Shown: positions 1 through 64,000, numbered from the stretch's first letter. The stretch is 64,000 nt of DNA from an uncultured Holophagaceae bacterium (GCA_903857495.1 CAIOFF010000020.1:1-64000), one strand, 5' to 3'. Program-made: numbers and translations. The notes: generated from the sequence alone by a model not told the origin.

Positions 1-3000
1 CCATAGCCAGCTTCGTTCCTGGTGCGGCGACGATCACAGCCGGGAGCAGCACGACCCTGACCGGGACCTTCACGGGCGGCACGGGCTCCGTGGACAACAG
101 CGTGGGTGCGGTCACCACCACGGTCGCCACGACCGTGACGCCAGCGAGCACCACGACCTACACCCTGACCGTGACGAACGCCGCGACGGTGCCAGCCACT
201 ATCACCACTCAGGCCACCGTGAACGTCGTGGCCGCACCCGTGGCGACCAGCCTGGTGGCCAGCAATACCACCCCGACCTCTGGCGCCACCTTCACCCTGA
301 CGCCGACCTACACCGGCGGCCCTGGCACCCTCACCTACGCGGGTGGCAGCGTGACCTGCCCGGCGACGGGCGTGGCCTCGGCGGCGATCACCGCCGACTG
401 GGTGGGCGCGCGGACCTACACGCTGACCGTGACCAACGCCGCTGGCGCCACCTCGACCGCGACGGTCACCGTGACGCCGGCCGCCCCCTTCGCCATCACC
501 ACCTTCACCCCGAACTTGCCCCTGGTGTCCTATGGTGGCGGAGCGACGTTGTCCTGGACCCTCGGCGGCTCTGCGCCCACAACCCTGACCCTGGACGGCG
601 CGAGTGTGCTGGGCAACCTCCGCGCCCTGGTGGCGCCGCGCAACCGGCAGACCTACACCCTGACCGGCACCGACGGCCTCAACACCTCCACCCAGACCCT
701 CAAGGTCGGCGCCCAGGGCCTGGACCTCCTCGCGGGAAGCCCGGGCGGGTCTGGGACTGCGGATGGCACGGGCACCGTAGCCCGGTTCTCCTGGCCCAGC
801 GGCGTGGCCGTGGACGGGGCCGGGAACACCTATGTGGCGGACACCGGCAACAACACCATCCGCAAGATCACCCCTTTGGGGGGGGTAAGCACCCTGGCGG
901 GACTGGCGGGAAGTCCCGGCTCGGCGGATGGCACCGGCACGGAGGCCCAGTTCTACGAGCCCTCCGGTGTGGCCGTGGACACGGCCGGGAACGTCTATGT
1001 GGCGGACAGCGCCAACCACACCATCCGGAAGATCACCGCTCTGGGCGAGGTGAGCACCCTGGCGGGGCTGGCTTCGGGGGTGTCCGGCAACATCGACGCC
1101 AAGGGCAGGGACGCTCGGTTCAGCTACCCCACCGGCGTGGCCGTGGACGCGGTCGGGAACGTCTATGTGGCCGACCGCGACAACCACACCATCCGCAAGA
1201 TCACCCCCTTGGGGGTGGTGACCACCCTGGCGGGTCGGGCAGGGTATTCCGGATTCACGGACGCTACGGGCACGGCCGCCCAGTTCCAGGCGCCCTGGGG
1301 CGTGGCCGTGGACAAGGACGGCAACGTCTACGTGGCGGACTCCTATAGCTACGCCATCCGCAAGGTCACCTCATTGGGCGTGGTGACCACCCTGGCGGGT
1401 TCGGGTGTCGCAGGTACTGCGGACGGTTCGGGCACGGCCGCCCAGTTCTACCAACCCTCCGGTGTGGCGGTGGACCCTGCCGGGACCTGCGTCTATGTGG
1501 CAGACACCGTCAACAACACCATCCGCAAGATCACCCTTTCTACGGGCGAGGTGACTACCCTGGCGGGTTCGGCGGGGAGTTCGGGTTCAGCGGATGGCAC
1601 GGGCACGAACGCCCGGTTCAATTTCCCCCGGGGCCTGGCCGTGGACCCAGCCGGGAACGTCTATGTGGCGGACACCAGCAATGGCATCATCCGCAAGATC
1701 ACCCTCTCTGCGGGGGTGGGCGAGGTGAGCACCCTGGCGGGGCGTGCCGCCGTCACGGGCACGTCCATCAGCACCGTTGGCGTGGCCGTGGACGCGACCG
1801 GAAACGCCTATGTGGCGGACAGCGCCAACCACACCATCCGGAAGATCACTCCTGCCGGTGGGGTGAGCACCCTGGCGGGTTCGGGAACTGCGGGTTGGAC
1901 GGTGGACGGCACAATAGGCACAGCCGCCCAGTTCCGCTCCCCCCGAGGCGTGGCCGGGGACGCGACCGGAACGGCCGTCTATGTGGCGGACGCCGGCAAC
2001 CACGCCATCCGCAAGATCATCCTCGCTACGGGCGAGGTGAGCACGCTGGCGGGTTCAGCGGGAGCTATGGCTACGGGTACCACGAACGCCACGGGCACGG
2101 CCGCCCGGTTCAATGCCCCCCAAGGCGTGGCCGTGGACAAGGTCGGGGACGTCTATGTGGCGGACACCGGCAACAACACCATCCGCAAGATCACCATCTC
2201 TGCGGGGGTGGGCACGGTGACCACCCTGACAGGTGCGGTGTTCTCTGGTCCCTCCGGCGTGGCCGTGGACCAGGACTTGAACGTCTATGTGGCGAGCACC
2301 AACAACCACACCATCTACACGATCACCCCGGGGGGAGTCGTAAGCACCCTGGCGGGGTTGCCAGGAACTTCGGGTTACAACGACGACCCGACGGGCACAA
2401 ACGCCCGGTTCAACAGCCCCACGGGCGTGGCCGTGGACGCCGACAAGAACGTCTATGTGGCGGACAGCGGCAACCACACCATCCGCAAGATCACCTCGGG
2501 TGGGGCGGTGACCACGGTGGCCGGCCGCGCCGGCGTGGCCAGTTTCCAGGCGGGTCCGCTGCCGGGTCTGCTGAGCAGCCCCCAGGGTCTGGCGCTCACG
2601 GCGGACGGCGATCTGGTGATCACCATGAGCAACGCCGTGGTGCAGGTGACCGCACCAGGTGCGTCTCCGGCGGAGCCTTCCCTGGCCGCCTCCAGCAGCA
2701 CCGTGCCCCGCGGGGCGACCTTTACCCTGACCCCGACCTTCGCCACGGGTACGGGCAGCATCGACCAGGGCGTGGGGGCCGTGAGCTCCGGGACTCCCGT
2801 CACAGTCACGGCGAACTGGATCGGGGCGCGGACCTTCACGCTGACGGTGACCTACACGAACGGCACCACGGCCACGGCCCCGGCGACGGTGACCCCCCAG
2901 GTTGTGACGGTCGGGTCCATCTCACCCGCCGCCACCACCGTGACCGCCAGCACCCCCACCCCCTTCAGCGCCACCGTCACCGGGGGCAACCTCGGCACCC

Positions 3001-6000
3001 TGACCTGGAGCAGCACCGGAGGTGGAACCTGGTCCGGCAGCACCTGGACGGCCCCGGCCTCGGCCGGCGGCCCCTATACAATCACGGCCACGTCCGTGGA
3101 GGATCCCACCCAGAGCGCCACGACCACGGTGACCGTGGTGGCGGCTCCGGTGGCGGCCAGCCTCACGGCATCCGCCCTGACGCCGGTGCTTGGGGCCACC
3201 TTCACCCTGACGCCGGTGTATTCGGACGGAGGGGTGAGTCTCACCTACACGGGTCCAGGCGCGACCAGCGGCAGCGTGGCCTGCCCGGCCTCGGGCGTGG
3301 CGTCGGCACCCATCACCGCCAGCTGGGCGGGCGCGCGGACCTACACGCTGACCGTGACCAACGCCGCCGGGACCGTGGCGACCCGAACGGTGACGGTGAA
3401 GCCCAATGCCTTCGCCATCGACGCCTTCACGGCGAACCTGGGTCTGGTGACCTACGGCGGCGGAGCCACGCTGTCCTGGGTGCTCAGTGGCCCGGCGCCC
3501 ACGGCCCTGACCCTGGATGGCGCCAGTGTCTTGGGCAGCCTCAGCGCCCTGGTGGCGCCCCGAAACCGGCAGACCTACACCCTGTCCGGCACCAGCGGCA
3601 ACACCGATACGCAGACCCTCAAGGTGGCCGCCCAGGGCCTGGACCTCCTCGCGGGCAATCCGGGGGGGACTGGGACTGCGGACGGCACGGGCACCGCCGC
3701 CCGGTTCAGCAACGTCCAACACGTGGCCGTGGACGCCGCCGGGAATACCTATGTGGCGGACGGTACGACCCTCCGCAAGATCACCCCCTTAGGGGTGGTG
3801 AGCACCCTGGCGGGACTGGCGGGAACTTACGGTCATGTGGATGCCAATGGCGCGGACGCCCGGTTCAACGGCGCCTGGGATGCGGCTGTGGACACCGCCG
3901 GGAATGTCTATGTGGCAGAGGTCAACTCCTACACCATCCGCAAGATCACCCCCTCGGGGGATGTGACCACCCTGGCGGGGTCGCCATGGAATTCGGGTTT
4001 CATCAACGACAATGGCACGGCCGCTCGGTTCAATAACCCCCAAGGCATTGCCGTGGATGCAGCCGGGAATGTCTACGTGGCGGACACCGGCAACTACGCC
4101 ATCCGCAGGATCACCCCGGGTGGGGATGTGACGACCCTGGCGGGTTCGGGAACTTCGGGTTGGACGGTGGACGGCACGACTGGCACAGCCGCCCAGTTCA
4201 GTAATGCCTTCGGTGTGGCCGTGGACGCGGACGGGGTTGTCTATGTGGCGGACACCGGCAACTCCACCATCCGCAAGATCACTCCGGCAGGCGTGGTGAG
4301 CACCCTGGCGGGTTCACACACAGCTTCGGGTTCCACGGATGCGAATGGCACGAACGCCCTGTTCTCCTTGCCCTACGGGGTGGCCGTGGGCGCTGACAAG
4401 AACGTCTATGTGGCAGACACCAACAACTCCACCATCCGCAAGATCACCCCGGGTGGGGATGTGACCACCCTGGCGGGCCTGGCAGGCAATCAGGGTTCCG
4501 CAGATGGCGCAGCCACCGCAGCCGCTCGGTTCAAGAGGCCCCGCGGCGTGGCCGTGGATGCGGCCGGGAACGTCTATGTGGGAGACACTGGCAACAGCAC
4601 CCTCCGCAAGATCAGTGGGGGCGCGGTGAGCACCCTGGCGGGGCTGGCGGCCACCTCGGGTTCGGCCAATGGCACGGGGACGGCGGCCCAGTTCAGCACC
4701 CCCCTCGGTGCGGCTGTGGACGCAACCGGGAACGCCTATGTGGCGGACAGCGCCAACCACACCATCCGCAAGATCACGCCGGCGGGGGTGGTGAGCACCC
4801 TGGCAGGGATGGCAGGGACTTCGGGTTGGACGGCGGACGGCACAATAGGCCTAGCCGCCAAGTTCAACTCCCCCAAAGGCGTGGCCCTGGACGATCTCGG
4901 AAACCTGTACGTGGCGGACACCACCAACCACAGAATCCGCAAGATCATCCTCTCTTCGGGCGCGGTGAGCACCCTGGCGGGTTCGGGAACGGCTGGGGCC
5001 GGAAACGCCCCGCCAGGCCCGGCCACCAACGCCCAGTTCAGTTCCCCCCAAGGCGTGGCCGTGGATGCTGCGGGCAACGTCTATGTGGCGGACACCGGCA
5101 ACCACCTCCTCCGCAAGATCACCCCGGCGGGGGTGGTGAGCACCCTGGCGGGTCGGGCTGGAACTGCGGCCTATCTGGACGACCCCATTTCTGCCACGAA
5201 CGCCCGCTTCAGTGCCCCTCAAGGCGTGGTCGTGGACGCTGACGGGCACGTCTATGTGGCAGACACCGGCAACCACGCCATCCGCAAGATCACCCCGGCG
5301 GGCGAGGTGACCACCCTGGCGGGCTATGGTACCCGTTCTGGTTTCGCCGATGGCACGGGCACGGCGGCCCAGTTCAACACGCCCTCGGCCGTGGCCCTGG
5401 ACGCGACCGGTAACCTCTATGTGGCGGATACGGGCAACCACACCCTCCGCAAGGTCACCTCTCTCGGGGTGGTGACCACCGTGGCCGGCCGCACCGGCGT
5501 GCAGGGATTCCAGCCAGGTCCGCTGCCGGGCGGGCTGAGCAGTCCCCACGGCCTGGCGGTCACGGCGGACGGCGATCTGGTGGTCACCACGAGCAACGCC
5601 GTGGTGCAGGTGACGGCCCCGACGGCGGCCGCACAGCCATTCCTGACCGCCTCCAGCAGCACCGTGGCCCGCGGGGCGAGCCTTACCCTGACGCCGACCT
5701 TCTCCACGGGCTCGGGCGCCATCGACCAGGGCGTGGGGGGCGTGAGCTCGGGGACGGCCAAGACGGTCACGGCGGACTGGACCGGAGCGAAGACGTTCAC
5801 GCTGACGGTGGCCTACGGGGATGGCACCACAGCCACGGCCCCGGTGACGGTGACTACGCAAGATGTGTGGGTGCGCGCCATCACACCCGCCGCCGCCAAC
5901 GTGGCCGTCGGCACCAGCACCACCTACAGCGCCATCGTCACCGGGGGCCACCTCGGCACCCTGACCTGGAGCAGCAGCGGCGGCGGCAGCTGGTCCGGCA

Positions 6001-9000
6001 GCACCTGGACGGCCCCGGGCACGGCGGGTTCCTGCACCATCACGGCCACGTCCGTGGATGATCCCAGCAAGAGCGCCACGACCACGGTCACCGTGGTGGC
6101 CGCGCCCGTGGCATCTGGCTTGGTGGTTGCCCCTGCGGCGCCCACCCAGGGCAGCACCTTCACCTTGACGCCGACCTACACCGGCGGCCCTGGCACCCTC
6201 ACCTACGCGGGTGGCAGCCTGACCTGCCCGGCGACGGGCGTGGCCTCGGCGGCGATCACCGCCGACTGGGTGGGCGCGCGGACCTACACGCTGACCGTGA
6301 CCAACGCGCTGGGGGCCGTGGCGACCAGGACGGTCACCGTGACGCCGGCCGCCCCCTTCGTCATCGATGCTTTCACCGCAAACCGGTCGCTGGTGACCTT
6401 CGGCGGCTCTGCCACGGTGTCCTGGACCCTTAGCGGCCCCTCGCCCACGGCCCTGACCCTGGACGGCGCCAATGTCCTGGGCAACCTCAGCGCCCTGGTG
6501 GCGCCACGCAACCGGCAGGCCTTCACCCTGACGGGCACCGCCGGCGGCAACATCGCCACCCAGACCCTCAAGGTCGGCGCCCAGGGCGTGGACCTCCTCG
6601 CGGGAAGTCCGGGCGGGCCCGGGACGGTGGATGGCACAGGCCCGGCCGCGCGGTTCGATGCGCCCGCCGGCCTGGCCATGGACGCGGCCGGAAGCCTCTA
6701 TGTGGCGGACGCCAACAACCACACCATCCGCAAGATCACCTCAGCCGGGGCGGTGAGCACCTTGGCGGGACTGGCGGGAACTTCCGGTGCTGCGAATGGC
6801 ATGGGCACGGCCGCCCGGTTCAATAACCCCACGGGCGTGGCCGTGGACGCGGCCGGGAACGTCTATGTGGCGGATTCCGCCAACCACACCATCCGCAAGA
6901 TCAGCGCAGCCGGGCTGGTGAGCACCCTGGCGGGAACTGGCACCTATGGATACAAGGACGACACGGGCACATCCGCCCAATTCAACGGCCCCTCCGCCGT
7001 GGCCGTGGACGCGGCTGGGACCGTCTATGTGGCGGATGACGGCAACAATGTCATTCGGAAGATCAGCGGGGGGGTTGTGACCACCCTGGCAGGTGTGGCG
7101 GGAGGTTCGGGCTATGCCGATGGACCGGGTGCTTCCGCCAAGTTCTGGGCCCCTTCCGGTCTGGCCGTGGATGCGGCCATGGCCAACGTCTATGTGGTGG
7201 ATTCTGGCAACAACCGAATCCGGAGGATCATCCTCTCCACGGGTGCGGTGGAGACCCTGGCGGGTCAGGCCACGAGTGGTTCCACGGACGCGGTGGGCAC
7301 GGCTGCCAAGTTCAATCGCCCCGCCGGCGTGGCCCTGGACCCGACCGGATACCTCTATGTGGCGGATTCCTACAACATGACCATCCGCAAGATCACCCTC
7401 TCTTCGGGCCAGGTGACCACCCTGGCGGGTTGGGCGGGCTGGTCTGGGTCTGCGGATGGCCCCGGCATAAATGCCCGATTCCTTTATCCACGTGGGGTTG
7501 TCGCGGACGGGGCCGGGACGGTCTACGTGACGGACTCCCTCAACCACACCCTCCGCAGGATCGTCATCTCCTCGGGCGAAGTGAGCACCCTGGCGGGGCT
7601 GGTTGCAGCTTTCGGCAGTGCGGATGGCACGGGCGCGGCCGCCCAGTTCAAAAACCCCCAAGGCGTGGGTGTGGACGCGGCCGGGAACGCCTATGTGGCG
7701 GACACCGGTAGCAACACCATCCGCAAGATCACCCCTGCCGGGGTGGTAAGCACCCTGGCGGGGCTGGCGGGCTCTGCGGGAACCACGAACGGCACCAGTG
7801 GCGATCCCAGGACCGCCCGGTTCCACTCGCCCTCCGGCGTGGCCGTGGACACTGCCGGGAACCTCTATGTGGCAGACTCTGCCAACTACACCATCCGCAA
7901 GATCAGCTCTCTGGGCGTGGTGACGACCCTGGCGGGTTCGGTTGTTGGTGGCTATCTGGACGGCACGGGCACGGCCGCCCAGTTTGAGCTCTTCTCCAGT
8001 CTGGCGGTGGATCAGGACGGGAACGTCTACGTGGCGGATTCCTCCAATTCCACGATCCGCAAGATCACCCCCTTGGGGGTGGTGACCACCCTGGCGGGTC
8101 GGGCAGGGTATTCCGGATTCACGGACGCTACGGGCACGGCCGCCCGGTTCTTCTGGCCTCAGGGCGTGGCTGTGGACGCTACCGGGACGGTTTACGTGGC
8201 GGACTATCACACCATCCGCAAGATCACCCCTTTGGGGGTGGTGACCACCCTGGCGGGTTCAGCGGGACTGTCGGGTGCCACGGATGGCACGGGCTCGGCC
8301 GCCCGGTTCAACAACCCCAAGGACGTGGCCGTGGACGCGGTCGGGAACCTCTTCGTGGCGGACACGGACAACCACACCATCCGCAAGGTCACCTCGGCGG
8401 GGGTGGTGACCACCGTGGCCGGCCGCACCGGCGTGCAGGGATTCCAGCCAGGTCCGCTGCCCGGTGGTCTCAACGCTCCCCAGGGCCTGGCGCTCACGCC
8501 GGACGGCGACCTGGTGATCACCCAGGCCAATGCCGTGGTGCAGGTGACGGCGCCGACGGTGGCCCCGGCGGAACCCTCCCTGACCGTCTCCAGCAGCACC
8601 GTGGCCCGCGGGGCGACCTTCACCCTGACGCCGACCTTCGCCACGGGCACGGGCAGCATCGACCAGGGCGTGGGGGGCGTGAGTTCGCTGGAGGCCAAGA
8701 CGGTCACGGCGAACTGGACCGGGGCGCGGACCTTCACGCTGACGGTGACCTACCCGGATGGCACCACGGCCACGGCCCCGGTGACCGTGACCACGCAGGA
8801 TGTGTGGGTGCGCGCCATCTCGCCCGCCGCCGCCACCGTGACCGCCGGCACCAACACCGCCTTCAGTGCCACTGTCACCGGGGGCAACCTCGGCAAGGCG
8901 ACCTGGAGCAGCGGCGGCGTGGGCAGCTGGTCCAGCAACATCTGGACGGCCCCGGCCACGGCGGGCGGCCCCTATACGATCACGGCCACGTCCATGGATG

Positions 9001-11492
9001 ATCCCAGCAAGAACGCCACGACCACGGTCACCGTGGTGGCGGCGCCTGTGGCGACCAGTCTGGTGGCCTCCCCCGCCGCACCCAACCAGGGCGCCACCTT
9101 CACCCTGACGCCGACCTACTCCGGCGGCACGGGCGTCCTCGACAACGGCGTCACCTGCCCGGCCACGGGCGTGGCGTCAGGTCTGCTCACGGCCAGCTGG
9201 GCGGGCGCTCGGACCTACACGCTGACAGTCACCAATGCACTGGGGGCCGTGGCGACCAGGACGGTGACGGTGACGCCTGCGCCACCCTTCGCCATTGAGT
9301 CCTTCACGTCGAACACGGAGCTGGTGACCTATGGCGGCTCCGCTGCGCTGTCCTGGGTCCTCAGCGGCCCGGCGCCCACAGCCCTGAGCCTGGATGGCGC
9401 CAGCGTGCTGGGCAACCTCAGCGCCGCCGTGGCGCCGCGCAATCGGCAGACCTTCACCCTGACGGGCACCAGCGGCAACACCGACACCAAGACCCTCAGG
9501 GTGGGTGCCCAGGGCCTGGACCTCCTCGCGGGAAGTCCCGGCGGGGCTGGGAATGTGGATGGCACAGGCGGGGGCGCCAGGTTCAACTCCCCCTTGGGCC
9601 TGGCCATTGACTTGGCCGGAAACACTTATGTGGCAGACAAAATCAACCACACCATCCGCAAGATCACACAGGATGGCGTGGTAAGCACCCTTGCAGGCCT
9701 GGCGGGCAAGGCCGGTTCCGCGGATGGCACGGGAACGGGCGCCCGGTTCTGCTATCCCGCGAGCGTAGCCGCGGACGCTGCCGGGAACGTCTATGTGGCG
9801 GACTATGGCAACCACACCATCCGCAAGATCACGCCTCTGGGCGGGGTAAGCACCCTGGCGGGCCTGGCTGGGGGGTCTGGTTCGGATGACTTTACGGGCA
9901 CGGCCGCCAAGTTCAATTCCCCCGAGGGCGTGGCCGTGGATGCTGCCGGGAACGTCTATGTGGCGGATACCAGCAATCACACCATCCGCAAGGTCACGCC
10001 TTCAGGCGCGGTGAGCACCCTGGCGGGTCTGGCAGGAACTTCGGGGCCAACGAACGGTACGGGCACGGCCGCTCGGTTCAATTTCCCTAAGGGCGTGGCC
10101 GTGGACCCCGCCGGGAACGTCTATGTGGGAGATACCTCCAACTACACCATCCGGAAGATCACTCCTGCGGGCGAGGTGAGTACCCTGGCAGGTCAGGCAG
10201 GCTCCTCGGGTTCCGCGAACGGGACGGGCACGGCCGCGCGGTTTTATTTCCCCCGGGGCGTGGCTGTGGACGCGGCCGGTAATCTCCATGTGGGGGACGG
10301 CGGTAACCAGATCATCCGAAGGATCACTTCAGCTGGGGTGGTGACCACCCTGGCGGGACTGGCAGGCTCCTCGGGTTCAGCAGATGGTACGGGCACGGCC
10401 GCCCGGTTCAGTTCCCCCCAGGGCGTGGCCGTGGACGCTGCCGGGACCGTGTATGTGGCGGACATGGATAACTCCACCATCCGCCGGGTCACCCCAGCGG
10501 GCGAGGTGAGCACCCTGGCGGGGCTGGCGGTCGCCTCGGGTGCCACGGACGGCACAGGCACGGCGGCCAGCTTCAACAGCATCCGGGGCCTGGCCGTGGA
10601 TGCTGCCGGGAACGCCTATTTGGCGGACACGTCGAACTACGTCATCCGCAAGGTCACTCCGGCGGGGGTGGTGAGCACCCTGGCGGGACTGGCGGGAACT
10701 CGCGGTACCGCGGACGGCACGGGCACGGCTGCCCAGTTCGACACGCCCTACGGGATGGCCGTGGACGCTGCCGGGAACGTCTATGTGGGGGACAGCGCCA
10801 ACCACACCCTCCGCAAGATCACCCCTGCAGGGGTGGTGAGTACCTTCGCGGGGGCGGCAGGTGCTCCAGGATCCACGGACGGCACCAGTGGTGCGCCCAC
10901 GACCGCCCGGTTCTGGGTCCCCGAGGGCCTGGCCGTGGATGCTGCCGGCAACCTCTATGTGGCGGACAACAACAACCACACCATCCGCAAGATCACGCCG
11001 GCAGGGGTGGTGAGCACCCTGGCAGGTCTGGCAGGAACGAATGGTTCTGCGGACGGCACCGGGGCGGCTGCCCGGTTCACCTTCCCCGTGTGTGTGGCCG
11101 TGGATGCGGCGGGGAACGTCTATGTGACGGACTCGAATAATCACACCCTCCGCAAGGTCACCCCGGCGGGGGTGGTGACCACGGTGGCAGGTCTGGCCGG
11201 CACTTCGGGGTCTGCGGACGGCACGGGGACTGACGCCCGGTTCAATTTCCCCTGGGGCGTGGCCGTGGACGCCGCCGGAAACGTCTATGTGGCGGACTCG
11301 AACAACAGCAGCATTCGCAAGGTCACCCCGGCGGGTGTGGTGACCACGTTGGTGGGTCACCCCGGCGCGACCGGGTTCCAGCCGGGTCCGCTGCCAGGGG
11401 TTCTCAATGGTCCCGCGGGCCTCGCGCTCACGCCGGACGGCGATCTGGTGATCACCCTGCGCAACGCCGTGGTGCAGGCCACGGCCCCCTAA
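1..11492 (+). CDS. Giant Ig-like/NHL-repeat protein, 5' partial
   Basis: The reading frame is open from base 3 of the window and already encodes an Ig-like segment (TLTGTFTGGTGSVDNSVGAV) before the first possible start at 90, so the true start lies upstream. About 3,830 residues are visible. They form four super-repeats, each with Ig-like/Big-like strands, a conserved linker (APRNRQTYTLTGT, then LLAGSPGG), eleven canonical NHL repeats (P.GVAVDAAGNVYVADTGNHTIRKIT, shown in part) and one degenerate NHL copy (GLAL..DGDLVIT...AVVQVTAP). NHL repeats fold as beta-propeller blades and usually mediate binding; Ig-like linkers are typical of exported surface proteins. No C-terminal anchor or sorting domain is visible: the protein ends just after the twelfth repeat of block four. 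The ligand is unknown. An adhesin or surface-binding role is inferred. Confidence 0.9.
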   Translation, partial: IASFVPGAATITAGSSTTLTGTFTGGTGSVDNSVGAVTTTVATTVTPASTTTYTLTVTNAATVPATITTQATVNVVAAPVATSLVASNTTPTSGATFTLTPTYTGGPGTLTYAGGSVTCPATGVASAAITADWVGARTYTLTVTNAAGATSTATVTVTPAAPFAITTFTPNLPLVSYGGGATLSWTLGGSAPTTLTLDGASVLGNLRALVAPRNRQTYTLTGTDGLNTSTQTLKVGAQGLDLLAGSPGGSGTADGTGTVARFSWPSGVAVDGAGNTYVADTGNNTIRKITPLGGVSTLAGLAGSPGSADGTGTEAQFYEPSGVAVDTAGNVYVADSANHTIRKITALGEVSTLAGLASGVSGNIDAKGRDARFSYPTGVAVDAVGNVYVADRDNHTIRKITPLGVVTTLAGRAGYSGFTDATGTAAQFQAPWGVAVDKDGNVYVADSYSYAIRKVTSLGVVTTLAGSGVAGTADGSGTAAQFYQPSGVAVDPAGTCVYVADTVNNTIRKITLSTGEVTTLAGSAGSSGSADGTGTNARFNFPRGLAVDPAGNVYVADTSNGIIRKITLSAGVGEVSTLAGRAAVTGTSISTVGVAVDATGNAYVADSANHTIRKITPAGGVSTLAGSGTAGWTVDGTIGTAAQFRSPRGVAGDATGTAVYVADAGNHAIRKIILATGEVSTLAGSAGAMATGTTNATGTAARFNAPQGVAVDKVGDVYVADTGNNTIRKITISAGVGTVTTLTGAVFSGPSGVAVDQDLNVYVASTNNHTIYTITPGGVVSTLAGLPGTSGYNDDPTGTNARFNSPTGVAVDADKNVYVADSGNHTIRKITSGGAVTTVAGRAGVASFQAGPLPGLLSSPQGLALTADGDLVITMSNAVVQVTAPGASPAEPSLAASSSTVPRGATFTLTPTFATGTGSIDQGVGAVSSGTPVTVTANWIGARTFTLTVTYTNGTTATAPATVTPQVVTVGSISPAATTVTASTPTPFSATVTGGNLGTLTWSSTGGGTWSGSTWTAPASAGGPYTITATSVEDPTQSATTTVTVVAAPVAASLTASALTPVLGATFTLTPVYSDGGVSLTYTGPGATSGSVACPASGVASAPITASWAGARTYTLTVTNAAGTVATRTVTVKPNAFAIDAFTANLGLVTYGGGATLSWVLSGPAPTALTLDGASVLGSLSALVAPRNRQTYTLSGTSGNTDTQTLKVAAQGLDLLAGNPGGTGTADGTGTAARFSNVQHVAVDAAGNTYVADGTTLRKITPLGVVSTLAGLAGTYGHVDANGADARFNGAWDAAVDTAGNVYVAEVNSYTIRKITPSGDVTTLAGSPWNSGFINDNGTAARFNNPQGIAVDAAGNVYVADTGNYAIRRITPGGDVTTLAGSGTSGWTVDGTTGTAAQFSNAFGVAVDADGVVYVADTGNSTIRKITPAGVVSTLAGSHTASGSTDANGTNALFSLPYGVAVGADKNVYVADTNNSTIRKITPGGDVTTLAGLAGNQGSADGAATAAARFKRPRGVAVDAAGNVYVGDTGNSTLRKISGGAVSTLAGLAATSGSANGTGTAAQFSTPLGAAVDATGNAYVADSANHTIRKITPAGVVSTLAGMAGTSGWTADGTIGLAAKFNSPKGVALDDLGNLYVADTTNHRIRKIILSSGAVSTLAGSGTAGAGNAPPGPATNAQFSSPQGVAVDAAGNVYVADTGNHLLRKITPAGVVSTLAGRAGTAAYLDDPISATNARFSAPQGVVVDADGHVYVADTGNHAIRKITPAGEVTTLAGYGTRSGFADGTGTAAQFNTPSAVALDATGNLYVADTGNHTLRKVTSLGVVTTVAGRTGVQGFQPGPLPGGLSSPHGLAVTADGDLVVTTSNAVVQVTAPTAAAQPFLTASSSTVARGASLTLTPTFSTGSGAIDQGVGGVSSGTAKTVTADWTGAKTFTLTVAYGDGTTATAPVTVTTQDVWVRAITPAAANVAVGTSTTYSAIVTGGHLGTLTWSSSGGGSWSGSTWTAPGTAGSCTITATSVDDPSKSATTTVTVVAAPVASGLVVAPAAPTQGSTFTLTPTYTGGPGTLTYAGGSLTCPATGVASAAITADWVGARTYTLTVTNALGAVATRTVTVTPAAPFVIDAFTANRSLVTFGGSATVSWTLSGPSPTALTLDGANVLGNLSALVAPRNRQAFTLTGTAGGNIATQTLKVGAQGVDLLAGSPGGPGTVDGTGPAARFDAPAGLAMDAAGSLYVADANNHTIRKITSAGAVSTLAGLAGTSGAANGMGTAARFNNPTGVAVDAAGNVYVADSANHTIRKISAAGLVSTLAGTGTYGYKDDTGTSAQFNGPSAVAVDAAGTVYVADDGNNVIRKISGGVVTTLAGVAGGSGYADGPGASAKFWAPSGLAVDAAMANVYVVDSGNNRIRRIILSTGAVETLAGQATSGSTDAVGTAAKFNRPAGVALDPTGYLYVADSYNMTIRKITLSSGQVTTLAGWAGWSGSADGPGINARFLYPRGVVADGAGTVYVTDSLNHTLRRIVISSGEVSTLAGLVAAFGSADGTGAAAQFKNPQGVGVDAAGNAYVADTGSNTIRKITPAGVVSTLAGLAGSAGTTNGTSGDPRTARFHSPSGVAVDTAGNLYVADSANYTIRKISSLGVVTTLAGSVVGGYLDGTGTAAQFELFSSLAVDQDGNVYVADSSNSTIRKITPLGVVTTLAGRAGYSGFTDATGTAARFFWPQGVAVDATGTVYVADYHTIRKITPLGVVTTLAGSAGLSGATDGTGSAARFNNPKDVAVDAVGNLFVADTDNHTIRKVTSAGVVTTVAGRTGVQGFQPGPLPGGLNAPQGLALTPDGDLVITQANAVVQVTAPTVAPAEPSLTVSSSTVARGATFTLTPTFATGTGSIDQGVGGVSSLEAKTVTANWTGARTFTLTVTYPDGTTATAPVTVTTQDVWVRAISPAAATVTAGTNTAFSATVTGGNLGKATWSSGGVGSWSSNIWTAPATAGGPYTITATSMDDPSKNATTTVTVVAAPVATSLVASPAAPNQGATFTLTPTYSGGTGVLDNGVTCPATGVASGLLTASWAGARTYTLTVTNALGAVATRTVTVTPAPPFAIESFTSNTELVTYGGSAALSWVLSGPAPTALSLDGASVLGNLSAAVAPRNRQTFTLTGTSGNTDTKTLRVGAQGLDLLAGSPGGAGNVDGTGGGARFNSPLGLAIDLAGNTYVADKINHTIRKITQDGVVSTLAGLAGKAGSADGTGTGARFCYPASVAADAAGNVYVADYGNHTIRKITPLGGVSTLAGLAGGSGSDDFTGTAAKFNSPEGVAVDAAGNVYVADTSNHTIRKVTPSGAVSTLAGLAGTSGPTNGTGTAARFNFPKGVAVDPAGNVYVGDTSNYTIRKITPAGEVSTLAGQAGSSGSANGTGTAARFYFPRGVAVDAAGNLHVGDGGNQIIRRITSAGVVTTLAGLAGSSGSADGTGTAARFSSPQGVAVDAAGTVYVADMDNSTIRRVTPAGEVSTLAGLAVASGATDGTGTAASFNSIRGLAVDAAGNAYLADTSNYVIRKVTPAGVVSTLAGLAGTRGTADGTGTAAQFDTPYGMAVDAAGNVYVGDSANHTLRKITPAGVVSTFAGAAGAPGSTDGTSGAPTTARFWVPEGLAVDAAGNLYVADNNNHTIRKITPAGVVSTLAGLAGTNGSADGTGAAARFTFPVCVAVDAAGNVYVTDSNNHTLRKVTPAGVVTTVAGLAGTSGSADGTGTDARFNFPWGVAVDAAGNVYVADSNNSSIRKVTPAGVVTTLVGHPGATGFQPGPLPGVLNGPAGLALTPDGDLVITLRNAVVQATAP
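301..439 (+). repeat. Near-identical copy of 6169-6307
   Basis: This Ig-like linker stretch matches 6169-6307 at 138 of 139 positions by eye; the only mismatch is g at 351 versus c at 6219. It joins super-repeats 1 and 3. The surrounding NHL units are much less alike, which suggests recent duplication or gene conversion. Confidence 0.85.
489..11492 (+). repeat. Four tandem ~2.93-kb super-repeats
   Basis: The conserved phenylalanine that opens each linker (FAI..F, FAID.F, FVID.F, FAIE.F) is encoded at 489, 3411, 6357 and 9288, so the periods are 2922, 2946 and 2931 bp. Each unit carries 11 regular NHL repeats of about 165-180 bp plus a truncated twelfth. Confidence 0.9.
1191..1281 (+). repeat. 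91-bp exact copy of 8056-8146
   Basis: This segment, from an NHL blade into the next spacer, is identical to 8056-8146. The offset (6865 bp) is out of register with the super-repeat period: the junction of blades 3 and 4 of block 1 matches that of blades 9 and 10 of block 3. This indicates unequal exchange among single NHL units. Confidence 0.8.
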
Positions 11493-11591
11493 GACTCGGA
11501 CCCCCAGGACGACGGATGCCGCCGCAGGCAGGGCTTTGGTTGTTCGAAGGGAATCCCTAATTCCTTGGGTGGCACAGGCGCAGGGGTTGGC

Positions 11592-12593
11592 TCAGGCGGG
11601 CCAGCCTCCGGCGGCGCGCAGGCCGGTCCACTCGGGCAGTCCCAGGCTGAGGTTGAGGTTCTGCACGGCCTGGGTGGCCATGCCCTTGCCCAGGTTGTCC
11701 AGGGCCACCAGGATGGCGCCGTGGCCGCCCTTGGCCGCGACCGCCACCTCCGCGAAGGCGCTGCCCACCGTCGCCGCCACCCGCGGCGACCCGTCCACGA
11801 TGCGCACAAAGAACCGTCCCGCATAGAAGTCCTCAAAACGGGCCCGCAGGGCCCCAAGTTCAATTCCCGCAGGAAGCGGAAATTGAACCGTGGCAAAGAT
11901 TCCCCGCACCATGGGCGCACTCTGCGGCACGAAGCTGAGGGGCGCCTCCCAGCCCAGGCTGGCCAGGGTGCGGAGCACCTCGGCCTCGTGCTGATGGCCC
12001 AGGATCTTGTAGGCCTTGAAGTCGTGGGCGCGGCTGGGGTGGTGGGTGGTCTCGGAGAGTGCGGCGCCGGAGCCGCTGGAGCCCGTGGCCGCGGTGACCG
12101 CCACGAAGGCGGGCTGCCACTGGGCCAGGGGCAGCAGGGCCAGCTGCAGGGCTGTGGCGAAACAGCCGGGGTTGGCGATGCGCTTGGCGCCTGCCATGCG
12201 CTCCGGCTGCCAGTCCACCAGGCCGTAGACCCAGGCGGGATCCAGGCGGAAGTCCGTGGAGAGGTCGATGACGATGAGCCGCTCCAGCAGGCCCGGGTGG
12301 GCCTGGGCCGCGGCTTCCAGCTCGGGCCAGAGCTTGCCCAGCTCACCGTGGGGCAGGGCCGAGAAGAGCACGGGCGCGGGGCTGCTGGCCAGGGCCTCCC
12401 AGTCCGGGGTGGCCTCGAATACACCGTCCACCAGGCCGCGCAGGTTCGGGTGCTGCGCGTGGAAGGGCTTGCCCGCGTGACTGCGGGCCGTGCCGCGCAG
12501 CGTCTGCACCGCCGGGTGGGTGGAGAGCCAGCGCAGCAGCTCGCCCCCGCCGTAGCCCGAGGCGCCGAGGATAAGGACATCAACCTGGGTCAT
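11592..12593 (-). CDS. argC: N-acetyl-gamma-glutamyl-phosphate reductase
   Basis: A 333-residue dehydrogenase for the third step of arginine synthesis: NADPH-dependent reduction of N-acylglutamyl phosphate to the semialdehyde. The N-terminal Rossmann motif LGASGYGGGELLRWL and the catalytic cysteine in NPGCFATALQLALLPL are present, as is the ArgC-typical GSSGSGAALSETTHHP loop. It is the last gene of the leftward arginine operon, 177 bp after the P-loop gene. Because the operon has a non-standard carbamoyltransferase, the acyl group carried by the substrate may be succinyl rather than acetyl. Confidence 0.93.
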   Translation of the reverse strand: MTQVDVLILGASGYGGGELLRWLSTHPAVQTLRGTARSHAGKPFHAQHPNLRGLVDGVFEATPDWEALASSPAPVLFSALPHGELGKLWPELEAAAQAHPGLLERLIVIDLSTDFRLDPAWVYGLVDWQPERMAGAKRIANPGCFATALQLALLPLAQWQPAFVAVTAATGSSGSGAALSETTHHPSRAHDFKAYKILGHQHEAEVLRTLASLGWEAPLSFVPQSAPMVRGIFATVQFPLPAGIELGALRARFEDFYAGRFFVRIVDGSPRVAATVGSAFAEVAVAAKGGHGAILVALDNLGKGMATQAVQNLNLSLGLPEWTGLRAAGGWPA

Positions 12594-12770
12594 GGAAGGT
12601 CACCTAAAAAAATCAAACCGCAGAGAACGCAGAGAACGCAGAGAAAAAGAAGGGAACCGGTGATGAACAGTGAAGAACGGGGATAGAAACCGCGGAACCT
12701 TGCGAGATGCCTCAGCGCCGCGGGGTGGCCACTTTGTGCCCTTTGTGTCCTTTGTGGTTATAAAGTCCTG
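12594..12770. repeat. Intergenic paired 9-bp tandem repeats
   Basis: The gap between argC and its upstream neighbour holds three exact tandem copies of cgcagagaa (12619-12645) and, about 85 bp away, three degenerate copies of ctttgtgnn (12732-12758). Similar CGCAGAGAA and CTTTGTGTC strings are, from memory, scattered between genes in many unrelated genomes. No reading frame or promoter was recognised here. Confidence 0.7.
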
Positions 12771-13823
12771 TCACTCTTTCGCCGCGAGCTTGGCTTCGAC
12801 GAGGCCGAGGACGAACTTGCCGAGGGCCTCGGCGTCGGCGCGGGCGTTGCGGGCGGGCAGGCCCAGGGAGGCCACGAAGCGCTCGCCCACGCGGTTGTCC
12901 GTGGCGGGGCCGGCGATCAGGTCGGCCCGGATACCGAAGGCGCTCATGAGCTGGTGGACGCCGCCCGCGACGCCCACGGGGTCGTTGGCGCAGAGGACGA
13001 AGGCGCCGCCCAGGGCCCGCAACTCAGGATCCTGCAGGATGGCCTGCACGCCGTACTCGCCCATGATGCCATCGCCGGTCTCGGCCACGATGACGTCCAC
13101 GCCGTGGGCCGCGAGCTCCGAGAAGATGATGCGGGAGACGCTGGCGGCGCTGCCCGCGTCGGTGCAGACGCAGCCCGCGTCCGTGAAGTCGAGGGCCACC
13201 TCGGCGCCGTAGTCCCGCATGGCCAGGGCGTCGCGCATGAGCGAGACGCCCGTGAGCTTGCAGGCCCCCACGCGGTAGCCCGCGCGGCTCAGCTGGCGGA
13301 TGGCGGCGCAGGCGGCGGCGGTCTTGCCGGCGTTCATGCAGGTGCCCGCCACGTAGACCACGGGACAGTGGGGCGACAGGCTGGTGCCCTGGAGGGCGCC
13401 CATGCGGATGTGGGCCGCCTGGCCCGCGCGGCTCTGGAACTCGGGGAAGACCTGCACCTGGCCCAGCACCTCCATCTCGAAGGGCTTGCCCAGGTCCGGG
13501 TTGTAGGACAGGCAGGTGCCGATGACCCCGCCCATGTTCAGCAGGTTCACGGTGTCGCCGGTCTTGAGGGAGGTCGGCAGCACGCCCTCGTAGCCCTGGA
13601 GGGCGTTGCGGTGGCCCAGGGCCCCCACCAGGATGTCCCCGTCATGCAGCGTGCTCATGCGGCCGTGGGGATCCTCCAGCTGGTTGTAGGTGGTCTTCTC
13701 GCCCCGCACGCGGCAGGCGATGACCGAGCCCTCCTCCAGCAGGAGCTCAGGCGCGAGGGTGAGCGTCCGCCCCAGCCGCAGGTTGCGGGTGACCGAAGCG
13801 AGCTTGTCGACATGGATGCGCAT
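12771..13823 (-). CDS. P-loop DUF1611-like protein in arginine operon
   Basis: A 350-residue protein with an N-terminal alpha/beta domain and a C-terminal BioD/MinD-like P-loop domain: Walker A GTCMNAGKTA at residues 160-169 and a Walker B-like strand VDVIVAETGDG at 242-252. The TG..L(M)RDA...YGAE..LDFTDAG segment resembles DUF1611 proteins, but the family assignment is by eye. A DUF1611 member, DgcN, has been reported as a D-glutamate N-acetyltransferase. The gene lies 13 bp after argG within the arginine operon, and no argA or argJ is present, so it may supply N-acylglutamate; this is inference. The start MRIHVDK follows a GAAGG ribosome site. The same frame runs open into argG, but those codons belong to argG. 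Confidence 0.7.
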   Translation of the reverse strand: MRIHVDKLASVTRNLRLGRTLTLAPELLLEEGSVIACRVRGEKTTYNQLEDPHGRMSTLHDGDILVGALGHRNALQGYEGVLPTSLKTGDTVNLLNMGGVIGTCLSYNPDLGKPFEMEVLGQVQVFPEFQSRAGQAAHIRMGALQGTSLSPHCPVVYVAGTCMNAGKTAAACAAIRQLSRAGYRVGACKLTGVSLMRDALAMRDYGAEVALDFTDAGCVCTDAGSAASVSRIIFSELAAHGVDVIVAETGDGIMGEYGVQAILQDPELRALGGAFVLCANDPVGVAGGVHQLMSAFGIRADLIAGPATDNRVGERFVASLGLPARNARADAEALGKFVLGLVEAKLAAKE

Positions 13824-13836
13824 GGGTGCCTTCGGA

Positions 13837-15024
13837 TCAGTTGTTCTTTGCCTTGAGCGTGAGGGTCTGCTGCACGCCGAAGATCTTGGCGAAGCCGGCG
13901 GCTTCGGCGCCGGTCCACAGGCGGTTGGCTTCGCCGTAGGTGGCGATGCGGGGATCCATGAGGGAGTAGGGCGATTGCACACCCTCCACCACGAAGGCCC
14001 GGGGGTGCAGGGTGACGCGCACCTCGCCGCTGACGCGGTCCTGGCTGGAGTCCAGGAAGGCTTCGAGGTCCCGGGCCAGGGGATCAAAGAAGTGGCCCTC
14101 GTGCAGGAGGCCGCCGTAGAGGTTGCCCAGGGACTCCTTCCAGAAGAGCTGCTTGCCGGACAGCACCAGCTTCTCCAGCTCCCGGTGGGCGCCGATGAGC
14201 AGGTGCGCGGCGGGGGCCTCGTAGCCCACGCGGCCCTTGATGCCGAGGATGGTGTCGCCCAGGTGGACGCCCCGGCCGATGCCGTAGGGGCGGCCCAGGT
14301 CGTTGAGGCGGGCGATGAGGGTGACGGGGTCCAGGGACTGGCCGTCCAGGGACACGGGCACGCCCCGTTCGAAGCCGATGACCATGCCCGTGGGCTCCGG
14401 GTGGCCGATGACGCCGCCCGGGAAGGCCGCCTCGGGCAGGCTGCTCCAGGGATCCAGGGTCTCCCGGCCGCCCACGCTGGTGCCCCACATGCCTTCGTTG
14501 ATGGAGTAGTCCTTGGTCTTCTCGGGGAACACCAGGCCGCGCTGGGCGCAGTAGTCCATCTCCTCGGCCCGGGACAGGTTTAGGTCGCGGATGGGGGTGA
14601 GGATCTCCAGGTCCGGCGCCAGGGCGCGGAAGGCCACGTCGAAGCGCACCTGGTCGTTGCCGGCGCCCGTGGAGCCGTGGGCGATGGCGGTGGCGCCCAT
14701 GTCCTTGGCCAGCTCCGCCACGGCCCGGGCCTGGCAGACCCGCTCGGCAGATACCGAGAGGGGATACATCTGGCCGCGCAGCACGTTGCCGTAGACCAGG
14801 TAGCGCAGGTAGCCGTCGAAGAGGCCGGCCCGGGCATCCACGGTGGTGTGGCTGAGGGCGCCCAGCTTGGGGGAAGCGGCCTCGATGCGGGCCAGCTCCG
14901 CCGGGGAGAACCCGCCGGTGTTCACCGTGACCGTGGCCACGTCGTAGCCCTGCTCCTTCAGGTAGAACACGCAGAAGGACGTATCGAGACCGCCGGAGAA
15001 GGCGAGGACAGCGAGCTTGCTCAT
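13837..15024 (-). CDS. argG: Argininosuccinate synthase
   Basis: A 395-residue enzyme that joins citrulline and aspartate using ATP. The N-terminal pyrophosphatase-type ATP motif AFSGGLDTSFCVFYL is at residues 8-22, followed by TVTVNTGG and later GSTGAGNDQVRFD, both hallmarks of ArgG. Length is normal. The start MSKLAVLAF was chosen because the family begins here and AAAGG lies upstream; a longer open frame into argH is spurious. It lies between argH and the P-loop gene in the operon. Confidence 0.95.
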   Translation of the reverse strand: MSKLAVLAFSGGLDTSFCVFYLKEQGYDVATVTVNTGGFSPAELARIEAASPKLGALSHTTVDARAGLFDGYLRYLVYGNVLRGQMYPLSVSAERVCQARAVAELAKDMGATAIAHGSTGAGNDQVRFDVAFRALAPDLEILTPIRDLNLSRAEEMDYCAQRGLVFPEKTKDYSINEGMWGTSVGGRETLDPWSSLPEAAFPGGVIGHPEPTGMVIGFERGVPVSLDGQSLDPVTLIARLNDLGRPYGIGRGVHLGDTILGIKGRVGYEAPAAHLLIGAHRELEKLVLSGKQLFWKESLGNLYGGLLHEGHFFDPLARDLEAFLDSSQDRVSGEVRVTLHPRAFVVEGVQSPYSLMDPRIATYGEANRLWTGAEAAGFAKIFGVQQTLTLKAKNN

Positions 15025-15061
15025 AGGGGACCTTTCACGGAGAGAGCGTCGATCGAGTTCA

Positions 15062-16414
15062 CTAAGCCCACAACGCCTCCTCGGCCTGGGCGTGGGTGTC
15101 GGCCTTGGCCTGGATCCAGGCGCGGGCGGCGGCGAGGTCGGCGGCGAGGTCGTCCAGGGCCAGGTTGCCGGCGCCGCCCAGGTGGGTGGCGGTGAGGGCG
15201 CTGCGGTCCGGGGCGAAGGTGCCGTCCTGGAGCTGCTGGGCCACCTGGCGGTAGGCGTCGCGGAAGGGCAGGCCCCCCTGCACCAGCACGTAGGCCTGGT
15301 GGGCGGCGTAGAGCTCATCGGAGGAGGCTGCGGCAGTGGCGTCCGCCTGCACCTGCAATGCGGGCAGCAGGGGCTTGAGCACCGCGAAGAGATCGTCGGC
15401 GCTGCGCAGGGCGGTGACCAGGGGCCGCTTCAGCAGCTGCAGGTCCCGGTGGTAGCTGGAGGGCAGGCCGGCGGCGAGCTGCTCGAGCAGGCCCGCGGCG
15501 CCCCGCAGCTCGCGGCAGCGGCCCCGGGCCAGCTCCACGACATCGGGGTTCTTCTTCTGGGGCATGATGCTCGAGCCCGTGGTGTAGGCATCGGGCAGCT
15601 TGAGGAAGCCGAACTCCTCGGTGCTGTAGAGGGAGACATCCCACAGGAACTTCTCCAGGACACCGCCGGTGGAGGCGGCCCACTGAAGCAGGGCGACCTC
15701 GTGGCGGCCCCGGCTGTTCTGCACGTCGATGGGGCTGCGCTGAACCTTCGAGAAGCCGAGCAACTGCGCCGTGAGGGCCCGGTCGATGGGCAGGGGTACG
15801 CCGAAGCCCGCCGCCGAGCCCAGCGGGCAGCGGTCCAGGCGGCCGTAGACGCCCTGCAGGGCCTCCAGTTCCTCCAGCAGGCCCTCGGCAAAGGCCGTGG
15901 CCCAGAGGCCGAAGGTGCTCGGCATGGCGCGTCGCAGGTGGGTGTAGCCGGGCAGGGGCGTGTCGCGGTGGGTGATGGCGAAGGCCAGGAAGGCCTCGGC
16001 CAGGTCCGCGACCCGCAGGCCCAGGCGCACCAGGGCGTCCCGCATGTAGAGCCGCAGGGCGAGGATGACCTGGTCGTTGCGCGACCGGCCCAGATGGATG
16101 CGGGCCCCCGCGGCGCCGAAGCGCTTCGTGAGGTCCGCCTCGATGGCGGTGTGGCAGTCCTCCATGGCCACCGGAATGGCGAAGCTCCCCGTCCGGGCAG
16201 CCGTGGCGATGTCCCGCAGACCGCCCACCAGGGTCTCGGCATCCGCCGCCGGGATCAGGCCCCTGGCGGCCAGCATCCTGGCGTGGGCCGCGCTGCCCAG
16301 GGCGTCCCACGCCACCAGGGCCAGGTCCGTGTCCGGATCCTCGCCCACGGTGAAGCGGTGGATGGCCTCGTCCAGAGGCACGTCCTTGGCCCAGAGCCGA
16401 CCGGGTTCACTCAT
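15062..16414 (-). CDS. argH: Argininosuccinate lyase
   Basis: A 450-residue fumarase/aspartase-superfamily enzyme that splits argininosuccinate into arginine and fumarate, the last step of the pathway. The superfamily signature GSSIMPQKKNPD is present, as are the usual upstream SRNDQV and HLRRAMP elements. Its start overlaps the end of the M20 deacylase gene by 8 bp, so the two are co-transcribed and probably translationally coupled. Confidence 0.95.
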   Translation of the reverse strand: MSEPGRLWAKDVPLDEAIHRFTVGEDPDTDLALVAWDALGSAAHARMLAARGLIPAADAETLVGGLRDIATAARTGSFAIPVAMEDCHTAIEADLTKRFGAAGARIHLGRSRNDQVILALRLYMRDALVRLGLRVADLAEAFLAFAITHRDTPLPGYTHLRRAMPSTFGLWATAFAEGLLEELEALQGVYGRLDRCPLGSAAGFGVPLPIDRALTAQLLGFSKVQRSPIDVQNSRGRHEVALLQWAASTGGVLEKFLWDVSLYSTEEFGFLKLPDAYTTGSSIMPQKKNPDVVELARGRCRELRGAAGLLEQLAAGLPSSYHRDLQLLKRPLVTALRSADDLFAVLKPLLPALQVQADATAAASSDELYAAHQAYVLVQGGLPFRDAYRQVAQQLQDGTFAPDRSALTATHLGGAGNLALDDLAADLAAARAWIQAKADTHAQAEEALWA

Positions 16415-17471
16415 GGGGCACCTGCAGGGCGAAGAAGAGCGTGGCCAGCTGTTGGTAGAAGGTGGCGCCGGCCTCGATCTCGGCCAGAGTGATGTGCTCG
16501 TTGGGGCGGTGGCTGCGGAAGGTGTCGCCGGGGCCCACCTTGACCGTGGGGATGTCGCCCAGGAAGGCCCAGTCCGAGGTGGTGCCGGAGCCCACAGGGC
16601 CGGCCTTGCCCGCGGCCTGGAGGGCGGCGCGGACGATGGCCTGCCGGGGGTCCGTGGACTTGGGCAGGTAGCGCTTGGAGTGGATGGCGACCTGGCTCTC
16701 CAGGCGCCCCTGGAAGTCCGCCGCCAGCTCGTCGTGGTCCTGGTCCGGGCCCGTGCGCAGGTCGATGAAGAACTCGCAGGCGTCGGGCACCTGGTTCCGC
16801 CAGAGCCCGCCCTGGATCTGCGTGACCTGGGCCTTCTGGGAGCCCAGGAGCTGGTGGGGGGGGAACTCCATGGCGGCCACGCGGGTGATGTCCCGGGCGG
16901 CCTTGTGGATGGCGTTCTCCGCGCCCAGCATCTGGGCGTTGGCCACGTGGCCGCTCTGGCCCCGGGCCGTGCACTTCAGCACCAGGAGGCCCCGCTGGGC
17001 AGCGCAGACGCGCAGGCCCGTGGGCTCGCCCACCACAGCGCCGTCGAAGTGGCCCAGCTCGCCCAGGATGGTGGCGATGCCGTTGCCGCCGGTCTCTTCC
17101 TCGGCGGTGAGGGCCACGGTCACTTCGCCCTCCAGGGACTGCTCGGACAGCTCGAAGGCCGCGAGCAGGATGGAAGCCACCGAGGCCTTGGCATCGTTGG
17201 CGCCCAGGCCCTGGAGGCGGGTGCCGTTCCAGATCGGCGTGAAGGGATCCCCCTCCCAGCCCGCGCAGGGCGGGACCGTGTCCAGGTGGGAGTTGAGGAG
17301 CAGCCGCTTGCCGCCGGTGGCGCCGAAGCTGAACCACAGGTTGTGGTCCTGCCGGTGCACCTGGAAGCCGCGGGCGGTGAGCAGGTCCTGGAGCAGGTCC
17401 GCGATGGCGCCTTCGCCGCCGGACACGCTGGGGGTGCCGACCAGCAGGGTGATGAGCTCGGCGGGGTTCAT
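16407..17471 (-). CDS. argE: M20-family N-acyl-ornithine/citrulline deacylase
   Basis: A 354-residue zinc amidohydrolase of peptidase family M20 (ArgE/DapE/Lys). Metal-binding elements are visible: HLDTVP, GANDAKAS, EEETGG, GEPTG and a C-terminal SHRPNEH. In this operon it should remove the acyl group late in the pathway. Because the carbamoyltransferase acts on acylated ornithine, the likely substrate is N-acylcitrulline rather than N-acylornithine. Whether the acyl group is acetyl or succinyl cannot be read from the sequence. It overlaps argB by 4 bp and argH by 8 bp. Confidence 0.85.
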   Translation of the reverse strand: MNPAELITLLVGTPSVSGGEGAIADLLQDLLTARGFQVHRQDHNLWFSFGATGGKRLLLNSHLDTVPPCAGWEGDPFTPIWNGTRLQGLGANDAKASVASILLAAFELSEQSLEGEVTVALTAEEETGGNGIATILGELGHFDGAVVGEPTGLRVCAAQRGLLVLKCTARGQSGHVANAQMLGAENAIHKAARDITRVAAMEFPPHQLLGSQKAQVTQIQGGLWRNQVPDACEFFIDLRTGPDQDHDELAADFQGRLESQVAIHSKRYLPKSTDPRQAIVRAALQAAGKAGPVGSGTTSDWAFLGDIPTVKVGPGDTFRSHRPNEHITLAEIEAGATFYQQLATLFFALQVPHE

Positions 17472-18385
17472 CCGGCCACCGCCGCGACCGGGGTGGGGAT
17501 GATCATGGTGCCGCTGCCCTCGTTGGTGAAGACCTCGGCCAGCAGGGCGTCTGGGAGGAGGCCGCTGACGATGTGGGCGCTGGCCACGCCGCTGGCGAGG
17601 GCGGCCCGCACGGCGGTTAGCTTGGGCCGCATGCCGCCGCTGATGGCGCCCTCCCTTTCCAGGACAGCCAACTCGTCCAGGGTGGCGTGGGGGATCAGGG
17701 ACGAGCTCTTGTTCACGTCCTTGAGCAGGCCCGGGACCGAGAGCAGGAAGAAGATCTTCTCGGCGGCCAGGGCCGAGGCCAGGCTGGCGGCGATGGTGTC
17801 GGCATTGGTGTTGTAGATGGCGCCGTCGGTGCCGCCCGAGAGGGGCGCCACCACGGGCACGAAGCCGCCTTCCAGCAGGTGGGTGAGCACCCGGGGATCC
17901 ACGGAGTCGATGTCGCCCACCAGGCCGAAGTCCACGAGCACGGGCTCCGTGGCGCCGTCGGGCACCACGGACACCGGGGGTCGCTTGCTGGCCTTGATCA
18001 GGCCCGCGTCCACGCCCGAGAGGCCCACGGCGGGCACGCCATTGGCCTGGAGCTCGGCGAGGAGGTCCATGTGCACCTGGCCCGCGAAGACCATCTTGGC
18101 GGCGTCCAGGACCTCAGGGGTGGTGACCCGGCGCCCCGCCACCTTTTGGATGGGGATGTCCATGGCCCGGCACACGGCGTCCAGCTCGGGGCCGCCGCCG
18201 TGCACCAGCACCACGCGGATGGAGAAGCTCCAGAGGAGAGCGATCTGCTCGCAGAGGGCCTTCCGCATCTTGGGTTCGGCGATGACTTCGCCGCCCACCT
18301 TGATCAGGAAGGTCTTCCCGCGCCAGAGGCGGACGAACTGGGAGGCTTCCTTGAGGGCGGCGTAGGGATTCGGGGACAGCGGCAT
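17468..18385 (-). CDS. argB: N-acylglutamate kinase
   Basis: A 305-residue amino-acid kinase that phosphorylates N-acylglutamate, the second step of the pathway. It has the family motifs KVGGE near residue 30, LVHGGGPELD near 60, GLSGVD in the centre and NTNADTIAASLA in the ATP-binding half. It is usually a feedback-control point, but its allosteric type is not judged here. It starts 32 bp after the carbamoyltransferase gene. Confidence 0.93.
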   Translation of the reverse strand: MPLSPNPYAALKEASQFVRLWRGKTFLIKVGGEVIAEPKMRKALCEQIALLWSFSIRVVLVHGGGPELDAVCRAMDIPIQKVAGRRVTTPEVLDAAKMVFAGQVHMDLLAELQANGVPAVGLSGVDAGLIKASKRPPVSVVPDGATEPVLVDFGLVGDIDSVDPRVLTHLLEGGFVPVVAPLSGGTDGAIYNTNADTIAASLASALAAEKIFFLLSVPGLLKDVNKSSSLIPHATLDELAVLEREGAISGGMRPKLTAVRAALASGVASAHIVSGLLPDALLAEVFTNEGSGTMIIPTPVAAVAG

Positions 18386-18417
18386 GGGATTCTCGCGGGC
18401 GAAGGGCGGGGCTTGGC

Positions 18418-19410
18418 TCAGGACTGGTTCAGCAGGCTGGCGATGGTGGCGCGCTGGACGTGGAAGCGGTTCTCGGCCTCGTCCACCACGCGGCTCCAGG
18501 GGCCGTCGAGGACGCTGTCGTGGACCTCGAGGTTGCGGCGCACGGGCAGGCAGTGGGTGAAGATGGCCTCCTTTGCGGCCTTCTGCATGTGGGCGGCGGT
18601 GGGCATCCAGGCGGACAGGTCCGTCATGGGCGCGGCCTCCAGGCCCGAGCTAGTGGAGGGCCCCCAGGCCTTGGCGTAGACGGCGGCGCTGCCCTCGAGG
18701 GCGGCGTCCTGGTCATGGGTGTAGGTGATCTTGCCGCCGGTGGCGGCGGCGTAGCGCTCGGCCTCGGCCCGGACCTCGGCGGACAGCTCATAGCCCTTGG
18801 GGTGGGCCACGCGGATCTCGGCGCCGCAGGCCGCGGCGGTAAGCAGGAAGGAGTTGGGCACGGCCTTGGGCAGGGGCTTCATGTGGGGCGCCCAGGTGAG
18901 GGTCACCGGCACCTTGGTCGATCCATGGGCCTCCTGGATGGTGAGCATGTCCGCGAGCCCCTGGTGGGGGTGCTCCCGGGCGCTCTCCATGCTCAGCACG
19001 GGCACCGTGGAGAAGCGCCGGAAGGCGCTGATGACGGGATCGATCTCATCGGTGGCATCGCCCTCGCCGCCGCTGAAGGTGCGCACGGCCAGGAGGTCCG
19101 CGTAGCGGCCCAGCACGGGCACGCCCTCGCGGACATGCTCGGCGCGGTCGGCGTTCATGATGGCGCCGTCGCGGTCCTCCAGCTTCCAGGTGCCGGCGCC
19201 CACCTCGAGCACGATGGCATGGCCGCCGTGGCGCAGCATGGCCGCCTCGAAGCTGGCCCGGGTGCGCAGGCTGGGGTTGAAGAAGATCATGCCGAGGATG
19301 CGGTCGGCGAAGATCGCGCCGGGCCGGGTCTTCTTCCACTCGGCGGCCACGGCCAGGATCTGCTTGACCCCTTCGGGGCCCAGGTCGGAGATGCGGGTGA
19401 AGTGCTTCAT
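18418..19410 (-). CDS. argF': N-acetyl/N-succinyl-ornithine carbamoyltransferase
   Basis: A 330-residue transcarbamylase of the acylornithine type, not classical ArgF. The carbamoyl-phosphate loop is FFNPSLRTRASFE (classical enzymes have STRTR), and the proline-rich TWAPHMKPLPKAVPNSF is close to what I recall of Bacteroides succinylornithine transcarbamylase. HCLPVRRN near the C terminus is conserved. Residue Ala90, in RAEHVRE, aligns from memory with Glu92 of Xanthomonas acetylornithine transcarbamylase, the residue that selects acetyl over succinyl. A non-glutamate there leaves N-succinylornithine possible. A short PSTSSGLE insertion near residue 245 looks like a repeat remnant. It overlaps argD by 4 bp. 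Confidence 0.88.
   Translation of the reverse strand: MKHFTRISDLGPEGVKQILAVAAEWKKTRPGAIFADRILGMIFFNPSLRTRASFEAAMLRHGGHAIVLEVGAGTWKLEDRDGAIMNADRAEHVREGVPVLGRYADLLAVRTFSGGEGDATDEIDPVISAFRRFSTVPVLSMESAREHPHQGLADMLTIQEAHGSTKVPVTLTWAPHMKPLPKAVPNSFLLTAAACGAEIRVAHPKGYELSAEVRAEAERYAAATGGKITYTHDQDAALEGSAAVYAKAWGPSTSSGLEAAPMTDLSAWMPTAAHMQKAAKEAIFTHCLPVRRNLEVHDSVLDGPWSRVVDEAENRFHVQRATIASLLNQS
18644..18663. repeat. Degenerate REP-like insert inside carbamoyltransferase gene
   Basis: The sequence reads PSTSSGLE in the gene and RPELVEGP on the opposite strand. These are the translations typical of the CCTGAGCTTGTCGAAGG-type palindromic repeat that, from general knowledge, invades genes in many GC-rich bacteria. 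About 13 of 17 core positions match. It sits in a variable surface segment between YAKAWG and the AWMP region, where insertion should be tolerated. Confidence 0.45.
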
Positions 19411-20555
19411 GGTTGCTCCGGCACGAAGGCGTGGATGGCGGCGATGAGGGCGTCGAGGGCCTCGTCGCTGAGGTTGAGGGGTGGCATCAGGCGCAGCACC
19501 GTGGGGTCACTGGAGCCGCCCACCAGTATGTGCTTGGCCAACAGGTGCTTCTTCAGGGCGGCGGCGTGGGCGCAGCGCAGGCCCAGCAGCAGGCCCTCGC
19601 CGAGGACCTCGGTGACGACGGACCCGGCCAGCTCCCGGCGCAGGCGCGCGGCAGCGTTGGTCGCGTTGGCCAGCATGCCTTCGGTAATGATCGCCTCCAC
19701 CGTGGCGATCAGCGCGGCGCAGGCCAGGGGCCCGCCGCCGAAGGTGCTACCCAGGTCGCCGCCCTTGAGCTTCGCGGCCACTCCCGCCGTCATCAGCAGG
19801 GCGCCCATGGGTACGCCGGAGGCCAGGCCCTTGGCGCTGGTCATGAAGTCGGGTCGGACGCCGTAGAACTGGGCGGCGAAGGGGGTGCCCAGGCGGCCCA
19901 TGCCGGTCTGGATCTCGTCGAAGATGAGCAGGGTGCCCGAGGCATCGCACTTGGCGCGCAGGGCCTGGAACCACTCCCGGGCGGCGGTCTTGATGCCGGC
20001 CATGCTCTGGATGGGCTCGACGATCACGCCGGCCACATCCGAGAAGTCGGCGGCGGCCAGGGCGGCAAGGTCGCCGAAGGGGATGCGCAGGGTCGGCACC
20101 AGCTGGTCCGCGTAGGGCTGGGTGATCTTGGGGTCGTCCGTGACGGACAGTGCCAGCAGGGTGCGGCCGTGCCAGCCGCCGTCGAAGGCGCCCAGGTGCT
20201 TGCGGCCCGTGAGCAGCAGCGCCAGCTTCAGGGCGTTCTCGTTGGCCTCGGCGCCGCTGTTGCAGAAGAACACAGAGTCCATGCCGGAGAAGGCGGTGAT
20301 GCGCTCGGCGGCCTCGTCGCGCACGGGCAGGGCGGCGGCGGCCGAGTAGAAGAGCAGGCTGGCCGCCTGGTCCGCCACGGCCTTCACCACGGCCGGGTGG
20401 CTGTGCCCCGTGGCGCACACGCAGTGGCCACCGTAGAAGTCCCACCAGGCCTGACCCGCGTCATCGAAGACGCGGTCGCCCTCGCCCCGCACCAGGGGAA
20501 AGGGATAGGGGGCGTAGGTGGGGAGCAGGGCGGGAATCGGGGTGGTGGCGGCCAT
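19407..20555 (-). CDS. argD: N-acylornithine aminotransferase
   Basis: A class III PLP aminotransferase of 382 residues that makes N-acylornithine from the semialdehyde with glutamate. Visible features are the NSGAEANENALK phosphate-binding segment, FDGGWHGRT, the PLP aspartate in LLIFDEIQTGMGR and the Schiff-base lysine in SAKGLASGVPMGA. The start MAATTPIP was preferred because AGGA lies 7 nt upstream; longer GTG and ATG starts at 20588 and 20582 lack a ribosome site. It is the first gene of the leftward arginine operon, transcribed from the AT-rich gap shared with argR. Confidence 0.92.
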   Translation of the reverse strand: MAATTPIPALLPTYAPYPFPLVRGEGDRVFDDAGQAWWDFYGGHCVCATGHSHPAVVKAVADQAASLLFYSAAAALPVRDEAAERITAFSGMDSVFFCNSGAEANENALKLALLLTGRKHLGAFDGGWHGRTLLALSVTDDPKITQPYADQLVPTLRIPFGDLAALAAADFSDVAGVIVEPIQSMAGIKTAAREWFQALRAKCDASGTLLIFDEIQTGMGRLGTPFAAQFYGVRPDFMTSAKGLASGVPMGALLMTAGVAAKLKGGDLGSTFGGGPLACAALIATVEAIITEGMLANATNAAARLRRELAGSVVTEVLGEGLLLGLRCAHAAALKKHLLAKHILVGGSSDPTVLRLMPPLNLSDEALDALIAAIHAFVPEQP

Positions 20556-20706
20556 GCGGACATCCTGTACAAAGGCGTGCATTATCACGTGACAGAACGC
20601 ATATTATGCACCAATGAGAACAGGGCTCAAGCGAAATTCTTGCGACAGATCCTGAATAATTCGAATTTCAATTGATGAATTATGCGTTTTTATGCATAAT
20701 TCATGC
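20556..20706. promoter_or_regulatory. Divergent argD/argR control region, ArgR operators
   Basis: This gap is strikingly AT-rich for the window. Rightward, TTGATG (20672-20677) and CATAAT (20695-20700) with 17-bp spacing form a promoter whose start would fall on the argR ATG at 20707. Leftward, GCTCAA (20625-20630) and ATTATG (20603-20608) on the + strand read as TTGAGC and CATAAT, 16 bp apart. A perfect 10-bp inverted repeat TGAATTATGC/GCATAATTCA (20676-20685 and 20694-20703, 8-bp spacer) covers the argR promoter, and palindrome GCATATTATGC (20599-20609) covers the argD -10. TGAATAATTCGAATTTCA (20653-20670) resembles an ARG box. These suit ArgR control of both directions. Confidence 0.7.
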
Positions 20707-21111
20707 ATGAACGCAGACGCCCTCATCCTCCAGCTGCTGGCGGACGCCCCCATCTCGGACCAGGGGGATCTGCTGGCGCGGCTGGCTGCCCTGGGCTGCG
20801 AGCTCACCCAGTCCACCCTGTCCCGGCGCCTGAAGCGGCTGGGCGTGCAGAAGGTCCAGGGGCGCTACCGCCGGGGGGAGACGGCCCCCAAGGCCCTGCC
20901 CGAGGTCACCCTACGCGAGGCCCCGCCGAACCTGCTGGTCCTGCGCACCTCGCCGGGCTTCGCCCAGGCCCTGGGGTTCAGCCTGGACGCGGACCCCGTC
21001 GAGGGCCAGATGGGCACCCTGGCCGGCGATGACACCGTGTTCGTGGCTGTGCTGCCCGAGCGCCTGGCCGAGGTGAAGGCGCACCTCCTGCGGGTGCTGG
21101 CGGGTCGGTAG
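20707..21111 (+). CDS. argR: Arginine repressor
   Basis: A 134-residue ArgR/AhrC-family regulator, slightly shorter than the usual ~150. The N-terminal winged helix ends in TQSTLSRRLKRLGVQKVQG, and the C-terminal arginine-binding/oligomerisation domain has MGTLAGDDTVFVAV, the GT(I/L)AGDDT signature. It would repress the arginine operon when arginine is plentiful. The start MNADALIL was chosen over an in-frame ATG at 20692, which lies inside the operator and promoter. No ribosome site precedes it, and the predicted transcript starts at the ATG, so translation is probably leaderless. Confidence 0.88.
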   Translation: MNADALILQLLADAPISDQGDLLARLAALGCELTQSTLSRRLKRLGVQKVQGRYRRGETAPKALPEVTLREAPPNLLVLRTSPGFAQALGFSLDADPVEGQMGTLAGDDTVFVAVLPERLAEVKAHLLRVLAGR

Positions 21112-21238
21112 GTATTTCCATGTTCCGAACGACACCTAGCGCGCGGCCCGCTGCGGCAGGAAGGAAGTGCCATACTCAACCGTCACTGGGCCCCCGACCC
21201 ACGCCGCTTCCGCAAACCCAACACACAAAGGAATCACG

Positions 21239-22450
21239 ATGGGGCGCTTGAGTGCCACCCGCACGGTGAAGGTGCTGCTGACCCTGGTCGTGCTGGGAAT
21301 GGGGGTGTGCCTTGAGGCTGGAGAGCGGCGCGTCTTCCGGGGCGATCTGGGTGGAAAGCCCGTGTTGCTTGAGCTTTCTGAACACCACAAGAAATGGGAA
21401 GGGCGCTATTGCTACGAGCAATATGGTGTGGACATCCCGCTGAAGGGCACCCTGGAGCAGCTCCAGGAACCAGCACTGACCCGGCCTGATGCGCCTGGTC
21501 CCGCGCCGGCGGCGATCTGGAAGGGTTCTCTCCTGAACAAGCGCTACTCGGGCACCTGGCATGGCAAGCGCTCCCTGGTGTTTCGGCTGGATGAGATCGC
21601 CCGCTACGATCCCGATCGCGTAAAGCCCGATTCGGTGCAGGCCACCACCGAAGCCATCACGCCAGGCATCGGCCCCGGCATCGCCTATGACGCTGAGATA
21701 TCCCTGGCCAGCACACCCTACGACTACCTGAAGCTCACCTCGCACCTGGAGGAAGGGCCGGAGGAGTTGCGCGGGAGCCTCGCCTTGCGCTGGGTGAAGG
21801 AGACCCGCACCAGGATCGCCTATCCGCGCCTGTCGAGGCATCCCCGATCCGGCGCGGCGGCGGCCGCCAATCGCATCCTGGAGCAGCATCATTTCCGATT
21901 GGTGCTGGGTGCCCTGGGTTGCGCCGCCACCGTCTACGACCCGGAGCCCTCATCCGCCGCGGGAGGCTTCGGCGGCTTCAGCGAGGAACTGATCGCGGTG
22001 CCATACCTCTCGGCAGACCTGATGTGCGTCGTGGAAAGCGGGAGCACCTTCTGTGGCGGCGCCCATCCCGACAACCATTTCGAGCCCTACACCCTGGACC
22101 TGCGCAAGGGCGGGTATCTGGACTGGAACCGGCTGTTCAAGAACCGAAGGATCGACAGGAAGACAGGACGACCCGCATGGCAGGGTCAGCTGATCGCCAG
22201 GCTCGGAAGGCGGAAGGCGCCGGTAGATGCGGATTCGGTGGATTGTCGGTCCCTACTTCCGGACTATCTGGCGCTGCAGTTCGAGCATGATCGCAGGCTT
22301 CAGCTCTGCATCTCCGGCATAGGCCACGCAGGAGGGTGTTGTCTGGGGGTGGAGGGTGAGCTGCCGCTGCAGGACTACCGGGAGCTCCTTTCAAAGGAGG
22401 GCCAGCGTTACTTGGGAGTGCCTGCCGTGGTGAAGGGGACAGAACGATAG
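21239..22450 (+). CDS. Secreted protein with DUF3298-like C-terminal half
   Basis: A 403-residue protein beginning with a signal peptide (MGRLSATRTVKVLLTLVVLGMGVCLEAGE, cut near residue 28). AAAGGA lies 7 nt before this start; an upstream in-frame ATG has no such support. The C-terminal third has CVVESGSTFCGGAHPDNH followed by LDLRKGG..DWN.LF, the pattern of DUF3298/RsiV-like extracellular domains. The N-terminal half (RVFRGDLGGKPVLLELSEHHKKWEGRYCYEQYG) resembles small beta domains that often precede it. Function is unknown; an exported envelope protein is the safe statement. Confidence 0.7.
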   Translation: MGRLSATRTVKVLLTLVVLGMGVCLEAGERRVFRGDLGGKPVLLELSEHHKKWEGRYCYEQYGVDIPLKGTLEQLQEPALTRPDAPGPAPAAIWKGSLLNKRYSGTWHGKRSLVFRLDEIARYDPDRVKPDSVQATTEAITPGIGPGIAYDAEISLASTPYDYLKLTSHLEEGPEELRGSLALRWVKETRTRIAYPRLSRHPRSGAAAAANRILEQHHFRLVLGALGCAATVYDPEPSSAAGGFGGFSEELIAVPYLSADLMCVVESGSTFCGGAHPDNHFEPYTLDLRKGGYLDWNRLFKNRRIDRKTGRPAWQGQLIARLGRRKAPVDADSVDCRSLLPDYLALQFEHDRRLQLCISGIGHAGGCCLGVEGELPLQDYRELLSKEGQRYLGVPAVVKGTER

Positions 22451-22536
22451 AACCGCAAGGACAGTCGTGGAGCGCCGGACGGCCTGGATTCCCGAGGGGC
22501 CGGGTTATGATCGGGGGGTCGAACTCGGAGCCTTGC

Positions 22537-23277
22537 ATGGATCGTTTTGGAAGCTCGAAGCTGCGCATCGGCTGGGCGCTGGTCTGTCTGTTCCTCACGG
22601 GGCTGGTGCTCATGGGCATCCGGGGCCAGCAGGGGGACGGCGGCTCGCAGATCCTGATCTTTGGCACAGCGGTGCCCCTGGGCGCGGACTCTCTGCGCTC
22701 CTACGCGGTGGGCAACCTGCAGGGGATCATGTACTGGATGGTGTCCCTGGTGATCCTGCTGGGAGCCTTCGGTCCTGTGACGCAGTGGACTGCGGCCTCG
22801 GCCCGGGGTGAGCGGCTCAGGGGCTTCTTCGCGGGCACGGGGCTGGGCTTCGCCCATGGCCTGTTCCTGTCCCAGGTGGCGCTGATTCCGGTGTGGGCCC
22901 TGAGCTGGCGGCTCATCGGGGAAGCCTGGCCCCCGGAGCTGCTGCGGGCGGACCTGCATGGCCTGCTGCTGGGGCTGCAGATGCTGCTCTGGGTGGTGGT
23001 GCTCTCCCGGCTGCTGAAGTCCAGCGCGGGCCTGGCCCTGCTGGTGACGCTGCTGCTGCGGGAGATGGGACCCCGCCTCAGCTTCTTCCTGGACTTCGGC
23101 CAGGACCTGGGCTGGAGCGCGGGCCAGGTGAAGGTGCTGGAGGTCTTCGTCCGCCTGCTGCCCATGGCGCAGCTGCCTTCGGACCCCTTCTCGCCGCTGG
23201 CGCTGCCGCTGTCCATCGGGGGACCGCTGCTGCTGGGTGCGCTGGCCATGCTGCTGCCGGCGGGCGGCCGGAAGTAG
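22537..23277 (+). CDS. Unknown multi-pass membrane protein
   Basis: A 246-residue integral membrane protein with about six hydrophobic spans, among them IGWALVCLFLTGLVLMGI at the N terminus, YWMVSLVILLGAFG, LHGLLLGLQMLLWVVVL and a C-terminal GPLLLGALAMLLP. The topology looks like a small ABC-2-type permease, but no family was recognised. The start MDRFGSS has GGAG 6 nt upstream; an ATG 30 bp earlier is possible. It ends 3 bp before the EnvC-like gene, so the two are probably co-transcribed. That recalls the FtsX-EnvC pairing, although this protein does not look like FtsX. Confidence 0.65.
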   Translation: MDRFGSSKLRIGWALVCLFLTGLVLMGIRGQQGDGGSQILIFGTAVPLGADSLRSYAVGNLQGIMYWMVSLVILLGAFGPVTQWTAASARGERLRGFFAGTGLGFAHGLFLSQVALIPVWALSWRLIGEAWPPELLRADLHGLLLGLQMLLWVVVLSRLLKSSAGLALLVTLLLREMGPRLSFFLDFGQDLGWSAGQVKVLEVFVRLLPMAQLPSDPFSPLALPLSIGGPLLLGALAMLLPAGGRK

Positions 23278-23280
23278 GCC

Positions 23281-24420
23281 ATGCGCCGCGGCCTGGGCCT
23301 GTTGCTGCCGCTGGTCCTCCTGGCCCAGGGCGCGCAGGACCCCGCGGAGCTGCGCCAGAAGCTGGCGGCCATCCAGGGCCGGCTGGGCCAGGTGGACCAG
23401 CAGCTGGCCTCGCTGAAGAAGCGCCGCAAGGGCGTGCTGGTGGAGGTCCAGGGCATCTCTCTGCAGCGGGACCGGGCCAAGGCCCAGGTGGACGGCGCCC
23501 GCCTGCGCCGGGACCAGGCCCAGAGCGAGGTCCAGGGCATCGGTCGCGAGCAGGCGCGGATCCATGGCGAGGTGCTGCGCCTGCAGGGGGACCTGCGCCG
23601 ACAGGTGCGCTGGATGCAGGCGCTCGGCCCCCTGGGCGACGTGGGCTTCTATTCCACGTTCCGGGATCTGGAGGCCTGGCTGGTGCGTGGGCGCATGCTC
23701 GCGTGGGCGCGCCTGCAGGAGCGCAAGCGCCTCGACCTCATCCACCAGCTGCAGGGTGACCTGGCCACGAAGGAGCAGACGCTGAAGGAAGTGCTCGCGC
23801 GGCTGGCCTCGGAAGAGCGGGAGGCTGCCCAGCTCCAGGCGGCCCTGCGCATCCAGGAAGACCGGCTCAATGCCTTTCTGGAGGGACTCCAGAAGGATGA
23901 GACCGCCCAGAAGCAGGCCCAGGCGGAGCTCGCCGAGGAGGCGGTGCAGCTGGAGCGGCTGCTGGCGGGGCTGCTGAGCAAGCCCCGCGGGGACGCTTAC
24001 GAGGCGGCCGTGGCCTTCGCCAACCTGCGCGGAGAGCTGCCCCAGCCCGTGGAGGGCAGTCTGGCCCAGGGCTTTGGCGAGCACCTTCACCCCCGCTTCC
24101 GCACGAAGACGGTGCAGAGCGGTCTGCTCATCGCCGCCGCCGGGGCAGCGCCGGTCAGCGCCGTTGCGGAGGGGAAGGTGGCCTTCGCCGACTACTACCA
24201 GAGCTATGGCTCCATGGTGATCCTCGACCACGGTGGCGGCTGGTTCACGCTCTACACCCACCTGCTGGGGCTGGGCGTCAGCAAGGGCCAGGTGCTCAAG
24301 GCCGGGGAGGCGGTGGGTGCCGTGGGCGACACCGTGGACGGTCCCCGCCTCGGCTTCGAGATCCGCCATCAGGCCCAGCCCCAGGACCCGCAGAAGTGGC
24401 TGAAGGCGCGCTATCGCTAG
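23281..24420 (+). CDS. EnvC-like murein hydrolase activator, degenerate LytM domain
   Basis: A 379-residue exported protein. A signal peptide (RRGLGLLLPLVLLAQGAQ) is followed by a long Q/L/R-rich coiled coil over about residues 20-245 and a C-terminal M23/LytM domain over about 260-379. The first metal-binding histidine of active M23 peptidases is replaced (TVQSGLLIAA where HxGxDI is expected), and the C-terminal end is EIRHQAQPQDPQKWL. As in EnvC, this suggests a non-catalytic activator of amidases in cell separation rather than a peptidase. It follows the unknown membrane protein by 3 bp and is convergent with the PilC/GspF gene. Confidence 0.82.
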   Translation: MRRGLGLLLPLVLLAQGAQDPAELRQKLAAIQGRLGQVDQQLASLKKRRKGVLVEVQGISLQRDRAKAQVDGARLRRDQAQSEVQGIGREQARIHGEVLRLQGDLRRQVRWMQALGPLGDVGFYSTFRDLEAWLVRGRMLAWARLQERKRLDLIHQLQGDLATKEQTLKEVLARLASEEREAAQLQAALRIQEDRLNAFLEGLQKDETAQKQAQAELAEEAVQLERLLAGLLSKPRGDAYEAAVAFANLRGELPQPVEGSLAQGFGEHLHPRFRTKTVQSGLLIAAAGAAPVSAVAEGKVAFADYYQSYGSMVILDHGGGWFTLYTHLLGLGVSKGQVLKAGEAVGAVGDTVDGPRLGFEIRHQAQPQDPQKWLKARYR

Positions 24421-24432
24421 CTTGACCGCGGC

Positions 24433-25620
24433 TCAGTGCACCACGCTGCTGGCGTTGAACAGAGGCACGTAGATGGCCAGGAGGAGGGCGAGGACGACCA
24501 CGCCCATGAAGAGGATCATGACCGGCCCGATGAGGCTGGTGACGGCGGTGGTGGCCTTCTCTACTTCCTGGTCGAAGAAGTCGGCCACATGGTTGAGCAT
24601 CTCGGGCAGGGCGCTGCTCTGCTCGCCCACGCGCACCATCTCGACCGCCAGGGGATCCAGGACCTTGGCCTGCTCCAGGGCCAGGTGCAGGCTGCTGCCC
24701 GCACGCACCTGGTTGGTGATGGTGATCAGGCTGGCCTTCATGCGCTCGCTGGGACTGGTGCGCTGCACCACCTCCAGGGCCTGCACGGCGGGCAGGCCGC
24801 CGGAGAGCAGCACGCCCAGGGTCCGGGCGAAGACGCTGGAGTGGTACATGCGGTAGAGGGTGCCGACCTTGGGCACCATCAGCAACAGGCGCTCGGCCAG
24901 CTTGCGACCGGCTTCGGAAGAGGCCATCCAGCGGATCAGAACAATCAGTCCGATGGAGGCGATGCCCTGCAGCCAGAGGGTGGAGCTGACCACCTTCCCG
25001 GCGCCCAGGAGCATCCGGGTGAAGAAGGGCATCTCGACGTCGCCACCGGCGTAGAACTCGGCGAAGCGGGGCAGCACGACGTTGAAGATCACGCCCAGGG
25101 CCAGCACCATCACCAGCATCAGGAAGGCGGGGTAGAAGAGGGCCTCGGTGATGCGGCGGCGGCTGGTCTGGGAGAACTTCTGGAAGGCCAGCCAGCGGGC
25201 CAGCACTTCCGGCAGGGTGCCGCTGCGCTCACCGGCCACCACGTTGCTGCGGTAGATCGGCGGGAAGGAGCCGGCCTGTTCCAGGGCATCCGAGAACGAC
25301 ATGCCCTCGCGGACCAGCTCCACCACCTGGGCGAGGCTGCGGCGCAGCTGGGGATCCTTGCCGTGCCCGACCAGCAGCTCGAGGGACTGCAGCAGCGGGA
25401 TGCCTGCCTTCAGCAGGGCCAGCAGCTCCTGGTTGAAGAGCACCAGGGACTCGGTCTTCAGCTGATTCCGGCTCCGGAAGGCCGTGTCCGTGCGCTTGAC
25501 CTCCAGCGGGAACCCGCCCTCGGCCAGGACGCGGGCCTGGAGGGCCTCGGCGCTGTCCGCCTCATACTCGCGCACCAGCACGTCGCCGTTCGCATGGGTG
25601 AGCCGGACCGTGAATCTCAT
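24433..25620 (-). CDS. Type II secretion/type IV pilus inner-membrane platform protein
   Basis: A 395-residue PilC/GspF-family protein with two T2SF repeats, each with a cytoplasmic helical domain and membrane spans. The first holds FNQELLALLKAGIPLLQSLELL and VVAGERSGTLPEVL; the second holds FARTLGVLLSGGLPAVQALEVV and MVRVGEQSSALPEML. The final span is PVMILFMGVVVLALLLAIYVPLF. It anchors the assembly ATPase and pseudopilus or pilus subunits. The start MRFTVRLTHANG was chosen because an adjoining long open frame runs antisense through the next gene. No pilB, pilT or pilin gene is adjacent, so pilus versus secretion use is undecided. Confidence 0.9.
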   Translation of the reverse strand: MRFTVRLTHANGDVLVREYEADSAEALQARVLAEGGFPLEVKRTDTAFRSRNQLKTESLVLFNQELLALLKAGIPLLQSLELLVGHGKDPQLRRSLAQVVELVREGMSFSDALEQAGSFPPIYRSNVVAGERSGTLPEVLARWLAFQKFSQTSRRRITEALFYPAFLMLVMVLALGVIFNVVLPRFAEFYAGGDVEMPFFTRMLLGAGKVVSSTLWLQGIASIGLIVLIRWMASSEAGRKLAERLLLMVPKVGTLYRMYHSSVFARTLGVLLSGGLPAVQALEVVQRTSPSERMKASLITITNQVRAGSSLHLALEQAKVLDPLAVEMVRVGEQSSALPEMLNHVADFFDQEVEKATTAVTSLIGPVMILFMGVVVLALLLAIYVPLFNASSVVH

Positions 25621-25692
25621 AGACCTTGAGAATACCTGATAACCCAGCCGACTCGGTCCCTGCGCTAGGCTCGGGGAAGTATTGGAGGCTCC

Positions 25693-28176
25693 TTGCGGCG
25701 CGCCCTGGTCCTGATCCCTGCTTTCTGTCTGGTCCTGGTGGGCCAGGAAACCCCGACGCCGCTGCTTCGGGTAGGAGCGCCCCTGCCCGTGGACCTGGAC
25801 CTGACCGGGGCCGAGCCGGCGGCCCTGCTGCCCCGCGACAACCGGGACGCGGCCCAGGTCGAGGCCGCCCGCCAGCGCTGGAACAGCCTGGTCGCGGGCC
25901 TGAAGGAGGCTCCGGCCGTGCGGCTGCGGCTGCCCCTCGGCGGGTCCCGCCTGCCGCTGCTGCTGGCGGCCGCCCAGGCCCTGAAAGCCCAATCCCCGGG
26001 CCAGCGTCTCTATCTGGCCCATGATCCCGGCGCGGCGCCCCTCCTGGCGGAGACCGCCTGGGGGGCGCTGGATGGCGGGGCCCTGCTGCCCGCGGACCTG
26101 AGCCTGGACGGGGCCTGGCGCGCCCAGCTGGCCCAGGCCCAGGGCACCTTCCCCGGGCGCCCCTGGACCCTGTGGCTGCCGAAGGACCCGGGCCCCCTGG
26201 CCTCGGCGCTCCTGGGCGACGGGGGACGGCTGGTGGTGCCTGCGGGAGGACCTGCGGCCGAGCTGGCCCGGCAGCTCCCTCCGGGCTTCACGGAGGTGGA
26301 GGGGGGCCTGGCAGACCTGACCGTGCGGCACCGGGGGGGCGAGGCCCGTCGCTGGACCTACGCCGGGGGCGCCTGGTCGGCGGCGGCCCTGCCGGGACCG
26401 CGCACGGAAGTGGCCGTGACCGGCGCCGAGGCCTACGACGTTGGCGCCCTGCTGGCCCGGCTCCGGGTGGCCCAGCTCCGGGGCCGGGCCGGGGTGCGCA
26501 CCCTGCAGGCCCGGGCGGACCTGGACCTGCACATCCAGGGCCAGAGCGGGCGCGGTGGGGATCTTGGCTTCAGCTTCCGCTACTTCGAGCAGGCCGGGGA
26601 GTGGCCCGAGCTGCTGCAGAAGGAGGTCCGCCTGAACGGCGTGAAGGCCAAGCTCGAGGGCGAGGTGCAGCTGCCCCTCATCGAGAGCCGCCGGTCCGTG
26701 TCCCTGCCCGTGGCGCTGGCCCTGACCGAGGGCTACCGCTACCGCGACGGCGGCCCGGCGGGACCGGGTCGGCGGCTCCTGCGCTTCGAGCCCGTGAGTC
26801 CTGATCCCTTGGCCTACAGCGGCGAGCTGGAGGTGGAGGAGGCCACGGGCAAGCTCCTGCTCGAGCGCCGGGAGCGCTCGGACATGCCGGGCACCGTCAA
26901 GAGTGAGCGCGAGATCCTCACCTACGGCGAGGTGGCCCCCGGGGTGCGGCGGCCCGTCACGGTGCAGTCCTTCGAGCGCTGGGTGAGCGCCGGGGGCGTG
27001 ATCCAGGTCCAGCGCCGCTTCACCTACCGGGACTTCGAGGTCAATGGCGAGCGCTTCGAGGCCGAGCGGGGGGCGGCCCGGACCTCGAAGGCCACCATGC
27101 TCAAGGTGACCCCCGAGGGGGCGCGCTACTACACCCGCCAGGAGGACGGCACCCGGAAGGTCGAGGAGAAGCCCCGCAGCAGCGGCCGGGCCCTGGCGGG
27201 CGTGGTGCTGGTGGACCCGGGCCTGACCCCGCCTGTGATGCCTCTGGGGGGCCTGCTCTACTTCGACTACGACGCCTTCGGCAAGGGCATCCAGCTGAAC
27301 GCGCTCACGGCGGTGGTGTTCAACACGGCCAGCGTCGCCATCCCGCGGGCGCTGGGCAGCTTCGATTTCGGCGCCAATGCCACGGCCCTGCTGCTGAAGA
27401 CCACCGAGCGGCCCGTGGTGAAGGGCGGGCTCTCGGACCATGACGGCGTGGGCCGGCGCTTCGGCCAGCTGGGCCTGGAGCTGGGCCGCGACCTGGGTCT
27501 CGGCTTCCGGCTTGAGGGCCGGGGGGACTTCGAGCTCGACGACTACAGCCTGGGTGACAGCAAGTACCGCACGCCGGGCTACGTCCTGCCGCCCTCGGGC
27601 CTCACCCGGGTGGGGACGCTCCAGGGCTCCTGGCTGTTCCGGGGCTTCCAGGTGCGGGCCTACCACGGCTGGGGGAAGCGGCCCGAGGGCAGCTACGGGA
27701 CTCCTCTGAACCCCCAGCAGGTGCCCGAGAACGGCGACTTCCGGCGCTGGGGCGGCAGCCTCAGCCTGGACCGGGAGGCCGTCCCGGGCGTCTGGCTCCG
27801 GGGCGAGGCCGGGTGGGCCGGAGGCCACGCCTTCGACCGCTTCAAGGCCCTGGATGTGGGTGGCATGGGGGGCAGTGTTCGGGTCGCGGGCATCCGCGCC
27901 AACGCCCTCGCCGCGGACCAGGTCACCTACGCCAAGACCGGCCTGGCCTTCCCCACGGGGCCGAGCCTGCGCCTGTCCCTGGACCTGGAATACGCCCGCT
28001 CCCGCAGCCTGGATGACCGGAAGACCTATGGCGTGAGCGGCCTGGGCATCACCGGCGACTTGCCCGGCTTTTGGTGGTTCACCGCCGTGCGGGTGGACCT
28101 CGGCGTGGGTCTCCACAGCGACATTGAGGGCGTGAAGGGCGTGAACGGCTACGTGGCGCTGCTGCGGGTCTTCTAA
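25693..28176 (+). CDS. Large predicted outer-membrane protein of unknown function
   Basis: An 827-residue protein starting at TTG with GGAGG just upstream and a signal peptide (RRALVLIPAFCLVLVGQ). The N-terminal ~300 residues are L/A/G-rich and not recognised. A beta-rich middle contains ATGKLLLERRERSD and LTYGEVAPGVRRP, like proteins that bind or carry lipoproteins or lipids. The last ~300 residues alternate polar and hydrophobic residues with many aromatic-ended strands and finish in LLRVF, the C-terminal phenylalanine typical of BAM substrates. A periplasmic domain plus a C-terminal beta-barrel is therefore likely. No family name is offered. Confidence 0.7.
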   Translation: MRRALVLIPAFCLVLVGQETPTPLLRVGAPLPVDLDLTGAEPAALLPRDNRDAAQVEAARQRWNSLVAGLKEAPAVRLRLPLGGSRLPLLLAAAQALKAQSPGQRLYLAHDPGAAPLLAETAWGALDGGALLPADLSLDGAWRAQLAQAQGTFPGRPWTLWLPKDPGPLASALLGDGGRLVVPAGGPAAELARQLPPGFTEVEGGLADLTVRHRGGEARRWTYAGGAWSAAALPGPRTEVAVTGAEAYDVGALLARLRVAQLRGRAGVRTLQARADLDLHIQGQSGRGGDLGFSFRYFEQAGEWPELLQKEVRLNGVKAKLEGEVQLPLIESRRSVSLPVALALTEGYRYRDGGPAGPGRRLLRFEPVSPDPLAYSGELEVEEATGKLLLERRERSDMPGTVKSEREILTYGEVAPGVRRPVTVQSFERWVSAGGVIQVQRRFTYRDFEVNGERFEAERGAARTSKATMLKVTPEGARYYTRQEDGTRKVEEKPRSSGRALAGVVLVDPGLTPPVMPLGGLLYFDYDAFGKGIQLNALTAVVFNTASVAIPRALGSFDFGANATALLLKTTERPVVKGGLSDHDGVGRRFGQLGLELGRDLGLGFRLEGRGDFELDDYSLGDSKYRTPGYVLPPSGLTRVGTLQGSWLFRGFQVRAYHGWGKRPEGSYGTPLNPQQVPENGDFRRWGGSLSLDREAVPGVWLRGEAGWAGGHAFDRFKALDVGGMGGSVRVAGIRANALAADQVTYAKTGLAFPTGPSLRLSLDLEYARSRSLDDRKTYGVSGLGITGDLPGFWWFTAVRVDLGVGLHSDIEGVKGVNGYVALLRVF

Positions 28177-28206
28177 GCAGAGGCCAGCGCCAGGGGCTAC
28201 ACTCGG

Positions 28207-30186
28207 GTGAAGATGCAAGACATCACCCTCATACTCGCGGCGGCGGGGTGCTGGATGGCTGCGGCCTTCCTACCCCTGGTCCCTCCTTTGAATGAGGGCC
28301 GGTTCAGCACCCTGCTGGGCGCCCTGGGCTCCCTGCTCGCCTTCCTCGCGGCTGCCCACGCCCTGCTGGGCGGGGTGCCTTCTCACCTCGATTTCCACTT
28401 CTGGCAGGGACCCGCCCGCCTCGAGCTGGACGCCCTCTCCGCGGCCTTCCTGCTGCCGCTGCACCTCGTGGCGGGGCTGGGGATCATCTACGGGGCAGAT
28501 TACTGGCCCATCACCCTCAGCAAGGGCTTCGGCCGGTCCCTGCGGTTCTTCTTCGGGTTCCTGGTCACGGCGATGACGCTGCTGTTCGTGACGCAGAACG
28601 GCCTGCTCTTCCTGGTGGCCTGGGAGATCATGGCCATCTCGGCCTTCTTCCTGGTGAACACGGAGCACCACCGGCCCGAGGTCCGCCGGGCCAGCTGGGT
28701 CTACCTCGTCTGCACCCACACGGGCACCCTGGCCATCACCGCCTCGGTGATTCTGCTGGCGCACCGGCTGGGGGGCTTCGCCTGGTCGCCGCTGCCGCCG
28801 GGTGCCCAGGGGTCCCTGGATGTATGGATCCTGGTGCTGGCGGTCCTCGGTTTTGCCTTCAAGGCGGGGCTGCTGCCCCTCCACTTCTGGCTGCCTGCCG
28901 CCCATGCGAGCGCCCCCAGCCATGTGTCCGCCATCCTGTCCGCCGTCATGCTGAAGACGGGCATCTACGGCCTGCTCCGGGTCTCCAGCCTGCTGCCCGG
29001 CGTACCTGCCTGGATGGGGGGAGGCCTGCTCACCCTTGGGGCCATGAGCGCGGTCTACGGCGTCTGGAACGCCCTGGCGCAGCGGGACTACAAGCGGCTG
29101 CTGGCCTACTCCAGCATCGAGAACCTGGGGATCATCACCATGGGCGTGGGCCTGGGCTGGACTGGCCGTGCCCTCGGGGATCCCTGGCTCACGGCCCTGG
29201 GCTTCGGCGGCGCGATCTTCCACGTCTGGAACCACGCGATCTTCAAGAGCCTGCTCTTCTTCGGCTCGGGCGCGCTGCTGCACGCCACGGGCACCCGGGA
29301 CATGGAGGGCCTGGGGGGCCTCGCGGCTCGCATGCCCCGAACGGCCCTGGTCCTGCTGCCGGGAGTGCTTGCCGTCGCCGCCCTGCCGCCCTTCAACGGC
29401 TTCCTCAGCGAGTGGTTCCTCTACCGGGGGCTTTTCGCCTCCCTGCGGGGCGGCGACGCCTGGTCCTCGGGTCTGGCGCTGCTGGCCCTGGTCTTCACGG
29501 GCGGCCTCGCCGCCGTGGCCTTCGCCCGGTTCTACGGCGTGATCTTCCTGGGGACGCCGCGCTCTGAGGCCGGGGCCCACGCCCATGACCCCTCGCGGCT
29601 CATGCTGGTGCCCATGGGGATCCTGGCCGCGCTGACCCTGGGCATCGGCCTGCTCAGCCTCCCCCTGCTGCCGGTCCTGGATCGGGTCGTCGCTGTGGTC
29701 GCTCCAGGGCAGGCTCTGGCCCGGGGGCTGCCTCTGGCCACCCTGGTGGGTCGGGACTTCCGGATGCTCCTGCTGCTGGAAGGGCTCCTGCTGGTCTTCG
29801 GCGGGCTGGCCCTGGCCTGGCTGCGCCCGGGGGCCCAGACCGCCGAGGCCCCGCCCACCTGGGACTGCGGCTACGCGGCGCCCACGGCCCGGATGCAGTA
29901 CACGGGCAGCTCCTTCGCGGAGGGATGGTCGGTATTCCTGCCGGGGTTGACCCAGCGGGTGCGGTCGATCCGGGCGCTCTTTCCGCGGGCCCACTCCTTC
30001 CACACCCGCATCCAGGACGCGGTGGGCGACGGCCTCCTGGCGCCCTGGCTGGAGCGGGTGGCCGCCCGGCTGTTCCGGTTCCACCGGTTCCAGACGGGCT
30101 ACCTCTCGGTCTACATCCTCTACGTGCTGGTGACCCTCCTGGGCGTCTTCCTCTGGCTCCTGCTGCGCGCGAGGCTGTCGCTGTGA
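28207..30186 (+). CDS. Ehr/hydrogenase-4 membrane subunit, HyfB-like (first copy)
   Basis: A 659-residue Mrp-antiporter/NuoL-like subunit of the HyfB/HycC type. Ion-path residues are visible: the glutamate in FLVAWEIMAISAF and the lysine in GFAFKAGLLPLHFWLP, followed by LLAYSSIENLGII. The HycC-type C-terminal tail PTWDCGYAAPTARMQYTGSSF precedes a last membrane span. It should move H+ or Na+ when driven by redox chemistry in the peripheral arm. Start is GTG at 28207 (AGGGG 10 nt upstream) or ATG at 28213. It is the first gene of the seven-gene operon and overlaps its paralogue by 4 bp. Confidence 0.88.
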   Translation: MKMQDITLILAAAGCWMAAAFLPLVPPLNEGRFSTLLGALGSLLAFLAAAHALLGGVPSHLDFHFWQGPARLELDALSAAFLLPLHLVAGLGIIYGADYWPITLSKGFGRSLRFFFGFLVTAMTLLFVTQNGLLFLVAWEIMAISAFFLVNTEHHRPEVRRASWVYLVCTHTGTLAITASVILLAHRLGGFAWSPLPPGAQGSLDVWILVLAVLGFAFKAGLLPLHFWLPAAHASAPSHVSAILSAVMLKTGIYGLLRVSSLLPGVPAWMGGGLLTLGAMSAVYGVWNALAQRDYKRLLAYSSIENLGIITMGVGLGWTGRALGDPWLTALGFGGAIFHVWNHAIFKSLLFFGSGALLHATGTRDMEGLGGLAARMPRTALVLLPGVLAVAALPPFNGFLSEWFLYRGLFASLRGGDAWSSGLALLALVFTGGLAAVAFARFYGVIFLGTPRSEAGAHAHDPSRLMLVPMGILAALTLGIGLLSLPLLPVLDRVVAVVAPGQALARGLPLATLVGRDFRMLLLLEGLLLVFGGLALAWLRPGAQTAEAPPTWDCGYAAPTARMQYTGSSFAEGWSVFLPGLTQRVRSIRALFPRAHSFHTRIQDAVGDGLLAPWLERVAARLFRFHRFQTGYLSVYILYVLVTLLGVFLWLLLRARLSL

Positions 30187-32129
30187 GCCTCTACCTCCTC
30201 TCACTGCTGCTGGCGGCGGGCTCCGGGATCCCGGGCCTGTTCCTGCGGCGCCGCGGGGCGGAGGTGGCGGCGGGCCTGATGACGGCCTCGGCGCTCGCTG
30301 GAATCGGGGCGGCCCTGGGGGTGCTGGCGGGTGGACCCGTGCCTAGCCTCCGCCTGCCGGCCCTGGCCCTGACCTCCCCCAGCCTGCTGGTCCTCGATGC
30401 CATCGCCGCCTGGTTTCTGATCCCCGTGCTGCTGCTGGCCGCCTGTGGTGCCTGGTATGGGGTCCGCTACTGGGAGGATGCGCATGGCCACCCCCGCTGG
30501 GTGCGCCTGGTCTTCGGGGGCCTGACCGCCGCCCTGATTCTGCTGGTCGCCGCGGCCCACACCTGGCTGTTCCTGCTGGCCTGGGAGGCCATGGCCATCG
30601 GGGCCTTCTTTCTGGTGAGCACCGAGGACCGCCTGCCGGAGACCCGCCGGGCGGCCTGGATCTACCTGGTGTCCACCCACACGGGGACGCTCTGTCTGAT
30701 CGGCGCCTTCGCGCTCCTGGCGGGGGTGGCCGGAACCTGGGATCTGGGTGCGCTGCCCCGGGGCTTCGCCTCATCGAGGCTGGGCACGCAGACCTTCCTG
30801 CTGTTCATGGTCGGGTTCGGCCTGAAGGCGGGTGTGATGCCCATCCACATCTGGCTGCCCCCGGCCCACGCGGCAGCCCCGAGCCACGTGTCCGCGCTGA
30901 TGTCCGGTGTGCTGATCAAGATGGGGATCCTGGGCATGGTGCGGCTGATCGCCTGGGTGCCGGATCCCCCCCTCTGGTGGGGGGCGCTGTTCCTGGGGCT
31001 GGGCGGGGTGTCCGGCATTCTGGGGGTGGCCTTCGCCCTGGGGCAGCACGACCTGAAGCGCCTGCTGGCCTACCACTCCATCGAGAACATCGGCATCATC
31101 CTCCTGGGCCTGGGCCTCGGGCTGATCGGCAAGAGCACCAGCCAGTCCGCCCTGGCCGCGCTGGGCTTCGCGGGGGCCCTGCTGCACGTGCTGAACCACA
31201 GCCTCTTCAAGGGGCTGCTCTTCCTGGCGGGCGGGTCCGTGGTGCACGCCACGGGCACGCGGAACCTGGAGCGGATGGGCGGCCTCGCCAAGGCCATGCC
31301 CTGGACCTCCGCGGCCTTCCTGACCGGCTCCTGGGCCATCTGCGGCCTGCCGCCCCTCAACGGCTTCGTGAGTGAGTGGTTCATCTACCTGGGCGCCTTC
31401 CGCGCCATGGCGGGAGCCCGCTGGCCCTGGTCCGTGGGGGTCCTGGCGGCGCTGGCGCTCATCGGTGCATTGGCCCTGGCCTGCTTTGCCAAGGCCTACG
31501 GGACTGCCTTCCTGGGGACGCCCCGCACCCCCGCTGCCGCCGCCGCCCACGAAGCCCCGCGCATGATGCTGCTGCCCATGGCGGTGCTGGCCGGGGCCTG
31601 TGTCCTGATCGGCGTGTTCCCCATGGTGATCGCCTCGGCCCTGGACCGGGCCATCGCCGGGCTGGGCCAGGCTCTGCCGGCCAGCTCCCGGCTGGCGCAC
31701 CTGCCCCTGGTGACGGTGCTGGCCCTGACCCTGGCGCTGCTGGCCCTGGGGCTGGCCCGCTGGGCTTGGGCGGGGCGCCGCTCCGAGCCAGTCCCGGCGG
31801 AGCTGCCCACCTGGGACTGCGGCTATGCGGAAGCGCTGCCCAGGGCCCAGTACACGGCGTCATCGTTCGCGGATGGTCTGGTCACCGGCGCCCGCTGGGC
31901 CCTGTTCCCGAAGGTCCATGAGGCCCAGGTGCAGGGTCCCTTCCCGGAGCCCGCCCGCTTTGAAAGCCATGTGCCCGATCTCGTGCTGGACCGGGTCCTG
32001 GATCCCGCCTTCCGCCTGGGCTCCCGGGGCTTGGCGCTCCTGCACGTCTTCCAGACGGGCCAGCTCCCGGTCTACCTGCTCTACGTGCTGCTCACGCTCC
32101 TCTTTCTGCTGATCTGGATGGTGGTCTGA
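30183..32129 (+). CDS. Ehr/hydrogenase-4 membrane subunit, HyfB-like (second copy)
   Basis: A 648-residue paralogue of the preceding subunit, beginning with GTG in a GTGA overlap with its stop codon. It has the same landmarks: FLLAWEAMAIGAF with the conserved glutamate, GFGLKAGVMPIHIWLPPAHA with the conserved lysine, LLAYHSIENIGIILLG, then WDCGYAEALPRAQYTASSF and a final span. Two HyfB-type subunits in tandem plus the HyfF-like one give three antiporter-like channels. This suggests a large ion-translocating arm, as in complex I rather than formate hydrogenlyase 1. Confidence 0.87.
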   Translation: MSLYLLSLLLAAGSGIPGLFLRRRGAEVAAGLMTASALAGIGAALGVLAGGPVPSLRLPALALTSPSLLVLDAIAAWFLIPVLLLAACGAWYGVRYWEDAHGHPRWVRLVFGGLTAALILLVAAAHTWLFLLAWEAMAIGAFFLVSTEDRLPETRRAAWIYLVSTHTGTLCLIGAFALLAGVAGTWDLGALPRGFASSRLGTQTFLLFMVGFGLKAGVMPIHIWLPPAHAAAPSHVSALMSGVLIKMGILGMVRLIAWVPDPPLWWGALFLGLGGVSGILGVAFALGQHDLKRLLAYHSIENIGIILLGLGLGLIGKSTSQSALAALGFAGALLHVLNHSLFKGLLFLAGGSVVHATGTRNLERMGGLAKAMPWTSAAFLTGSWAICGLPPLNGFVSEWFIYLGAFRAMAGARWPWSVGVLAALALIGALALACFAKAYGTAFLGTPRTPAAAAAHEAPRMMLLPMAVLAGACVLIGVFPMVIASALDRAIAGLGQALPASSRLAHLPLVTVLALTLALLALGLARWAWAGRRSEPVPAELPTWDCGYAEALPRAQYTASSFADGLVTGARWALFPKVHEAQVQGPFPEPARFESHVPDLVLDRVLDPAFRLGSRGLALLHVFQTGQLPVYLLYVLLTLLFLLIWMVV

Positions 32130-32130
32130 G

Positions 32131-33060
32131 ATGTCCCAAGCCCTGGTGCCCGCCCTGCTGAACCTCCTCTTCCGCGCCTTTGTGGTGCTCCTGCTGCCGC
32201 CGCTCATTCCCGGCCTCATCACCAAGATCAAGGCCTGGATGGCTGGCCGCTCCGGGCCGCCGGTGCTGCAGCTCTACTACGACCTGGCCAAGCTGGCCCG
32301 CAAGCAGGCGGTCTTCAGCCGGACCACCACCTGGGTCTTCCTGGCGGGCCCCGTGGGCACCGTGGCGGCGCTGCTGGTGGCCTCGCTGCTGATCCCGCTG
32401 GGGCACACCGCGCCGCTGCTCGCCTTCGAGGGCGACGTGATCCTCTTCGCCTACCTGCTTGGCCTCGGTCGGTTCCTCACGGTGCTTTCGGCCCTGGACA
32501 CAGGATCTGCCTTCGAGGGCATGGGCGCCGCGCGGGAAGTCTCCTTCAGCGCCCTGGCGGAGCCGGCGCTCTTCTTCGGTTTCGCGGCCCTGGCCCGGGC
32601 CACGGGCAGCCTGTCGCTCACGCCCATGCTGCAGTCCCACGGCATGTGGACCGCCGGGCATCTCTCGGGGCCGCTGATGCTGATCCTGGCCGGGTGGGGC
32701 ATCGTCTTCCTCGCCGAGAACTCCCGCATCCCGGTGGATGATCCCAACACGCACCTGGAGCTGACCATGATCCACGAGGTCATGGTGCTCGACCACTCGG
32801 GCCGTCCCCTGGCGCTGATCCTCTACGGAGCCAGCCTCAAGCTGGTGGTGCTGGGGGCCCTGCTGGTGGACCCCCTGCTGCCGGTGCTCAGCAAGGGCTG
32901 GCTGAACGGGCTGGCCTTCCTCGGCGGGATCACCCTGCTGGCGGTGGTGGTGGGCCTGGTGGAGAGCACCACGGCCCGCTTCCGCATGAACAAGGTGCCC
33001 CAGTTCCTGGTGGCGGGGGTGCTGGCCTCGGCCTTCGCCTTCCTGCTGCTGCTGGTCTAG
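32131..33060 (+). CDS. Ehr/hydrogenase-4 NuoH-like subunit (HyfC/HycD-like)
   Basis: A 309-residue membrane subunit of the NuoH/HycD family, which forms the junction between redox and pump modules. The family segments GSAFEGMGAAREVSFSALAEP and ENSRIPVDDPNTHLELTMIHE carry the acidic residues lining the quinone/ferredoxin-side cavity. An N-terminal RKQAVFSRTT loop also matches HycD. It begins 1 bp after the second HyfB-like gene and is followed 9 bp later by the HyfE-like gene. Confidence 0.9.
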   Translation: MSQALVPALLNLLFRAFVVLLLPPLIPGLITKIKAWMAGRSGPPVLQLYYDLAKLARKQAVFSRTTTWVFLAGPVGTVAALLVASLLIPLGHTAPLLAFEGDVILFAYLLGLGRFLTVLSALDTGSAFEGMGAAREVSFSALAEPALFFGFAALARATGSLSLTPMLQSHGMWTAGHLSGPLMLILAGWGIVFLAENSRIPVDDPNTHLELTMIHEVMVLDHSGRPLALILYGASLKLVVLGALLVDPLLPVLSKGWLNGLAFLGGITLLAVVVGLVESTTARFRMNKVPQFLVAGVLASAFAFLLLLV

Positions 33061-33069
33061 GAGGATCAG

Positions 33070-33705
33070 ATGTCCCCGGATTTCCTCATCGCCCTAACCA
33101 TGCTCACCAACTTCACCCTGGTGGCCACCAGCCGCGTCAACAAGGCCATCCAGCTGGCGGTCTTCCAGGGCATCCTCATGGGCCTCATCCCCCTGGCCAT
33201 GGGCCTCGGGAAGCACACGCACATCCTGCTGCTGGCCCTGGTCGCCATCGCGGTGAAGGGCGGGTTCATCCCCTACCTGTTCCGGCGTGCCCTGCGCCAG
33301 GTGAAGATCCGCCGCGAGGTGGATCCCTATGTGGGCTACACCGTGTCCCTGATGCTCTGCGCCGCCGGGACGGGGCTGAGCCTGGTGCTGGCCCACGCCC
33401 TGCCGCTCAAGGCCGGGACGACCCCGACCTTCCTGGTGCCCGCCGCCCTGGCCACGCTGTTCACGGGGTTCCTGCTGCTGGTGTCGCGGCGGACGGCCCT
33501 CACCCAGGTGGTGGGCTATCTGGTGTTGGAGAACGGCATCTACCTCTTCGGCCTGCTGCTGGTGGAGGAGATGCCGGTGCTGGTAGAGACGGGCATCCTG
33601 CTGGACCTCTTCGTGGGCGTGTTCGTGATGGGGATCGTGATCAACCACATCCACATGACCTTCGACTCCACGGACACGGGGTTCCTGGCTGAGCTGAAGG
33701 ACTGA
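33070..33705 (+). CDS. Ehr/hydrogenase-4 HyfE-like subunit
   Basis: A 211-residue membrane protein of the HyfE type, the hydrogenase-4 counterpart of NuoK. It contains a long hydrophobic array with GYLVLENGIYLFGLLL, whose glutamate matches the NuoK-like conserved acid, and VFVMGIVINHIHMTF near the end. A strong ribosome site (TAGGAGGATCAG) precedes the ATG. It lies between the HyfC-like and HyfF-like genes with gaps under 10 bp. Confidence 0.88.
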   Translation: MSPDFLIALTMLTNFTLVATSRVNKAIQLAVFQGILMGLIPLAMGLGKHTHILLLALVAIAVKGGFIPYLFRRALRQVKIRREVDPYVGYTVSLMLCAAGTGLSLVLAHALPLKAGTTPTFLVPAALATLFTGFLLLVSRRTALTQVVGYLVLENGIYLFGLLLVEEMPVLVETGILLDLFVGVFVMGIVINHIHMTFDSTDTGFLAELKD

Positions 33706-33708
33706 CCG

Positions 33709-35205
33709 ATGGCCCTGCTCCTCATCCTTCTCCCTCTGCTGGCGGCCGCGGTCGCCGTGTTCATCAAGGTGCCCGCGCTCCGGGTGCGGGTGCTGCCGGT
33801 GACGGCCCTGGTGCACCTCGGGCTGCTGCTGGTGGTGCTGCGCGGCTGGCGGGAGCTGCCTCTCAACGCCTGGCTCGGCCTGGACGCCCTGGGGGGCTGG
33901 GTGCTGCTGGTGATCAGCGTGCTGTTTACCATCTGCGCGCTCTACGCGCCGTCCTACCTGGCCCTGCGGCCCGACCGCGACCACCGGGTCTTCACCGTCT
34001 GCCTCCTCGCCTTTCTGGGCCTGGCCTCGCTGCTCTGCCTGGCCCGGCACCCCGGGGTGGCCTGGGTGGCCCTGGAGACCATGACGCTCACGACGGCCCC
34101 CCTGATCTACTTCAACCACAATCGCCACTCCGTCGAGGCCACCTGGAAGTATCTGGTCCTTGGCTCCGTGGGCATCGCCCTGGCGCTGCTGGGCACGCTC
34201 TTCGTGGCCTACGCGGCCCACATGGGCAACCTTGAGGAGCCCCTCCACTACACCCGCCTCATGGCCGAGGGCGAGCGGCTCTCGCGGCCCTGGCTCCGTG
34301 CAGGCTTTGTCCTGACCCTGGTGGGCTACGGCACCAAGATGGGCCTGGCCCCGCTGCACAGCTGGAAGCCCGATGCCTACGGCGAGACGCCGGGCATCGT
34401 GGGGGCCCTGCTGGCGGGCGGGGTCACGAGCTGCGCCTTCCTGGCCCTGCTCCGCATCTATGGGGTGGTGGCCGCCGCGGGGGAGGGGGCCTTCGCCCGG
34501 GAGCTCTTCCTCGGCTTCGGCATCCTCTCCATGGCCTGGGCCCTGGTCTTCATGGTGGGGCAGCTGGACTTCAAGCGGCTGCTGGCCTACTCCAGCGTCG
34601 AGCACATGGGCATCCTGGTCTTTGGCATCGGGATCGGCGGCCTGGCCGCGCGCTTCGCGCTGTTCCACCTGGCGGCGAACGCCCTGGTCAAGAGCGTGCT
34701 CTTCCTGTCCGCGGGCAACATCCACCGCAGCTATGCCAGCAAGCAGCTGCCCCAGGTGACCGGCGCCATCCGGCGCACGCCGGTCTCGGCGGGACTCTTC
34801 TTCCTGGGCTTCCTCGCCATCACCGGCCTGCCGCCCTTCGCGCCGTTCATCAGCGAGTTCAACATCGCCTCCGCGGCCCTCACCCTGGGACACCCCCTCG
34901 CCGGCACCCTGTTCCTGCTCCTGCTGGGCGGCATCTTCCTGACCATGAGCGACACGGTGATGCAGGTGGTCTTCGGCGTCCCCAGTCCCCAGCGGGTGCG
35001 GACCCCCTACAAGGACACCTTCGCCACCACGGCGCCCCTGGTGGTCGCCATGGTGCTGGCGCTGGGCCTCGGTCTGCACCTGCCCGCGCCCCTGCGGGCG
35101 ATGCTGGAGGCGGCTTCCCAGACCGTTGACGGAGGTCCCCCCGCCACGTCCGCAAAGGTGGCCGAGGCCCCGCGGGGTCTGGCCTTGATGGAGGTGCGCC
35201 CATGA
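33709..35205 (+). CDS. Ehr/hydrogenase-4 HyfF-like antiporter subunit
   Basis: A 498-residue NuoN/NuoL-like subunit of the HyfF type. Key elements are VALETMTLTTAPLIYF with the membrane glutamate, GTKMGLAPLHSWKPDAYGE with the channel lysine, and LLAYSSVEHMGILVFG. ANALVKSVLFLSAGNIH is typical of HyfF. It is the third antiporter-like subunit of the operon and overlaps the large-subunit gene by 4 bp (ATGA). Confidence 0.9.
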   Translation: MALLLILLPLLAAAVAVFIKVPALRVRVLPVTALVHLGLLLVVLRGWRELPLNAWLGLDALGGWVLLVISVLFTICALYAPSYLALRPDRDHRVFTVCLLAFLGLASLLCLARHPGVAWVALETMTLTTAPLIYFNHNRHSVEATWKYLVLGSVGIALALLGTLFVAYAAHMGNLEEPLHYTRLMAEGERLSRPWLRAGFVLTLVGYGTKMGLAPLHSWKPDAYGETPGIVGALLAGGVTSCAFLALLRIYGVVAAAGEGAFARELFLGFGILSMAWALVFMVGQLDFKRLLAYSSVEHMGILVFGIGIGGLAARFALFHLAANALVKSVLFLSAGNIHRSYASKQLPQVTGAIRRTPVSAGLFFLGFLAITGLPPFAPFISEFNIASAALTLGHPLAGTLFLLLLGGIFLTMSDTVMQVVFGVPSPQRVRTPYKDTFATTAPLVVAMVLALGLGLHLPAPLRAMLEAASQTVDGGPPATSAKVAEAPRGLALMEVRP

Positions 35206-36707
35206 CCCGCCGCGCCCTGAAGATCGTGAAGAACGGCCAGCCCCTGGCCCTGGCCGAGCTGGCCCCGCTGGCCGTCGCCGACTTCCGGGACGCGATCCTC
35301 GCGGCGGTGCACGAGGGGGATCGTCTGGCCTGTCTCTGCGCGGACGCGCAGCTCCGGCTCTTCGCGGTGCTGGCGGATGACGCGGGCAAGACGCTGCGCG
35401 TGGCCCGCACCCAGCTGGACCAGCCCAGGTATCCGGCCCTGACGCCGGCCTGCCCCCAGGCCCACCTGTTCGAGCGGGAGCTGGCGGAGCAGTACGGCAT
35501 CGTTCCCGAGGGGCATCCCTGGCTGAAGCCCGTGCGCTACCACCGGCCCTGGACGGGCGGCGAGTCCCAGCCGCAGCCCCTGCCCGGGGTGATGGACTTC
35601 TACCGGGTGGAGGGCGACGAGGTGCATGAGGTCGCCGTGGGTCCGGTGCATGCGGGCGTCATCGAACCCGGGCACTTCCGCTTCCAGTGCCACGGCGAGA
35701 CGGTCTTCCACCTGGAGATCGCCCTGGGCTACCAGCACCGCGGCGTGGAGCAGGCCCTGGAGGGCGGGCCCCACCCCCTCAGCCTCAAGCAGGCGGAGAC
35801 CGCTGCCGGGGACACCAGCATCGCCCATGTCTGGGCCTACTGCCGGAACCTTGAGGGCCTGGCTGGGGTTAAGGTGTCCACCCGGGCGGACCGGGTGCGC
35901 GGCGTGGCGCTGGAGCTGGAGCGGGCCGCCAACCATGTGGGCGACCTGGGTGCGCTCTCGGGAGATGTGGGCTTCCTGCCCACGGCTTCCTTCTGCGGCC
36001 GCCTCCGGGGCGACTGGCTGAACCTGAGCGCCGAGGTCTGCGGCAGCCGCCTGGGCCGGAACTGGCTGCGGCCCGGGGGTCTCCAGCACGACCTGGACCA
36101 CGCCCTGGCCGAACGCCTGCTGCCCCGGCTTGAAAAGGCCTGGGTCGAGACCCAGGACGCGCTGGAGCTGCTCTGGGGCGCGGCCTCGGCCATGATCCGC
36201 TTCGAGGTGGCGGGGCACCTGACGCCGGTCCAGGCCCGGGAGATCGGGCTGGTGGGAGTCCCGGCCCGGGCCTGCGGGATCTCCCTGGACGTGCGCCATG
36301 ACCATCCCTTCGGCCCCTACAAGGACCATGCGGTGGTGTCGGTGCTGGCCGAGAGTGGCAACGTCCACAGCCGGGCCTGGGTGCGGTGGCGCGAGCTCTC
36401 CGAGAGTCACCGCTACCTGGCCGCGGCCCTGAAGGACCTGGGTCACACGCCCTGCGATCCGAAGCCGTTACCCCTGCCCGGGCTGGCGGCTGACTGCCTC
36501 TGCGTCTCCCTGATCGAAGGCTGGCGCGGCGAGGTGCTGCACCTGGCGATCACGGATGGCGGGGGACGCTTCGCGCGCTACAAGATCGTGGACCCCTCCT
36601 TCCACAACTGGTTCGGGCTGGCGCTGGCCCTGCGGGGCGAGCAGATCTCGGATTTCCCCCTCTGCAACAAGAGCTTCAATCTCTCCTACTGCGGCCACGA
36701 CCTGTGA
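35202..36707 (+). CDS. Ehr large subunit, NuoCD/HycE-like, [NiFe] ligands lost
   Basis: A 501-residue fusion of a NuoC-like domain (about 1-120) and a NuoD/HycE-like domain. FRFQCHGETVFHLEIALGYQHRGVE is typical of the family. Active group 4 hydrogenases bind NiFe through RxCGxC and DPCxxC. Here the first site reads TAAGDTSIAH (residues 200-209): Gly203 and His209 are kept, but both cysteines are replaced by Ala202 and Thr205. The second reads FNLSYC (492-497), keeping only Cys497. It therefore should not bind NiFe and belongs with energy-converting-hydrogenase-related (Ehr) complexes of unknown reaction. No hyp maturation or fdh genes occur in the window. Confidence 0.9.
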   Translation: MTRRALKIVKNGQPLALAELAPLAVADFRDAILAAVHEGDRLACLCADAQLRLFAVLADDAGKTLRVARTQLDQPRYPALTPACPQAHLFERELAEQYGIVPEGHPWLKPVRYHRPWTGGESQPQPLPGVMDFYRVEGDEVHEVAVGPVHAGVIEPGHFRFQCHGETVFHLEIALGYQHRGVEQALEGGPHPLSLKQAETAAGDTSIAHVWAYCRNLEGLAGVKVSTRADRVRGVALELERAANHVGDLGALSGDVGFLPTASFCGRLRGDWLNLSAEVCGSRLGRNWLRPGGLQHDLDHALAERLLPRLEKAWVETQDALELLWGAASAMIRFEVAGHLTPVQAREIGLVGVPARACGISLDVRHDHPFGPYKDHAVVSVLAESGNVHSRAWVRWRELSESHRYLAAALKDLGHTPCDPKPLPLPGLAADCLCVSLIEGWRGEVLHLAITDGGGRFARYKIVDPSFHNWFGLALALRGEQISDFPLCNKSFNLSYCGHDL

Positions 36708-36714
36708 GGAAGCC

Positions 36715-37485
36715 ATGATGCACATCCTGCTTTCCCGCTGGCGTCAGGGCCACCGCACCCTCCCTTATCCCAAGGAGCTGCCAGACCTCCCGGCCCGCTT
36801 CCAGGGCCTGCCCCGAATCGAGGCGGCGAAGTGTCCGGAGGCGTGTCGCCTCTGCGCGGAGGCCTGTCCCGTGGCAGCCATCGGCTTCGGTCCTGGCGGA
36901 CCCAGCCTGGACCTGGGCCGCTGCGTGTTCTGTCCCGCCTGCGTCGAGGCCTGCCCCGAGGGCGCCCTCGCCTTCACCGGGGACCACCGCCTGGCCACCA
37001 ACACCCGTGAGGCCCTGGTCACGACCGGGGCCGACCGCTACGCCCGCGCCGAGGCCCTGGGCGCGGAGCTCAAGCGCGTGCTGGGGCGGTCCCTGAAACT
37101 GCGGGTGGTGAGCGCGGGCGGCTGCAACGGCTGCGAGGTGGATGTGAACGTTCTGGGGACGCTGGCCTGGGACCTGGGGCGCTTCGGGATCCAGTACGTG
37201 GCCTCGCCGCGGCATGCCGATGGCCTGCTGGTCACGGGGCCGGTCACCCGCAACATGGAGCTGGCCCTGCGGAAGACCTACGACGCGGTGCCCGGACCCA
37301 AGATCGTTATCGCCGTGGGCGCCTGCGCCATCCAGGGCGGCCCCTACTGCTACCGGGAGGAGCAGCTGGGCGGTGTCGGCAGCGTGCTGCCCGTGGACCT
37401 CTACATCCCCGGCTGTCCGCCCCACCCGCTGACCATCCTGGATGGGCTGCTGCGGCTGCTCGGAAAACTGAACGAGCCCCAGTGA
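36715..37485 (+). CDS. Ehr fused ferredoxin-small subunit (HyfH-HyfI-like)
   Basis: A 256-residue fusion of a two-cluster ferredoxin and a NuoB-like small subunit, which are normally separate genes (hyfH/hycF and hyfI/hycG). Residues 40, 44, 47, 51 and 70, 73, 76, 80 are cysteines for two [4Fe-4S] clusters. Cysteines 137, 140, 204 and 234 (GGCNGC, GACAIQG, PGCPPHP) ligate the proximal cluster. The fusion gives a short electron wire from a soluble donor to the altered large subunit. Start is ATG at 36715 or 36718, after GAGGA. It is the last gene of the operon. Confidence 0.9.
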   Translation: MMHILLSRWRQGHRTLPYPKELPDLPARFQGLPRIEAAKCPEACRLCAEACPVAAIGFGPGGPSLDLGRCVFCPACVEACPEGALAFTGDHRLATNTREALVTTGADRYARAEALGAELKRVLGRSLKLRVVSAGGCNGCEVDVNVLGTLAWDLGRFGIQYVASPRHADGLLVTGPVTRNMELALRKTYDAVPGPKIVIAVGACAIQGGPYCYREEQLGGVGSVLPVDLYIPGCPPHPLTILDGLLRLLGKLNEPQ

Positions 37486-37519
37486 GGCGGTAAGCCATCA
37501 GATCACGTTCAGCCGCCTC
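37484..37519 (+). terminator. Inverted repeat after Ehr operon
   Basis: GAGGCGG (37484-37490) and CCGCCTC (37513-37519) form a perfect 7-bp stem with a 22-nt loop that begins at the stop codon of the last Ehr gene. There is no T-tract, so it is only a possible terminator or 3' stabilising hairpin. Confidence 0.35.
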
Positions 37520-37704
37520 CATTCAACATTCGGCGGTTGGCACCCAACGTTAGGCGCGGCGCTCAGGTGCGCAAGAAAAACTCATATGTCCCATGGATTT
37601 TGCCGATGGGACATCAAGCAGATCCAGTTCTGCCGAAAGAACAAACTCACGCACATCAACCTGATCAGGGATGGAGCCTTGTTCCCCAATCTCATGGAGG
37701 AGAT
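37520..37704 (+). promoter_or_regulatory. AT-richer leader with hairpins and GTTAGGC core
   Basis: This gap precedes the small repeat-protein gene and is visibly less GC-rich than the flanks. It has a small hairpin GTTGG/CCAAC (37536-37548) abutting GTTAGGC (37549-37555), which fits the GTTRRRY core of integron attC sites. It also has a perfect 9-bp inverted repeat ATGTCCCAT/ATGGGACAT (37586-37594 and 37606-37614, 11-nt loop). GGAGGA lies just before the ATG at 37705. No promoter or known riboswitch was recognised. Confidence 0.45.
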
Positions 37705-38286
37705 ATGTCCAGTTTCAGCATTGCCGCTAATTCTCGTTCGATGCCACAGATCAACCAGAGCCAGATGGCGAAGATGGCCCAGATGAAGAGCCAATTCGAT
37801 CAGCTTGGCAAAGCGCTGGATTCGGGCGACCTAACGGCGGCCAAACAAGCCTACAGCGCCATTCAACAAAACGCTCCGCAGGGAGCGGGTGATCAGGGCC
37901 CCATGGCCCAAATGAAGAGCAAGATCGATCAACTTGGCCAGGCATTGGATTCAGGGGATCTTGCAGCCGCAAAAACGGCCTACAGCGCCATTCAGCAGAG
38001 CGCTCCCAAAGGAGGGCCCAAGGGCGCTCCTCCTGCTGGCGGCGGTGCCCCGCCTTCGACCGGAGCCACCTCGTCTGCTTCTGGAGGCAAATCCTCCAGT
38101 TCTTCAATCAGCACGGACCCCATGGATTTGAATGGCGATGGTACGGTTTCTGCCCCTGAAAAGTTGATCTACTCCATCACACATCCTGATGTGACAAAGA
38201 AGGACTCAGATGGTGCAAAGGCCCAGGAACAGGCTCAAGACACGAGTTCTACGCAGGCGAAAACGAAAGTAGATACCTATGCCTAA
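37705..38286 (+). CDS. Small repeat protein with EF-hand-like motif, island gene
   Basis: A 193-residue hydrophilic protein without a signal peptide. Two near-identical repeats of about 40 residues (MKSQFDQLGKALDSGDLTAA then QAYSAIQQ, and MKSKIDQLGQALDSGDLAAA) are followed by a Gly/Pro/Ser-rich linker and DLNGDGTVSAPEKL, which fits a calcium-binding EF-hand or dockerin-type loop. The start MSSFSIAAN has an excellent GGAGGA site; an upstream in-frame ATG does not. Codon use and base composition differ from the neighbours, which suggests transfer. The LGxALxSGxLxAAxxAY repeat is seen in uncharacterised proteins of several phyla, as I recall. Function is unknown. Confidence 0.75.
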   Translation: MSSFSIAANSRSMPQINQSQMAKMAQMKSQFDQLGKALDSGDLTAAKQAYSAIQQNAPQGAGDQGPMAQMKSKIDQLGQALDSGDLAAAKTAYSAIQQSAPKGGPKGAPPAGGGAPPSTGATSSASGGKSSSSSISTDPMDLNGDGTVSAPEKLIYSITHPDVTKKDSDGAKAQEQAQDTSSTQAKTKVDTYA

Positions 38287-38329
38287 CCTGCCGCGCCAAG
38301 GACAACCTCCGATTCATCGAGGGTTGGGC
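38281..38329 (+). other. Possible attC-like site overlapping the stop codon
   Basis: GCCTAAC (38281-38287) overlaps the stop codon and fits the RYYYAAC attC core; GTTGGGC (38323-38329) fits GTTRRRY. An inner bulged stem CCTC(c)GAT/ATCGAGG (38306-38322) lies between them. The 49-bp span is shorter and less symmetrical than a standard attC, and no integrase gene is present, so this is tentative. Confidence 0.3.
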
Positions 38330-38417
38330 AAGGGCAAGAGGAGTTGACCTTCAACCTGAATCCAAGACGGGCCAGAACCTACGTGACCCAGCAAGAGTGC
38401 GAGGCCGTGGAGACGGT

Positions 38418-38454
38418 CAATCTAATGGCTCTTAAGGGGCCATTAGATTGTTTT
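38418..38454. terminator. Strong (bidirectional) intrinsic terminator
   Basis: CAATCTAATGGC (38418-38429) and GCCATTAGATTG (38439-38450) form a perfect 12-bp stem with a 9-nt loop, followed by TTTT on the + strand. It ends transcription of the small island gene and could also stop leftward transcription past gdhA. The rest of 38330-38550 holds no reading frame or RNA that I recognise. Confidence 0.8.
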
Positions 38455-38550
38455 CCAGGGGGGTGTTCCCTGCCCTTGGGTTCCTTAACTGAACCGCATT
38501 ACCGCTGAGGCGGGGCTCTTTCGGTTTTGCAGCCTTGGACTGAAGGTTGG

Positions 38551-39804
<1,254 letters not shown>

Positions 39805-39816
39805 CGACAGCTTCTC

Positions 39817-40173
39817 CTAGGGGTGAGTCTCAGCGGGCAGTTCCAGCTCCTGGCCCGCGCTCCACAGCCCTTCCAGGTTGTAGTGGCGGCGAGTCTCCTC
39901 ATCCATGACGTGCACGACCAGGTTGCCGTAGTCCAGGAGGACCCAGTTGCCGTTCGCTTCGCCTTCGCGGGAGATGGGGCGCTCCCCGGTCTCCTTGAGG
40001 GCGTCCTCGACGGCCTCAGCGATGGCGCGGTTCTGGCGGTCGCTGCCGCCGCTCATGAAGGCGAAGGTGTCCGTAAAGCTGGCAATGGCCCCGACGTCCA
40101 CGAGGCGGATTCGGGAAGCTTTCTTGGACCGGGCGGCCTCTACGACGGTAGCGAGCCGGGAATCAAGGGTCAT
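39817..40173 (-). CDS. rsfS: Ribosomal silencing factor RsfS
   Basis: A 118-residue protein of the RsfS/YbeB/Iojap family that binds L14 on the 50S subunit and blocks subunit joining in poor growth. Visible family elements are DVGAIASFTDTFAFMSG, SDRQNRAIAEAV and NWVLLDYGNLVVHVMDEETRRHYNLEGLW (central part only). The start MTLDSRLA matches family length; the frame is open further upstream but not homologous. It follows nadD by 16 bp, the common obgE-nadD-rsfS order. Confidence 0.93.
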   Translation of the reverse strand: MTLDSRLATVVEAARSKKASRIRLVDVGAIASFTDTFAFMSGGSDRQNRAIAEAVEDALKETGERPISREGEANGNWVLLDYGNLVVHVMDEETRRHYNLEGLWSAGQELELPAETHP

Positions 40174-40189
40174 GCGGTCTCCAGAGCAG

Positions 40190-40804
40190 CTAACGATACA
40201 GTTTTTCGGCGGAAATGGTGCGGAGAACTTGCGGGGGCAGACCACCGGGGTCGTCCTGGGGCGCGGCCTGGAGCCGGTGGCGGAGGTCCGTGGAGGCCAG
40301 GTCCAGGGCCGTGCTGGGCAGGGCCACGACCTCGCCCGCCGCCCCGCTCCAGCGGTCCTTGATGGAAATTCCCGGCAGTCCGGGCACCTCGAAGGGGGCT
40401 CCGGGACGCTTAGCCACGGCCGCGGAGGCCAGCTTGAAGACGCGCTCGACCCGGCGCCACTCGGGCAGCCCCGGCAGCTGATCGCTGCCCATGATGAGGA
40501 TCCAGGCGTTGCCAGGTTCCCGCAGGGCCAGGGCTTCCAGGGTCTCCACGGTGTAGCTTGAGCCGCCGCGCTCGAGCTCGAGTGTCTCCACGTGGCAGCG
40601 CAGGTCGAAGCCTTCCAAGGCCTGGGTCAGCAGCCGGTAGCGGGCTTCCTGGGCGGGGCCGCCCGGATCCGGCTTGTGGGGACTCAGGGCCGTGGGCACG
40701 AAGCGCAGCTCGTCGAGCTCCAGGTGATCGAGGGCCAGGCGGGCGAGCTTGAGGTGACCGTCATGCGGCGGATTGAAGGCTCCGCCGAGCAGTCCGATGC
40801 GCAC
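40190..40804 (-). CDS. nadD: Nicotinate-mononucleotide adenylyltransferase
   Basis: A 204-residue nucleotidyltransferase making nicotinic acid adenine dinucleotide for NAD synthesis. The N-terminal GGAFNPPHDGHL holds the HxGH motif, with SPHK near residue 43 and a C-terminal IKDRWSGA segment in place of the usual ISSTxIR. That last element is weak, so the C terminus is somewhat divergent. It overlaps the obgE stop by one base. Confidence 0.9.
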   Translation of the reverse strand: MRIGLLGGAFNPPHDGHLKLARLALDHLELDELRFVPTALSPHKPDPGGPAQEARYRLLTQALEGFDLRCHVETLELERGGSSYTVETLEALALREPGNAWILIMGSDQLPGLPEWRRVERVFKLASAAVAKRPGAPFEVPGLPGISIKDRWSGAAGEVVALPSTALDLASTDLRHRLQAAPQDDPGGLPPQVLRTISAEKLYR

Positions 40805-41871
40805 TACCGGCCCTGTCCTGGGGTGTCCCAGGTGTCCGGGTTCGGATCGATGGTGTAGCCAAGGCCACCCTTCAGGGCCGCGTCCACGGCGAAGGTGAGC
40901 TCGCGCAGGCCCTCGCCGGTGACGCCGGAGATGAAGATGGGCTGCTGGCCGCGCTCGGCGCAGAGGGCCTCGAAGGCCTCCCGGCGGCTCTCGTCCTGCA
41001 GGGCGTCGAGCTTGGTGCCGACCAGCCAGCGGGGCTTGGCGGCCAGTACGGGGCTGAAGCCGCTGACCTCGGCTTCGATGACGCGAATCGCTTCCTCCGG
41101 CTCCGTGACGGGGTCCGAGAGGTCCACCAGGTGCAGCAGCATGCGGGTGCGCTCGACGTGGCGCAGGAACTGGATGCCCAGGCCGGCGCCGCCCGCGGCG
41201 CCCTCGATGAGGCCCGGGATGTCGGCAATGACCCAGCTATCGAGGATGTCGCCGCCGAAGCGGTCCAGGCTGACCACGCCGAGCTGAGGCTCCAGGGTGG
41301 TGAAGGGATAGTCGGCGATCTTGGGGCGGGCGGCGCTGAGGCGGCTCACCAGGGTGCTCTTGCCGGCATTGGGGTAGCCCACCAGACCCACATCCGCGAT
41401 GAGCTTCAGCTCGAGGTCGAGGCTGCGCTCCTCGCCCTCCTCGCCGGGCTGGTGGTGGCGGGGGGTGCGGTTGGTGGAGCTCTTGAAGTTGGTGTTGCCG
41501 AGGCCGCCGCGGCCACCCCGGGCCAGGCAGACGCTCAGGCCGTCCTCGAGCAGCTCGGCCAGGACCTCGCCGGAGTCGGCATCCTTCACCACGGTGCCCA
41601 GGGGCACCTCCAGCAGCACGTCGGGGCCGTCCTTGCCCTGGCGCATGCCGCCCTCGCCCTGACGGCCGTTCCCGGCGGCGAAGTCACGCTTGTGGCGGTA
41701 GGGGTTGAGGGTGTTCAGGGCCCGGTTGGCCCGCAGGAAGATGGAGCCGCCCTTGCCGCCATCGCCCCCGTCCGGCCCGCCCTCGGCGGCGAACTTCTCC
41801 CGCCGGAAGCTCATGGCACCGGGGCCGCCATGGCCGGCGGCGATGCGGAGCTGGATGTGGTCAAGGAACAT
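40804..41871 (-). CDS. obgE: GTPase Obg
   Basis: A 355-residue ribosome-associated GTPase. The glycine-rich Obg fold covers residues 1-160 (GHGGPGAMSFRREKF, GPDGGDGGKGG), then comes the G domain with G1 GYPNAGKST, G3 DIPGLIEGA and G4 GTKLDAL. It acts in 50S assembly and stress control. It lies downstream of rplU-rpmA, the usual order, but is separated from them by two hairpins, so it may have its own promoter in 41872-41903. Confidence 0.95.
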   Translation of the reverse strand: MFLDHIQLRIAAGHGGPGAMSFRREKFAAEGGPDGGDGGKGGSIFLRANRALNTLNPYRHKRDFAAGNGRQGEGGMRQGKDGPDVLLEVPLGTVVKDADSGEVLAELLEDGLSVCLARGGRGGLGNTNFKSSTNRTPRHHQPGEEGEERSLDLELKLIADVGLVGYPNAGKSTLVSRLSAARPKIADYPFTTLEPQLGVVSLDRFGGDILDSWVIADIPGLIEGAAGGAGLGIQFLRHVERTRMLLHLVDLSDPVTEPEEAIRVIEAEVSGFSPVLAAKPRWLVGTKLDALQDESRREAFEALCAERGQQPIFISGVTGEGLRELTFAVDAALKGGLGYTIDPNPDTWDTPGQGR

Positions 41872-41903
41872 GGAGGGCCTTCACGCGATGGGGCGCAGGA
41901 ATA

Positions 41904-41972
41904 AGCACAGGCCGGGCTTTGCCCGGCCTGTGCTCGGGGGTTCCGGGGGTATGCGCGCAGCGCGGAACCCCC
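41904..41972 (-). terminator. Tandem hairpins after rpmA
   Basis: Leaving rpmA leftward, transcription meets GGGGGTTCCG/CGGAACCCCC (41936-41945 and 41963-41972), then AGCACAGGCCGGG/CCCGGCCTGTGCT (41904-41916 and 41922-41934, 5-nt loop), followed on the minus strand by TTATTCCT. The second is a good intrinsic terminator despite its short T-tract. Confidence 0.7.
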
Positions 41973-41981
41973 GCACGGTCG

Positions 41982-42242
41982 CTACTCTTCGACGGGATCG
42001 ATGTGGATGAAGCGGCCGGAGCGGCCCTTGTCCTGAAAGCGCACCTTGCCCAGGGTGAGGGCGAACAGGGTGTGGTCCTTGCCCATGCCGACGTTGATGC
42101 CGGCCTTGAACTTGGTGCCGCGCTGGCGGACGAGGATGGAGCCGCCGGTGACGAGCTCGCCGCCGAACTCCTTCACACCGAGACGCTGGGAGTGGGAATC
42201 GCGACCGTTGCGGCTGGAACCAACGCCTTTTTTATGTGCCAT
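41982..42242 (-). CDS. rpmA: 50S ribosomal protein L27
   Basis: An 86-residue ribosomal protein near the peptidyl-transferase centre. The N terminus [20 protein letters not shown] is the classic L27 start, with no Firmicutes-type cleaved extension. [16 protein letters not shown] and ALTLGKVRF are conserved. It follows rplU by 75 bp in the usual order. Confidence 0.97.
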
Positions 42243-42317
42243 GGGAGTACCTCTTCAGCTGGATGTCGAGTGATCGGTAAGAATCTTTTCCCTGAGTTTT
42301 TTCGCGCAGCGAAAAAA

Positions 42318-42629
42318 CTAGGCCTTGATCGCCTTGATGCGGACTTCAGTGAAGTACTGGCGGTGGCCCTGGGTGCGCTGGTAGGTGGTGGTCTTCTTCT
42401 TCTTGAAGATGATGACCTTCTTGGCGCGGTCATGGGTGATGACCTCGGCCTCGACCGTGGCGCCGGCGACGGTGGGCTGACCCACCTTCAGGTCCCCGTC
42501 GTTGTCGATGAGCAGCACCTGGTCAAAGGTGAAGACCTGCTTGGGCTCCACTTCCAGGGTCTCGACCCGGAGGACATCGCCCTCGGCGACGCGGTACTGC
42601 TTTCCGCCGGTCTTGATGATTGCGTACAT
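42318..42629 (-). CDS. rplU: 50S ribosomal protein L21
   Basis: A 103-residue ribosomal protein. MYAIIKTGGKQYRV opens the family, and VIIFKKKKTTTYQRTQGHRQ is the conserved rRNA-binding C-terminal segment. The start is set by homology; the upstream open frame is not part of it. The 186-bp gap to the divergent ubiD-family gene should hold its promoter, but no clear -35/-10 pair was assigned. Confidence 0.97.
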   Translation of the reverse strand: MYAIIKTGGKQYRVAEGDVLRVETLEVEPKQVFTFDQVLLIDNDGDLKVGQPTVAGATVEAEVITHDRAKKVIIFKKKKTTTYQRTQGHRQYFTEVRIKAIKA

Positions 42630-42815
42630 GAAAACCTCATTGGTTGGGGCGCATGGGCGGCAGTCCATTCGGACGCACTTGGGAGCCCACGGCCAGGGCA
42701 AGGCCCATCAGTATGCCGCAGAAGCCCAGTCCTCTCAAGGGAAATTCCCTCAAGTGGGGGGTATTCGTTCCCCTGCCTCGGCCCGGGGTGGGATGATCGA
42801 GGCTCGGAGAATCTC

Positions 42816-44285
42816 ATGGGCCGTGACTTCCAGACCTTCCTGAAGAAGCTTGAGAGCCTCGGCGAGCTGAGCCGCGTGGCCCCCGAGGTGGACCCGGTCC
42901 TGGAGATGGGCGCCATCGCCGACCGTGTCTCCAAGCAGCCGGGGGGCGGCAAGGCCCTGCTCTTCGAGCGGCCCACGGGCAAGACCATCCCCGTGGCCAT
43001 GAATGTGTTCGGCAGCCTGAAGCGCATGGAGCTGGCTCTGGGTGTGGACCAGGAGCCCCGGGGCCTGGACGCCTTGGCTGACCGCATCGAGGCTCTGGTG
43101 CAGAAGGCCATGCCCAAGCCCGGCGCCACCCTCTTCGAGAAGCTGTCCAAGCTCATGTCGCTGGTGGAAGTGGGCTCCTGGCTGCCCAAGACCGTGCGGA
43201 AGGGGCTCTGCCAGGAGGTCATTCTGACGGGCGATCAGATCCGTCTCACGGACCTTCCGGTGCTCACCACCTGGCCCGAGGACGGCGGTCCCTTCATCAC
43301 CCTGGGCATGAGCCACACCCGCAACAAGGAGACCGGCCACCGCAACATGGGCCTCTACCGCCTGCAGGTCTACGACGACCGCACCCTGGGCTTCCACACC
43401 CAGCTGCACCACGACGGCGCCCGCAACCGGCACGGCTACGACGCCAGCGAGCGCATGCCCGTGGCGGTGACCTTCGGCGGGGATCCGGCCCTGACCTATG
43501 CCGCCACGGCGCCCCTGCCACCCTTCGTCAGCGAGGTCATGTTCGCGGGCTTCCTGCGGGGCGAGGGCATCGAGACCGTCCGCTGCATCACCAACGATCT
43601 GGAAGTCCCTGCGGACTCGGAGCTCGTCATCGAGGGCTATGTGAACCCCGGCGAGCTGCGCCGCGAGGGTCCCTTCGGCGACCACACGGGCTACTACTCC
43701 CTGGCGGACGACTACCCGGTGCTGCACGTGGAAGCCATCACCATGCGGAAGCACCCGGTATTCCCGGCCACCATCGTGGGCCGCCCGCCCCAGGAGGACG
43801 CCTACCTGGGCCTGGCCACGGAGCGCATCTTCCTGCCGCTGCTGCGCATGGTGCTGCCCGAGATCCGCGACATGCACCTGCCCGCCGCCGGAGCCTTCCA
43901 CAACCTGGTGATCCTGAGCATGAAGAAGGAATACCCGGGGCACCCGCAGAAGGTGATGAGCGCGATCTGGGGCACGGGCCAGATCATGTTCACCAAGGGC
44001 ATCGTGGTGGTGGACGAAGACATAGACCCCCATGACCTCACGGAGGTGCTCTTCCGCCTCACCAGCAACGTGGATCCGAAGCGCGACATGCTCTTCACAG
44101 ACGGCCCCCTGGACGTGCTCGACCACGCCGCAGACCGCTTCTCCTACGGTAGCAAGGTAGGCGTCGACGCCACCCGCAAGAACAAGCCCTGGGACGGCTA
44201 CCCGCGCGAGTGGCCGCGGGACCTGGCCTTCCCCGAGGAGATCCTGGCGTGCATCGGGAAGCGCTGGCAGGACTACGGACTCTAG
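42816..44285 (+). CDS. ubiD: UbiD-family prenylated-flavin decarboxylase
   Basis: A 489-residue decarboxylase of the UbiD family, normal in length. LRREGPFGDHTGYY carries the Arg and Glu of the active site. The family uses prenylated FMN made by UbiX, which is not in the window. The likely role is an aromatic-acid decarboxylation in quinone synthesis (4-hydroxybenzoate or a menaquinone intermediate), but UbiD homologues also act in aromatic degradation, so the substrate is open. The start MGRDFQTFLKK has GGAGA upstream. Confidence 0.85.
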   Translation: MGRDFQTFLKKLESLGELSRVAPEVDPVLEMGAIADRVSKQPGGGKALLFERPTGKTIPVAMNVFGSLKRMELALGVDQEPRGLDALADRIEALVQKAMPKPGATLFEKLSKLMSLVEVGSWLPKTVRKGLCQEVILTGDQIRLTDLPVLTTWPEDGGPFITLGMSHTRNKETGHRNMGLYRLQVYDDRTLGFHTQLHHDGARNRHGYDASERMPVAVTFGGDPALTYAATAPLPPFVSEVMFAGFLRGEGIETVRCITNDLEVPADSELVIEGYVNPGELRREGPFGDHTGYYSLADDYPVLHVEAITMRKHPVFPATIVGRPPQEDAYLGLATERIFLPLLRMVLPEIRDMHLPAAGAFHNLVILSMKKEYPGHPQKVMSAIWGTGQIMFTKGIVVVDEDIDPHDLTEVLFRLTSNVDPKRDMLFTDGPLDVLDHAADRFSYGSKVGVDATRKNKPWDGYPREWPRDLAFPEEILACIGKRWQDYGL

Positions 44286-44302
44286 GCGCTCAGCACCGCA
44301 GG

Positions 44303-44833
44303 TCAGAGCCGGACGGTGACGCCCAGCTGCAGGGCATCGCCCTTGAAGTCGCTCTGGATGCGGGTGTGAGTGAAGCGCAGCTCCGTGCCCAGGGTGGCGC
44401 TCCACTGGTAGCCAACGCCGCCGGTCAGGCCGATCTTGGCCGTGCTGCTGGTCACCGTGGCGGGGCCGCCGGTGTTGCCGAAGGACCAGCGCGAGCCCGC
44501 CGCGCCGAGGGTGAGGTAGAGGCCCTCGGGCTTCCCGGCGATGAAGAAGAGGTAGTCTCCGCCCAGGCTGAGGCTGGAGGCCTTCCGCTTGATGCTGCCG
44601 AAGGCGGCTTCGGGGTAGGCCGTGAAGTCCAGGCGGGGGCGCAGCATGTGGCCGTCCCCCAGGTCATAGGTCCCATGGACGCCGAGACCCGGGCCGGGCT
44701 TGCTGTCCACGTAGTCCTTGAGGCTCGTGAGCGGGAGGTTCACCGCGCCCTGCAGTCCGTAGTGCCAGGACTGCGCCTGCACGGACAGGGCCGCGGCCAG
44801 GATGGTCAGGGTCGTGAGGACTCGCGTCTGCAT
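44303..44833 (-). CDS. Small outer-membrane beta-barrel protein
   Basis: A 176-residue exported protein. The signal peptide MQTRVLTTLTILAAALSVQAQ (cut after about residue 20) is followed by alternating strands such as LRPRLDFTAYP, YLTLGAAGSRWSFG and GTELRFTHTRIQSDF and a final LQLGVTVRL. It resembles the OmpA/OmpW-like eight-stranded barrels of the outer membrane beta-barrel superfamily. GGGAGG precedes the chosen ATG. It is convergent with the ubiD-family gene. Role unknown. Confidence 0.75.
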   Translation of the reverse strand: MQTRVLTTLTILAAALSVQAQSWHYGLQGAVNLPLTSLKDYVDSKPGPGLGVHGTYDLGDGHMLRPRLDFTAYPEAAFGSIKRKASSLSLGGDYLFFIAGKPEGLYLTLGAAGSRWSFGNTGGPATVTSSTAKIGLTGGVGYQWSATLGTELRFTHTRIQSDFKGDALQLGVTVRL

Positions 44834-44920
44834 GGCGCCTCCCGGGTGCTGCCGGTTCAGGAAGGTTGGCGGCAGGCCCGACCTGATTTTCACACAGACG
44901 GAGCCTTCGGCCGGACATGA

Positions 44921-44945
44921 GAAAGCGCCCTCGCGGGGCGCTTTC
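44921..44945 (-). terminator. Hairpin terminator after rplS
   Basis: GAAAGCGCCC (44921-44930) pairs with GGGCGCTTTC (44936-44945) around a 5-nt loop, 18 bp beyond the rplS stop on the minus strand. There is no long T-tract beyond the stem's own TTTC. Confidence 0.6.
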
Positions 44946-44963
44946 GAGACTTGGGGCTGGCGC

Positions 44964-45317
44964 CTACTCGACGACGCGGCGCTCTTTGAGGCGACCGGCC
45001 TTGCCGAGCTTGTCGCGCAGGAAGTAGAGCTTCGCGCGACGGACCTTGCCGTGGCGGATGACTTCCAGCTTGTCGATGGTGGGGCTGTTGAGGGGGAAGA
45101 TACGCTCCACGCCGATGCCGCTCGCGACCTTGCGGACGGTGAAGGAGGTGCGCATGCCGCCGCCCTTGATGCCGATGACGATGCCCTGGAAGAGCTGGAT
45201 GCGCTCCTTCTCGCCTTCCTTCACCTTGACGTGCACCTTGACGGTGTCGCCCGGCTGGATGCGGGGGAGGTCAGAGCGAAGCAGGGTGGCTTCGAGACGA
45301 TCGATGATGCTGGTCAT
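44964..45317 (-). CDS. rplS: 50S ribosomal protein L19
   Basis: A 117-residue ribosomal protein at the 30S-50S interface. [20 protein letters not shown] (part), [21 protein letters not shown] and [13 protein letters not shown] are family hallmarks. It lies 146 bp after trmD, the usual neighbour, but rpsP and rimM are missing from this locus. Confidence 0.97.
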
Positions 45318-45463
45318 GGTGGGCTCCTGGGCCAGCGGTCCCGAGCCGAAGCGGCGGACATGGCACGATGGTCCCCAGACGGGGAGTCCACCAGTCTAGC
45401 GGAAAGGCCTGGAAAGGGAAGGCCAAAGTCCTGAGCTGCCCTTCGGGGAGGGGCCCCCGCCGC

Positions 45464-46255
45464 TCAGCGGGACGGGACCCACCGCCAGCCCTTGGGCTTG
45501 GGGCGCTCCCAGTCCTGGGGGTGCTCCACCTGCCAGGCGCACCACTGGGCGGGGCGGTCCAGCTCCGGCAGCCGGTCCCGCAGGAAGACCGCCCAGAGGT
45601 TGGGGCGCAGGCGCTGGGTGCGGGCCATGGCCTCCCGCAGACGCCAGAGGCGGATGGCGCCGTGGTTGCCGCCCTGGAGCACGGCCGGCACCTCCAGCCC
45701 CTCGAAGACCGCGGGCCGGGTGTAGTGCAGGTGATCCAGCAGGCCCGTGGCGAAGCTGTCCTGGTCGGCGGAGGCCTCGTTGCCCAGCACCCCGGGTAGC
45801 CAGCGGCAGACCGCGTCGATGAGGAAGAGGGCGGGCAGCTCGCCGCCGCTGAGGACGGCCTCTCCCACGCTGAGTTCCTCGTCGATGCAGTGCTCCACGG
45901 CCCGCTGGTCCAGGCCCTCGTAGCGGGTGCAGACCAGGATCAGCTGATCCAGCCGCGCCAGCTCCAGGACCTTTGCGTGGGTGAGGGGCGGGGCGGCCGG
46001 GCTGAAGTGGATGATGCGGGTGGCACCCGTGCGTGGCACCGACCCCAGGGTGTCCCGCAGGACTTCAGGCCGGAGCACCATGCCGGGGCCGCCGCCGAAG
46101 GGGCTGTCGTCCACGTGGCCGAAGGTGTTGTCCGCGAAGGCCCGGTAGCTATGGGTATGCAGGGCGTGGCCCAGCTCCCGGAAGGCCCGGCCCGTGACGC
46201 CCAGTCGGGCGGTCTCGAAGAACTCGGGGAAGAGGGTCAGGGCGTCGAAGCGCAT
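45464..46255 (-). CDS. trmD: tRNA (guanine-N1)-methyltransferase TrmD
   Basis: A 263-residue SPOUT methyltransferase making m1G37 in tRNA. The knot region has SPFGGGPGMVLRPEV, ILVCTRYEGLDQR and LSVGEAVLSGGELPALFLIDAV, and the C-terminal domain binds tRNA. The ATG at 46255 overlaps the exoD-like stop as TGATG; a GTG one codon earlier is also possible. It is immediately downstream of the exoD-like gene and upstream of rplS. Confidence 0.95.
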   Translation of the reverse strand: MRFDALTLFPEFFETARLGVTGRAFRELGHALHTHSYRAFADNTFGHVDDSPFGGGPGMVLRPEVLRDTLGSVPRTGATRIIHFSPAAPPLTHAKVLELARLDQLILVCTRYEGLDQRAVEHCIDEELSVGEAVLSGGELPALFLIDAVCRWLPGVLGNEASADQDSFATGLLDHLHYTRPAVFEGLEVPAVLQGGNHGAIRLWRLREAMARTQRLRPNLWAVFLRDRLPELDRPAQWCAWQVEHPQDWERPKPKGWRWVPSR

Positions 46256-46857
46256 CACCGCACCAGGGCGTGAAACGCTTTCACCAGCGTCCTGGCGATG
46301 AACCCGAAGGAGGAGGCGAAGTAGATCGTGTTGGCCAGGGCGCCGGCCGCGCCGATCCAGGCCCAGGTGGGTCGTTCCTCCAGCAGGGCCGCGCCCAGCA
46401 GGCAGAGGATGGCGGCGGGCAGCTGGTTGCCGAAGGGCAGGGGCACGGGAATGGCGAGCAGGAAGCCGGTCCAGGAGATGCAGGCGCCGATCCAGCGTCG
46501 GTTCAGGGGGCGCCGCTCGGCCCTGCTCCGGCGGAACCGCTCGAGCTGGGTCTCAAGCTTGGCCAGGGCGTCCTTGATCCGGCCCTTGTGGATGGGCTGG
46601 GCCTGGACCTTGCGGGGAATCCAGGGATGCGGCGTGCCCCAGGCCAGTTGGGCTCCGAGGCCGATGAGCCCGATGCCGCCGATCGGGGCCAGGCCCACAT
46701 TCAGGCCCGGGATGAGGTTCGGCAGGGACAGCAGTAGCACCAAGAGGCCATAGGTCTGCTCGCCCGCGGCGTCCAGCAACTCGCCGAGCGTGATCTCCCC
46801 TTCCGCGTCCAGGAGGGCGTGGAGGGTCTCAAAAAAGGGCTTCGGGGAGGGTTGCAC
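46255..46857 (-). CDS. exoD: ExoD-family membrane protein
   Basis: A 200-residue ExoD-family protein. It begins with LDAEGEITLGELLDAAGEQTYGLLVLLLSLPNLIPG and has four to five hydrophobic spans, including GACISWTGFLLAIPVPLPFGNQLPA. ExoD was linked genetically to exopolysaccharide production in rhizobia; the biochemical role is unknown. It lies in the tight leftward cluster between rlmN (33 bp) and trmD (1-bp overlap). Confidence 0.82.
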   Translation of the reverse strand: MQPSPKPFFETLHALLDAEGEITLGELLDAAGEQTYGLLVLLLSLPNLIPGLNVGLAPIGGIGLIGLGAQLAWGTPHPWIPRKVQAQPIHKGRIKDALAKLETQLERFRRSRAERRPLNRRWIGACISWTGFLLAIPVPLPFGNQLPAAILCLLGAALLEERPTWAWIGAAGALANTIYFASSFGFIARTLVKAFHALVR

Positions 46858-46890
46858 CCTTCAAGCATGACTGAAAGCAGGCCCCGAGCC

Positions 46891-47997
46891 TCAGTCTTCA
46901 TCCCCGGAAGGGGCCGTTTGCGGGGATTTCTGGCGGACCAGCTGGCCGCAGGCGCCCGCCACGTCCTGACCCCGGCTGCGCCGGACACTCACGGTGATGC
47001 CCGCGTCGGCAAGTAGGCCGCAGAGGGCCCGGATGCGGGCCTCGTCGGGCGCCAGGAAGCCTGAGCCCTCGTGTGAGTTGAAGGGGATGAGGTTCACCTT
47101 GGAGGGGAAGCGGCGGGCGTAGGCCGCGAGGCGACGGCCATCCTCCAGGCTGTCGGTGACGCCCTTGAGCAGCACGTACTCCAGGGTGATGCGCTCGCCG
47201 GACTGCAGGGGAAAGCGGCCCAGGGCCTCGGCCAGGGCCTCGAGGTTCCAGACCCGGTTCACGGGCATGATCCGCGAGCGGTGCTCGTCGGTGGTGGCGT
47301 TCAGGCTGAGGGCCAGCCGGGGCCGACGGGGATGGCCGGCCAGGCGGTCGATGCCGCTCACCAGACCAGAGGTGGACACCGTGATGCGCCGGGGCGGGAT
47401 GGCCAGGCCCTCGGGATCAGTCAGCACCTCGAAGGCGGTCATGAGGTGGTCGAGGTTGTGCAGGGGCTCGCCCATGCCCATGAACACCAGGTTGACGGGG
47501 CGCTCGGCGGGGTGCCCGTGGTGGTTCAGCATGGCCACCACCTGGCCCACGATCTCGGCGGCGCTGAGGTTGCGGAGGATGCCCATCTGGCCCGTCGCGC
47601 AGAACGTGCACCCCATCGCGCAGCCCACCTGGCTCGACAGGCAGAGCGTGACGCGGTCTTCGTACGGCATGTGGACGCCCTCGACCTGGCGGCCATCAGC
47701 GAGCTCAAAGAGGTGCTTGGTGGAGCCGTCTGCGGACGCCTGGCTCTGGACGATGGCCGGCCAGTGAAGATCCACCTCGGCTTCCAGCCGCGCCCGCAGG
47801 GGCTTGGACAGGTTCGAGAAGGCCTCCCAGCGGGTCCACCGCTGGCGCAGCAGTCCCGTGAAGAGCTGCTTGCCGCGCCAGGCCGGCTCCCCGAGGCTGA
47901 CGAGCAGGTCCCCCAGGGCCGCCCGGGTCAGGCCCGCTGCATTGGGTCGCGACGCGGGACCGGCTTCGGGAGCCGGGGCATCCCACCGTGGGGCCAA
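46891..47997 (-). CDS. rlmN: 23S rRNA/tRNA adenine-C2 methyltransferase RlmN
   Basis: A 368-residue radical-SAM enzyme that methylates A2503 of 23S rRNA and A37 of some tRNAs. The cluster motif is CAMGCTFCATG (CxxxCxxC), followed by NLVFMGMGEPLHN. LALSLNATTDEHRSRIMPVN and a late cysteine (GACGQ) match the dual-cysteine mechanism. The only suitable start is TTG at 47997, preceded by GGTGGA. It begins 2 bp after the small upstream gene ends. Confidence 0.93.
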   Translation of the reverse strand: MAPRWDAPAPEAGPASRPNAAGLTRAALGDLLVSLGEPAWRGKQLFTGLLRQRWTRWEAFSNLSKPLRARLEAEVDLHWPAIVQSQASADGSTKHLFELADGRQVEGVHMPYEDRVTLCLSSQVGCAMGCTFCATGQMGILRNLSAAEIVGQVVAMLNHHGHPAERPVNLVFMGMGEPLHNLDHLMTAFEVLTDPEGLAIPPRRITVSTSGLVSGIDRLAGHPRRPRLALSLNATTDEHRSRIMPVNRVWNLEALAEALGRFPLQSGERITLEYVLLKGVTDSLEDGRRLAAYARRFPSKVNLIPFNSHEGSGFLAPDEARIRALCGLLADAGITVSVRRSRGQDVAGACGQLVRQKSPQTAPSGDED

Positions 47998-47999
47998 GG

Positions 48000-48260
48000 T
48001 CAGTCCACCCGGATCTTGAAGGACTTCATCAGGCGCAGGTCGTCCTCGGAGAAGGGCGCGGCGGACTCGGCGTCCTCATGCTCGGAGGTCTCCTGGGACC
48101 CGGCGCTATGGGGCGCGGCTTCGAGGATCAGCATCAGCGCATAGCCCTTGGCCTGGATCTGGAAGGCGAGATCGCGGCAGTGGTCATCCTCGGACAGAGC
48201 CTTCACGAGGGAATCCCCCAGCTCGCTCACCAGGTTGTGCAAGTGCTCTGGCAAGTCCAT
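48000..48260 (-). CDS. Conserved-looking small acidic protein
   Basis: An 86-residue soluble acidic protein (HLHNLVSELGDSLVKALSED near the start, FSEDDLRLMKSFKIRVD at the end). GGAGG lies just before the ATG at 48260, and the 2-bp gap to rlmN suggests co-translation. A much longer open frame upstream is antisense or shadow sequence of the channel gene. No family was recognised, and no function is proposed. Confidence 0.65.
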   Translation of the reverse strand: MDLPEHLHNLVSELGDSLVKALSEDDHCRDLAFQIQAKGYALMLILEAAPHSAGSQETSEHEDAESAAPFSEDDLRLMKSFKIRVD

Positions 48261-48291
48261 GGCGCCTCCGCGCCCCATGATACCAGCGGGT

Positions 48292-49725
48292 TCAGTTGGC
48301 TTCGGCAAGCCCGAACCAGGTCCGGACCTGACGGGTCCAGTGGGCCCTGAGGCTCTCCCTCGGGGCGGTAGCCTCAGGCACCTGCTGGCCGCGCTGCTCC
48401 ATGAGGTCCACCAGCCGCTCCAGCCACTCGGGCTCTCGCTTGAGGGCGGCTTCGAAGGCTGCCTTGGGCAGCTCGAGCACTTCGGCCTCCGTGAGGGCGA
48501 CCACGGTGGCGCTGCGCGGCGCGCCCGTGAGCAGGCTCGCCTCGCCGAACCACTGACCGGGGCCAAGCTCTGCCAGCGGCTTCCAGAACAGCCCGGTGTA
48601 GGGCTCCAGACGTTCCTCGGCCTGCACCACCTGCAGGGTGCCGCGGTGCACGGCGAAGATAGAGTCCCCGGGATCTCCCGCCCGGATGACCCCTTCGCCC
48701 GGAGCCAGGGTCCGCCGCTGAAGGTGACTGCGCAGCTCCCCAGCCCAGTGGTCCGGTAGACCGAACTGGCGGACGAGCTCCTCCATGAGCGAGGCACTGG
48801 GGGTGGGCTCGGGGGTGACCACCAGGGGGGTCGGACCGTGGGGCCCCATGAGCCGGAAACCTTCCCGGGTAAGGACGGTGGCCGCCAGCCGCGTGGCCTG
48901 GAAGACTCCCTGGCGCCCGTGGCGGAAGCCCAGGGCCCAGAAGCGCAGCTCCAGGACCGCACCGCCCAGATCAGAGCTGTGGACCACGACCTCGGGGGCG
49001 TGCTGGGGCAGGTGGGGCAGGCCCGCCAAGGCCAGGCTGAGTTTCTCCATGCCCCGGTGCAGGTCGGGGCGGGGCTCGACCACGACTCGGGTGGTGCGGC
49101 GGTGGAGACCCGAGGGCACGTAGAGGTTGGTCACCACGGCCTGCGCGATGAGCCGGTTCGGCAGGATATCCATGTCGCCGTTCTCGGTGCGCAGCTGGAC
49201 GGTCCGCCAGGTCATCGCCTCCACTTGACCGATGAGGGTCTCCCGGCCAGGGCCCCCGCGGAGGGTGCCCGTGATCTCCACCCAGTCCCCCTCCTGGAAG
49301 GCGGGGTCCAGGTGGAGGGAGATGCCGGCGAACAGGTTGCCCAGCACTTCCTGAAGGCTGAGGCCGACGACCGCGGCGGCGATGGCGCCCGTGCCCAGCA
49401 GCTGCCCCAGGCCCACCTGCAGCACCTCGTGGAGGATGCCGCCAGCAGCCAGGAGGTAGAGGGCCACCATGAGCAGGTCGCGCGCAAATCCCGGCGTGGC
49501 GGTCTTGCGCTGGCTCAGCAGCGGATCCAGCAGCAGGAAGGCGATCAGCCGAATGGCGCCATAGCAGAGGAGGGACCAGAGGAGCGCATCCCGGGTGAGC
49601 CGGAGCAGGGGCTGGGGCGACAGTCGGGGCAGGAGGAAGGCCGTGGCCGCCAGGAGCAGACCCAGGGCGGCCCAGGCCACCACCCGCCGCGGCGTGCTCA
49701 CCTTCTCTCGCAAGTCCCGGAACAT
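48292..49725 (-). CDS. MscS-type channel with C-terminal cyclic-nucleotide-binding domain
   Basis: A 477-residue protein. Three hydrophobic spans lie in the first 125 residues. The pore helix LLGTGAIAAAVVGLSLQEVLGNLFAGI and the following beta domain (FQEGDWVEI, DMDILPNRLI) are MscS features. The last ~150 residues form a cNMP domain with a phosphate-binding cassette FGEASLLTGAPRSATVV. Such fusions are known as MscS-like cyclic-nucleotide-gated channels and may open on ligand rather than tension. The conserved arginine of the cassette is present, so nucleotide binding is plausible. It is part of the leftward cluster. Confidence 0.88.
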   Translation of the reverse strand: MFRDLREKVSTPRRVVAWAALGLLLAATAFLLPRLSPQPLLRLTRDALLWSLLCYGAIRLIAFLLLDPLLSQRKTATPGFARDLLMVALYLLAAGGILHEVLQVGLGQLLGTGAIAAAVVGLSLQEVLGNLFAGISLHLDPAFQEGDWVEITGTLRGGPGRETLIGQVEAMTWRTVQLRTENGDMDILPNRLIAQAVVTNLYVPSGLHRRTTRVVVEPRPDLHRGMEKLSLALAGLPHLPQHAPEVVVHSSDLGGAVLELRFWALGFRHGRQGVFQATRLAATVLTREGFRLMGPHGPTPLVVTPEPTPSASLMEELVRQFGLPDHWAGELRSHLQRRTLAPGEGVIRAGDPGDSIFAVHRGTLQVVQAEERLEPYTGLFWKPLAELGPGQWFGEASLLTGAPRSATVVALTEAEVLELPKAAFEAALKREPEWLERLVDLMEQRGQQVPEATAPRESLRAHWTRQVRTWFGLAEAN

Positions 49726-49740
49726 AGGGGAAGGATACGC

Positions 49741-50295
49741 TCAAGCCCTGTGGAAGTCCGCGACCGCCCGCTCGGGGTCGCCTGCCCAGAAGGGCCGGAT
49801 GGCGGCAAATCCGCCGAGGCGGGGGTGGCTGATGGCAGCGGCGTTCGCCGGCTTCACGCCACCCAGGGCGAGGAGCCGGGGACCACCGGCGGGCAGGCTG
49901 TCCAGGAACCGCCGCAGGCGCTCGGGGCCCCAGGGCACGCCCTTGCCGGGGCTGCTGAACACCGGGGACACCAGCAGCTGCGCCACGGCGCTGCGTTCGG
50001 CCCACTGGCTCTCGGTGTGCAGGGGCCGGGAGAGCGGTACCTGGCCGCCCCCCAGATCCGGGTAGGCCTCGGGCGCGTGGAGGCCGCAGCCGACGGCCCA
50101 GGCCACGTCCAGCCGCCCGGCCACCCAGAGCGTCACTTCGGGCGCGTTGTCCTGGCACCAGCGGGCAGCCTCCAGCAGCTGCCGCGTGGGCAGGTCCTTC
50201 TCGCGGATGAGGAAGGCATCCACGCCGGAGCGCAGGACAGACTTCCAGCGGCCGGCGTCGAAGCCGGTCCCCGGAGTGATGGCCAGGAGGATCAT
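49741..50295 (-). CDS. ThiE/TenI-like thiamine phosphate synthase-family protein
   Basis: A 184-residue TIM-barrel protein, shorter than typical ThiE (~210). It keeps LLAITPG at the first strand, DAFLIREKDLPTRQL (like LReKd of ThiE) and the phosphate loop LLALGGVKPANAAA near the end. The short length and altered core leave open ThiE, TenI (thiazole tautomerase) or a divergent paralogue. It overlaps the aldo/keto reductase stop by 4 bp. No other thiamine gene is adjacent. Confidence 0.7.
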   Translation of the reverse strand: MILLAITPGTGFDAGRWKSVLRSGVDAFLIREKDLPTRQLLEAARWCQDNAPEVTLWVAGRLDVAWAVGCGLHAPEAYPDLGGGQVPLSRPLHTESQWAERSAVAQLLVSPVFSSPGKGVPWGPERLRRFLDSLPAGGPRLLALGGVKPANAAAISHPRLGGFAAIRPFWAGDPERAVADFHRA

Positions 50296-51281
50296 CCGAA
50301 CAGACTCGCCAGCGCCACGGGATCCACCTTGGGGAGACGCAGCACGGCGGCGTTCTCCAGCACGTGGGCCCGCTGGCCCATGCCGCAGAGGGCCACGGTG
50401 ACGCCGGGACAGGAGCGGACGAACTGCAGCGCCCCCTGGGCCGGAGTGGCGCCGCCGAGGGCCTCGGCCAGACCGTCTGGCAGCTGGTTCAGGATGCGGG
50501 CCTGCATGAGGGAGGCGGAGGTCTGCACGGACAGGCCCGCCGCCTGGGAGGCCTGCAGGGCCGTGAGGCGCTCGCCCCCGAAGGGCTGCGTCCGCAAGAG
50601 GAAGGCCTCGGGCAGCGCCAGGTTCAGGGGCAGCTGGAGCCAGCGGAAGTGGTGGTCCTTCCCGCCAGCGGCGGTGGCCAGGGCCAGCAGGCGCTCAAGG
50701 CTCAGGTGCTCGGCCTGGTCCGGGGTCACGCGGAAGCCGTTCCAGGTGGCCAGGCCATAGCTGCGGATCTTCCCGGCTGCGGTGAAGCCCTCGCAGGCCT
50801 CGAAGGCGCGGCCCACGGCGGTGTAGAAGGCATCGACGCCCAGGTGGACGAGCTGGTGCTCCGGGTTGTGCAGGTGGAACAGGTCCAGGGTCTCGACGCC
50901 CAGGGCCGTGAGGCTCACCTCCAGCTGATGGGCCAGATACTTCGGTGTCATGGCGTGGCAGCCATCCACCAGGTCCTCCACCGCGAGGATGCCGGGTCCC
51001 TCCAGCACCCGGTGGAACCAGGCGCGGGGGTTCTCGTCCGGGTCGGGCTCGGGCATGGGGATGTAGCCCGCCTTGGTGGAGATGAAGAAGGCATCCCGGG
51101 ACTGCGTGCGGAAGACCTGGCCCAGGGCCCGCTCGGAGCGGCCGCCGCGGTAGTTGGCGGCGGTGTCGAAGACGGTTCCCCCGGCGGCGAGGAAGGTCTC
51201 TGCCGCCTCCTGGAGGGCGCTGTCGGCCCCGTCGGAAGTGGGACCCAGATAGGTGCCGAGCCCCAGGCTGCTGAGCTCCAT
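50292..51281 (-). CDS. Aldo/keto reductase
   Basis: A 329-residue NADPH-type aldo/keto reductase. The catalytic set is visible: Asp and Tyr in FDTAANYRGG, Lys in FISTKAGYI and His in LDLFHLHNPE. A C-terminal TVALCGMGQRAHVLENAA contributes to cofactor binding. Substrate unknown; coupling to the ThiE-like gene (4-bp overlap) and bamD (4-bp gap) looks like operon packing rather than a shared pathway. Confidence 0.87.
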   Translation of the reverse strand: MELSSLGLGTYLGPTSDGADSALQEAAETFLAAGGTVFDTAANYRGGRSERALGQVFRTQSRDAFFISTKAGYIPMPEPDPDENPRAWFHRVLEGPGILAVEDLVDGCHAMTPKYLAHQLEVSLTALGVETLDLFHLHNPEHQLVHLGVDAFYTAVGRAFEACEGFTAAGKIRSYGLATWNGFRVTPDQAEHLSLERLLALATAAGGKDHHFRWLQLPLNLALPEAFLLRTQPFGGERLTALQASQAAGLSVQTSASLMQARILNQLPDGLAEALGGATPAQGALQFVRSCPGVTVALCGMGQRAHVLENAAVLRLPKVDPVALASLFG

Positions 51282-51285
51282 GGGA

Positions 51286-52215
51286 CTAGCTGTCCAGCTC
51301 TTCTTTGACCCCGCTGGTGCCCATGGTGATCAGGCGGTCCGCGGCGCGGCGGGACCACTCAGAGCCCGGATAGCTCTCCACCAGCTTCTGGAAGTAGCTC
51401 TTGGCTTCACCGCGGTAGACCTTGACCCGATCCGCGCTGTAGGCGGTGACGTCCTTGGTGTACTGGGCGATCTCCTCCTTGTTGAGGCTCTTCAGGTCCT
51501 CCTTCTGGAGCTTGGCCGCATGATCCTTGGCGAACTGGTTCAGCTCCTCCTCGGACAGGAGGCGCAGCCGCATGGCCTCCCCCAGGTAGAAGTAGGCGCG
51601 CTCCCGGTCCACGTAGTCGGGATAGGTCTCCAGCAGGTTCTTGAGCCTCCGCTCGGCGCCGATGTAGTAGTAGGTGTTCACGTAGAACACTGCCACGACC
51701 AGCTCATGCTCGGCGATGCGGCGCCAGCACTGCAGGATCTTGGCGCGGGTCTCGCGGGCGTAGGGGCTGCCGGGGGCTTCCGTCAGCAGCTGCTGGAAGC
51801 CCTCGAGGGCTTTCCGGGTCTCGGCCTGGTCCCGCTCGGCGCTCTCGATGGAGGAGAAGTGGCAGAGGGCGCGGTGGTAGAGGGCGTAGTCCCGCAGCTC
51901 GTGGCGGGGGAAGTAGTTCAGGAAGCTGGCGTATTCGACCTCAGCCTCGGGGAAGCTCGGACTCGGCTGGAAGAAGAAGCTGTCGCCGAGCATGAGCTTG
52001 GCCTTGGGGAACTCCGGGGAGCCCGGCAGGTACTGCTCCAGGTGCCGCAGGGTCTGGCGGGCCTCGTTGAAGTTGCCCTGCTTCATCTGCTTGTCGGCGG
52101 TGGTCATCAGCTCTTCAGCCGAGATACCCTTGTCCACGGCCTTCGGCTTGCGGCAGCCCAGGCCTAGACCCGCCAGGACGGCGGTCAGGGTGAGGGCGGT
52201 GAGGATGCGCTTCAT
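51286..52215 (-). CDS. bamD: Outer-membrane assembly lipoprotein BamD
   Basis: A 309-residue lipoprotein of the BAM complex. The lipobox is LGLGC with Cys21. Tetratricopeptide-like helices follow: YLPGSPEFPKAKLMLGDSFF, EVEYASFLNYFPRHELRDYALYHRA and FQQLLTEAPGSPYA (each given in part) match BamD. It is longer than the E. coli protein (~245) with an extended C terminus. It feeds substrates to BamA, which is not in the window. Its ATG overlaps the preceding hydrolase stop. Confidence 0.88.
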   Translation of the reverse strand: MKRILTALTLTAVLAGLGLGCRKPKAVDKGISAEELMTTADKQMKQGNFNEARQTLRHLEQYLPGSPEFPKAKLMLGDSFFFQPSPSFPEAEVEYASFLNYFPRHELRDYALYHRALCHFSSIESAERDQAETRKALEGFQQLLTEAPGSPYARETRAKILQCWRRIAEHELVVAVFYVNTYYYIGAERRLKNLLETYPDYVDRERAYFYLGEAMRLRLLSEEELNQFAKDHAAKLQKEDLKSLNKEEIAQYTKDVTAYSADRVKVYRGEAKSYFQKLVESYPGSEWSRRAADRLITMGTSGVKEELDS

Positions 52216-53192
52216 GCGGACTCCATAGACAGCACTTCAGTCATGGCGGGACGGCGGGAAGGGTTCCATGCCTGGGCCAGCTTCTCGAGCCAGGGCTCGA
52301 CGAGGGCCTGGGCCTGGGCCCGGTGCCGGTCATGGAAGATCTCGTGGAAGACCTCAGGCAGTCGGTGGCGTTCCAGGATCTCCGGACGCACGGCGGACCA
52401 CAACTGTTCCGAGGCATCCGGGTCCACGACGGTGTCCATCCCCGAGTCCAGCAGCAGGATGGGGCGGTCCAGTTCCTGTCCCAGGGGCAGGAGCTCGGCG
52501 CGCCCCTCGTCCAGCGCTGCGCCAAAGGCGGCGGTGGCCAGGCGGTGGCAGAGGGGGTCCAGCTCATAGCGCTGGACCAGGACGGGATCCGAGCAGACGC
52601 GGCTCTTGTCGCCATGCAGGTGGATGGGCCAGTGGGGCAGCAGCCAGCGCAGCAGGCGGGCCATGACCACCAGGGCTTTGGAGTTCGAGTGCAGGGCCAC
52701 GGCGGGGCTCGACAGGATCAGGCCGTCGAGGGTGTCCGCATGCCAGAGCAAGGTCAGCAGGGCGACCAGCCCGCCGAAGCTGTGGCCCAGCACCACCTGG
52801 GGGCAGACCGGCAGGGGCGGCATGGGGACGCCGTCCACGAGGCGGGCGGTGGCGCCCATGCGCTCGGCATCAAAGCGGCGCTCCTGGCGAAGGAAGAGGG
52901 CGAGGTCATCCACGAAGGGCCGGATGCCCGTGGCATCGCCCCGGATGCCCCCGGACCGGCCGAACCCGCTGTGGTCCAGGCTGGACACGGACCAGCCGAG
53001 GCCCTTCAGCCAGTGGGCGGTGTGGCGGTAGCGCTCGCCGTGCTCCCCATAGCCGTGGGCGATGACCACCCGGCCCTTGGGCTGGGGGTGTTCCCAGCGG
53101 GCCCAGGCGAGGGGAAGGCCCCCATGACCGGTCAGGACCCCACGGGTGGTGGGCTCCAGGTCGGCAGGGATCACAGGGACGAATCCGGGCAT
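52212..53192 (-). CDS. Alpha/beta hydrolase (monoacylglycerol lipase-like)
   Basis: A 326-residue hydrolase of the Hydrolase_4/serine aminopeptidase type. HGYGEHGERYRHTAHWL is the family oxyanion region, GHSFGGLVAL holds the nucleophile serine, DSGMDTVVDP the acid and FHEIFHD the histidine. Lysophospholipase or monoacylglycerol lipase activity is the closest guess. The start MPGFVPV fits family length; the longer open frame upstream is antisense to prfB. It is the first gene of the leftward cluster, divergent from prfB. Confidence 0.85.
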   Translation of the reverse strand: MPGFVPVIPADLEPTTRGVLTGHGGLPLAWARWEHPQPKGRVVIAHGYGEHGERYRHTAHWLKGLGWSVSSLDHSGFGRSGGIRGDATGIRPFVDDLALFLRQERRFDAERMGATARLVDGVPMPPLPVCPQVVLGHSFGGLVALLTLLWHADTLDGLILSSPAVALHSNSKALVVMARLLRWLLPHWPIHLHGDKSRVCSDPVLVQRYELDPLCHRLATAAFGAALDEGRAELLPLGQELDRPILLLDSGMDTVVDPDASEQLWSAVRPEILERHRLPEVFHEIFHDRHRAQAQALVEPWLEKLAQAWNPSRRPAMTEVLSMESA

Positions 53193-53289
53193 CCCATCAG
53201 AATAGCGTGGGGACTCGGCCTCCCGGTTTGCTTTAAACTCAAAGGTTCCCCCTGCCGGTCCCCCGGCGCCGGGGCTCGAGAGGCAGACG

Positions 53290-54396
53290 ATGGATTTCGA
53301 CACCCTGGTGCGGGCCAAGAACGAGCTGGAACCCCGGGTCCAGCAGCTGGTCGCCCACCTCGACCCCGAACGCAAAGCCCTGGAACTGGAACAGATCGAG
53401 GAACGCACCACGGTCCCCGGCTTCTGGGACGACCCCGAGGCGGCCAAGCCCCTCCTGCAGAAGCGGGGCGCCCTCAGCAACGACATCGCCCTGGCCAAGC
53501 GCCTCAGCGGTGCCATAGAGGATCTGGAGACCGGCCTCGAGCTGGCCCGGGATGACGCGGAGATGCTGGCTGAGGTGGAGAACGTCGAAGGGGACCTGCG
53601 CAAGGCCCTGGAGGATGCAGAGCTGCGGATGATGCTCAGCGGGGACCTGGACGGCAGCCATGCCATCGTGGCCATCGCCCCCGGGGCCGGCGGCACCGAG
53701 AGCCAGGACTGGGCGGCCATGCTGCTGCGCATGTATCTGCGCTTCTGCGAGGCCAAGGGCTGGGCCACGGAGATGATCGACTACCAGGACGGCGAGGAGG
53801 CGGGCATCAAGGGCGCCACCTTCATCGTCGACGCCCCCTTCTCCTACGGCTACCTGCGGGCCGAGGCCGGGGTCCACCGGCTGGTGCGCATCAGCCCCTT
53901 CGACTCCGCCAAGCGGCGCCACACCAGCTTCGCGGCGGTCTATGTGAGCCCCGAGCTGGACGACACCATCGACCTTGAGATTCCTGACAAGGACCTGAAG
54001 ATCGACGTCTTCCGCGCCAGCGGCGCTGGCGGCCAGCACGTGAACCGCACCGAGTCCGCCGTGCGCTTCACCCACCTCCCCACCGGCATTGTGGTGAGCT
54101 GCCAGAACGAGCGCAGCCAGATCAAGAACCGCGCGACGGCCCTGAAGGTGCTGAAGGGCCGCCTCTACGAAGTGGAACTGCGGAAGTTCCAGGACAAGGT
54201 GGCCGCCGCCAGTGGCGAGAAGTCCGACGTGGCCTGGGGCAGCCAGATCCGCAGCTACGTGCTCCAGCCCTACCAGATGGTGAAGGACCACCGCACCGGC
54301 GAAGAGACCAGCCAGACCCAGAAGGTGCTCGACGGCGACATCGATGCCTTCATCCGGACCCAGCTGCTGGCCAAGAGCCTCAAGCCCGAAGGCTGA
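53290..54396 (+). CDS. prfB: Peptide chain release factor 2
   Basis: A 368-residue class I release factor. RISPFDSAKRRHTSF carries the SPF tripeptide that reads UGA and UAA, and GAGGQHVNRTESAVR carries the GGQ that triggers peptide release. The full N-terminal helical domain is encoded in one frame from MDFDTLVRAKNELEPR, so the programmed +1 frameshift found in many prfB genes is absent. The 97-bp gap to the divergent hydrolase should hold its promoter. Its stop abuts the stop of the convergent membrane gene. Confidence 0.95.
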   Translation: MDFDTLVRAKNELEPRVQQLVAHLDPERKALELEQIEERTTVPGFWDDPEAAKPLLQKRGALSNDIALAKRLSGAIEDLETGLELARDDAEMLAEVENVEGDLRKALEDAELRMMLSGDLDGSHAIVAIAPGAGGTESQDWAAMLLRMYLRFCEAKGWATEMIDYQDGEEAGIKGATFIVDAPFSYGYLRAEAGVHRLVRISPFDSAKRRHTSFAAVYVSPELDDTIDLEIPDKDLKIDVFRASGAGGQHVNRTESAVRFTHLPTGIVVSCQNERSQIKNRATALKVLKGRLYEVELRKFQDKVAAASGEKSDVAWGSQIRSYVLQPYQMVKDHRTGEETSQTQKVLDGDIDAFIRTQLLAKSLKPEG

Positions 54397-56442
54397 TCAC
54401 TTCAGGATGCGCAACAGGTTGCTGAAGTCGTCGGTCCAGGTGAGTGTGGACCCTTCGAGGCGGCTCACATCTCCGTTGTTCTGGAAGGCAGGCCGATCGA
54501 AGAAGGCGCGGTCCGCCGTGAGCAGGAGCCAGGTGGAGCCGTAGGCGCCGGTGGCCTCGTCGGACTCCGTGTCCACCACCCGGGCGCCCTGGTGGAAGTG
54601 GTCCGCGGCGGCCTTCACCACGGGGTGCAGGTTGAGGTAGCGGTTGGAGACATGCACCGCCAGGACTCCGCCGGGCCGGAGGTGCTGGAGGTAGACCCCG
54701 AAGGCCTCCCGGGTCAACAGGTGCACGGGGATGGCGTCGCTAGAGAAGGCGTCGATGGCCAGCAGGTCATAGGCCTGCGGGACTTCCCGCTCGAGGCTCA
54801 GGCGGGCGTCCCCCATGACCACCTCGACCCGGGCCGGGGAGTCCTTCAGGAAGGTGAAGTAGCGGCGGGCATAGTCCTCCACCAGCGGGTTGATGTCGTA
54901 ATACCGGATGAGGTCCCCCGGGCGCCCGTAGGCCGCGAGGCTCCCGGTGCCCAGGCCCACCACGCCCACTCTCCGGGGACCCTCCGGCAGGCTCGCCAGG
55001 GCCAGGCCCACGCCTGAATCCGGGCTGTAGTAGGTCACGGGCTTCCGGGCCTTCGCGGGGTCCAGGAACTGGCCGCCGTGGGTGATGGTGCCGTGGGCCA
55101 GGGTGCGCCACTGGCGTCCCTCGTCATCGAAGACCGACAGGGTGCCGTAGAAGTTGCGGCCCTGGGCCAGCACGACACCGTTGGCAGAGATCCCCAGGTA
55201 GAGGGTGTGGGCGCCGATGCCCAGGATCAGGAGCAGAAACAGGGTCTGGACGACTCTGAGCCGGAGCTGCTTCAGCGGTCCTGGATTCCGGCTGAGGGTC
55301 AGCAGCGCCGCGGCAGCGCAGGCCGCGAGCCCCAGGGGCAGCTCGAGGTAGCTGCGGAAGATCCGCGGCGCCACCCAGGCGACGAAGAGTCCGCCCAGGG
55401 CGCCGCCCAGGCTGAGGCGGAGGTAGAACCCCGTGAGGAAGCGGGGGTGGGGCCGCAGGCGCGCCAGCTCGCCATGGGCCACCATGCAGCCAAGGAAGAG
55501 GCCGCCGGCGAACACCAGGATCTGGAGCTGCACGGCCAGGTGCCGGTAGCCCGGAGTGAGGAAGAACGTCATGGCCGCGAGACCCAGGGGCAGCAGCCCC
55601 AGGAAGACGCCGCGGTGATACCAGCGGTCCGCCTCGAAGCAGAGGATGAACGTGAGCAGATACAGGGCCAGGGGCAGCACCCAGAGGAACGGGATGGGGG
55701 CCACATTGGTGCTGAGGTGGCTCGTCACCGCCATGAGCAGCACCGAAGGCACCGCTGCCAGGAGGATCCAGAGTGCCTTGGTGGCGAGGGTGGGGCCCTC
55801 CTCCTCGAGCGCTTCCGCGGGGGCGGTCGGCAGATCCGGGTGGCTGCGCAGCGCCAGGCTGAGGATCAGCCCGCCGAAGAGCAGGAACCCGGCCGACCAG
55901 CTCCAGGACTGCACCCGCAGGCTGAGCCAGGGCTCCACCAGCAGGGGGTAGGAGAGCAGGGCCACCATGGAGGCGGCATTGGACAGCGCGAAGAGGCGGT
56001 AGGGAACGTGCCCCTTGCGGGCCACCCAGGCCTGCACCAGGGGGCCGGTGGTGGAGAGCAGCAGGTAGGGGAGCCCAACCGTGCTGCCCAGCAGCGCCAG
56101 CAGCTGAAGCACCGGGTCCCCCGTGCCGCCGGGCTTGAAGGCCGCATGCAGGCGGAGGGGCAGGGCCAGGGCCGCCAGTGCCAGGAGCGTGCCGTGCAGC
56201 TGGATCTGGCGGCGGTGGGGCAGGTGGCGGATCACCAGGTGCGCGTAGAGGTAGCCCAGCAGGAGCAGCACCTGGAAGAAGAGCAGGCAGGTGGTCCAGA
56301 CCCCGGCGCTGCCGCCGAACCAGGGCAGGGTGAGCTTCCCCACCAGGGGCTGCACCTGGAAGAGCAGGAAGGCGCTGAGGAAGATGGTGGCCGCGGCCAG
56401 CCCCAGGGGAACCTTCGGGGCCTCGGCGTCGGTGGGGGTCAA
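54397..56442 (-). CDS. Membrane-fused spermidine synthase-like protein
   Basis: A 681-residue fusion. The first ~440 residues hold about 11-13 membrane spans (LFQVQPLVGKLTLPWFGGSAGVW near the start, then YLYAHLV). The last ~240 form a spermidine-synthase-fold methyltransferase-like domain with VGVVGLGTGSLAAYG, YDINPLVEDYARRYF and VVMGDARLSLERE. The domain FSSDAIPVHLLTREAF also matches. Such fused proteins are widespread, and their substrate is unknown; polyamine synthesis is not established. It is convergent with prfB, with adjoining stop codons and no terminator between. Confidence 0.82.
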   Translation of the reverse strand: MTPTDAEAPKVPLGLAAATIFLSAFLLFQVQPLVGKLTLPWFGGSAGVWTTCLLFFQVLLLLGYLYAHLVIRHLPHRRQIQLHGTLLALAALALPLRLHAAFKPGGTGDPVLQLLALLGSTVGLPYLLLSTTGPLVQAWVARKGHVPYRLFALSNAASMVALLSYPLLVEPWLSLRVQSWSWSAGFLLFGGLILSLALRSHPDLPTAPAEALEEEGPTLATKALWILLAAVPSVLLMAVTSHLSTNVAPIPFLWVLPLALYLLTFILCFEADRWYHRGVFLGLLPLGLAAMTFFLTPGYRHLAVQLQILVFAGGLFLGCMVAHGELARLRPHPRFLTGFYLRLSLGGALGGLFVAWVAPRIFRSYLELPLGLAACAAAALLTLSRNPGPLKQLRLRVVQTLFLLLILGIGAHTLYLGISANGVVLAQGRNFYGTLSVFDDEGRQWRTLAHGTITHGGQFLDPAKARKPVTYYSPDSGVGLALASLPEGPRRVGVVGLGTGSLAAYGRPGDLIRYYDINPLVEDYARRYFTFLKDSPARVEVVMGDARLSLEREVPQAYDLLAIDAFSSDAIPVHLLTREAFGVYLQHLRPGGVLAVHVSNRYLNLHPVVKAAADHFHQGARVVDTESDEATGAYGSTWLLLTADRAFFDRPAFQNNGDVSRLEGSTLTWTDDFSNLLRILK

Positions 56443-56446
56443 TGAC

Positions 56447-56947
56447 CTACTCGCCCTTGGTCAGCTGAGCCTGCTCGTCCTTCGGCAGCCGGAAGACCCA
56501 GCGGCCGGTGATGCGATCCCAGAGGTCGAAGCAGCAGAGCCAGTTCAGGAGGCCCGCCACCATCACATAGGTGGCGCCGTATTCCTGGGTCAGGGTCCGG
56601 ACGGGCTCGGTGCCGGTGCCGCCGAAGGTCCAGGCGAAGATGCCGTAGACCGGGCCGATGCCCGCGGTGGCCAGGGCCCCGAGGGTGGGCAGCCAGGCCC
56701 CGAACACGGGCACCAGGATGCCGCCCTTGACGCCATCCACGGCGCCGAACTGCATCTGGAACGCGCCCAGCAGGCAGAACACCGCCCACACGGCGACGAA
56801 GGCCTTGGCCCGGCCCTTCTCGCCGATCAGCCAGTAGCCGGCCCCGGGCACCAGCCACTGCAGCAGCAGCGGCTTCCAGGCTGCCTGGACGGCCTTCTGC
56901 TTGCGCAGCGGCAGGGGGAGCCTGGGAGTGGGTGTGGGATCGGGCAT
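56447..56947 (-). CDS. Small membrane protein, TM2/DUF6677-like
   Basis: A 166-residue membrane protein with about four spans. LLLQWLVPGAGYWLIGEKGRAKAFVAV resembles the first helix pair of TM2 or DUF6677 proteins, and the rest includes GILVPVFGAWLPTLGALA and VMVAGLLNWLCCFDLW. A Cys-Cys pair lies in the last span. The function is not known. It lies 4 bp upstream of the spermidine-synthase-like gene in the same direction, so the two are probably co-transcribed. Confidence 0.65.
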   Translation of the reverse strand: MPDPTPTPRLPLPLRKQKAVQAAWKPLLLQWLVPGAGYWLIGEKGRAKAFVAVWAVFCLLGAFQMQFGAVDGVKGGILVPVFGAWLPTLGALATAGIGPVYGIFAWTFGGTGTEPVRTLTQEYGATYVMVAGLLNWLCCFDLWDRITGRWVFRLPKDEQAQLTKGE

Positions 56948-56965
56948 GCCTTCAGCTTAAAGGAA

Positions 56966-56993
56966 AAACGCGGAGGCCGAAGCCTCCGCGTTT
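56966..56993 (-). terminator. Intrinsic terminator after TonB-receptor gene
   Basis: AAACGCGGAGGC (56966-56977) pairs with GCCTCCGCGTTT (56982-56993). On the minus strand the loop is the stable TTCG tetraloop and the stem is followed by TTTTTCCTTT. It lies 18 bp after the receptor stop. Confidence 0.9.
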
Positions 56994-57011
56994 GAGTGAC
57001 AGGGGCTGGAC

Positions 57012-59309
57012 CTACTTCCAGCTGTAGGTCAGGCTCACGCTGAAGTTGCGGCCGGGCTGGGAGAAGCGGGGGAGGTAGGAGTCACCTTCGTAGAGGTTGC
57101 GCACCTCTTCCCAGCGCCAGTAGGTGCGGTTCAGCACGTTGAACACGCCACCCTGCAGGCGCCAGCTCCCCTTCCACTTCAGGGACGTGAAGGCCAGCAC
57201 ATCCAGCTTGCTGAAGCCGGGAGTCAGGAAGTGAGGCCGGGGGTTGTAGCTGCTGTCCAGCAGGTCCTGGTCCACGGCGCTGCCGGCTTTGGCGGTCACG
57301 GCGGTCATGGTGGCATCCACGCCCCAGGCATCACCCTTGTGGTAGCCGATGCCCAGCACGCTCTTGAGCGGCGCGATGCTGTTGATGGGCTTCCCGGTGT
57401 TCAGGTTCTCGCCCTTGGCGTAGGCCATGCTCACGTTGGAGCGCCAGCCTTCCAGGAACACGCAGCCCGCGCGCAGCTCTGCGCCCTGCACCTTGGCGTC
57501 CTGCACATTCTGGTACTGGAACTGCTGCAGGCCGTAGACGGGGTCCGGGTCCGGCAGGATCACGTCGGTGATGAAGTTGCGGTAGCGGTTGTGGTAGGCC
57601 GCGAAGCTGGCGCTCCAGGAGCTGCCCTCGCCGCGCATCCCGAGCTCGAGGCTCGTGCTGCGCTCCGGCTTCAGGTTGGGATTGGGGATGATCACGTAGC
57701 CGGAGGACGGGGAGAACATGGTGAAGTTGGTGTAGTCGTAGGGAGGGTTGCGGAAACCCTGGGCGAACTGCGCGTAGCTGCTCCAGGTGTCATTCCACTT
57801 GCCGACCACGCCCAGCTTGGGGGTGACCACGGAGTTGGTGATCTGGGCAGGGGTTGAGTTGAGGGCGTTGCCGCGCAGGTAGTCCGCATCCGGATGGGGG
57901 CTCAAGGAATAGCGATCGAAGCGCAAGCCGGGTACTACGGACCACATGCCATCGGGGCTCAGGACTTCGGCCTGCAGGAAGGCGCCGGTGGTGGAGGTGG
58001 TGGAATCCGGAATGAGCTTGATGGGATAGAGCTGCCCGACGACGGTCTTGGTGCTGGTGCCAGCGGCGGACCCGCTCAGGGTCACCTGGGTGCGGTCATA
58101 GGGCTCCTTGACCTCCGTGCGGTTCAGGTCAAAGCCGAACAGCAGGCGGTGGGCCCAGCCGCCCAGGCTGAAGCGCCGCTCCGCCTGGGAGCGGAGCCCC
58201 CACTGGGTCTGGTCGAAGGTGTAGTCGCTGTAACGCACCGTCTCCAGGTAGGGGGAGGATGCGCGGGCTTCCCGGAACTCATCGGTGTGCTCCAGGCTCT
58301 TGGCCGTCTGGTAGAAGGCGCGCCACTCCACCCGCTGCAGGAAGGCGGAGTCATCCTCAAAGACGTGCTCGAGGTTGATCTGGTCGCGTCGGTTGTTGTC
58401 CTTGGCGCGGTCATTGATGATCCAGGTGGTCGAGCTGCCCAGCGCCAGCGCACGCAGGTTCAGCAGGTTGGTCTCCGCGTCGCGGCGATAGCTCTGGAAG
58501 CCCAGGCGCAGCTGGTTGGCCTCATTGGGCTTCCAGCCCAGCTTGGCCAGCACGCTCTTGGTCTCGAGGTTGAGGGGGTTCGGGGTCCCCAGGATCGGGG
58601 TGTACTCATTGCCCAGACGCCGCGTGGCCACCACGATGCCGTCCAGGTTCCCGGATCGCCCGGCCACGGTTGCCGTGGTGGATTTCTGGTTGTCGACGCT
58701 GGCGTAGCCGACCTTCAGGCCGCCGCCAAAGCGGCCCTCGGGGCTCAGCACATCCGAGGCATCCTTGGTGGTGTAGGTCACCACGCCGGCCAGGGCGTCG
58801 CTGCCGTAGAGGGCGGAGCCGCCGCCACGCAGGATCTCCACCCGCTTGAGGGCATCCACGTCCACATAGTCCCGGCTCATGCCGCGCCCGGCCTCGGCGC
58901 CATCCGGCAGGGTCACGCCGTCCACCTGGATCAGCACGCGGTTGCCGCCGATGCCTCGGATGCTGTAGGTGGAGGCACCCTTGCGGCTGGGATCATTGCC
59001 CACTTCCACGCCCGCCTCGAAGCGGGTCAGGTCGATGATGTTGCCGACCAGCTGCCGCTCCAGCTCCTTCTCCGTGGAGACGGTCACGGTGGTGGTGGTC
59101 TCCTTCTCGGCCCGCTCTGTGCGGGTGGCCGAGACGACGACCACGGCGGAGGGGATGTCCTCCTTCTTGGGCTTCTTGGCTTTCTCGGCCGCTTTCTTGG
59201 GGGCCGGTTCAGCCTTCTTGGGGGCGGGATCTTCGGCGTGGAGGCCGGCGGACGCCATCACGAGGGCGAGGCCGGAGAGCAGGGCGGGAAGGGTGGAGTG
59301 TCGGCGCAT
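57012..59309 (-). CDS. TonB-dependent outer-membrane receptor, heme/hemoglobin type
   Basis: A 765-residue receptor. A signal peptide (cut near HAED) is followed by a Lys/Pro/Ala-rich stretch (residues 26-50), then the plug (VVVVSATRTERAEKETTTTV, TYSIRGIGGNRVLIQVDGV, RVEILRGGGSALYGSDALAG) and the 22-strand barrel. FAQGFRNPPYDYTN and NPNLKPERS correspond to the FRAP/NPNL boxes of heme receptors, so heme or hemoprotein iron is a likely cargo; this is inference. It ends in TYSWK rather than Phe. No tonB, exbBD or heme-transport genes are adjacent. Confidence 0.85.
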   Translation of the reverse strand: MRRHSTLPALLSGLALVMASAGLHAEDPAPKKAEPAPKKAAEKAKKPKKEDIPSAVVVVSATRTERAEKETTTTVTVSTEKELERQLVGNIIDLTRFEAGVEVGNDPSRKGASTYSIRGIGGNRVLIQVDGVTLPDGAEAGRGMSRDYVDVDALKRVEILRGGGSALYGSDALAGVVTYTTKDASDVLSPEGRFGGGLKVGYASVDNQKSTTATVAGRSGNLDGIVVATRRLGNEYTPILGTPNPLNLETKSVLAKLGWKPNEANQLRLGFQSYRRDAETNLLNLRALALGSSTTWIINDRAKDNNRRDQINLEHVFEDDSAFLQRVEWRAFYQTAKSLEHTDEFREARASSPYLETVRYSDYTFDQTQWGLRSQAERRFSLGGWAHRLLFGFDLNRTEVKEPYDRTQVTLSGSAAGTSTKTVVGQLYPIKLIPDSTTSTTGAFLQAEVLSPDGMWSVVPGLRFDRYSLSPHPDADYLRGNALNSTPAQITNSVVTPKLGVVGKWNDTWSSYAQFAQGFRNPPYDYTNFTMFSPSSGYVIIPNPNLKPERSTSLELGMRGEGSSWSASFAAYHNRYRNFITDVILPDPDPVYGLQQFQYQNVQDAKVQGAELRAGCVFLEGWRSNVSMAYAKGENLNTGKPINSIAPLKSVLGIGYHKGDAWGVDATMTAVTAKAGSAVDQDLLDSSYNPRPHFLTPGFSKLDVLAFTSLKWKGSWRLQGGVFNVLNRTYWRWEEVRNLYEGDSYLPRFSQPGRNFSVSLTYSWK

Positions 59310-59564
59310 GATCCTCTCGCAGGTTGGGGGGTGAAGTCGGTGTCAGGTTGAGCAGAGCGGCAGAGCGGTCGGCGTTGATCAGCGATCAACGGCGTCCTTC
59401 CTTTTCGATTTCAGGAAGAGCCAGAGGCTCCGAGTAATAGAACAGAAACGGGTCATCAATGTCCACTAAATCCTGTCATACTAGATTTTGTGACATTATT
59501 ATGACAATCGAATGGCCCGCTACCGGGTGCTGGACCCTCCCCGGGAACCCGTGGCTCTTCCTGA
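59310..59564 (-). promoter_or_regulatory. Receptor-gene upstream region with candidate operator
   Basis: No gene is seen between the receptor start and the rpsR terminator. TGACAA (59502-59507) and ATACTA (59478-59483) on the + strand read leftward as TTGTCA and TAGTAT, 18 bp apart, a plausible promoter about 170 bp from the receptor ATG. It is embedded in AT-rich sequence with repeated TGTCA/TGACA elements (TGTCAT at 59474, TGACAT at 59491, ATGACA at 59501) that could bind an iron or other metal regulator. The long leader (59310-59470) shows no recognised riboswitch. Confidence 0.45.
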
Positions 59565-59600
59565 AAACAGAAAAGCCGCCCGGAGGCGGCTTTTCTGTTT
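59565..59600 (-). terminator. Intrinsic terminator after rpsR
   Basis: AAACAGAAAAGCCGCC (59565-59580) and GGCGGCTTTTCTGTTT (59585-59600) form a perfect 16-bp stem with a 4-nt loop, followed by TTTT on the minus strand, 17 bp after the rpsR stop. Confidence 0.92.
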
Positions 59601-59617
59601 CTGCAATTGCCGAACAG

Positions 59618-59884
59618 CTAGTCCGTGGCGAAAGGCAGCAGCGCGATGTTGCGGGCGCGCTTGATGGCTTCCACGAGCTCGCGCTGGTGGATGGCACAGA
59701 CACCACTGGTGCGGCGGGGCAGCACCTTGCCGCGCTCGGGGGTGAAGGCCTGGAGGGTCTTCACATCCTTGTAGTCGATCATGAGGGACTTCTCGACGCA
59801 GAACTTGCAGAACTTGGCGCGTCGTCCCCCAAAAGCCTTCTTCTTCTTGGGCTTGCCCTTCTTGGCATCGGCGCGGCGCTTCAT
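59618..59884 (-). CDS. rpsR: 30S ribosomal protein S18
   Basis: An 88-residue ribosomal protein. KFCKFCVEK and a later [26 protein letters not shown] keep the Cys/His set of the zinc-binding C+ form of S18. The Lys-rich N terminus (KKGKPKKKK) is typical. It overlaps rpsF by 4 bp and is the last gene before a strong terminator. Confidence 0.96.
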
Positions 59885-60270
59885 CCCATCACCTCTTCAG
59901 CGGAACGTTCCTTGATCCCGGCCTGGGCCTTGCGCTTGGCCTCACGCTCGATGCGCTGCTTGGTGCGACCGGCGGACTTCTCGGCCTCGTCCAGGCGAAC
60001 GCTCATGTACTTGATGACCGCGTCGTTGTTACGGAAGCGGCGCTCGAGTTCGGCGATGAGGGTGGGGCCCGCGTTCATCTCGAACAGGGTGTAGTAGCCC
60101 TCGCTGAACTTCTGGACTTCGTAGGCCAGCTTCTTGCGGCCCCACTTGTCGGTCTTGAGTAGCTCGCCACCCTGCTCGGCGATGATCCCCTCGTACTGCT
60201 TGACGAGCTCATCCGATTGCTCGTCCGTCAGCGTAGGGGAGGCGATGAAGATGGTCTCGTAGTGACGCAT
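59881..60270 (-). CDS. rpsF: 30S ribosomal protein S6
   Basis: A 129-residue ribosomal protein that pairs with S18. [18 protein letters not shown] opens the family fold, followed by [23 protein letters not shown] (part) and a charged C-terminal tail ([16 protein letters not shown]). A strong AAGGAGG site supports the ATG at 60270; the frame is open further upstream, but that is leader. ssb and rplI, common partners, are absent here. Confidence 0.96.
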
Positions 60271-60465
60271 CTGTCCTCCTTGTGGATGTGAAGCCCCCAT
60301 TGGATTCCGGGAGCAAGGAAGAGCCCTCCAGCGGAGGACGCGAAGGACCAGTTTCGCGCGAAAGAGCTTACAGATCAACACAAAGTACTGCCTCGAGGGA
60401 TCCACCCGCCCCTCGGCTCGCGCAGGCAGCCGGTATACGACCTCCGTTCTAATGGGACCTTTCGC
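60271..60465 (-). promoter_or_regulatory. rpsF upstream region
   Basis: The 195-bp gap contains the rpsF leader. Many bacteria regulate this operon through an S6:S18-binding hairpin in the leader; a GC stem around 60300-60345 (GGAGGG, CCTCCG) could serve, but the conserved CCG bulge was not verified. GTATAC (60433-60438) could be a leftward -10. Nothing else was recognised. Confidence 0.3.
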
Positions 60466-61464
60466 TTACGGGGTCGAACTCGTCTTCAGCCGGCTGACCG
60501 CCTCCACCAGGGACTGGTTCGGCGAGAAATCAAAGTAGCGAGCCAGGTTGATGGAGATGAGGGCCTGGGTCACAGTGCGTCCATCGCTCAGCCTGCTCTG
60601 GCGCGCCCCGAATTTGAAATCCCGGTAGGAGACCACCAGGCCCACCCCGCTCTGCCGCTCGCCCTCGGCCTTCACTGTGGCGAGCACGCCGATCCCCCAC
60701 GAGGGCTTGTAGCTCCGGTCCGGGTCGAACCACTGGAGGCCCACGAGCTCGGCCCCCATGAGGGGCGGCCCCGAGGAGGAGCTGCGACCCTGGTAGGCCA
60801 CCACGCCGCTGATGGGGTGCCCGAGCTTGACCTGCCGGGTGGGGATGGCATCGATGGGACGCTTCCGATCCAGGGCCGCATTGGCCAAGCTCTCCCAGGG
60901 GTATTCCTGGAGGGTGGCGTGGGTGTAGAAGTCCTCCCACCGCCTGGCGAGGACCTGGAGCTCCTTGGCCTTTGCCTCGAGGAACTGGGCGGCTGGAGGG
61001 CCGGTGATGTCCCCGTAGACCTGCTTCTGGAGGTCGCGGAGGGCAAGGATGGTGGCCGAGTCCTCGGGAGCGAGGTCCATCCCGAACAACTGGTTGGGGT
61101 CCGCATCGAAGTTGAGCATCCACACCCGGTGTTCCTGGGCGACCCTCCTGGCGGGGTCCAGCAAGGCGCGGCCTGTGGCGGCGTCCAGGGGCGGGGGGGG
61201 CTGCCGGAGGGCCTCCAGGCTGCTCTGCAACCGGAGCAGGTTCCTGACAGCCTGGTCGTAGAGAGCCTTGACCTGGTCGCGTTGGGGGTCGGCCGCATGG
61301 GCGTTCTGCAGGCGGGTCAGGCTGTCCTGGAGGGTTGCCAAGGCCTTCGACGGGAAATCCAGCTGCTGGGCCTCGGCAGCGGGTGGGCTTGGCCGGGCGG
61401 AACAGGGGCCTGGCCCGCCGAGGAGCAGGGCCGTGCAGAGCAGCAGGGAAGCCAGGGGTCGCAT
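60466..61464 (-). CDS. Secreted protein of unknown function
   Basis: A 332-residue exported protein with a signal peptide (MRPLASLLLCTALLLGGPGPCSA); a lipoprotein is possible, since the cysteine follows a Gly/Pro stretch, but the lipobox is poor. The N-terminal third is helical (LATLQDSLTRLQNAHAADPQ), and the rest has mixed strands with WGIGVLATVKAEG and VGLVVSYRDFKFG. No family recognised. The start was set by the signal peptide and an upstream GGTGAGG. It begins 7 bp after the lipase-like gene, so the two are likely co-expressed. Confidence 0.65.
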   Translation of the reverse strand: MRPLASLLLCTALLLGGPGPCSARPSPPAAEAQQLDFPSKALATLQDSLTRLQNAHAADPQRDQVKALYDQAVRNLLRLQSSLEALRQPPPPLDAATGRALLDPARRVAQEHRVWMLNFDADPNQLFGMDLAPEDSATILALRDLQKQVYGDITGPPAAQFLEAKAKELQVLARRWEDFYTHATLQEYPWESLANAALDRKRPIDAIPTRQVKLGHPISGVVAYQGRSSSSGPPLMGAELVGLQWFDPDRSYKPSWGIGVLATVKAEGERQSGVGLVVSYRDFKFGARQSRLSDGRTVTQALISINLARYFDFSPNQSLVEAVSRLKTSSTP

Positions 61465-61471
61465 CGGCGCC

Positions 61472-62458
61472 TCACCAGAGGTTCGAATCGGAGAAGGCCC
61501 TTCCCAGCTGGATGAAGTCGCCGAGGGTGGAGGCGTCCTCGTACTGGGTGGCGAGCTGTTCAAATTTTGCCTGGCGCTCCGCCCCCAGGGGACTGCTCGG
61601 CGGCGTGGCCTGGAGCTCCAGCTGCTCCCGGGCGGCGCTGTAGGTCGCCCCGTCCTGCGTGATGCTCCGGAGGAGCTTCACATAGACTGCCGGTGCTCGG
61701 ACGTAGGTCAGCAGGTCGTGGGGCTGGACCTGCTCGCCCCAGGACCGGAACACCGTCTCGTGGTAGGTCTTGGGCCACTCGGGGGGCCGGAACCGGTCCA
61801 CCAGGGGAATGGGGTCCAGCTCATTCCGGTGGTTGAAATAGTTCAGCAGCATGGCCCTGTCCTCCGGGTCCTGGGTCCAGGGGCGGCAGAGGCTCGGCGT
61901 CGGGGGACGATAGGCCGGCACCTCGGGTTGTTCCAGGACCTTCGCCACGTCGGCCAGCATGTGCACCGCCGGAATCAGCTGGAACTCCGACACGCCGTGG
62001 GTGCCGAGGTAGTGGATCACCTCGGTGGCGACCGCCGTGCCCAGGCTGTGCCCGACCACGACGAGGTTGTTGTCCGGGCTCTTCGGCAGGGTCTGGATGA
62101 AGGGCATCAGCTCCGCGGCCAGCTTCGTGATGATGCGGTTGCGGGTTGGGGCGTGGAAGCGCCAGGCCAGCACATCCAGGACATGGGTGTAGAGGAAGGC
62201 GTTCGAAGCCTGGAGATCCTCGATGGCCTTGAGTGCGCCCGCATCCTGGATGAGCGGCCTGAGGATGTCCAGGGACCCGGCCTGCCGCAGCTCCGTGAAG
62301 ATGTCGTGGTAGAAGAAGGCCTTGGGTGTGCAGGTGGCCCTGAGGTCGCTGCCGGCAATGGCCTGGTGCTTCTCCACCAGGAAGTCCCAGACGGCCTGGT
62401 GATAGCCGGGATCCTGCACACCCATGCCGTGGAAAAAGACCAGGTTGGTACGCGGCAT
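61472..62458 (-). CDS. Lipase-like alpha/beta hydrolase
   Basis: A 328-residue hydrolase with FFHGMGVQD at the oxyanion strand and VVVGHSLGTAVATEVIHYLG carrying the nucleophile serine. The downstream NYFNHRNELDPIPL (Asp) and YHETVF (His) are plausible triad members. It has no signal peptide and looks like the uncharacterised serine-esterase/lipase group with a helical lid domain at about residues 40-120. Substrate unknown. It is transcribed with the secreted protein downstream. Confidence 0.75.
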   Translation of the reverse strand: MPRTNLVFFHGMGVQDPGYHQAVWDFLVEKHQAIAGSDLRATCTPKAFFYHDIFTELRQAGSLDILRPLIQDAGALKAIEDLQASNAFLYTHVLDVLAWRFHAPTRNRIITKLAAELMPFIQTLPKSPDNNLVVVGHSLGTAVATEVIHYLGTHGVSEFQLIPAVHMLADVAKVLEQPEVPAYRPPTPSLCRPWTQDPEDRAMLLNYFNHRNELDPIPLVDRFRPPEWPKTYHETVFRSWGEQVQPHDLLTYVRAPAVYVKLLRSITQDGATYSAAREQLELQATPPSSPLGAERQAKFEQLATQYEDASTLGDFIQLGRAFSDSNLW

Positions 62459-62609
62459 GACAGCTCCTGCGCGAGGGCCTTTCCGGCGAGTCGTGGCGAA
62501 TCGGAGGGTGATCTGGTCCCCATGATAGGCCTTCTTTGCCTATTTTTCCCTTCGAACGGCAGCTGCGCCTCGCGCTTCTTTTCCTGCCCCTGTTTGGAAG
62601 GCTGTTCGG

Positions 62610-64000
62610 TTACCTCCCGGCCATCCCGGCAAGCAGGATGGCAAGGTCGGCGTCGCCCACGGTGGTGCCCCCGCTGAAGGTGGCCTTGGGATCGGTCGTT
62701 CCGTAGTACTTGGCGAAGCTGAGCAGGTCCAGCGGGCTCACCAGACCGTCGCCGTTGAGGTCCAGGCTGGCCGCCTCGTTGACAGCCTGGGCGGGCACCC
62801 AGGTCAGGGCGAAGTCGTCCAGGTCCCACCGGGCGATTGGGGTGAGGGCACTGGCGCTCCCGTTCAAGGCGGCCTGGTTCCACTGGGCCCGCACCCTGAT
62901 TGTCTGCCCTGCGAAGTCGCTGAGGTCGAAGGTGTCCCGGGTCCAGAGGAAGTGGTCCACCTGCTGATTGGTGTAGGTCTTCAGGGTCCGCAGGAGGTTG
63001 CCAGAGGCGCCCAGGACCTGCATCGAGAGCGTGGCGGAAGGGGTGTCCAGGGTCAGCTGCGTCCCGCTGGTGTATTGCCTGAGCCAGTAGCTGAGCCACA
63101 CGGAACCCCCGGCCGCAGGGAGGGTGACGAGCTGCTCCAGGCTGCCCGCTTCGGTGCCCTGGCTGAGGTTGCCCGCCCAACCGCTGAGGATGGCGTAGGT
63201 GCTCCCAAGGTGAGGTCCGGCTCCGGGTGACATCGACCAGATGGGGTTGGGATGGCTGGCTGAGGGGAGCGTGGAACGCCACTGCCAGGCGCCGTTGTCC
63301 CCCTGCTCGAAGCCCGTGTTGGCAAGCAGCTGCTGGCCGCCGACCGTGAAGGTCACAGCGGGGGCGGTATCGCTGCCCGAGCCGTTGGTGACGACCACGT
63401 CATAGGGATGACCACCATCGGTGGTGCTCAGGTAGGGAATCACGTAGAGGGCCGAGGTCGCCCCGCTGATGTCCGCCCCGTCCCTTCGCCATTGATAGGA
63501 GAAGGGCGGATTGCCGGTAACCTTTGCCTCCAGCTCCAGGTACTGGCCGACGGTTGGGTTAACCAGAGAGGTGGAGACGGTGACGGTCGGGACCTTGGGG
63601 GTCGCCGGGGTCATCGTCAGGGTGAGCACATGGAACTGGTAGTTCGTGCTGCCGTAGTTCATCCGCATGGGCATCCGGAAGCGGTCATTGGGCCGGTTCG
63701 CGCGGGTACCCCACGAGTTCTGGAGCACCCAGTAGTGCTTGGCGGGGTCGGAGTCACTCTCGTCGTAGCCCATGATCGTCGCCATGTGGGAGCCCCACCC
63801 GTCCTCCCAGCTGCTCGCGCTCCCGGCCTTGGGGTCGATCCAGAGCTCGGCTTCAGGCTGGTTGTTCCAGAAATCAAAGAAGCCGCGAGTCTCGCTCCCG
63901 TCAGGGTTGGGGACATCCAGGAACAGGGTGGCGTAGACGAAACCAACGGCCTGGCCCTGGTTCAGGGCGTCCTTGATGTCCCGGATCACCTGATCCTGAG
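62610..64000 (-). CDS. Papain-like cysteine protease with Ig and dockerin-like domains, 5' partial
   Basis: The frame is open to the right edge, so the N terminus, including the catalytic cysteine, lies outside. Over 460 residues are visible. A C1A peptidase end has the active-site His in GSHMATIMGYDE and Asn in YWVLQNSWGT. An Ig-like domain (VSTSLVNPTVGQYLEL, FSYQWRRDG) and a lectin/CBM-like jelly-roll segment (NTGFEQGDNGAWQW then LSYWLRQY) follow. The C-terminal dockerin-like tail starts LDLNGDGLVSPLDLLSFAKYYG, with a second, degenerate half (GDADLAILLAGMAG). It is probably secreted; whether the tail docks to a cohesin is unknown. Confidence 0.82.
   Translation of the reverse strand, partial: QDQVIRDIKDALNQGQAVGFVYATLFLDVPNPDGSETRGFFDFWNNQPEAELWIDPKAGSASSWEDGWGSHMATIMGYDESDSDPAKHYWVLQNSWGTRANRPNDRFRMPMRMNYGSTNYQFHVLTLTMTPATPKVPTVTVSTSLVNPTVGQYLELEAKVTGNPPFSYQWRRDGADISGATSALYVIPYLSTTDGGHPYDVVVTNGSGSDTAPAVTFTVGGQQLLANTGFEQGDNGAWQWRSTLPSASHPNPIWSMSPGAGPHLGSTYAILSGWAGNLSQGTEAGSLEQLVTLPAAGGSVWLSYWLRQYTSGTQLTLDTPSATLSMQVLGASGNLLRTLKTYTNQQVDHFLWTRDTFDLSDFAGQTIRVRAQWNQAALNGSASALTPIARWDLDDFALTWVPAQAVNEAASLDLNGDGLVSPLDLLSFAKYYGTTDPKATFSGGTTVGDADLAILLAGMAGR

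Follow-up and report, generated by a model that had tools for sequence, protein, structure and literature searches.

The window, a stretch of 64,000 nucleotides that forms part of contig C20 of an uncultured Holophagaceae genome (3.70 Mb, 98.5% complete), carries between positions 28207 and 37485 an operon of seven abutting genes on the same strand, all with open frames. Gene calls and profile matches bore out the coordinates, the gene order and the motifs TAAGDTSIAH and FNLSYC reported in an initial annotation of this DNA. The features are as follows:

28207..30186, + strand: EhrA-1, HyfB-like antiporter-type subunit (PF00361, E 4e-49; best NCBIfam match hydrogenase 4 subunit B)
30183..32129, + strand: EhrA-2, second HyfB-like subunit (PF00361; best match HyfB)
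32131..33060, + strand: EhrB, HycD/HyfC/NuoH-like membrane anchor (PF00146, E 2e-32)
33070..33705, + strand: EhrC, HyfE-like membrane subunit (NCBIfam NF008556, E 5e-24)
33709..35205, + strand: EhrD, HyfF-like antiporter-type subunit (PF00361; best match hydrogenase 4 subunit F)
35202..36707, + strand: EhrL, NuoC-NuoD fusion, HycE/HyfG-like large subunit without NiFe ligands (PF00346 and PF00329)
35802..35816, + strand: former first CxxC of EhrL, residues A201-T205 (AAGDT), with A202 and T205 in place of Cys and D204 invariant in 80 loci
36669..36704, + strand: C-terminal Ehr signature of EhrL, KSFNLSYCGHDL, residues 490-501, replacing SLDPCxxCTDR
36715..37485, + strand: EhrS, small subunit; a HyfH-like ferredoxin with two [4Fe-4S] clusters, joined to a NuoB/HyfI-like domain whose proximal cluster has four Cys (PF01058 and Fer4 families)

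EhrA-1 starts at either GTG 28207 or ATG 28213 and contains a TWDCGY motif; its stop is overlapped by the GTG start (30183) of EhrA-2, with which it shares 44% identity. The operon had been credited with every membrane subunit of hydrogenase-4: the HyfB, HycD, HyfE and HyfF types are indeed present, but the HyfD type is missing and two HyfB types stand instead. Among the matches listed, close relatives of the operon belong to Geothrix and uncultured Holophagaceae. Neither Rfam nor tRNA scanning gave a match in the window. Upstream of EhrA-1, an 827-aa protein without a Pfam match (25693-28176) is conserved at this position in several loci of the Holophagaceae (cluster 11), and just downstream of EhrS lies a gene for a 249-aa low-complexity protein (37537-38286) that contains an internal repeat and a stretch resembling an EF-hand, DLNGDGTVSAPE.

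Comparison of EhrL with HycE by phmmer and alignment with HyfG by MAFFT agreed in pairing HycE C241, C244, C531 and C534 with EhrL A202, T205, S495 and G498. By these alignments, none of the four Cys ligands of the NiFe site is kept in EhrL; all are lost. The initial annotation had counted three of the four as gone, but the Cys that ends FNLSYC (C497) lies one residue out of register and aligns with a non-ligand Ser, and other Ehr subtypes have Ala or Ser at this position. EhrL terminates in GHDL, in line with the position of TDR, whereas HyfG and HycE extend ~32 residues further, and it has no protease-processed C-terminal extension of the kind by which group 4 [NiFe] hydrogenases are recognised. 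The prediction that the fold would nevertheless be intact was upheld by an AlphaFold model of the 35202-36707 product (pLDDT 89.3, pTM 0.91), whose best PDB match was HycE (7z0s_E; Z 41.0, rmsd 2.5 Å over 481 residues), followed by complex I 49-kDa/NuoCD chains (Z 36-38). Model confidence fell below a pLDDT of 50 only at the beta1-beta2 loop (148-153) and at residues 497-501.

In a large-subunit tree of 31 rows, including 22 Ehr sequences, NiFe hydrogenases and NuoD, the 22 Ehr rows formed one clade (support 100/99) apart from both NiFe hydrogenases and NuoD, with EhrL of the window inside it. The gene content also matches the Ehr cluster of Geobacter sulfurreducens (Coppi 2005, as cited in PMC7894505 and PMC13194489), where GSU0739-0745 encode EhrA-1, A-2, B, C, D, L and S (PMC7894505), the same seven genes including two copies of EhrA. 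The reading of the operon as Ehr with its NiFe site dismantled thus stood, and the literature agrees that Ehr is a known group without an assigned function (PMC6349859, PMC10284858, PMC10432482). The operon is a type I (Geobacter-type) Ehr of a Geothrix-like member of the Holophagaceae. EhrL of Geobacteraceae (L067, L111) falls within the clade of the window at ~52-58% identity and shares its invariant Cys and C-terminal signature.

Type I, comprising the window, Geobacter, Planctomycetota and Verrucomicrobiota sequences and one Variovorax copy, combines a two-cluster ferredoxin and a proximal cluster with extra EhrL Cys at positions 163, 280, 488 and 497. Type II (Rhizobium, Burkholderia, Cupriavidus, Azospirillum and Methylovirgula) lacks the ferredoxin domain, C163 and C280 but has the proximal cluster. 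Allomeiothermus silvanus and Mycobacterium branderi form a third set, which has lost the four proximal Cys and keeps one ferredoxin cluster; the two lie apart in the tree, where the branch of M. branderi is long and its position unsure. In the two copies on A. silvanus pMESIL01 (L121:4966-12141 and L133:3978-11153) and the one on the M. branderi plasmid (L130:5883-13322), the proximal Cys of EhrS are replaced by T/D/E/S and N/D/D/A, leaving neither NiFe nor N2. A further locus from the same class as the window (L025, on contig C7 of genome G025) encodes an Ehr-like large subunit that is 31% identical and has the motifs AGST and SVAEND, next to an EhrS that keeps one ferredoxin cluster and the proximal cluster. 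EhrA genes could be counted in 56 related loci with sufficient upstream DNA: 27 carry two and 29 carry one.

Ehr is widespread: a scan of GTDB species genomes yielded at least 567 confirmed stretches, and conservation was calculated from the best 80 of these, drawn from Acidobacteriota, Geobacter relatives, Planctomycetota, Verrucomicrobiota, Myxococcota, Hydrogenedentota and others. EhrL identity across phyla was 51-60%, and I154, E155, G203, D204, H209, H245, D255 and R442 were near- or fully invariant, as was the C-terminal signature NKSFNLSYCGxDL. Cys stood at position 202 alone in two of the 80 loci, and the full ligand set occurred in none; C84 was also conserved (0.97) but belonged to the search pattern and was excluded as independent evidence. 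Sequencing error or chance as the cause of the Cys loss was excluded, the same residues being found in 80 independent loci. Measured against the two closest relatives, dN/dS was 0.00-0.16 (about 0.1) for all seven genes, values that mark the Geobacter/Geothrix-type Ehr as a complex that is under purifying selection. A scan of IMG/VR for EhrL found no relative.

All 12 FeS Cys of EhrS (eight ferredoxin, four proximal) are kept at at least 96% in 77 loci, and an electron wire is therefore selected for. The CxxC spacing of its proximal cluster is of hydrogenase type; adjacent Cys such as those of cluster N2 in complex I are missing, the corresponding Cys lying two residues apart in CNGC. The residues that serve substrate protons in HycE, namely E193, R478, D529, H284, E437 and R395 (PMC9474812), correspond to EhrL E155, R442, N493, H245, E398 and R356, conserved at 100, 100, 92.5, 100, 100 and 95%, respectively. 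The canopy Asp (HycE D529) is the sole change among them, mostly to Asn (N493); with the other equivalents at 95-100%, a route for protons to the cavity therefore survives. In the membrane arm, EhrA-1 keeps TM5 E140, TM7 K219, TM8 K250 and TM12 E402, EhrA-2 keeps E132, K212, K243 and E395, and EhrD keeps E123, K210 and E383, such that all three antiporter-type subunits have the Glu of TM5, the Lys of TM7 and the Glu of TM12 known from NuoM and HyfB/F. EhrB E144, D203 and E210 match three of the acidic E-channel residues, NuoH E157, D213 and E220. The quinone ligands of complex I, in contrast, are missing: Nqo4 H38 and Y87 are replaced by I154 and G203, each in 80 of 80 loci. At the position of the Arg next to the proximal cluster, all 80 type I sequences have T, S, A or V, and nearly all of types II and III have Arg.

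These residues set Ehr apart from each of its characterised relatives. With E. coli Hyf (formate hydrogenlyase-2) and FHL-1 (Hyc, 7z0s) it shares the fold, the NuoC-NuoD fusion, a HyfB/C/E/F-type arm, the proton relay residues and the spacing of the proximal cluster, but it has no NiFe ligands, no C-terminal processing extension and no HyfD, for which a second HyfB stands instead; HyfH and HyfI are fused, and the operon is without FdhF, HyfA and maturation genes. Complex I (Nuo/Nqo) also lacks NiFe and has the same fold (Z 36-38), and its D139 equivalent and antiporter residues are kept in Ehr, which forms a separate clade and has no H38, Y87, adjacent N2 Cys or NADH module. The membrane-bound sulfane reductase MBS (6u8y) is another NiFe-less relative without H38 and Y87, ferredoxin-linked and ion-pumping as is predicted here for Ehr; it depends for catalysis on a proximal cluster with three Cys, keeps two of the four NiFe Cys and lacks the equivalent of MbhL E21 (PMC7684303). 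Ehr shows the opposite on all three counts, with four proximal Cys in EhrS, none of the four NiFe Cys in EhrL and the E21 equivalent present as E155. Because the complex I residues are absent and the MBS traits reversed, Ehr should be filed as neither, though it may work like either.

Family searches of other contigs of the same genome found HypD (contig C6), a group 1 hydrogenase and a Hox-like locus, so nickel maturation exists in this genome. The initial annotation was right that no hyp or formate dehydrogenase genes lie near the operon, the only matches being HypD on C6 and PF00384 proteins on C42, C34 and C70; given HypD and true [NiFe] hydrogenases elsewhere in the genome, the absence of hyp genes from the neighbourhood says little. 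PF00384 picks out NapA, a PhsA/Psr-like protein and one sub-cutoff match, and no Mo formate dehydrogenase reached the cut-off in a family search of the 98.5% complete genome. Genes of the futalosine route to menaquinone (MqnA/D-type) are present. The complex I genes are split unusually between two contigs: C69 (L136) carries nuo genes for 11 subunits but no nuoEFG, and nuoABCDEF lie on C5 (L135, L142), where membrane subunits H-N were undetected in the surrounding 37 kb.

An intact electron wire, proton route and pumps beside a lost NiFe site fit a ferredoxin-oxidising, proton-pumping complex. Our best explanation, held tentatively and at somewhat less than even confidence, is that ferredoxin powers the proton-coupled reduction of a quinone-like acceptor inside the emptied cavity, which in turn would drive proton pumping. 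Reduced ferredoxin would dock on the ferredoxin-like half of EhrS and pass electrons through the two [4Fe-4S] clusters and the four-Cys proximal cluster to the EhrL cavity where the NiFe site once lay. At this site, residues other than those of complex I would hold the acceptor, a small organic molecule and most likely menaquinone, during its reduction, with protons arriving over the retained hydrogenase route (E155 in the beta1-beta2 loop, canopy R442 and the relay H245-E398-R356). The resulting change in charge would be transmitted via EhrB to EhrA-1, EhrA-2 and EhrD, leading to proton pumping. The data establish what the subunits are, that the ligands are lost, that the cluster Cys and the residues for pumping and proton relay are conserved, and that selection is purifying; we infer the ferredoxin donor, the quinone-like acceptor, the proton as the pumped ion and the direction of electron flow.

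In favour of this reading are the retained wire, proton route and pump residues, the low dN/dS, an operon without a linked donor module, the menaquinone genes and the failure to find a Mo formate dehydrogenase in the genome. Against it stand the exchange of H38 and Y87 for I154 and G203, the missing adjacent N2 Cys pair, the canopy Asp that is mostly Asn (N493) and, in type I, a Thr in place of the Arg on the side of the proximal cluster. The 11-subunit Nuo without NuoEFG could already carry out ferredoxin:quinone chemistry in this organism, and other Ehr subtypes lack a ferredoxin domain or even the proximal cluster, so that redox drive is not universal in the group. The residue map narrows the question of the acceptor raised by the initial annotation: wire and proton route are kept, and the absence of complex I quinone ligands and of the MBS catalyst argues against both a canonical complex I quinone site and an MBS sulfur site. 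If found, the acceptor would supply a further step that links hydrogenase to complex I in respiratory evolution.

A different solution to the emptied site, which we regard as unlikely, is a new Cys-ligated centre built from C163, C280, C488 and C497 of EhrL, be it an FeS cluster, a metal or a redox disulfide, that replaces NiFe or adjoins the proximal cluster and reduces the acceptor. Conservation of these Cys in type I (79/80, 80/80, 79/80 and 78/80, respectively) is consistent with such a centre, as is the occurrence of all four in the distant Variovorax type I sequence, which has a full ferredoxin domain. Their gain accompanies the disappearance of the Arg next to the proximal cluster, and in types II and III C163 is absent and the set is never complete. 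However, the four Cys may lie far apart in the fold, position 497 is Ala in one type I sequence (L092), Rhizobium-type Ehr keeps C488 and M. branderi keeps C280, and since type I is one clade the association may reflect a single event.

Directly upstream of EhrA, 36 of the 45 type I loci that could be tested outside the Holophagaceae (within L057-L117) carry a gene of ~230 aa, often overlapping EhrA, that fuses an excisionase-type HTH_17 domain to PTS_EIIA_2. Clustering of neighbours was confounded by shadow ORFs in the GC-rich DNA, and these counts rest on an HMM check. The gene is absent upstream in all 17 Holophagaceae loci and in the window, which sets them apart from Geobacter, and one query run without a positive control found none in the window's own genome. 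We found no literature on an HTH-EIIA gene beside Ehr; it is a likely regulator. A more specific proposal, in which type I combines a new Cys-ligated redox centre at the dismantled NiFe site, an acceptor new to complex I relatives and PTS-EIIA-type control, seems improbable. The lineage-specific invariant Cys of EhrL and the linked HTH-EIIA gene are new details that offer two experimental handles.

PTS-Ntr EIIA proteins are tied to potassium homeostasis, and an HTH-EIIA gene as a usual part of type I operons would suit a redox-independent or redox-gated ion antiporter of Mrp-like kind, with the peripheral arm as regulator or structural cap. Ehr of Allomeiothermus and M. branderi, in which membrane subunits are kept without the four proximal Cys, points the same way. 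We nevertheless think this a poor prospect for type I, where the cluster Cys are invariant or nearly so across many phyla, as a non-redox role would not require.

An MBS-like sulfur (polysulfide) reductase, with the proximal cluster as catalyst, is less probable still. MBS is the best documented NiFe-less ion-pumping relative (PMC7684303) and the PhsA/Psr-like protein suggests sulfur chemistry in the genome, but EhrS has four Cys with hydrogenase spacing where MBS has three, EhrL has none of the four NiFe Cys, two of which are left in MBS, and the E21 equivalent missing from MBS is kept as E155. Very unlikely, too, is a formate-driven respiratory complex of Ehr with formate dehydrogenase, as proposed for Margulisbacteria (PMC6349859) and suggested for Geobacter, whose Ehr was more abundant on formate (PMC7894505). 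The failure to find a Mo formate dehydrogenase among the PF00384 proteins of the genome argues against an obligate formate partner. Within the genus, 13/18 genomes with Ehr and 3/7 without it encode a formate dehydrogenase, an association that is not significant (Fisher p 0.20), and the clustered neighbourhoods of Ehr loci showed neither a recurrent formate dehydrogenase gene nor a recurrent electron-input module. That Ehr is a decaying hydrogenase relic, already non-functional as stated for Geobacter, where ehrA-2 and ehrB acquired missense mutations in the course of long-term growth on electrodes (PMC13194489), is hardly credible despite the lost NiFe ligands and as a general statement is refuted by purifying selection (dN/dS about 0.1), intact frames, 51-60% EhrL identity across phyla and residues, including a new signature, that are invariant across 80 loci.

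Two plasmids carry Ehr operons in unusual company. On a Variovorax plasmid (L120), the type I operon (4899-12183) is followed ~3 kb away by an apparently type II operon from 15595 on, and on Methylovirgula pHY1 (L134) a second F-type ATP synthase operon (1-3201) lies divergently beside a type II Ehr (3869-10974).
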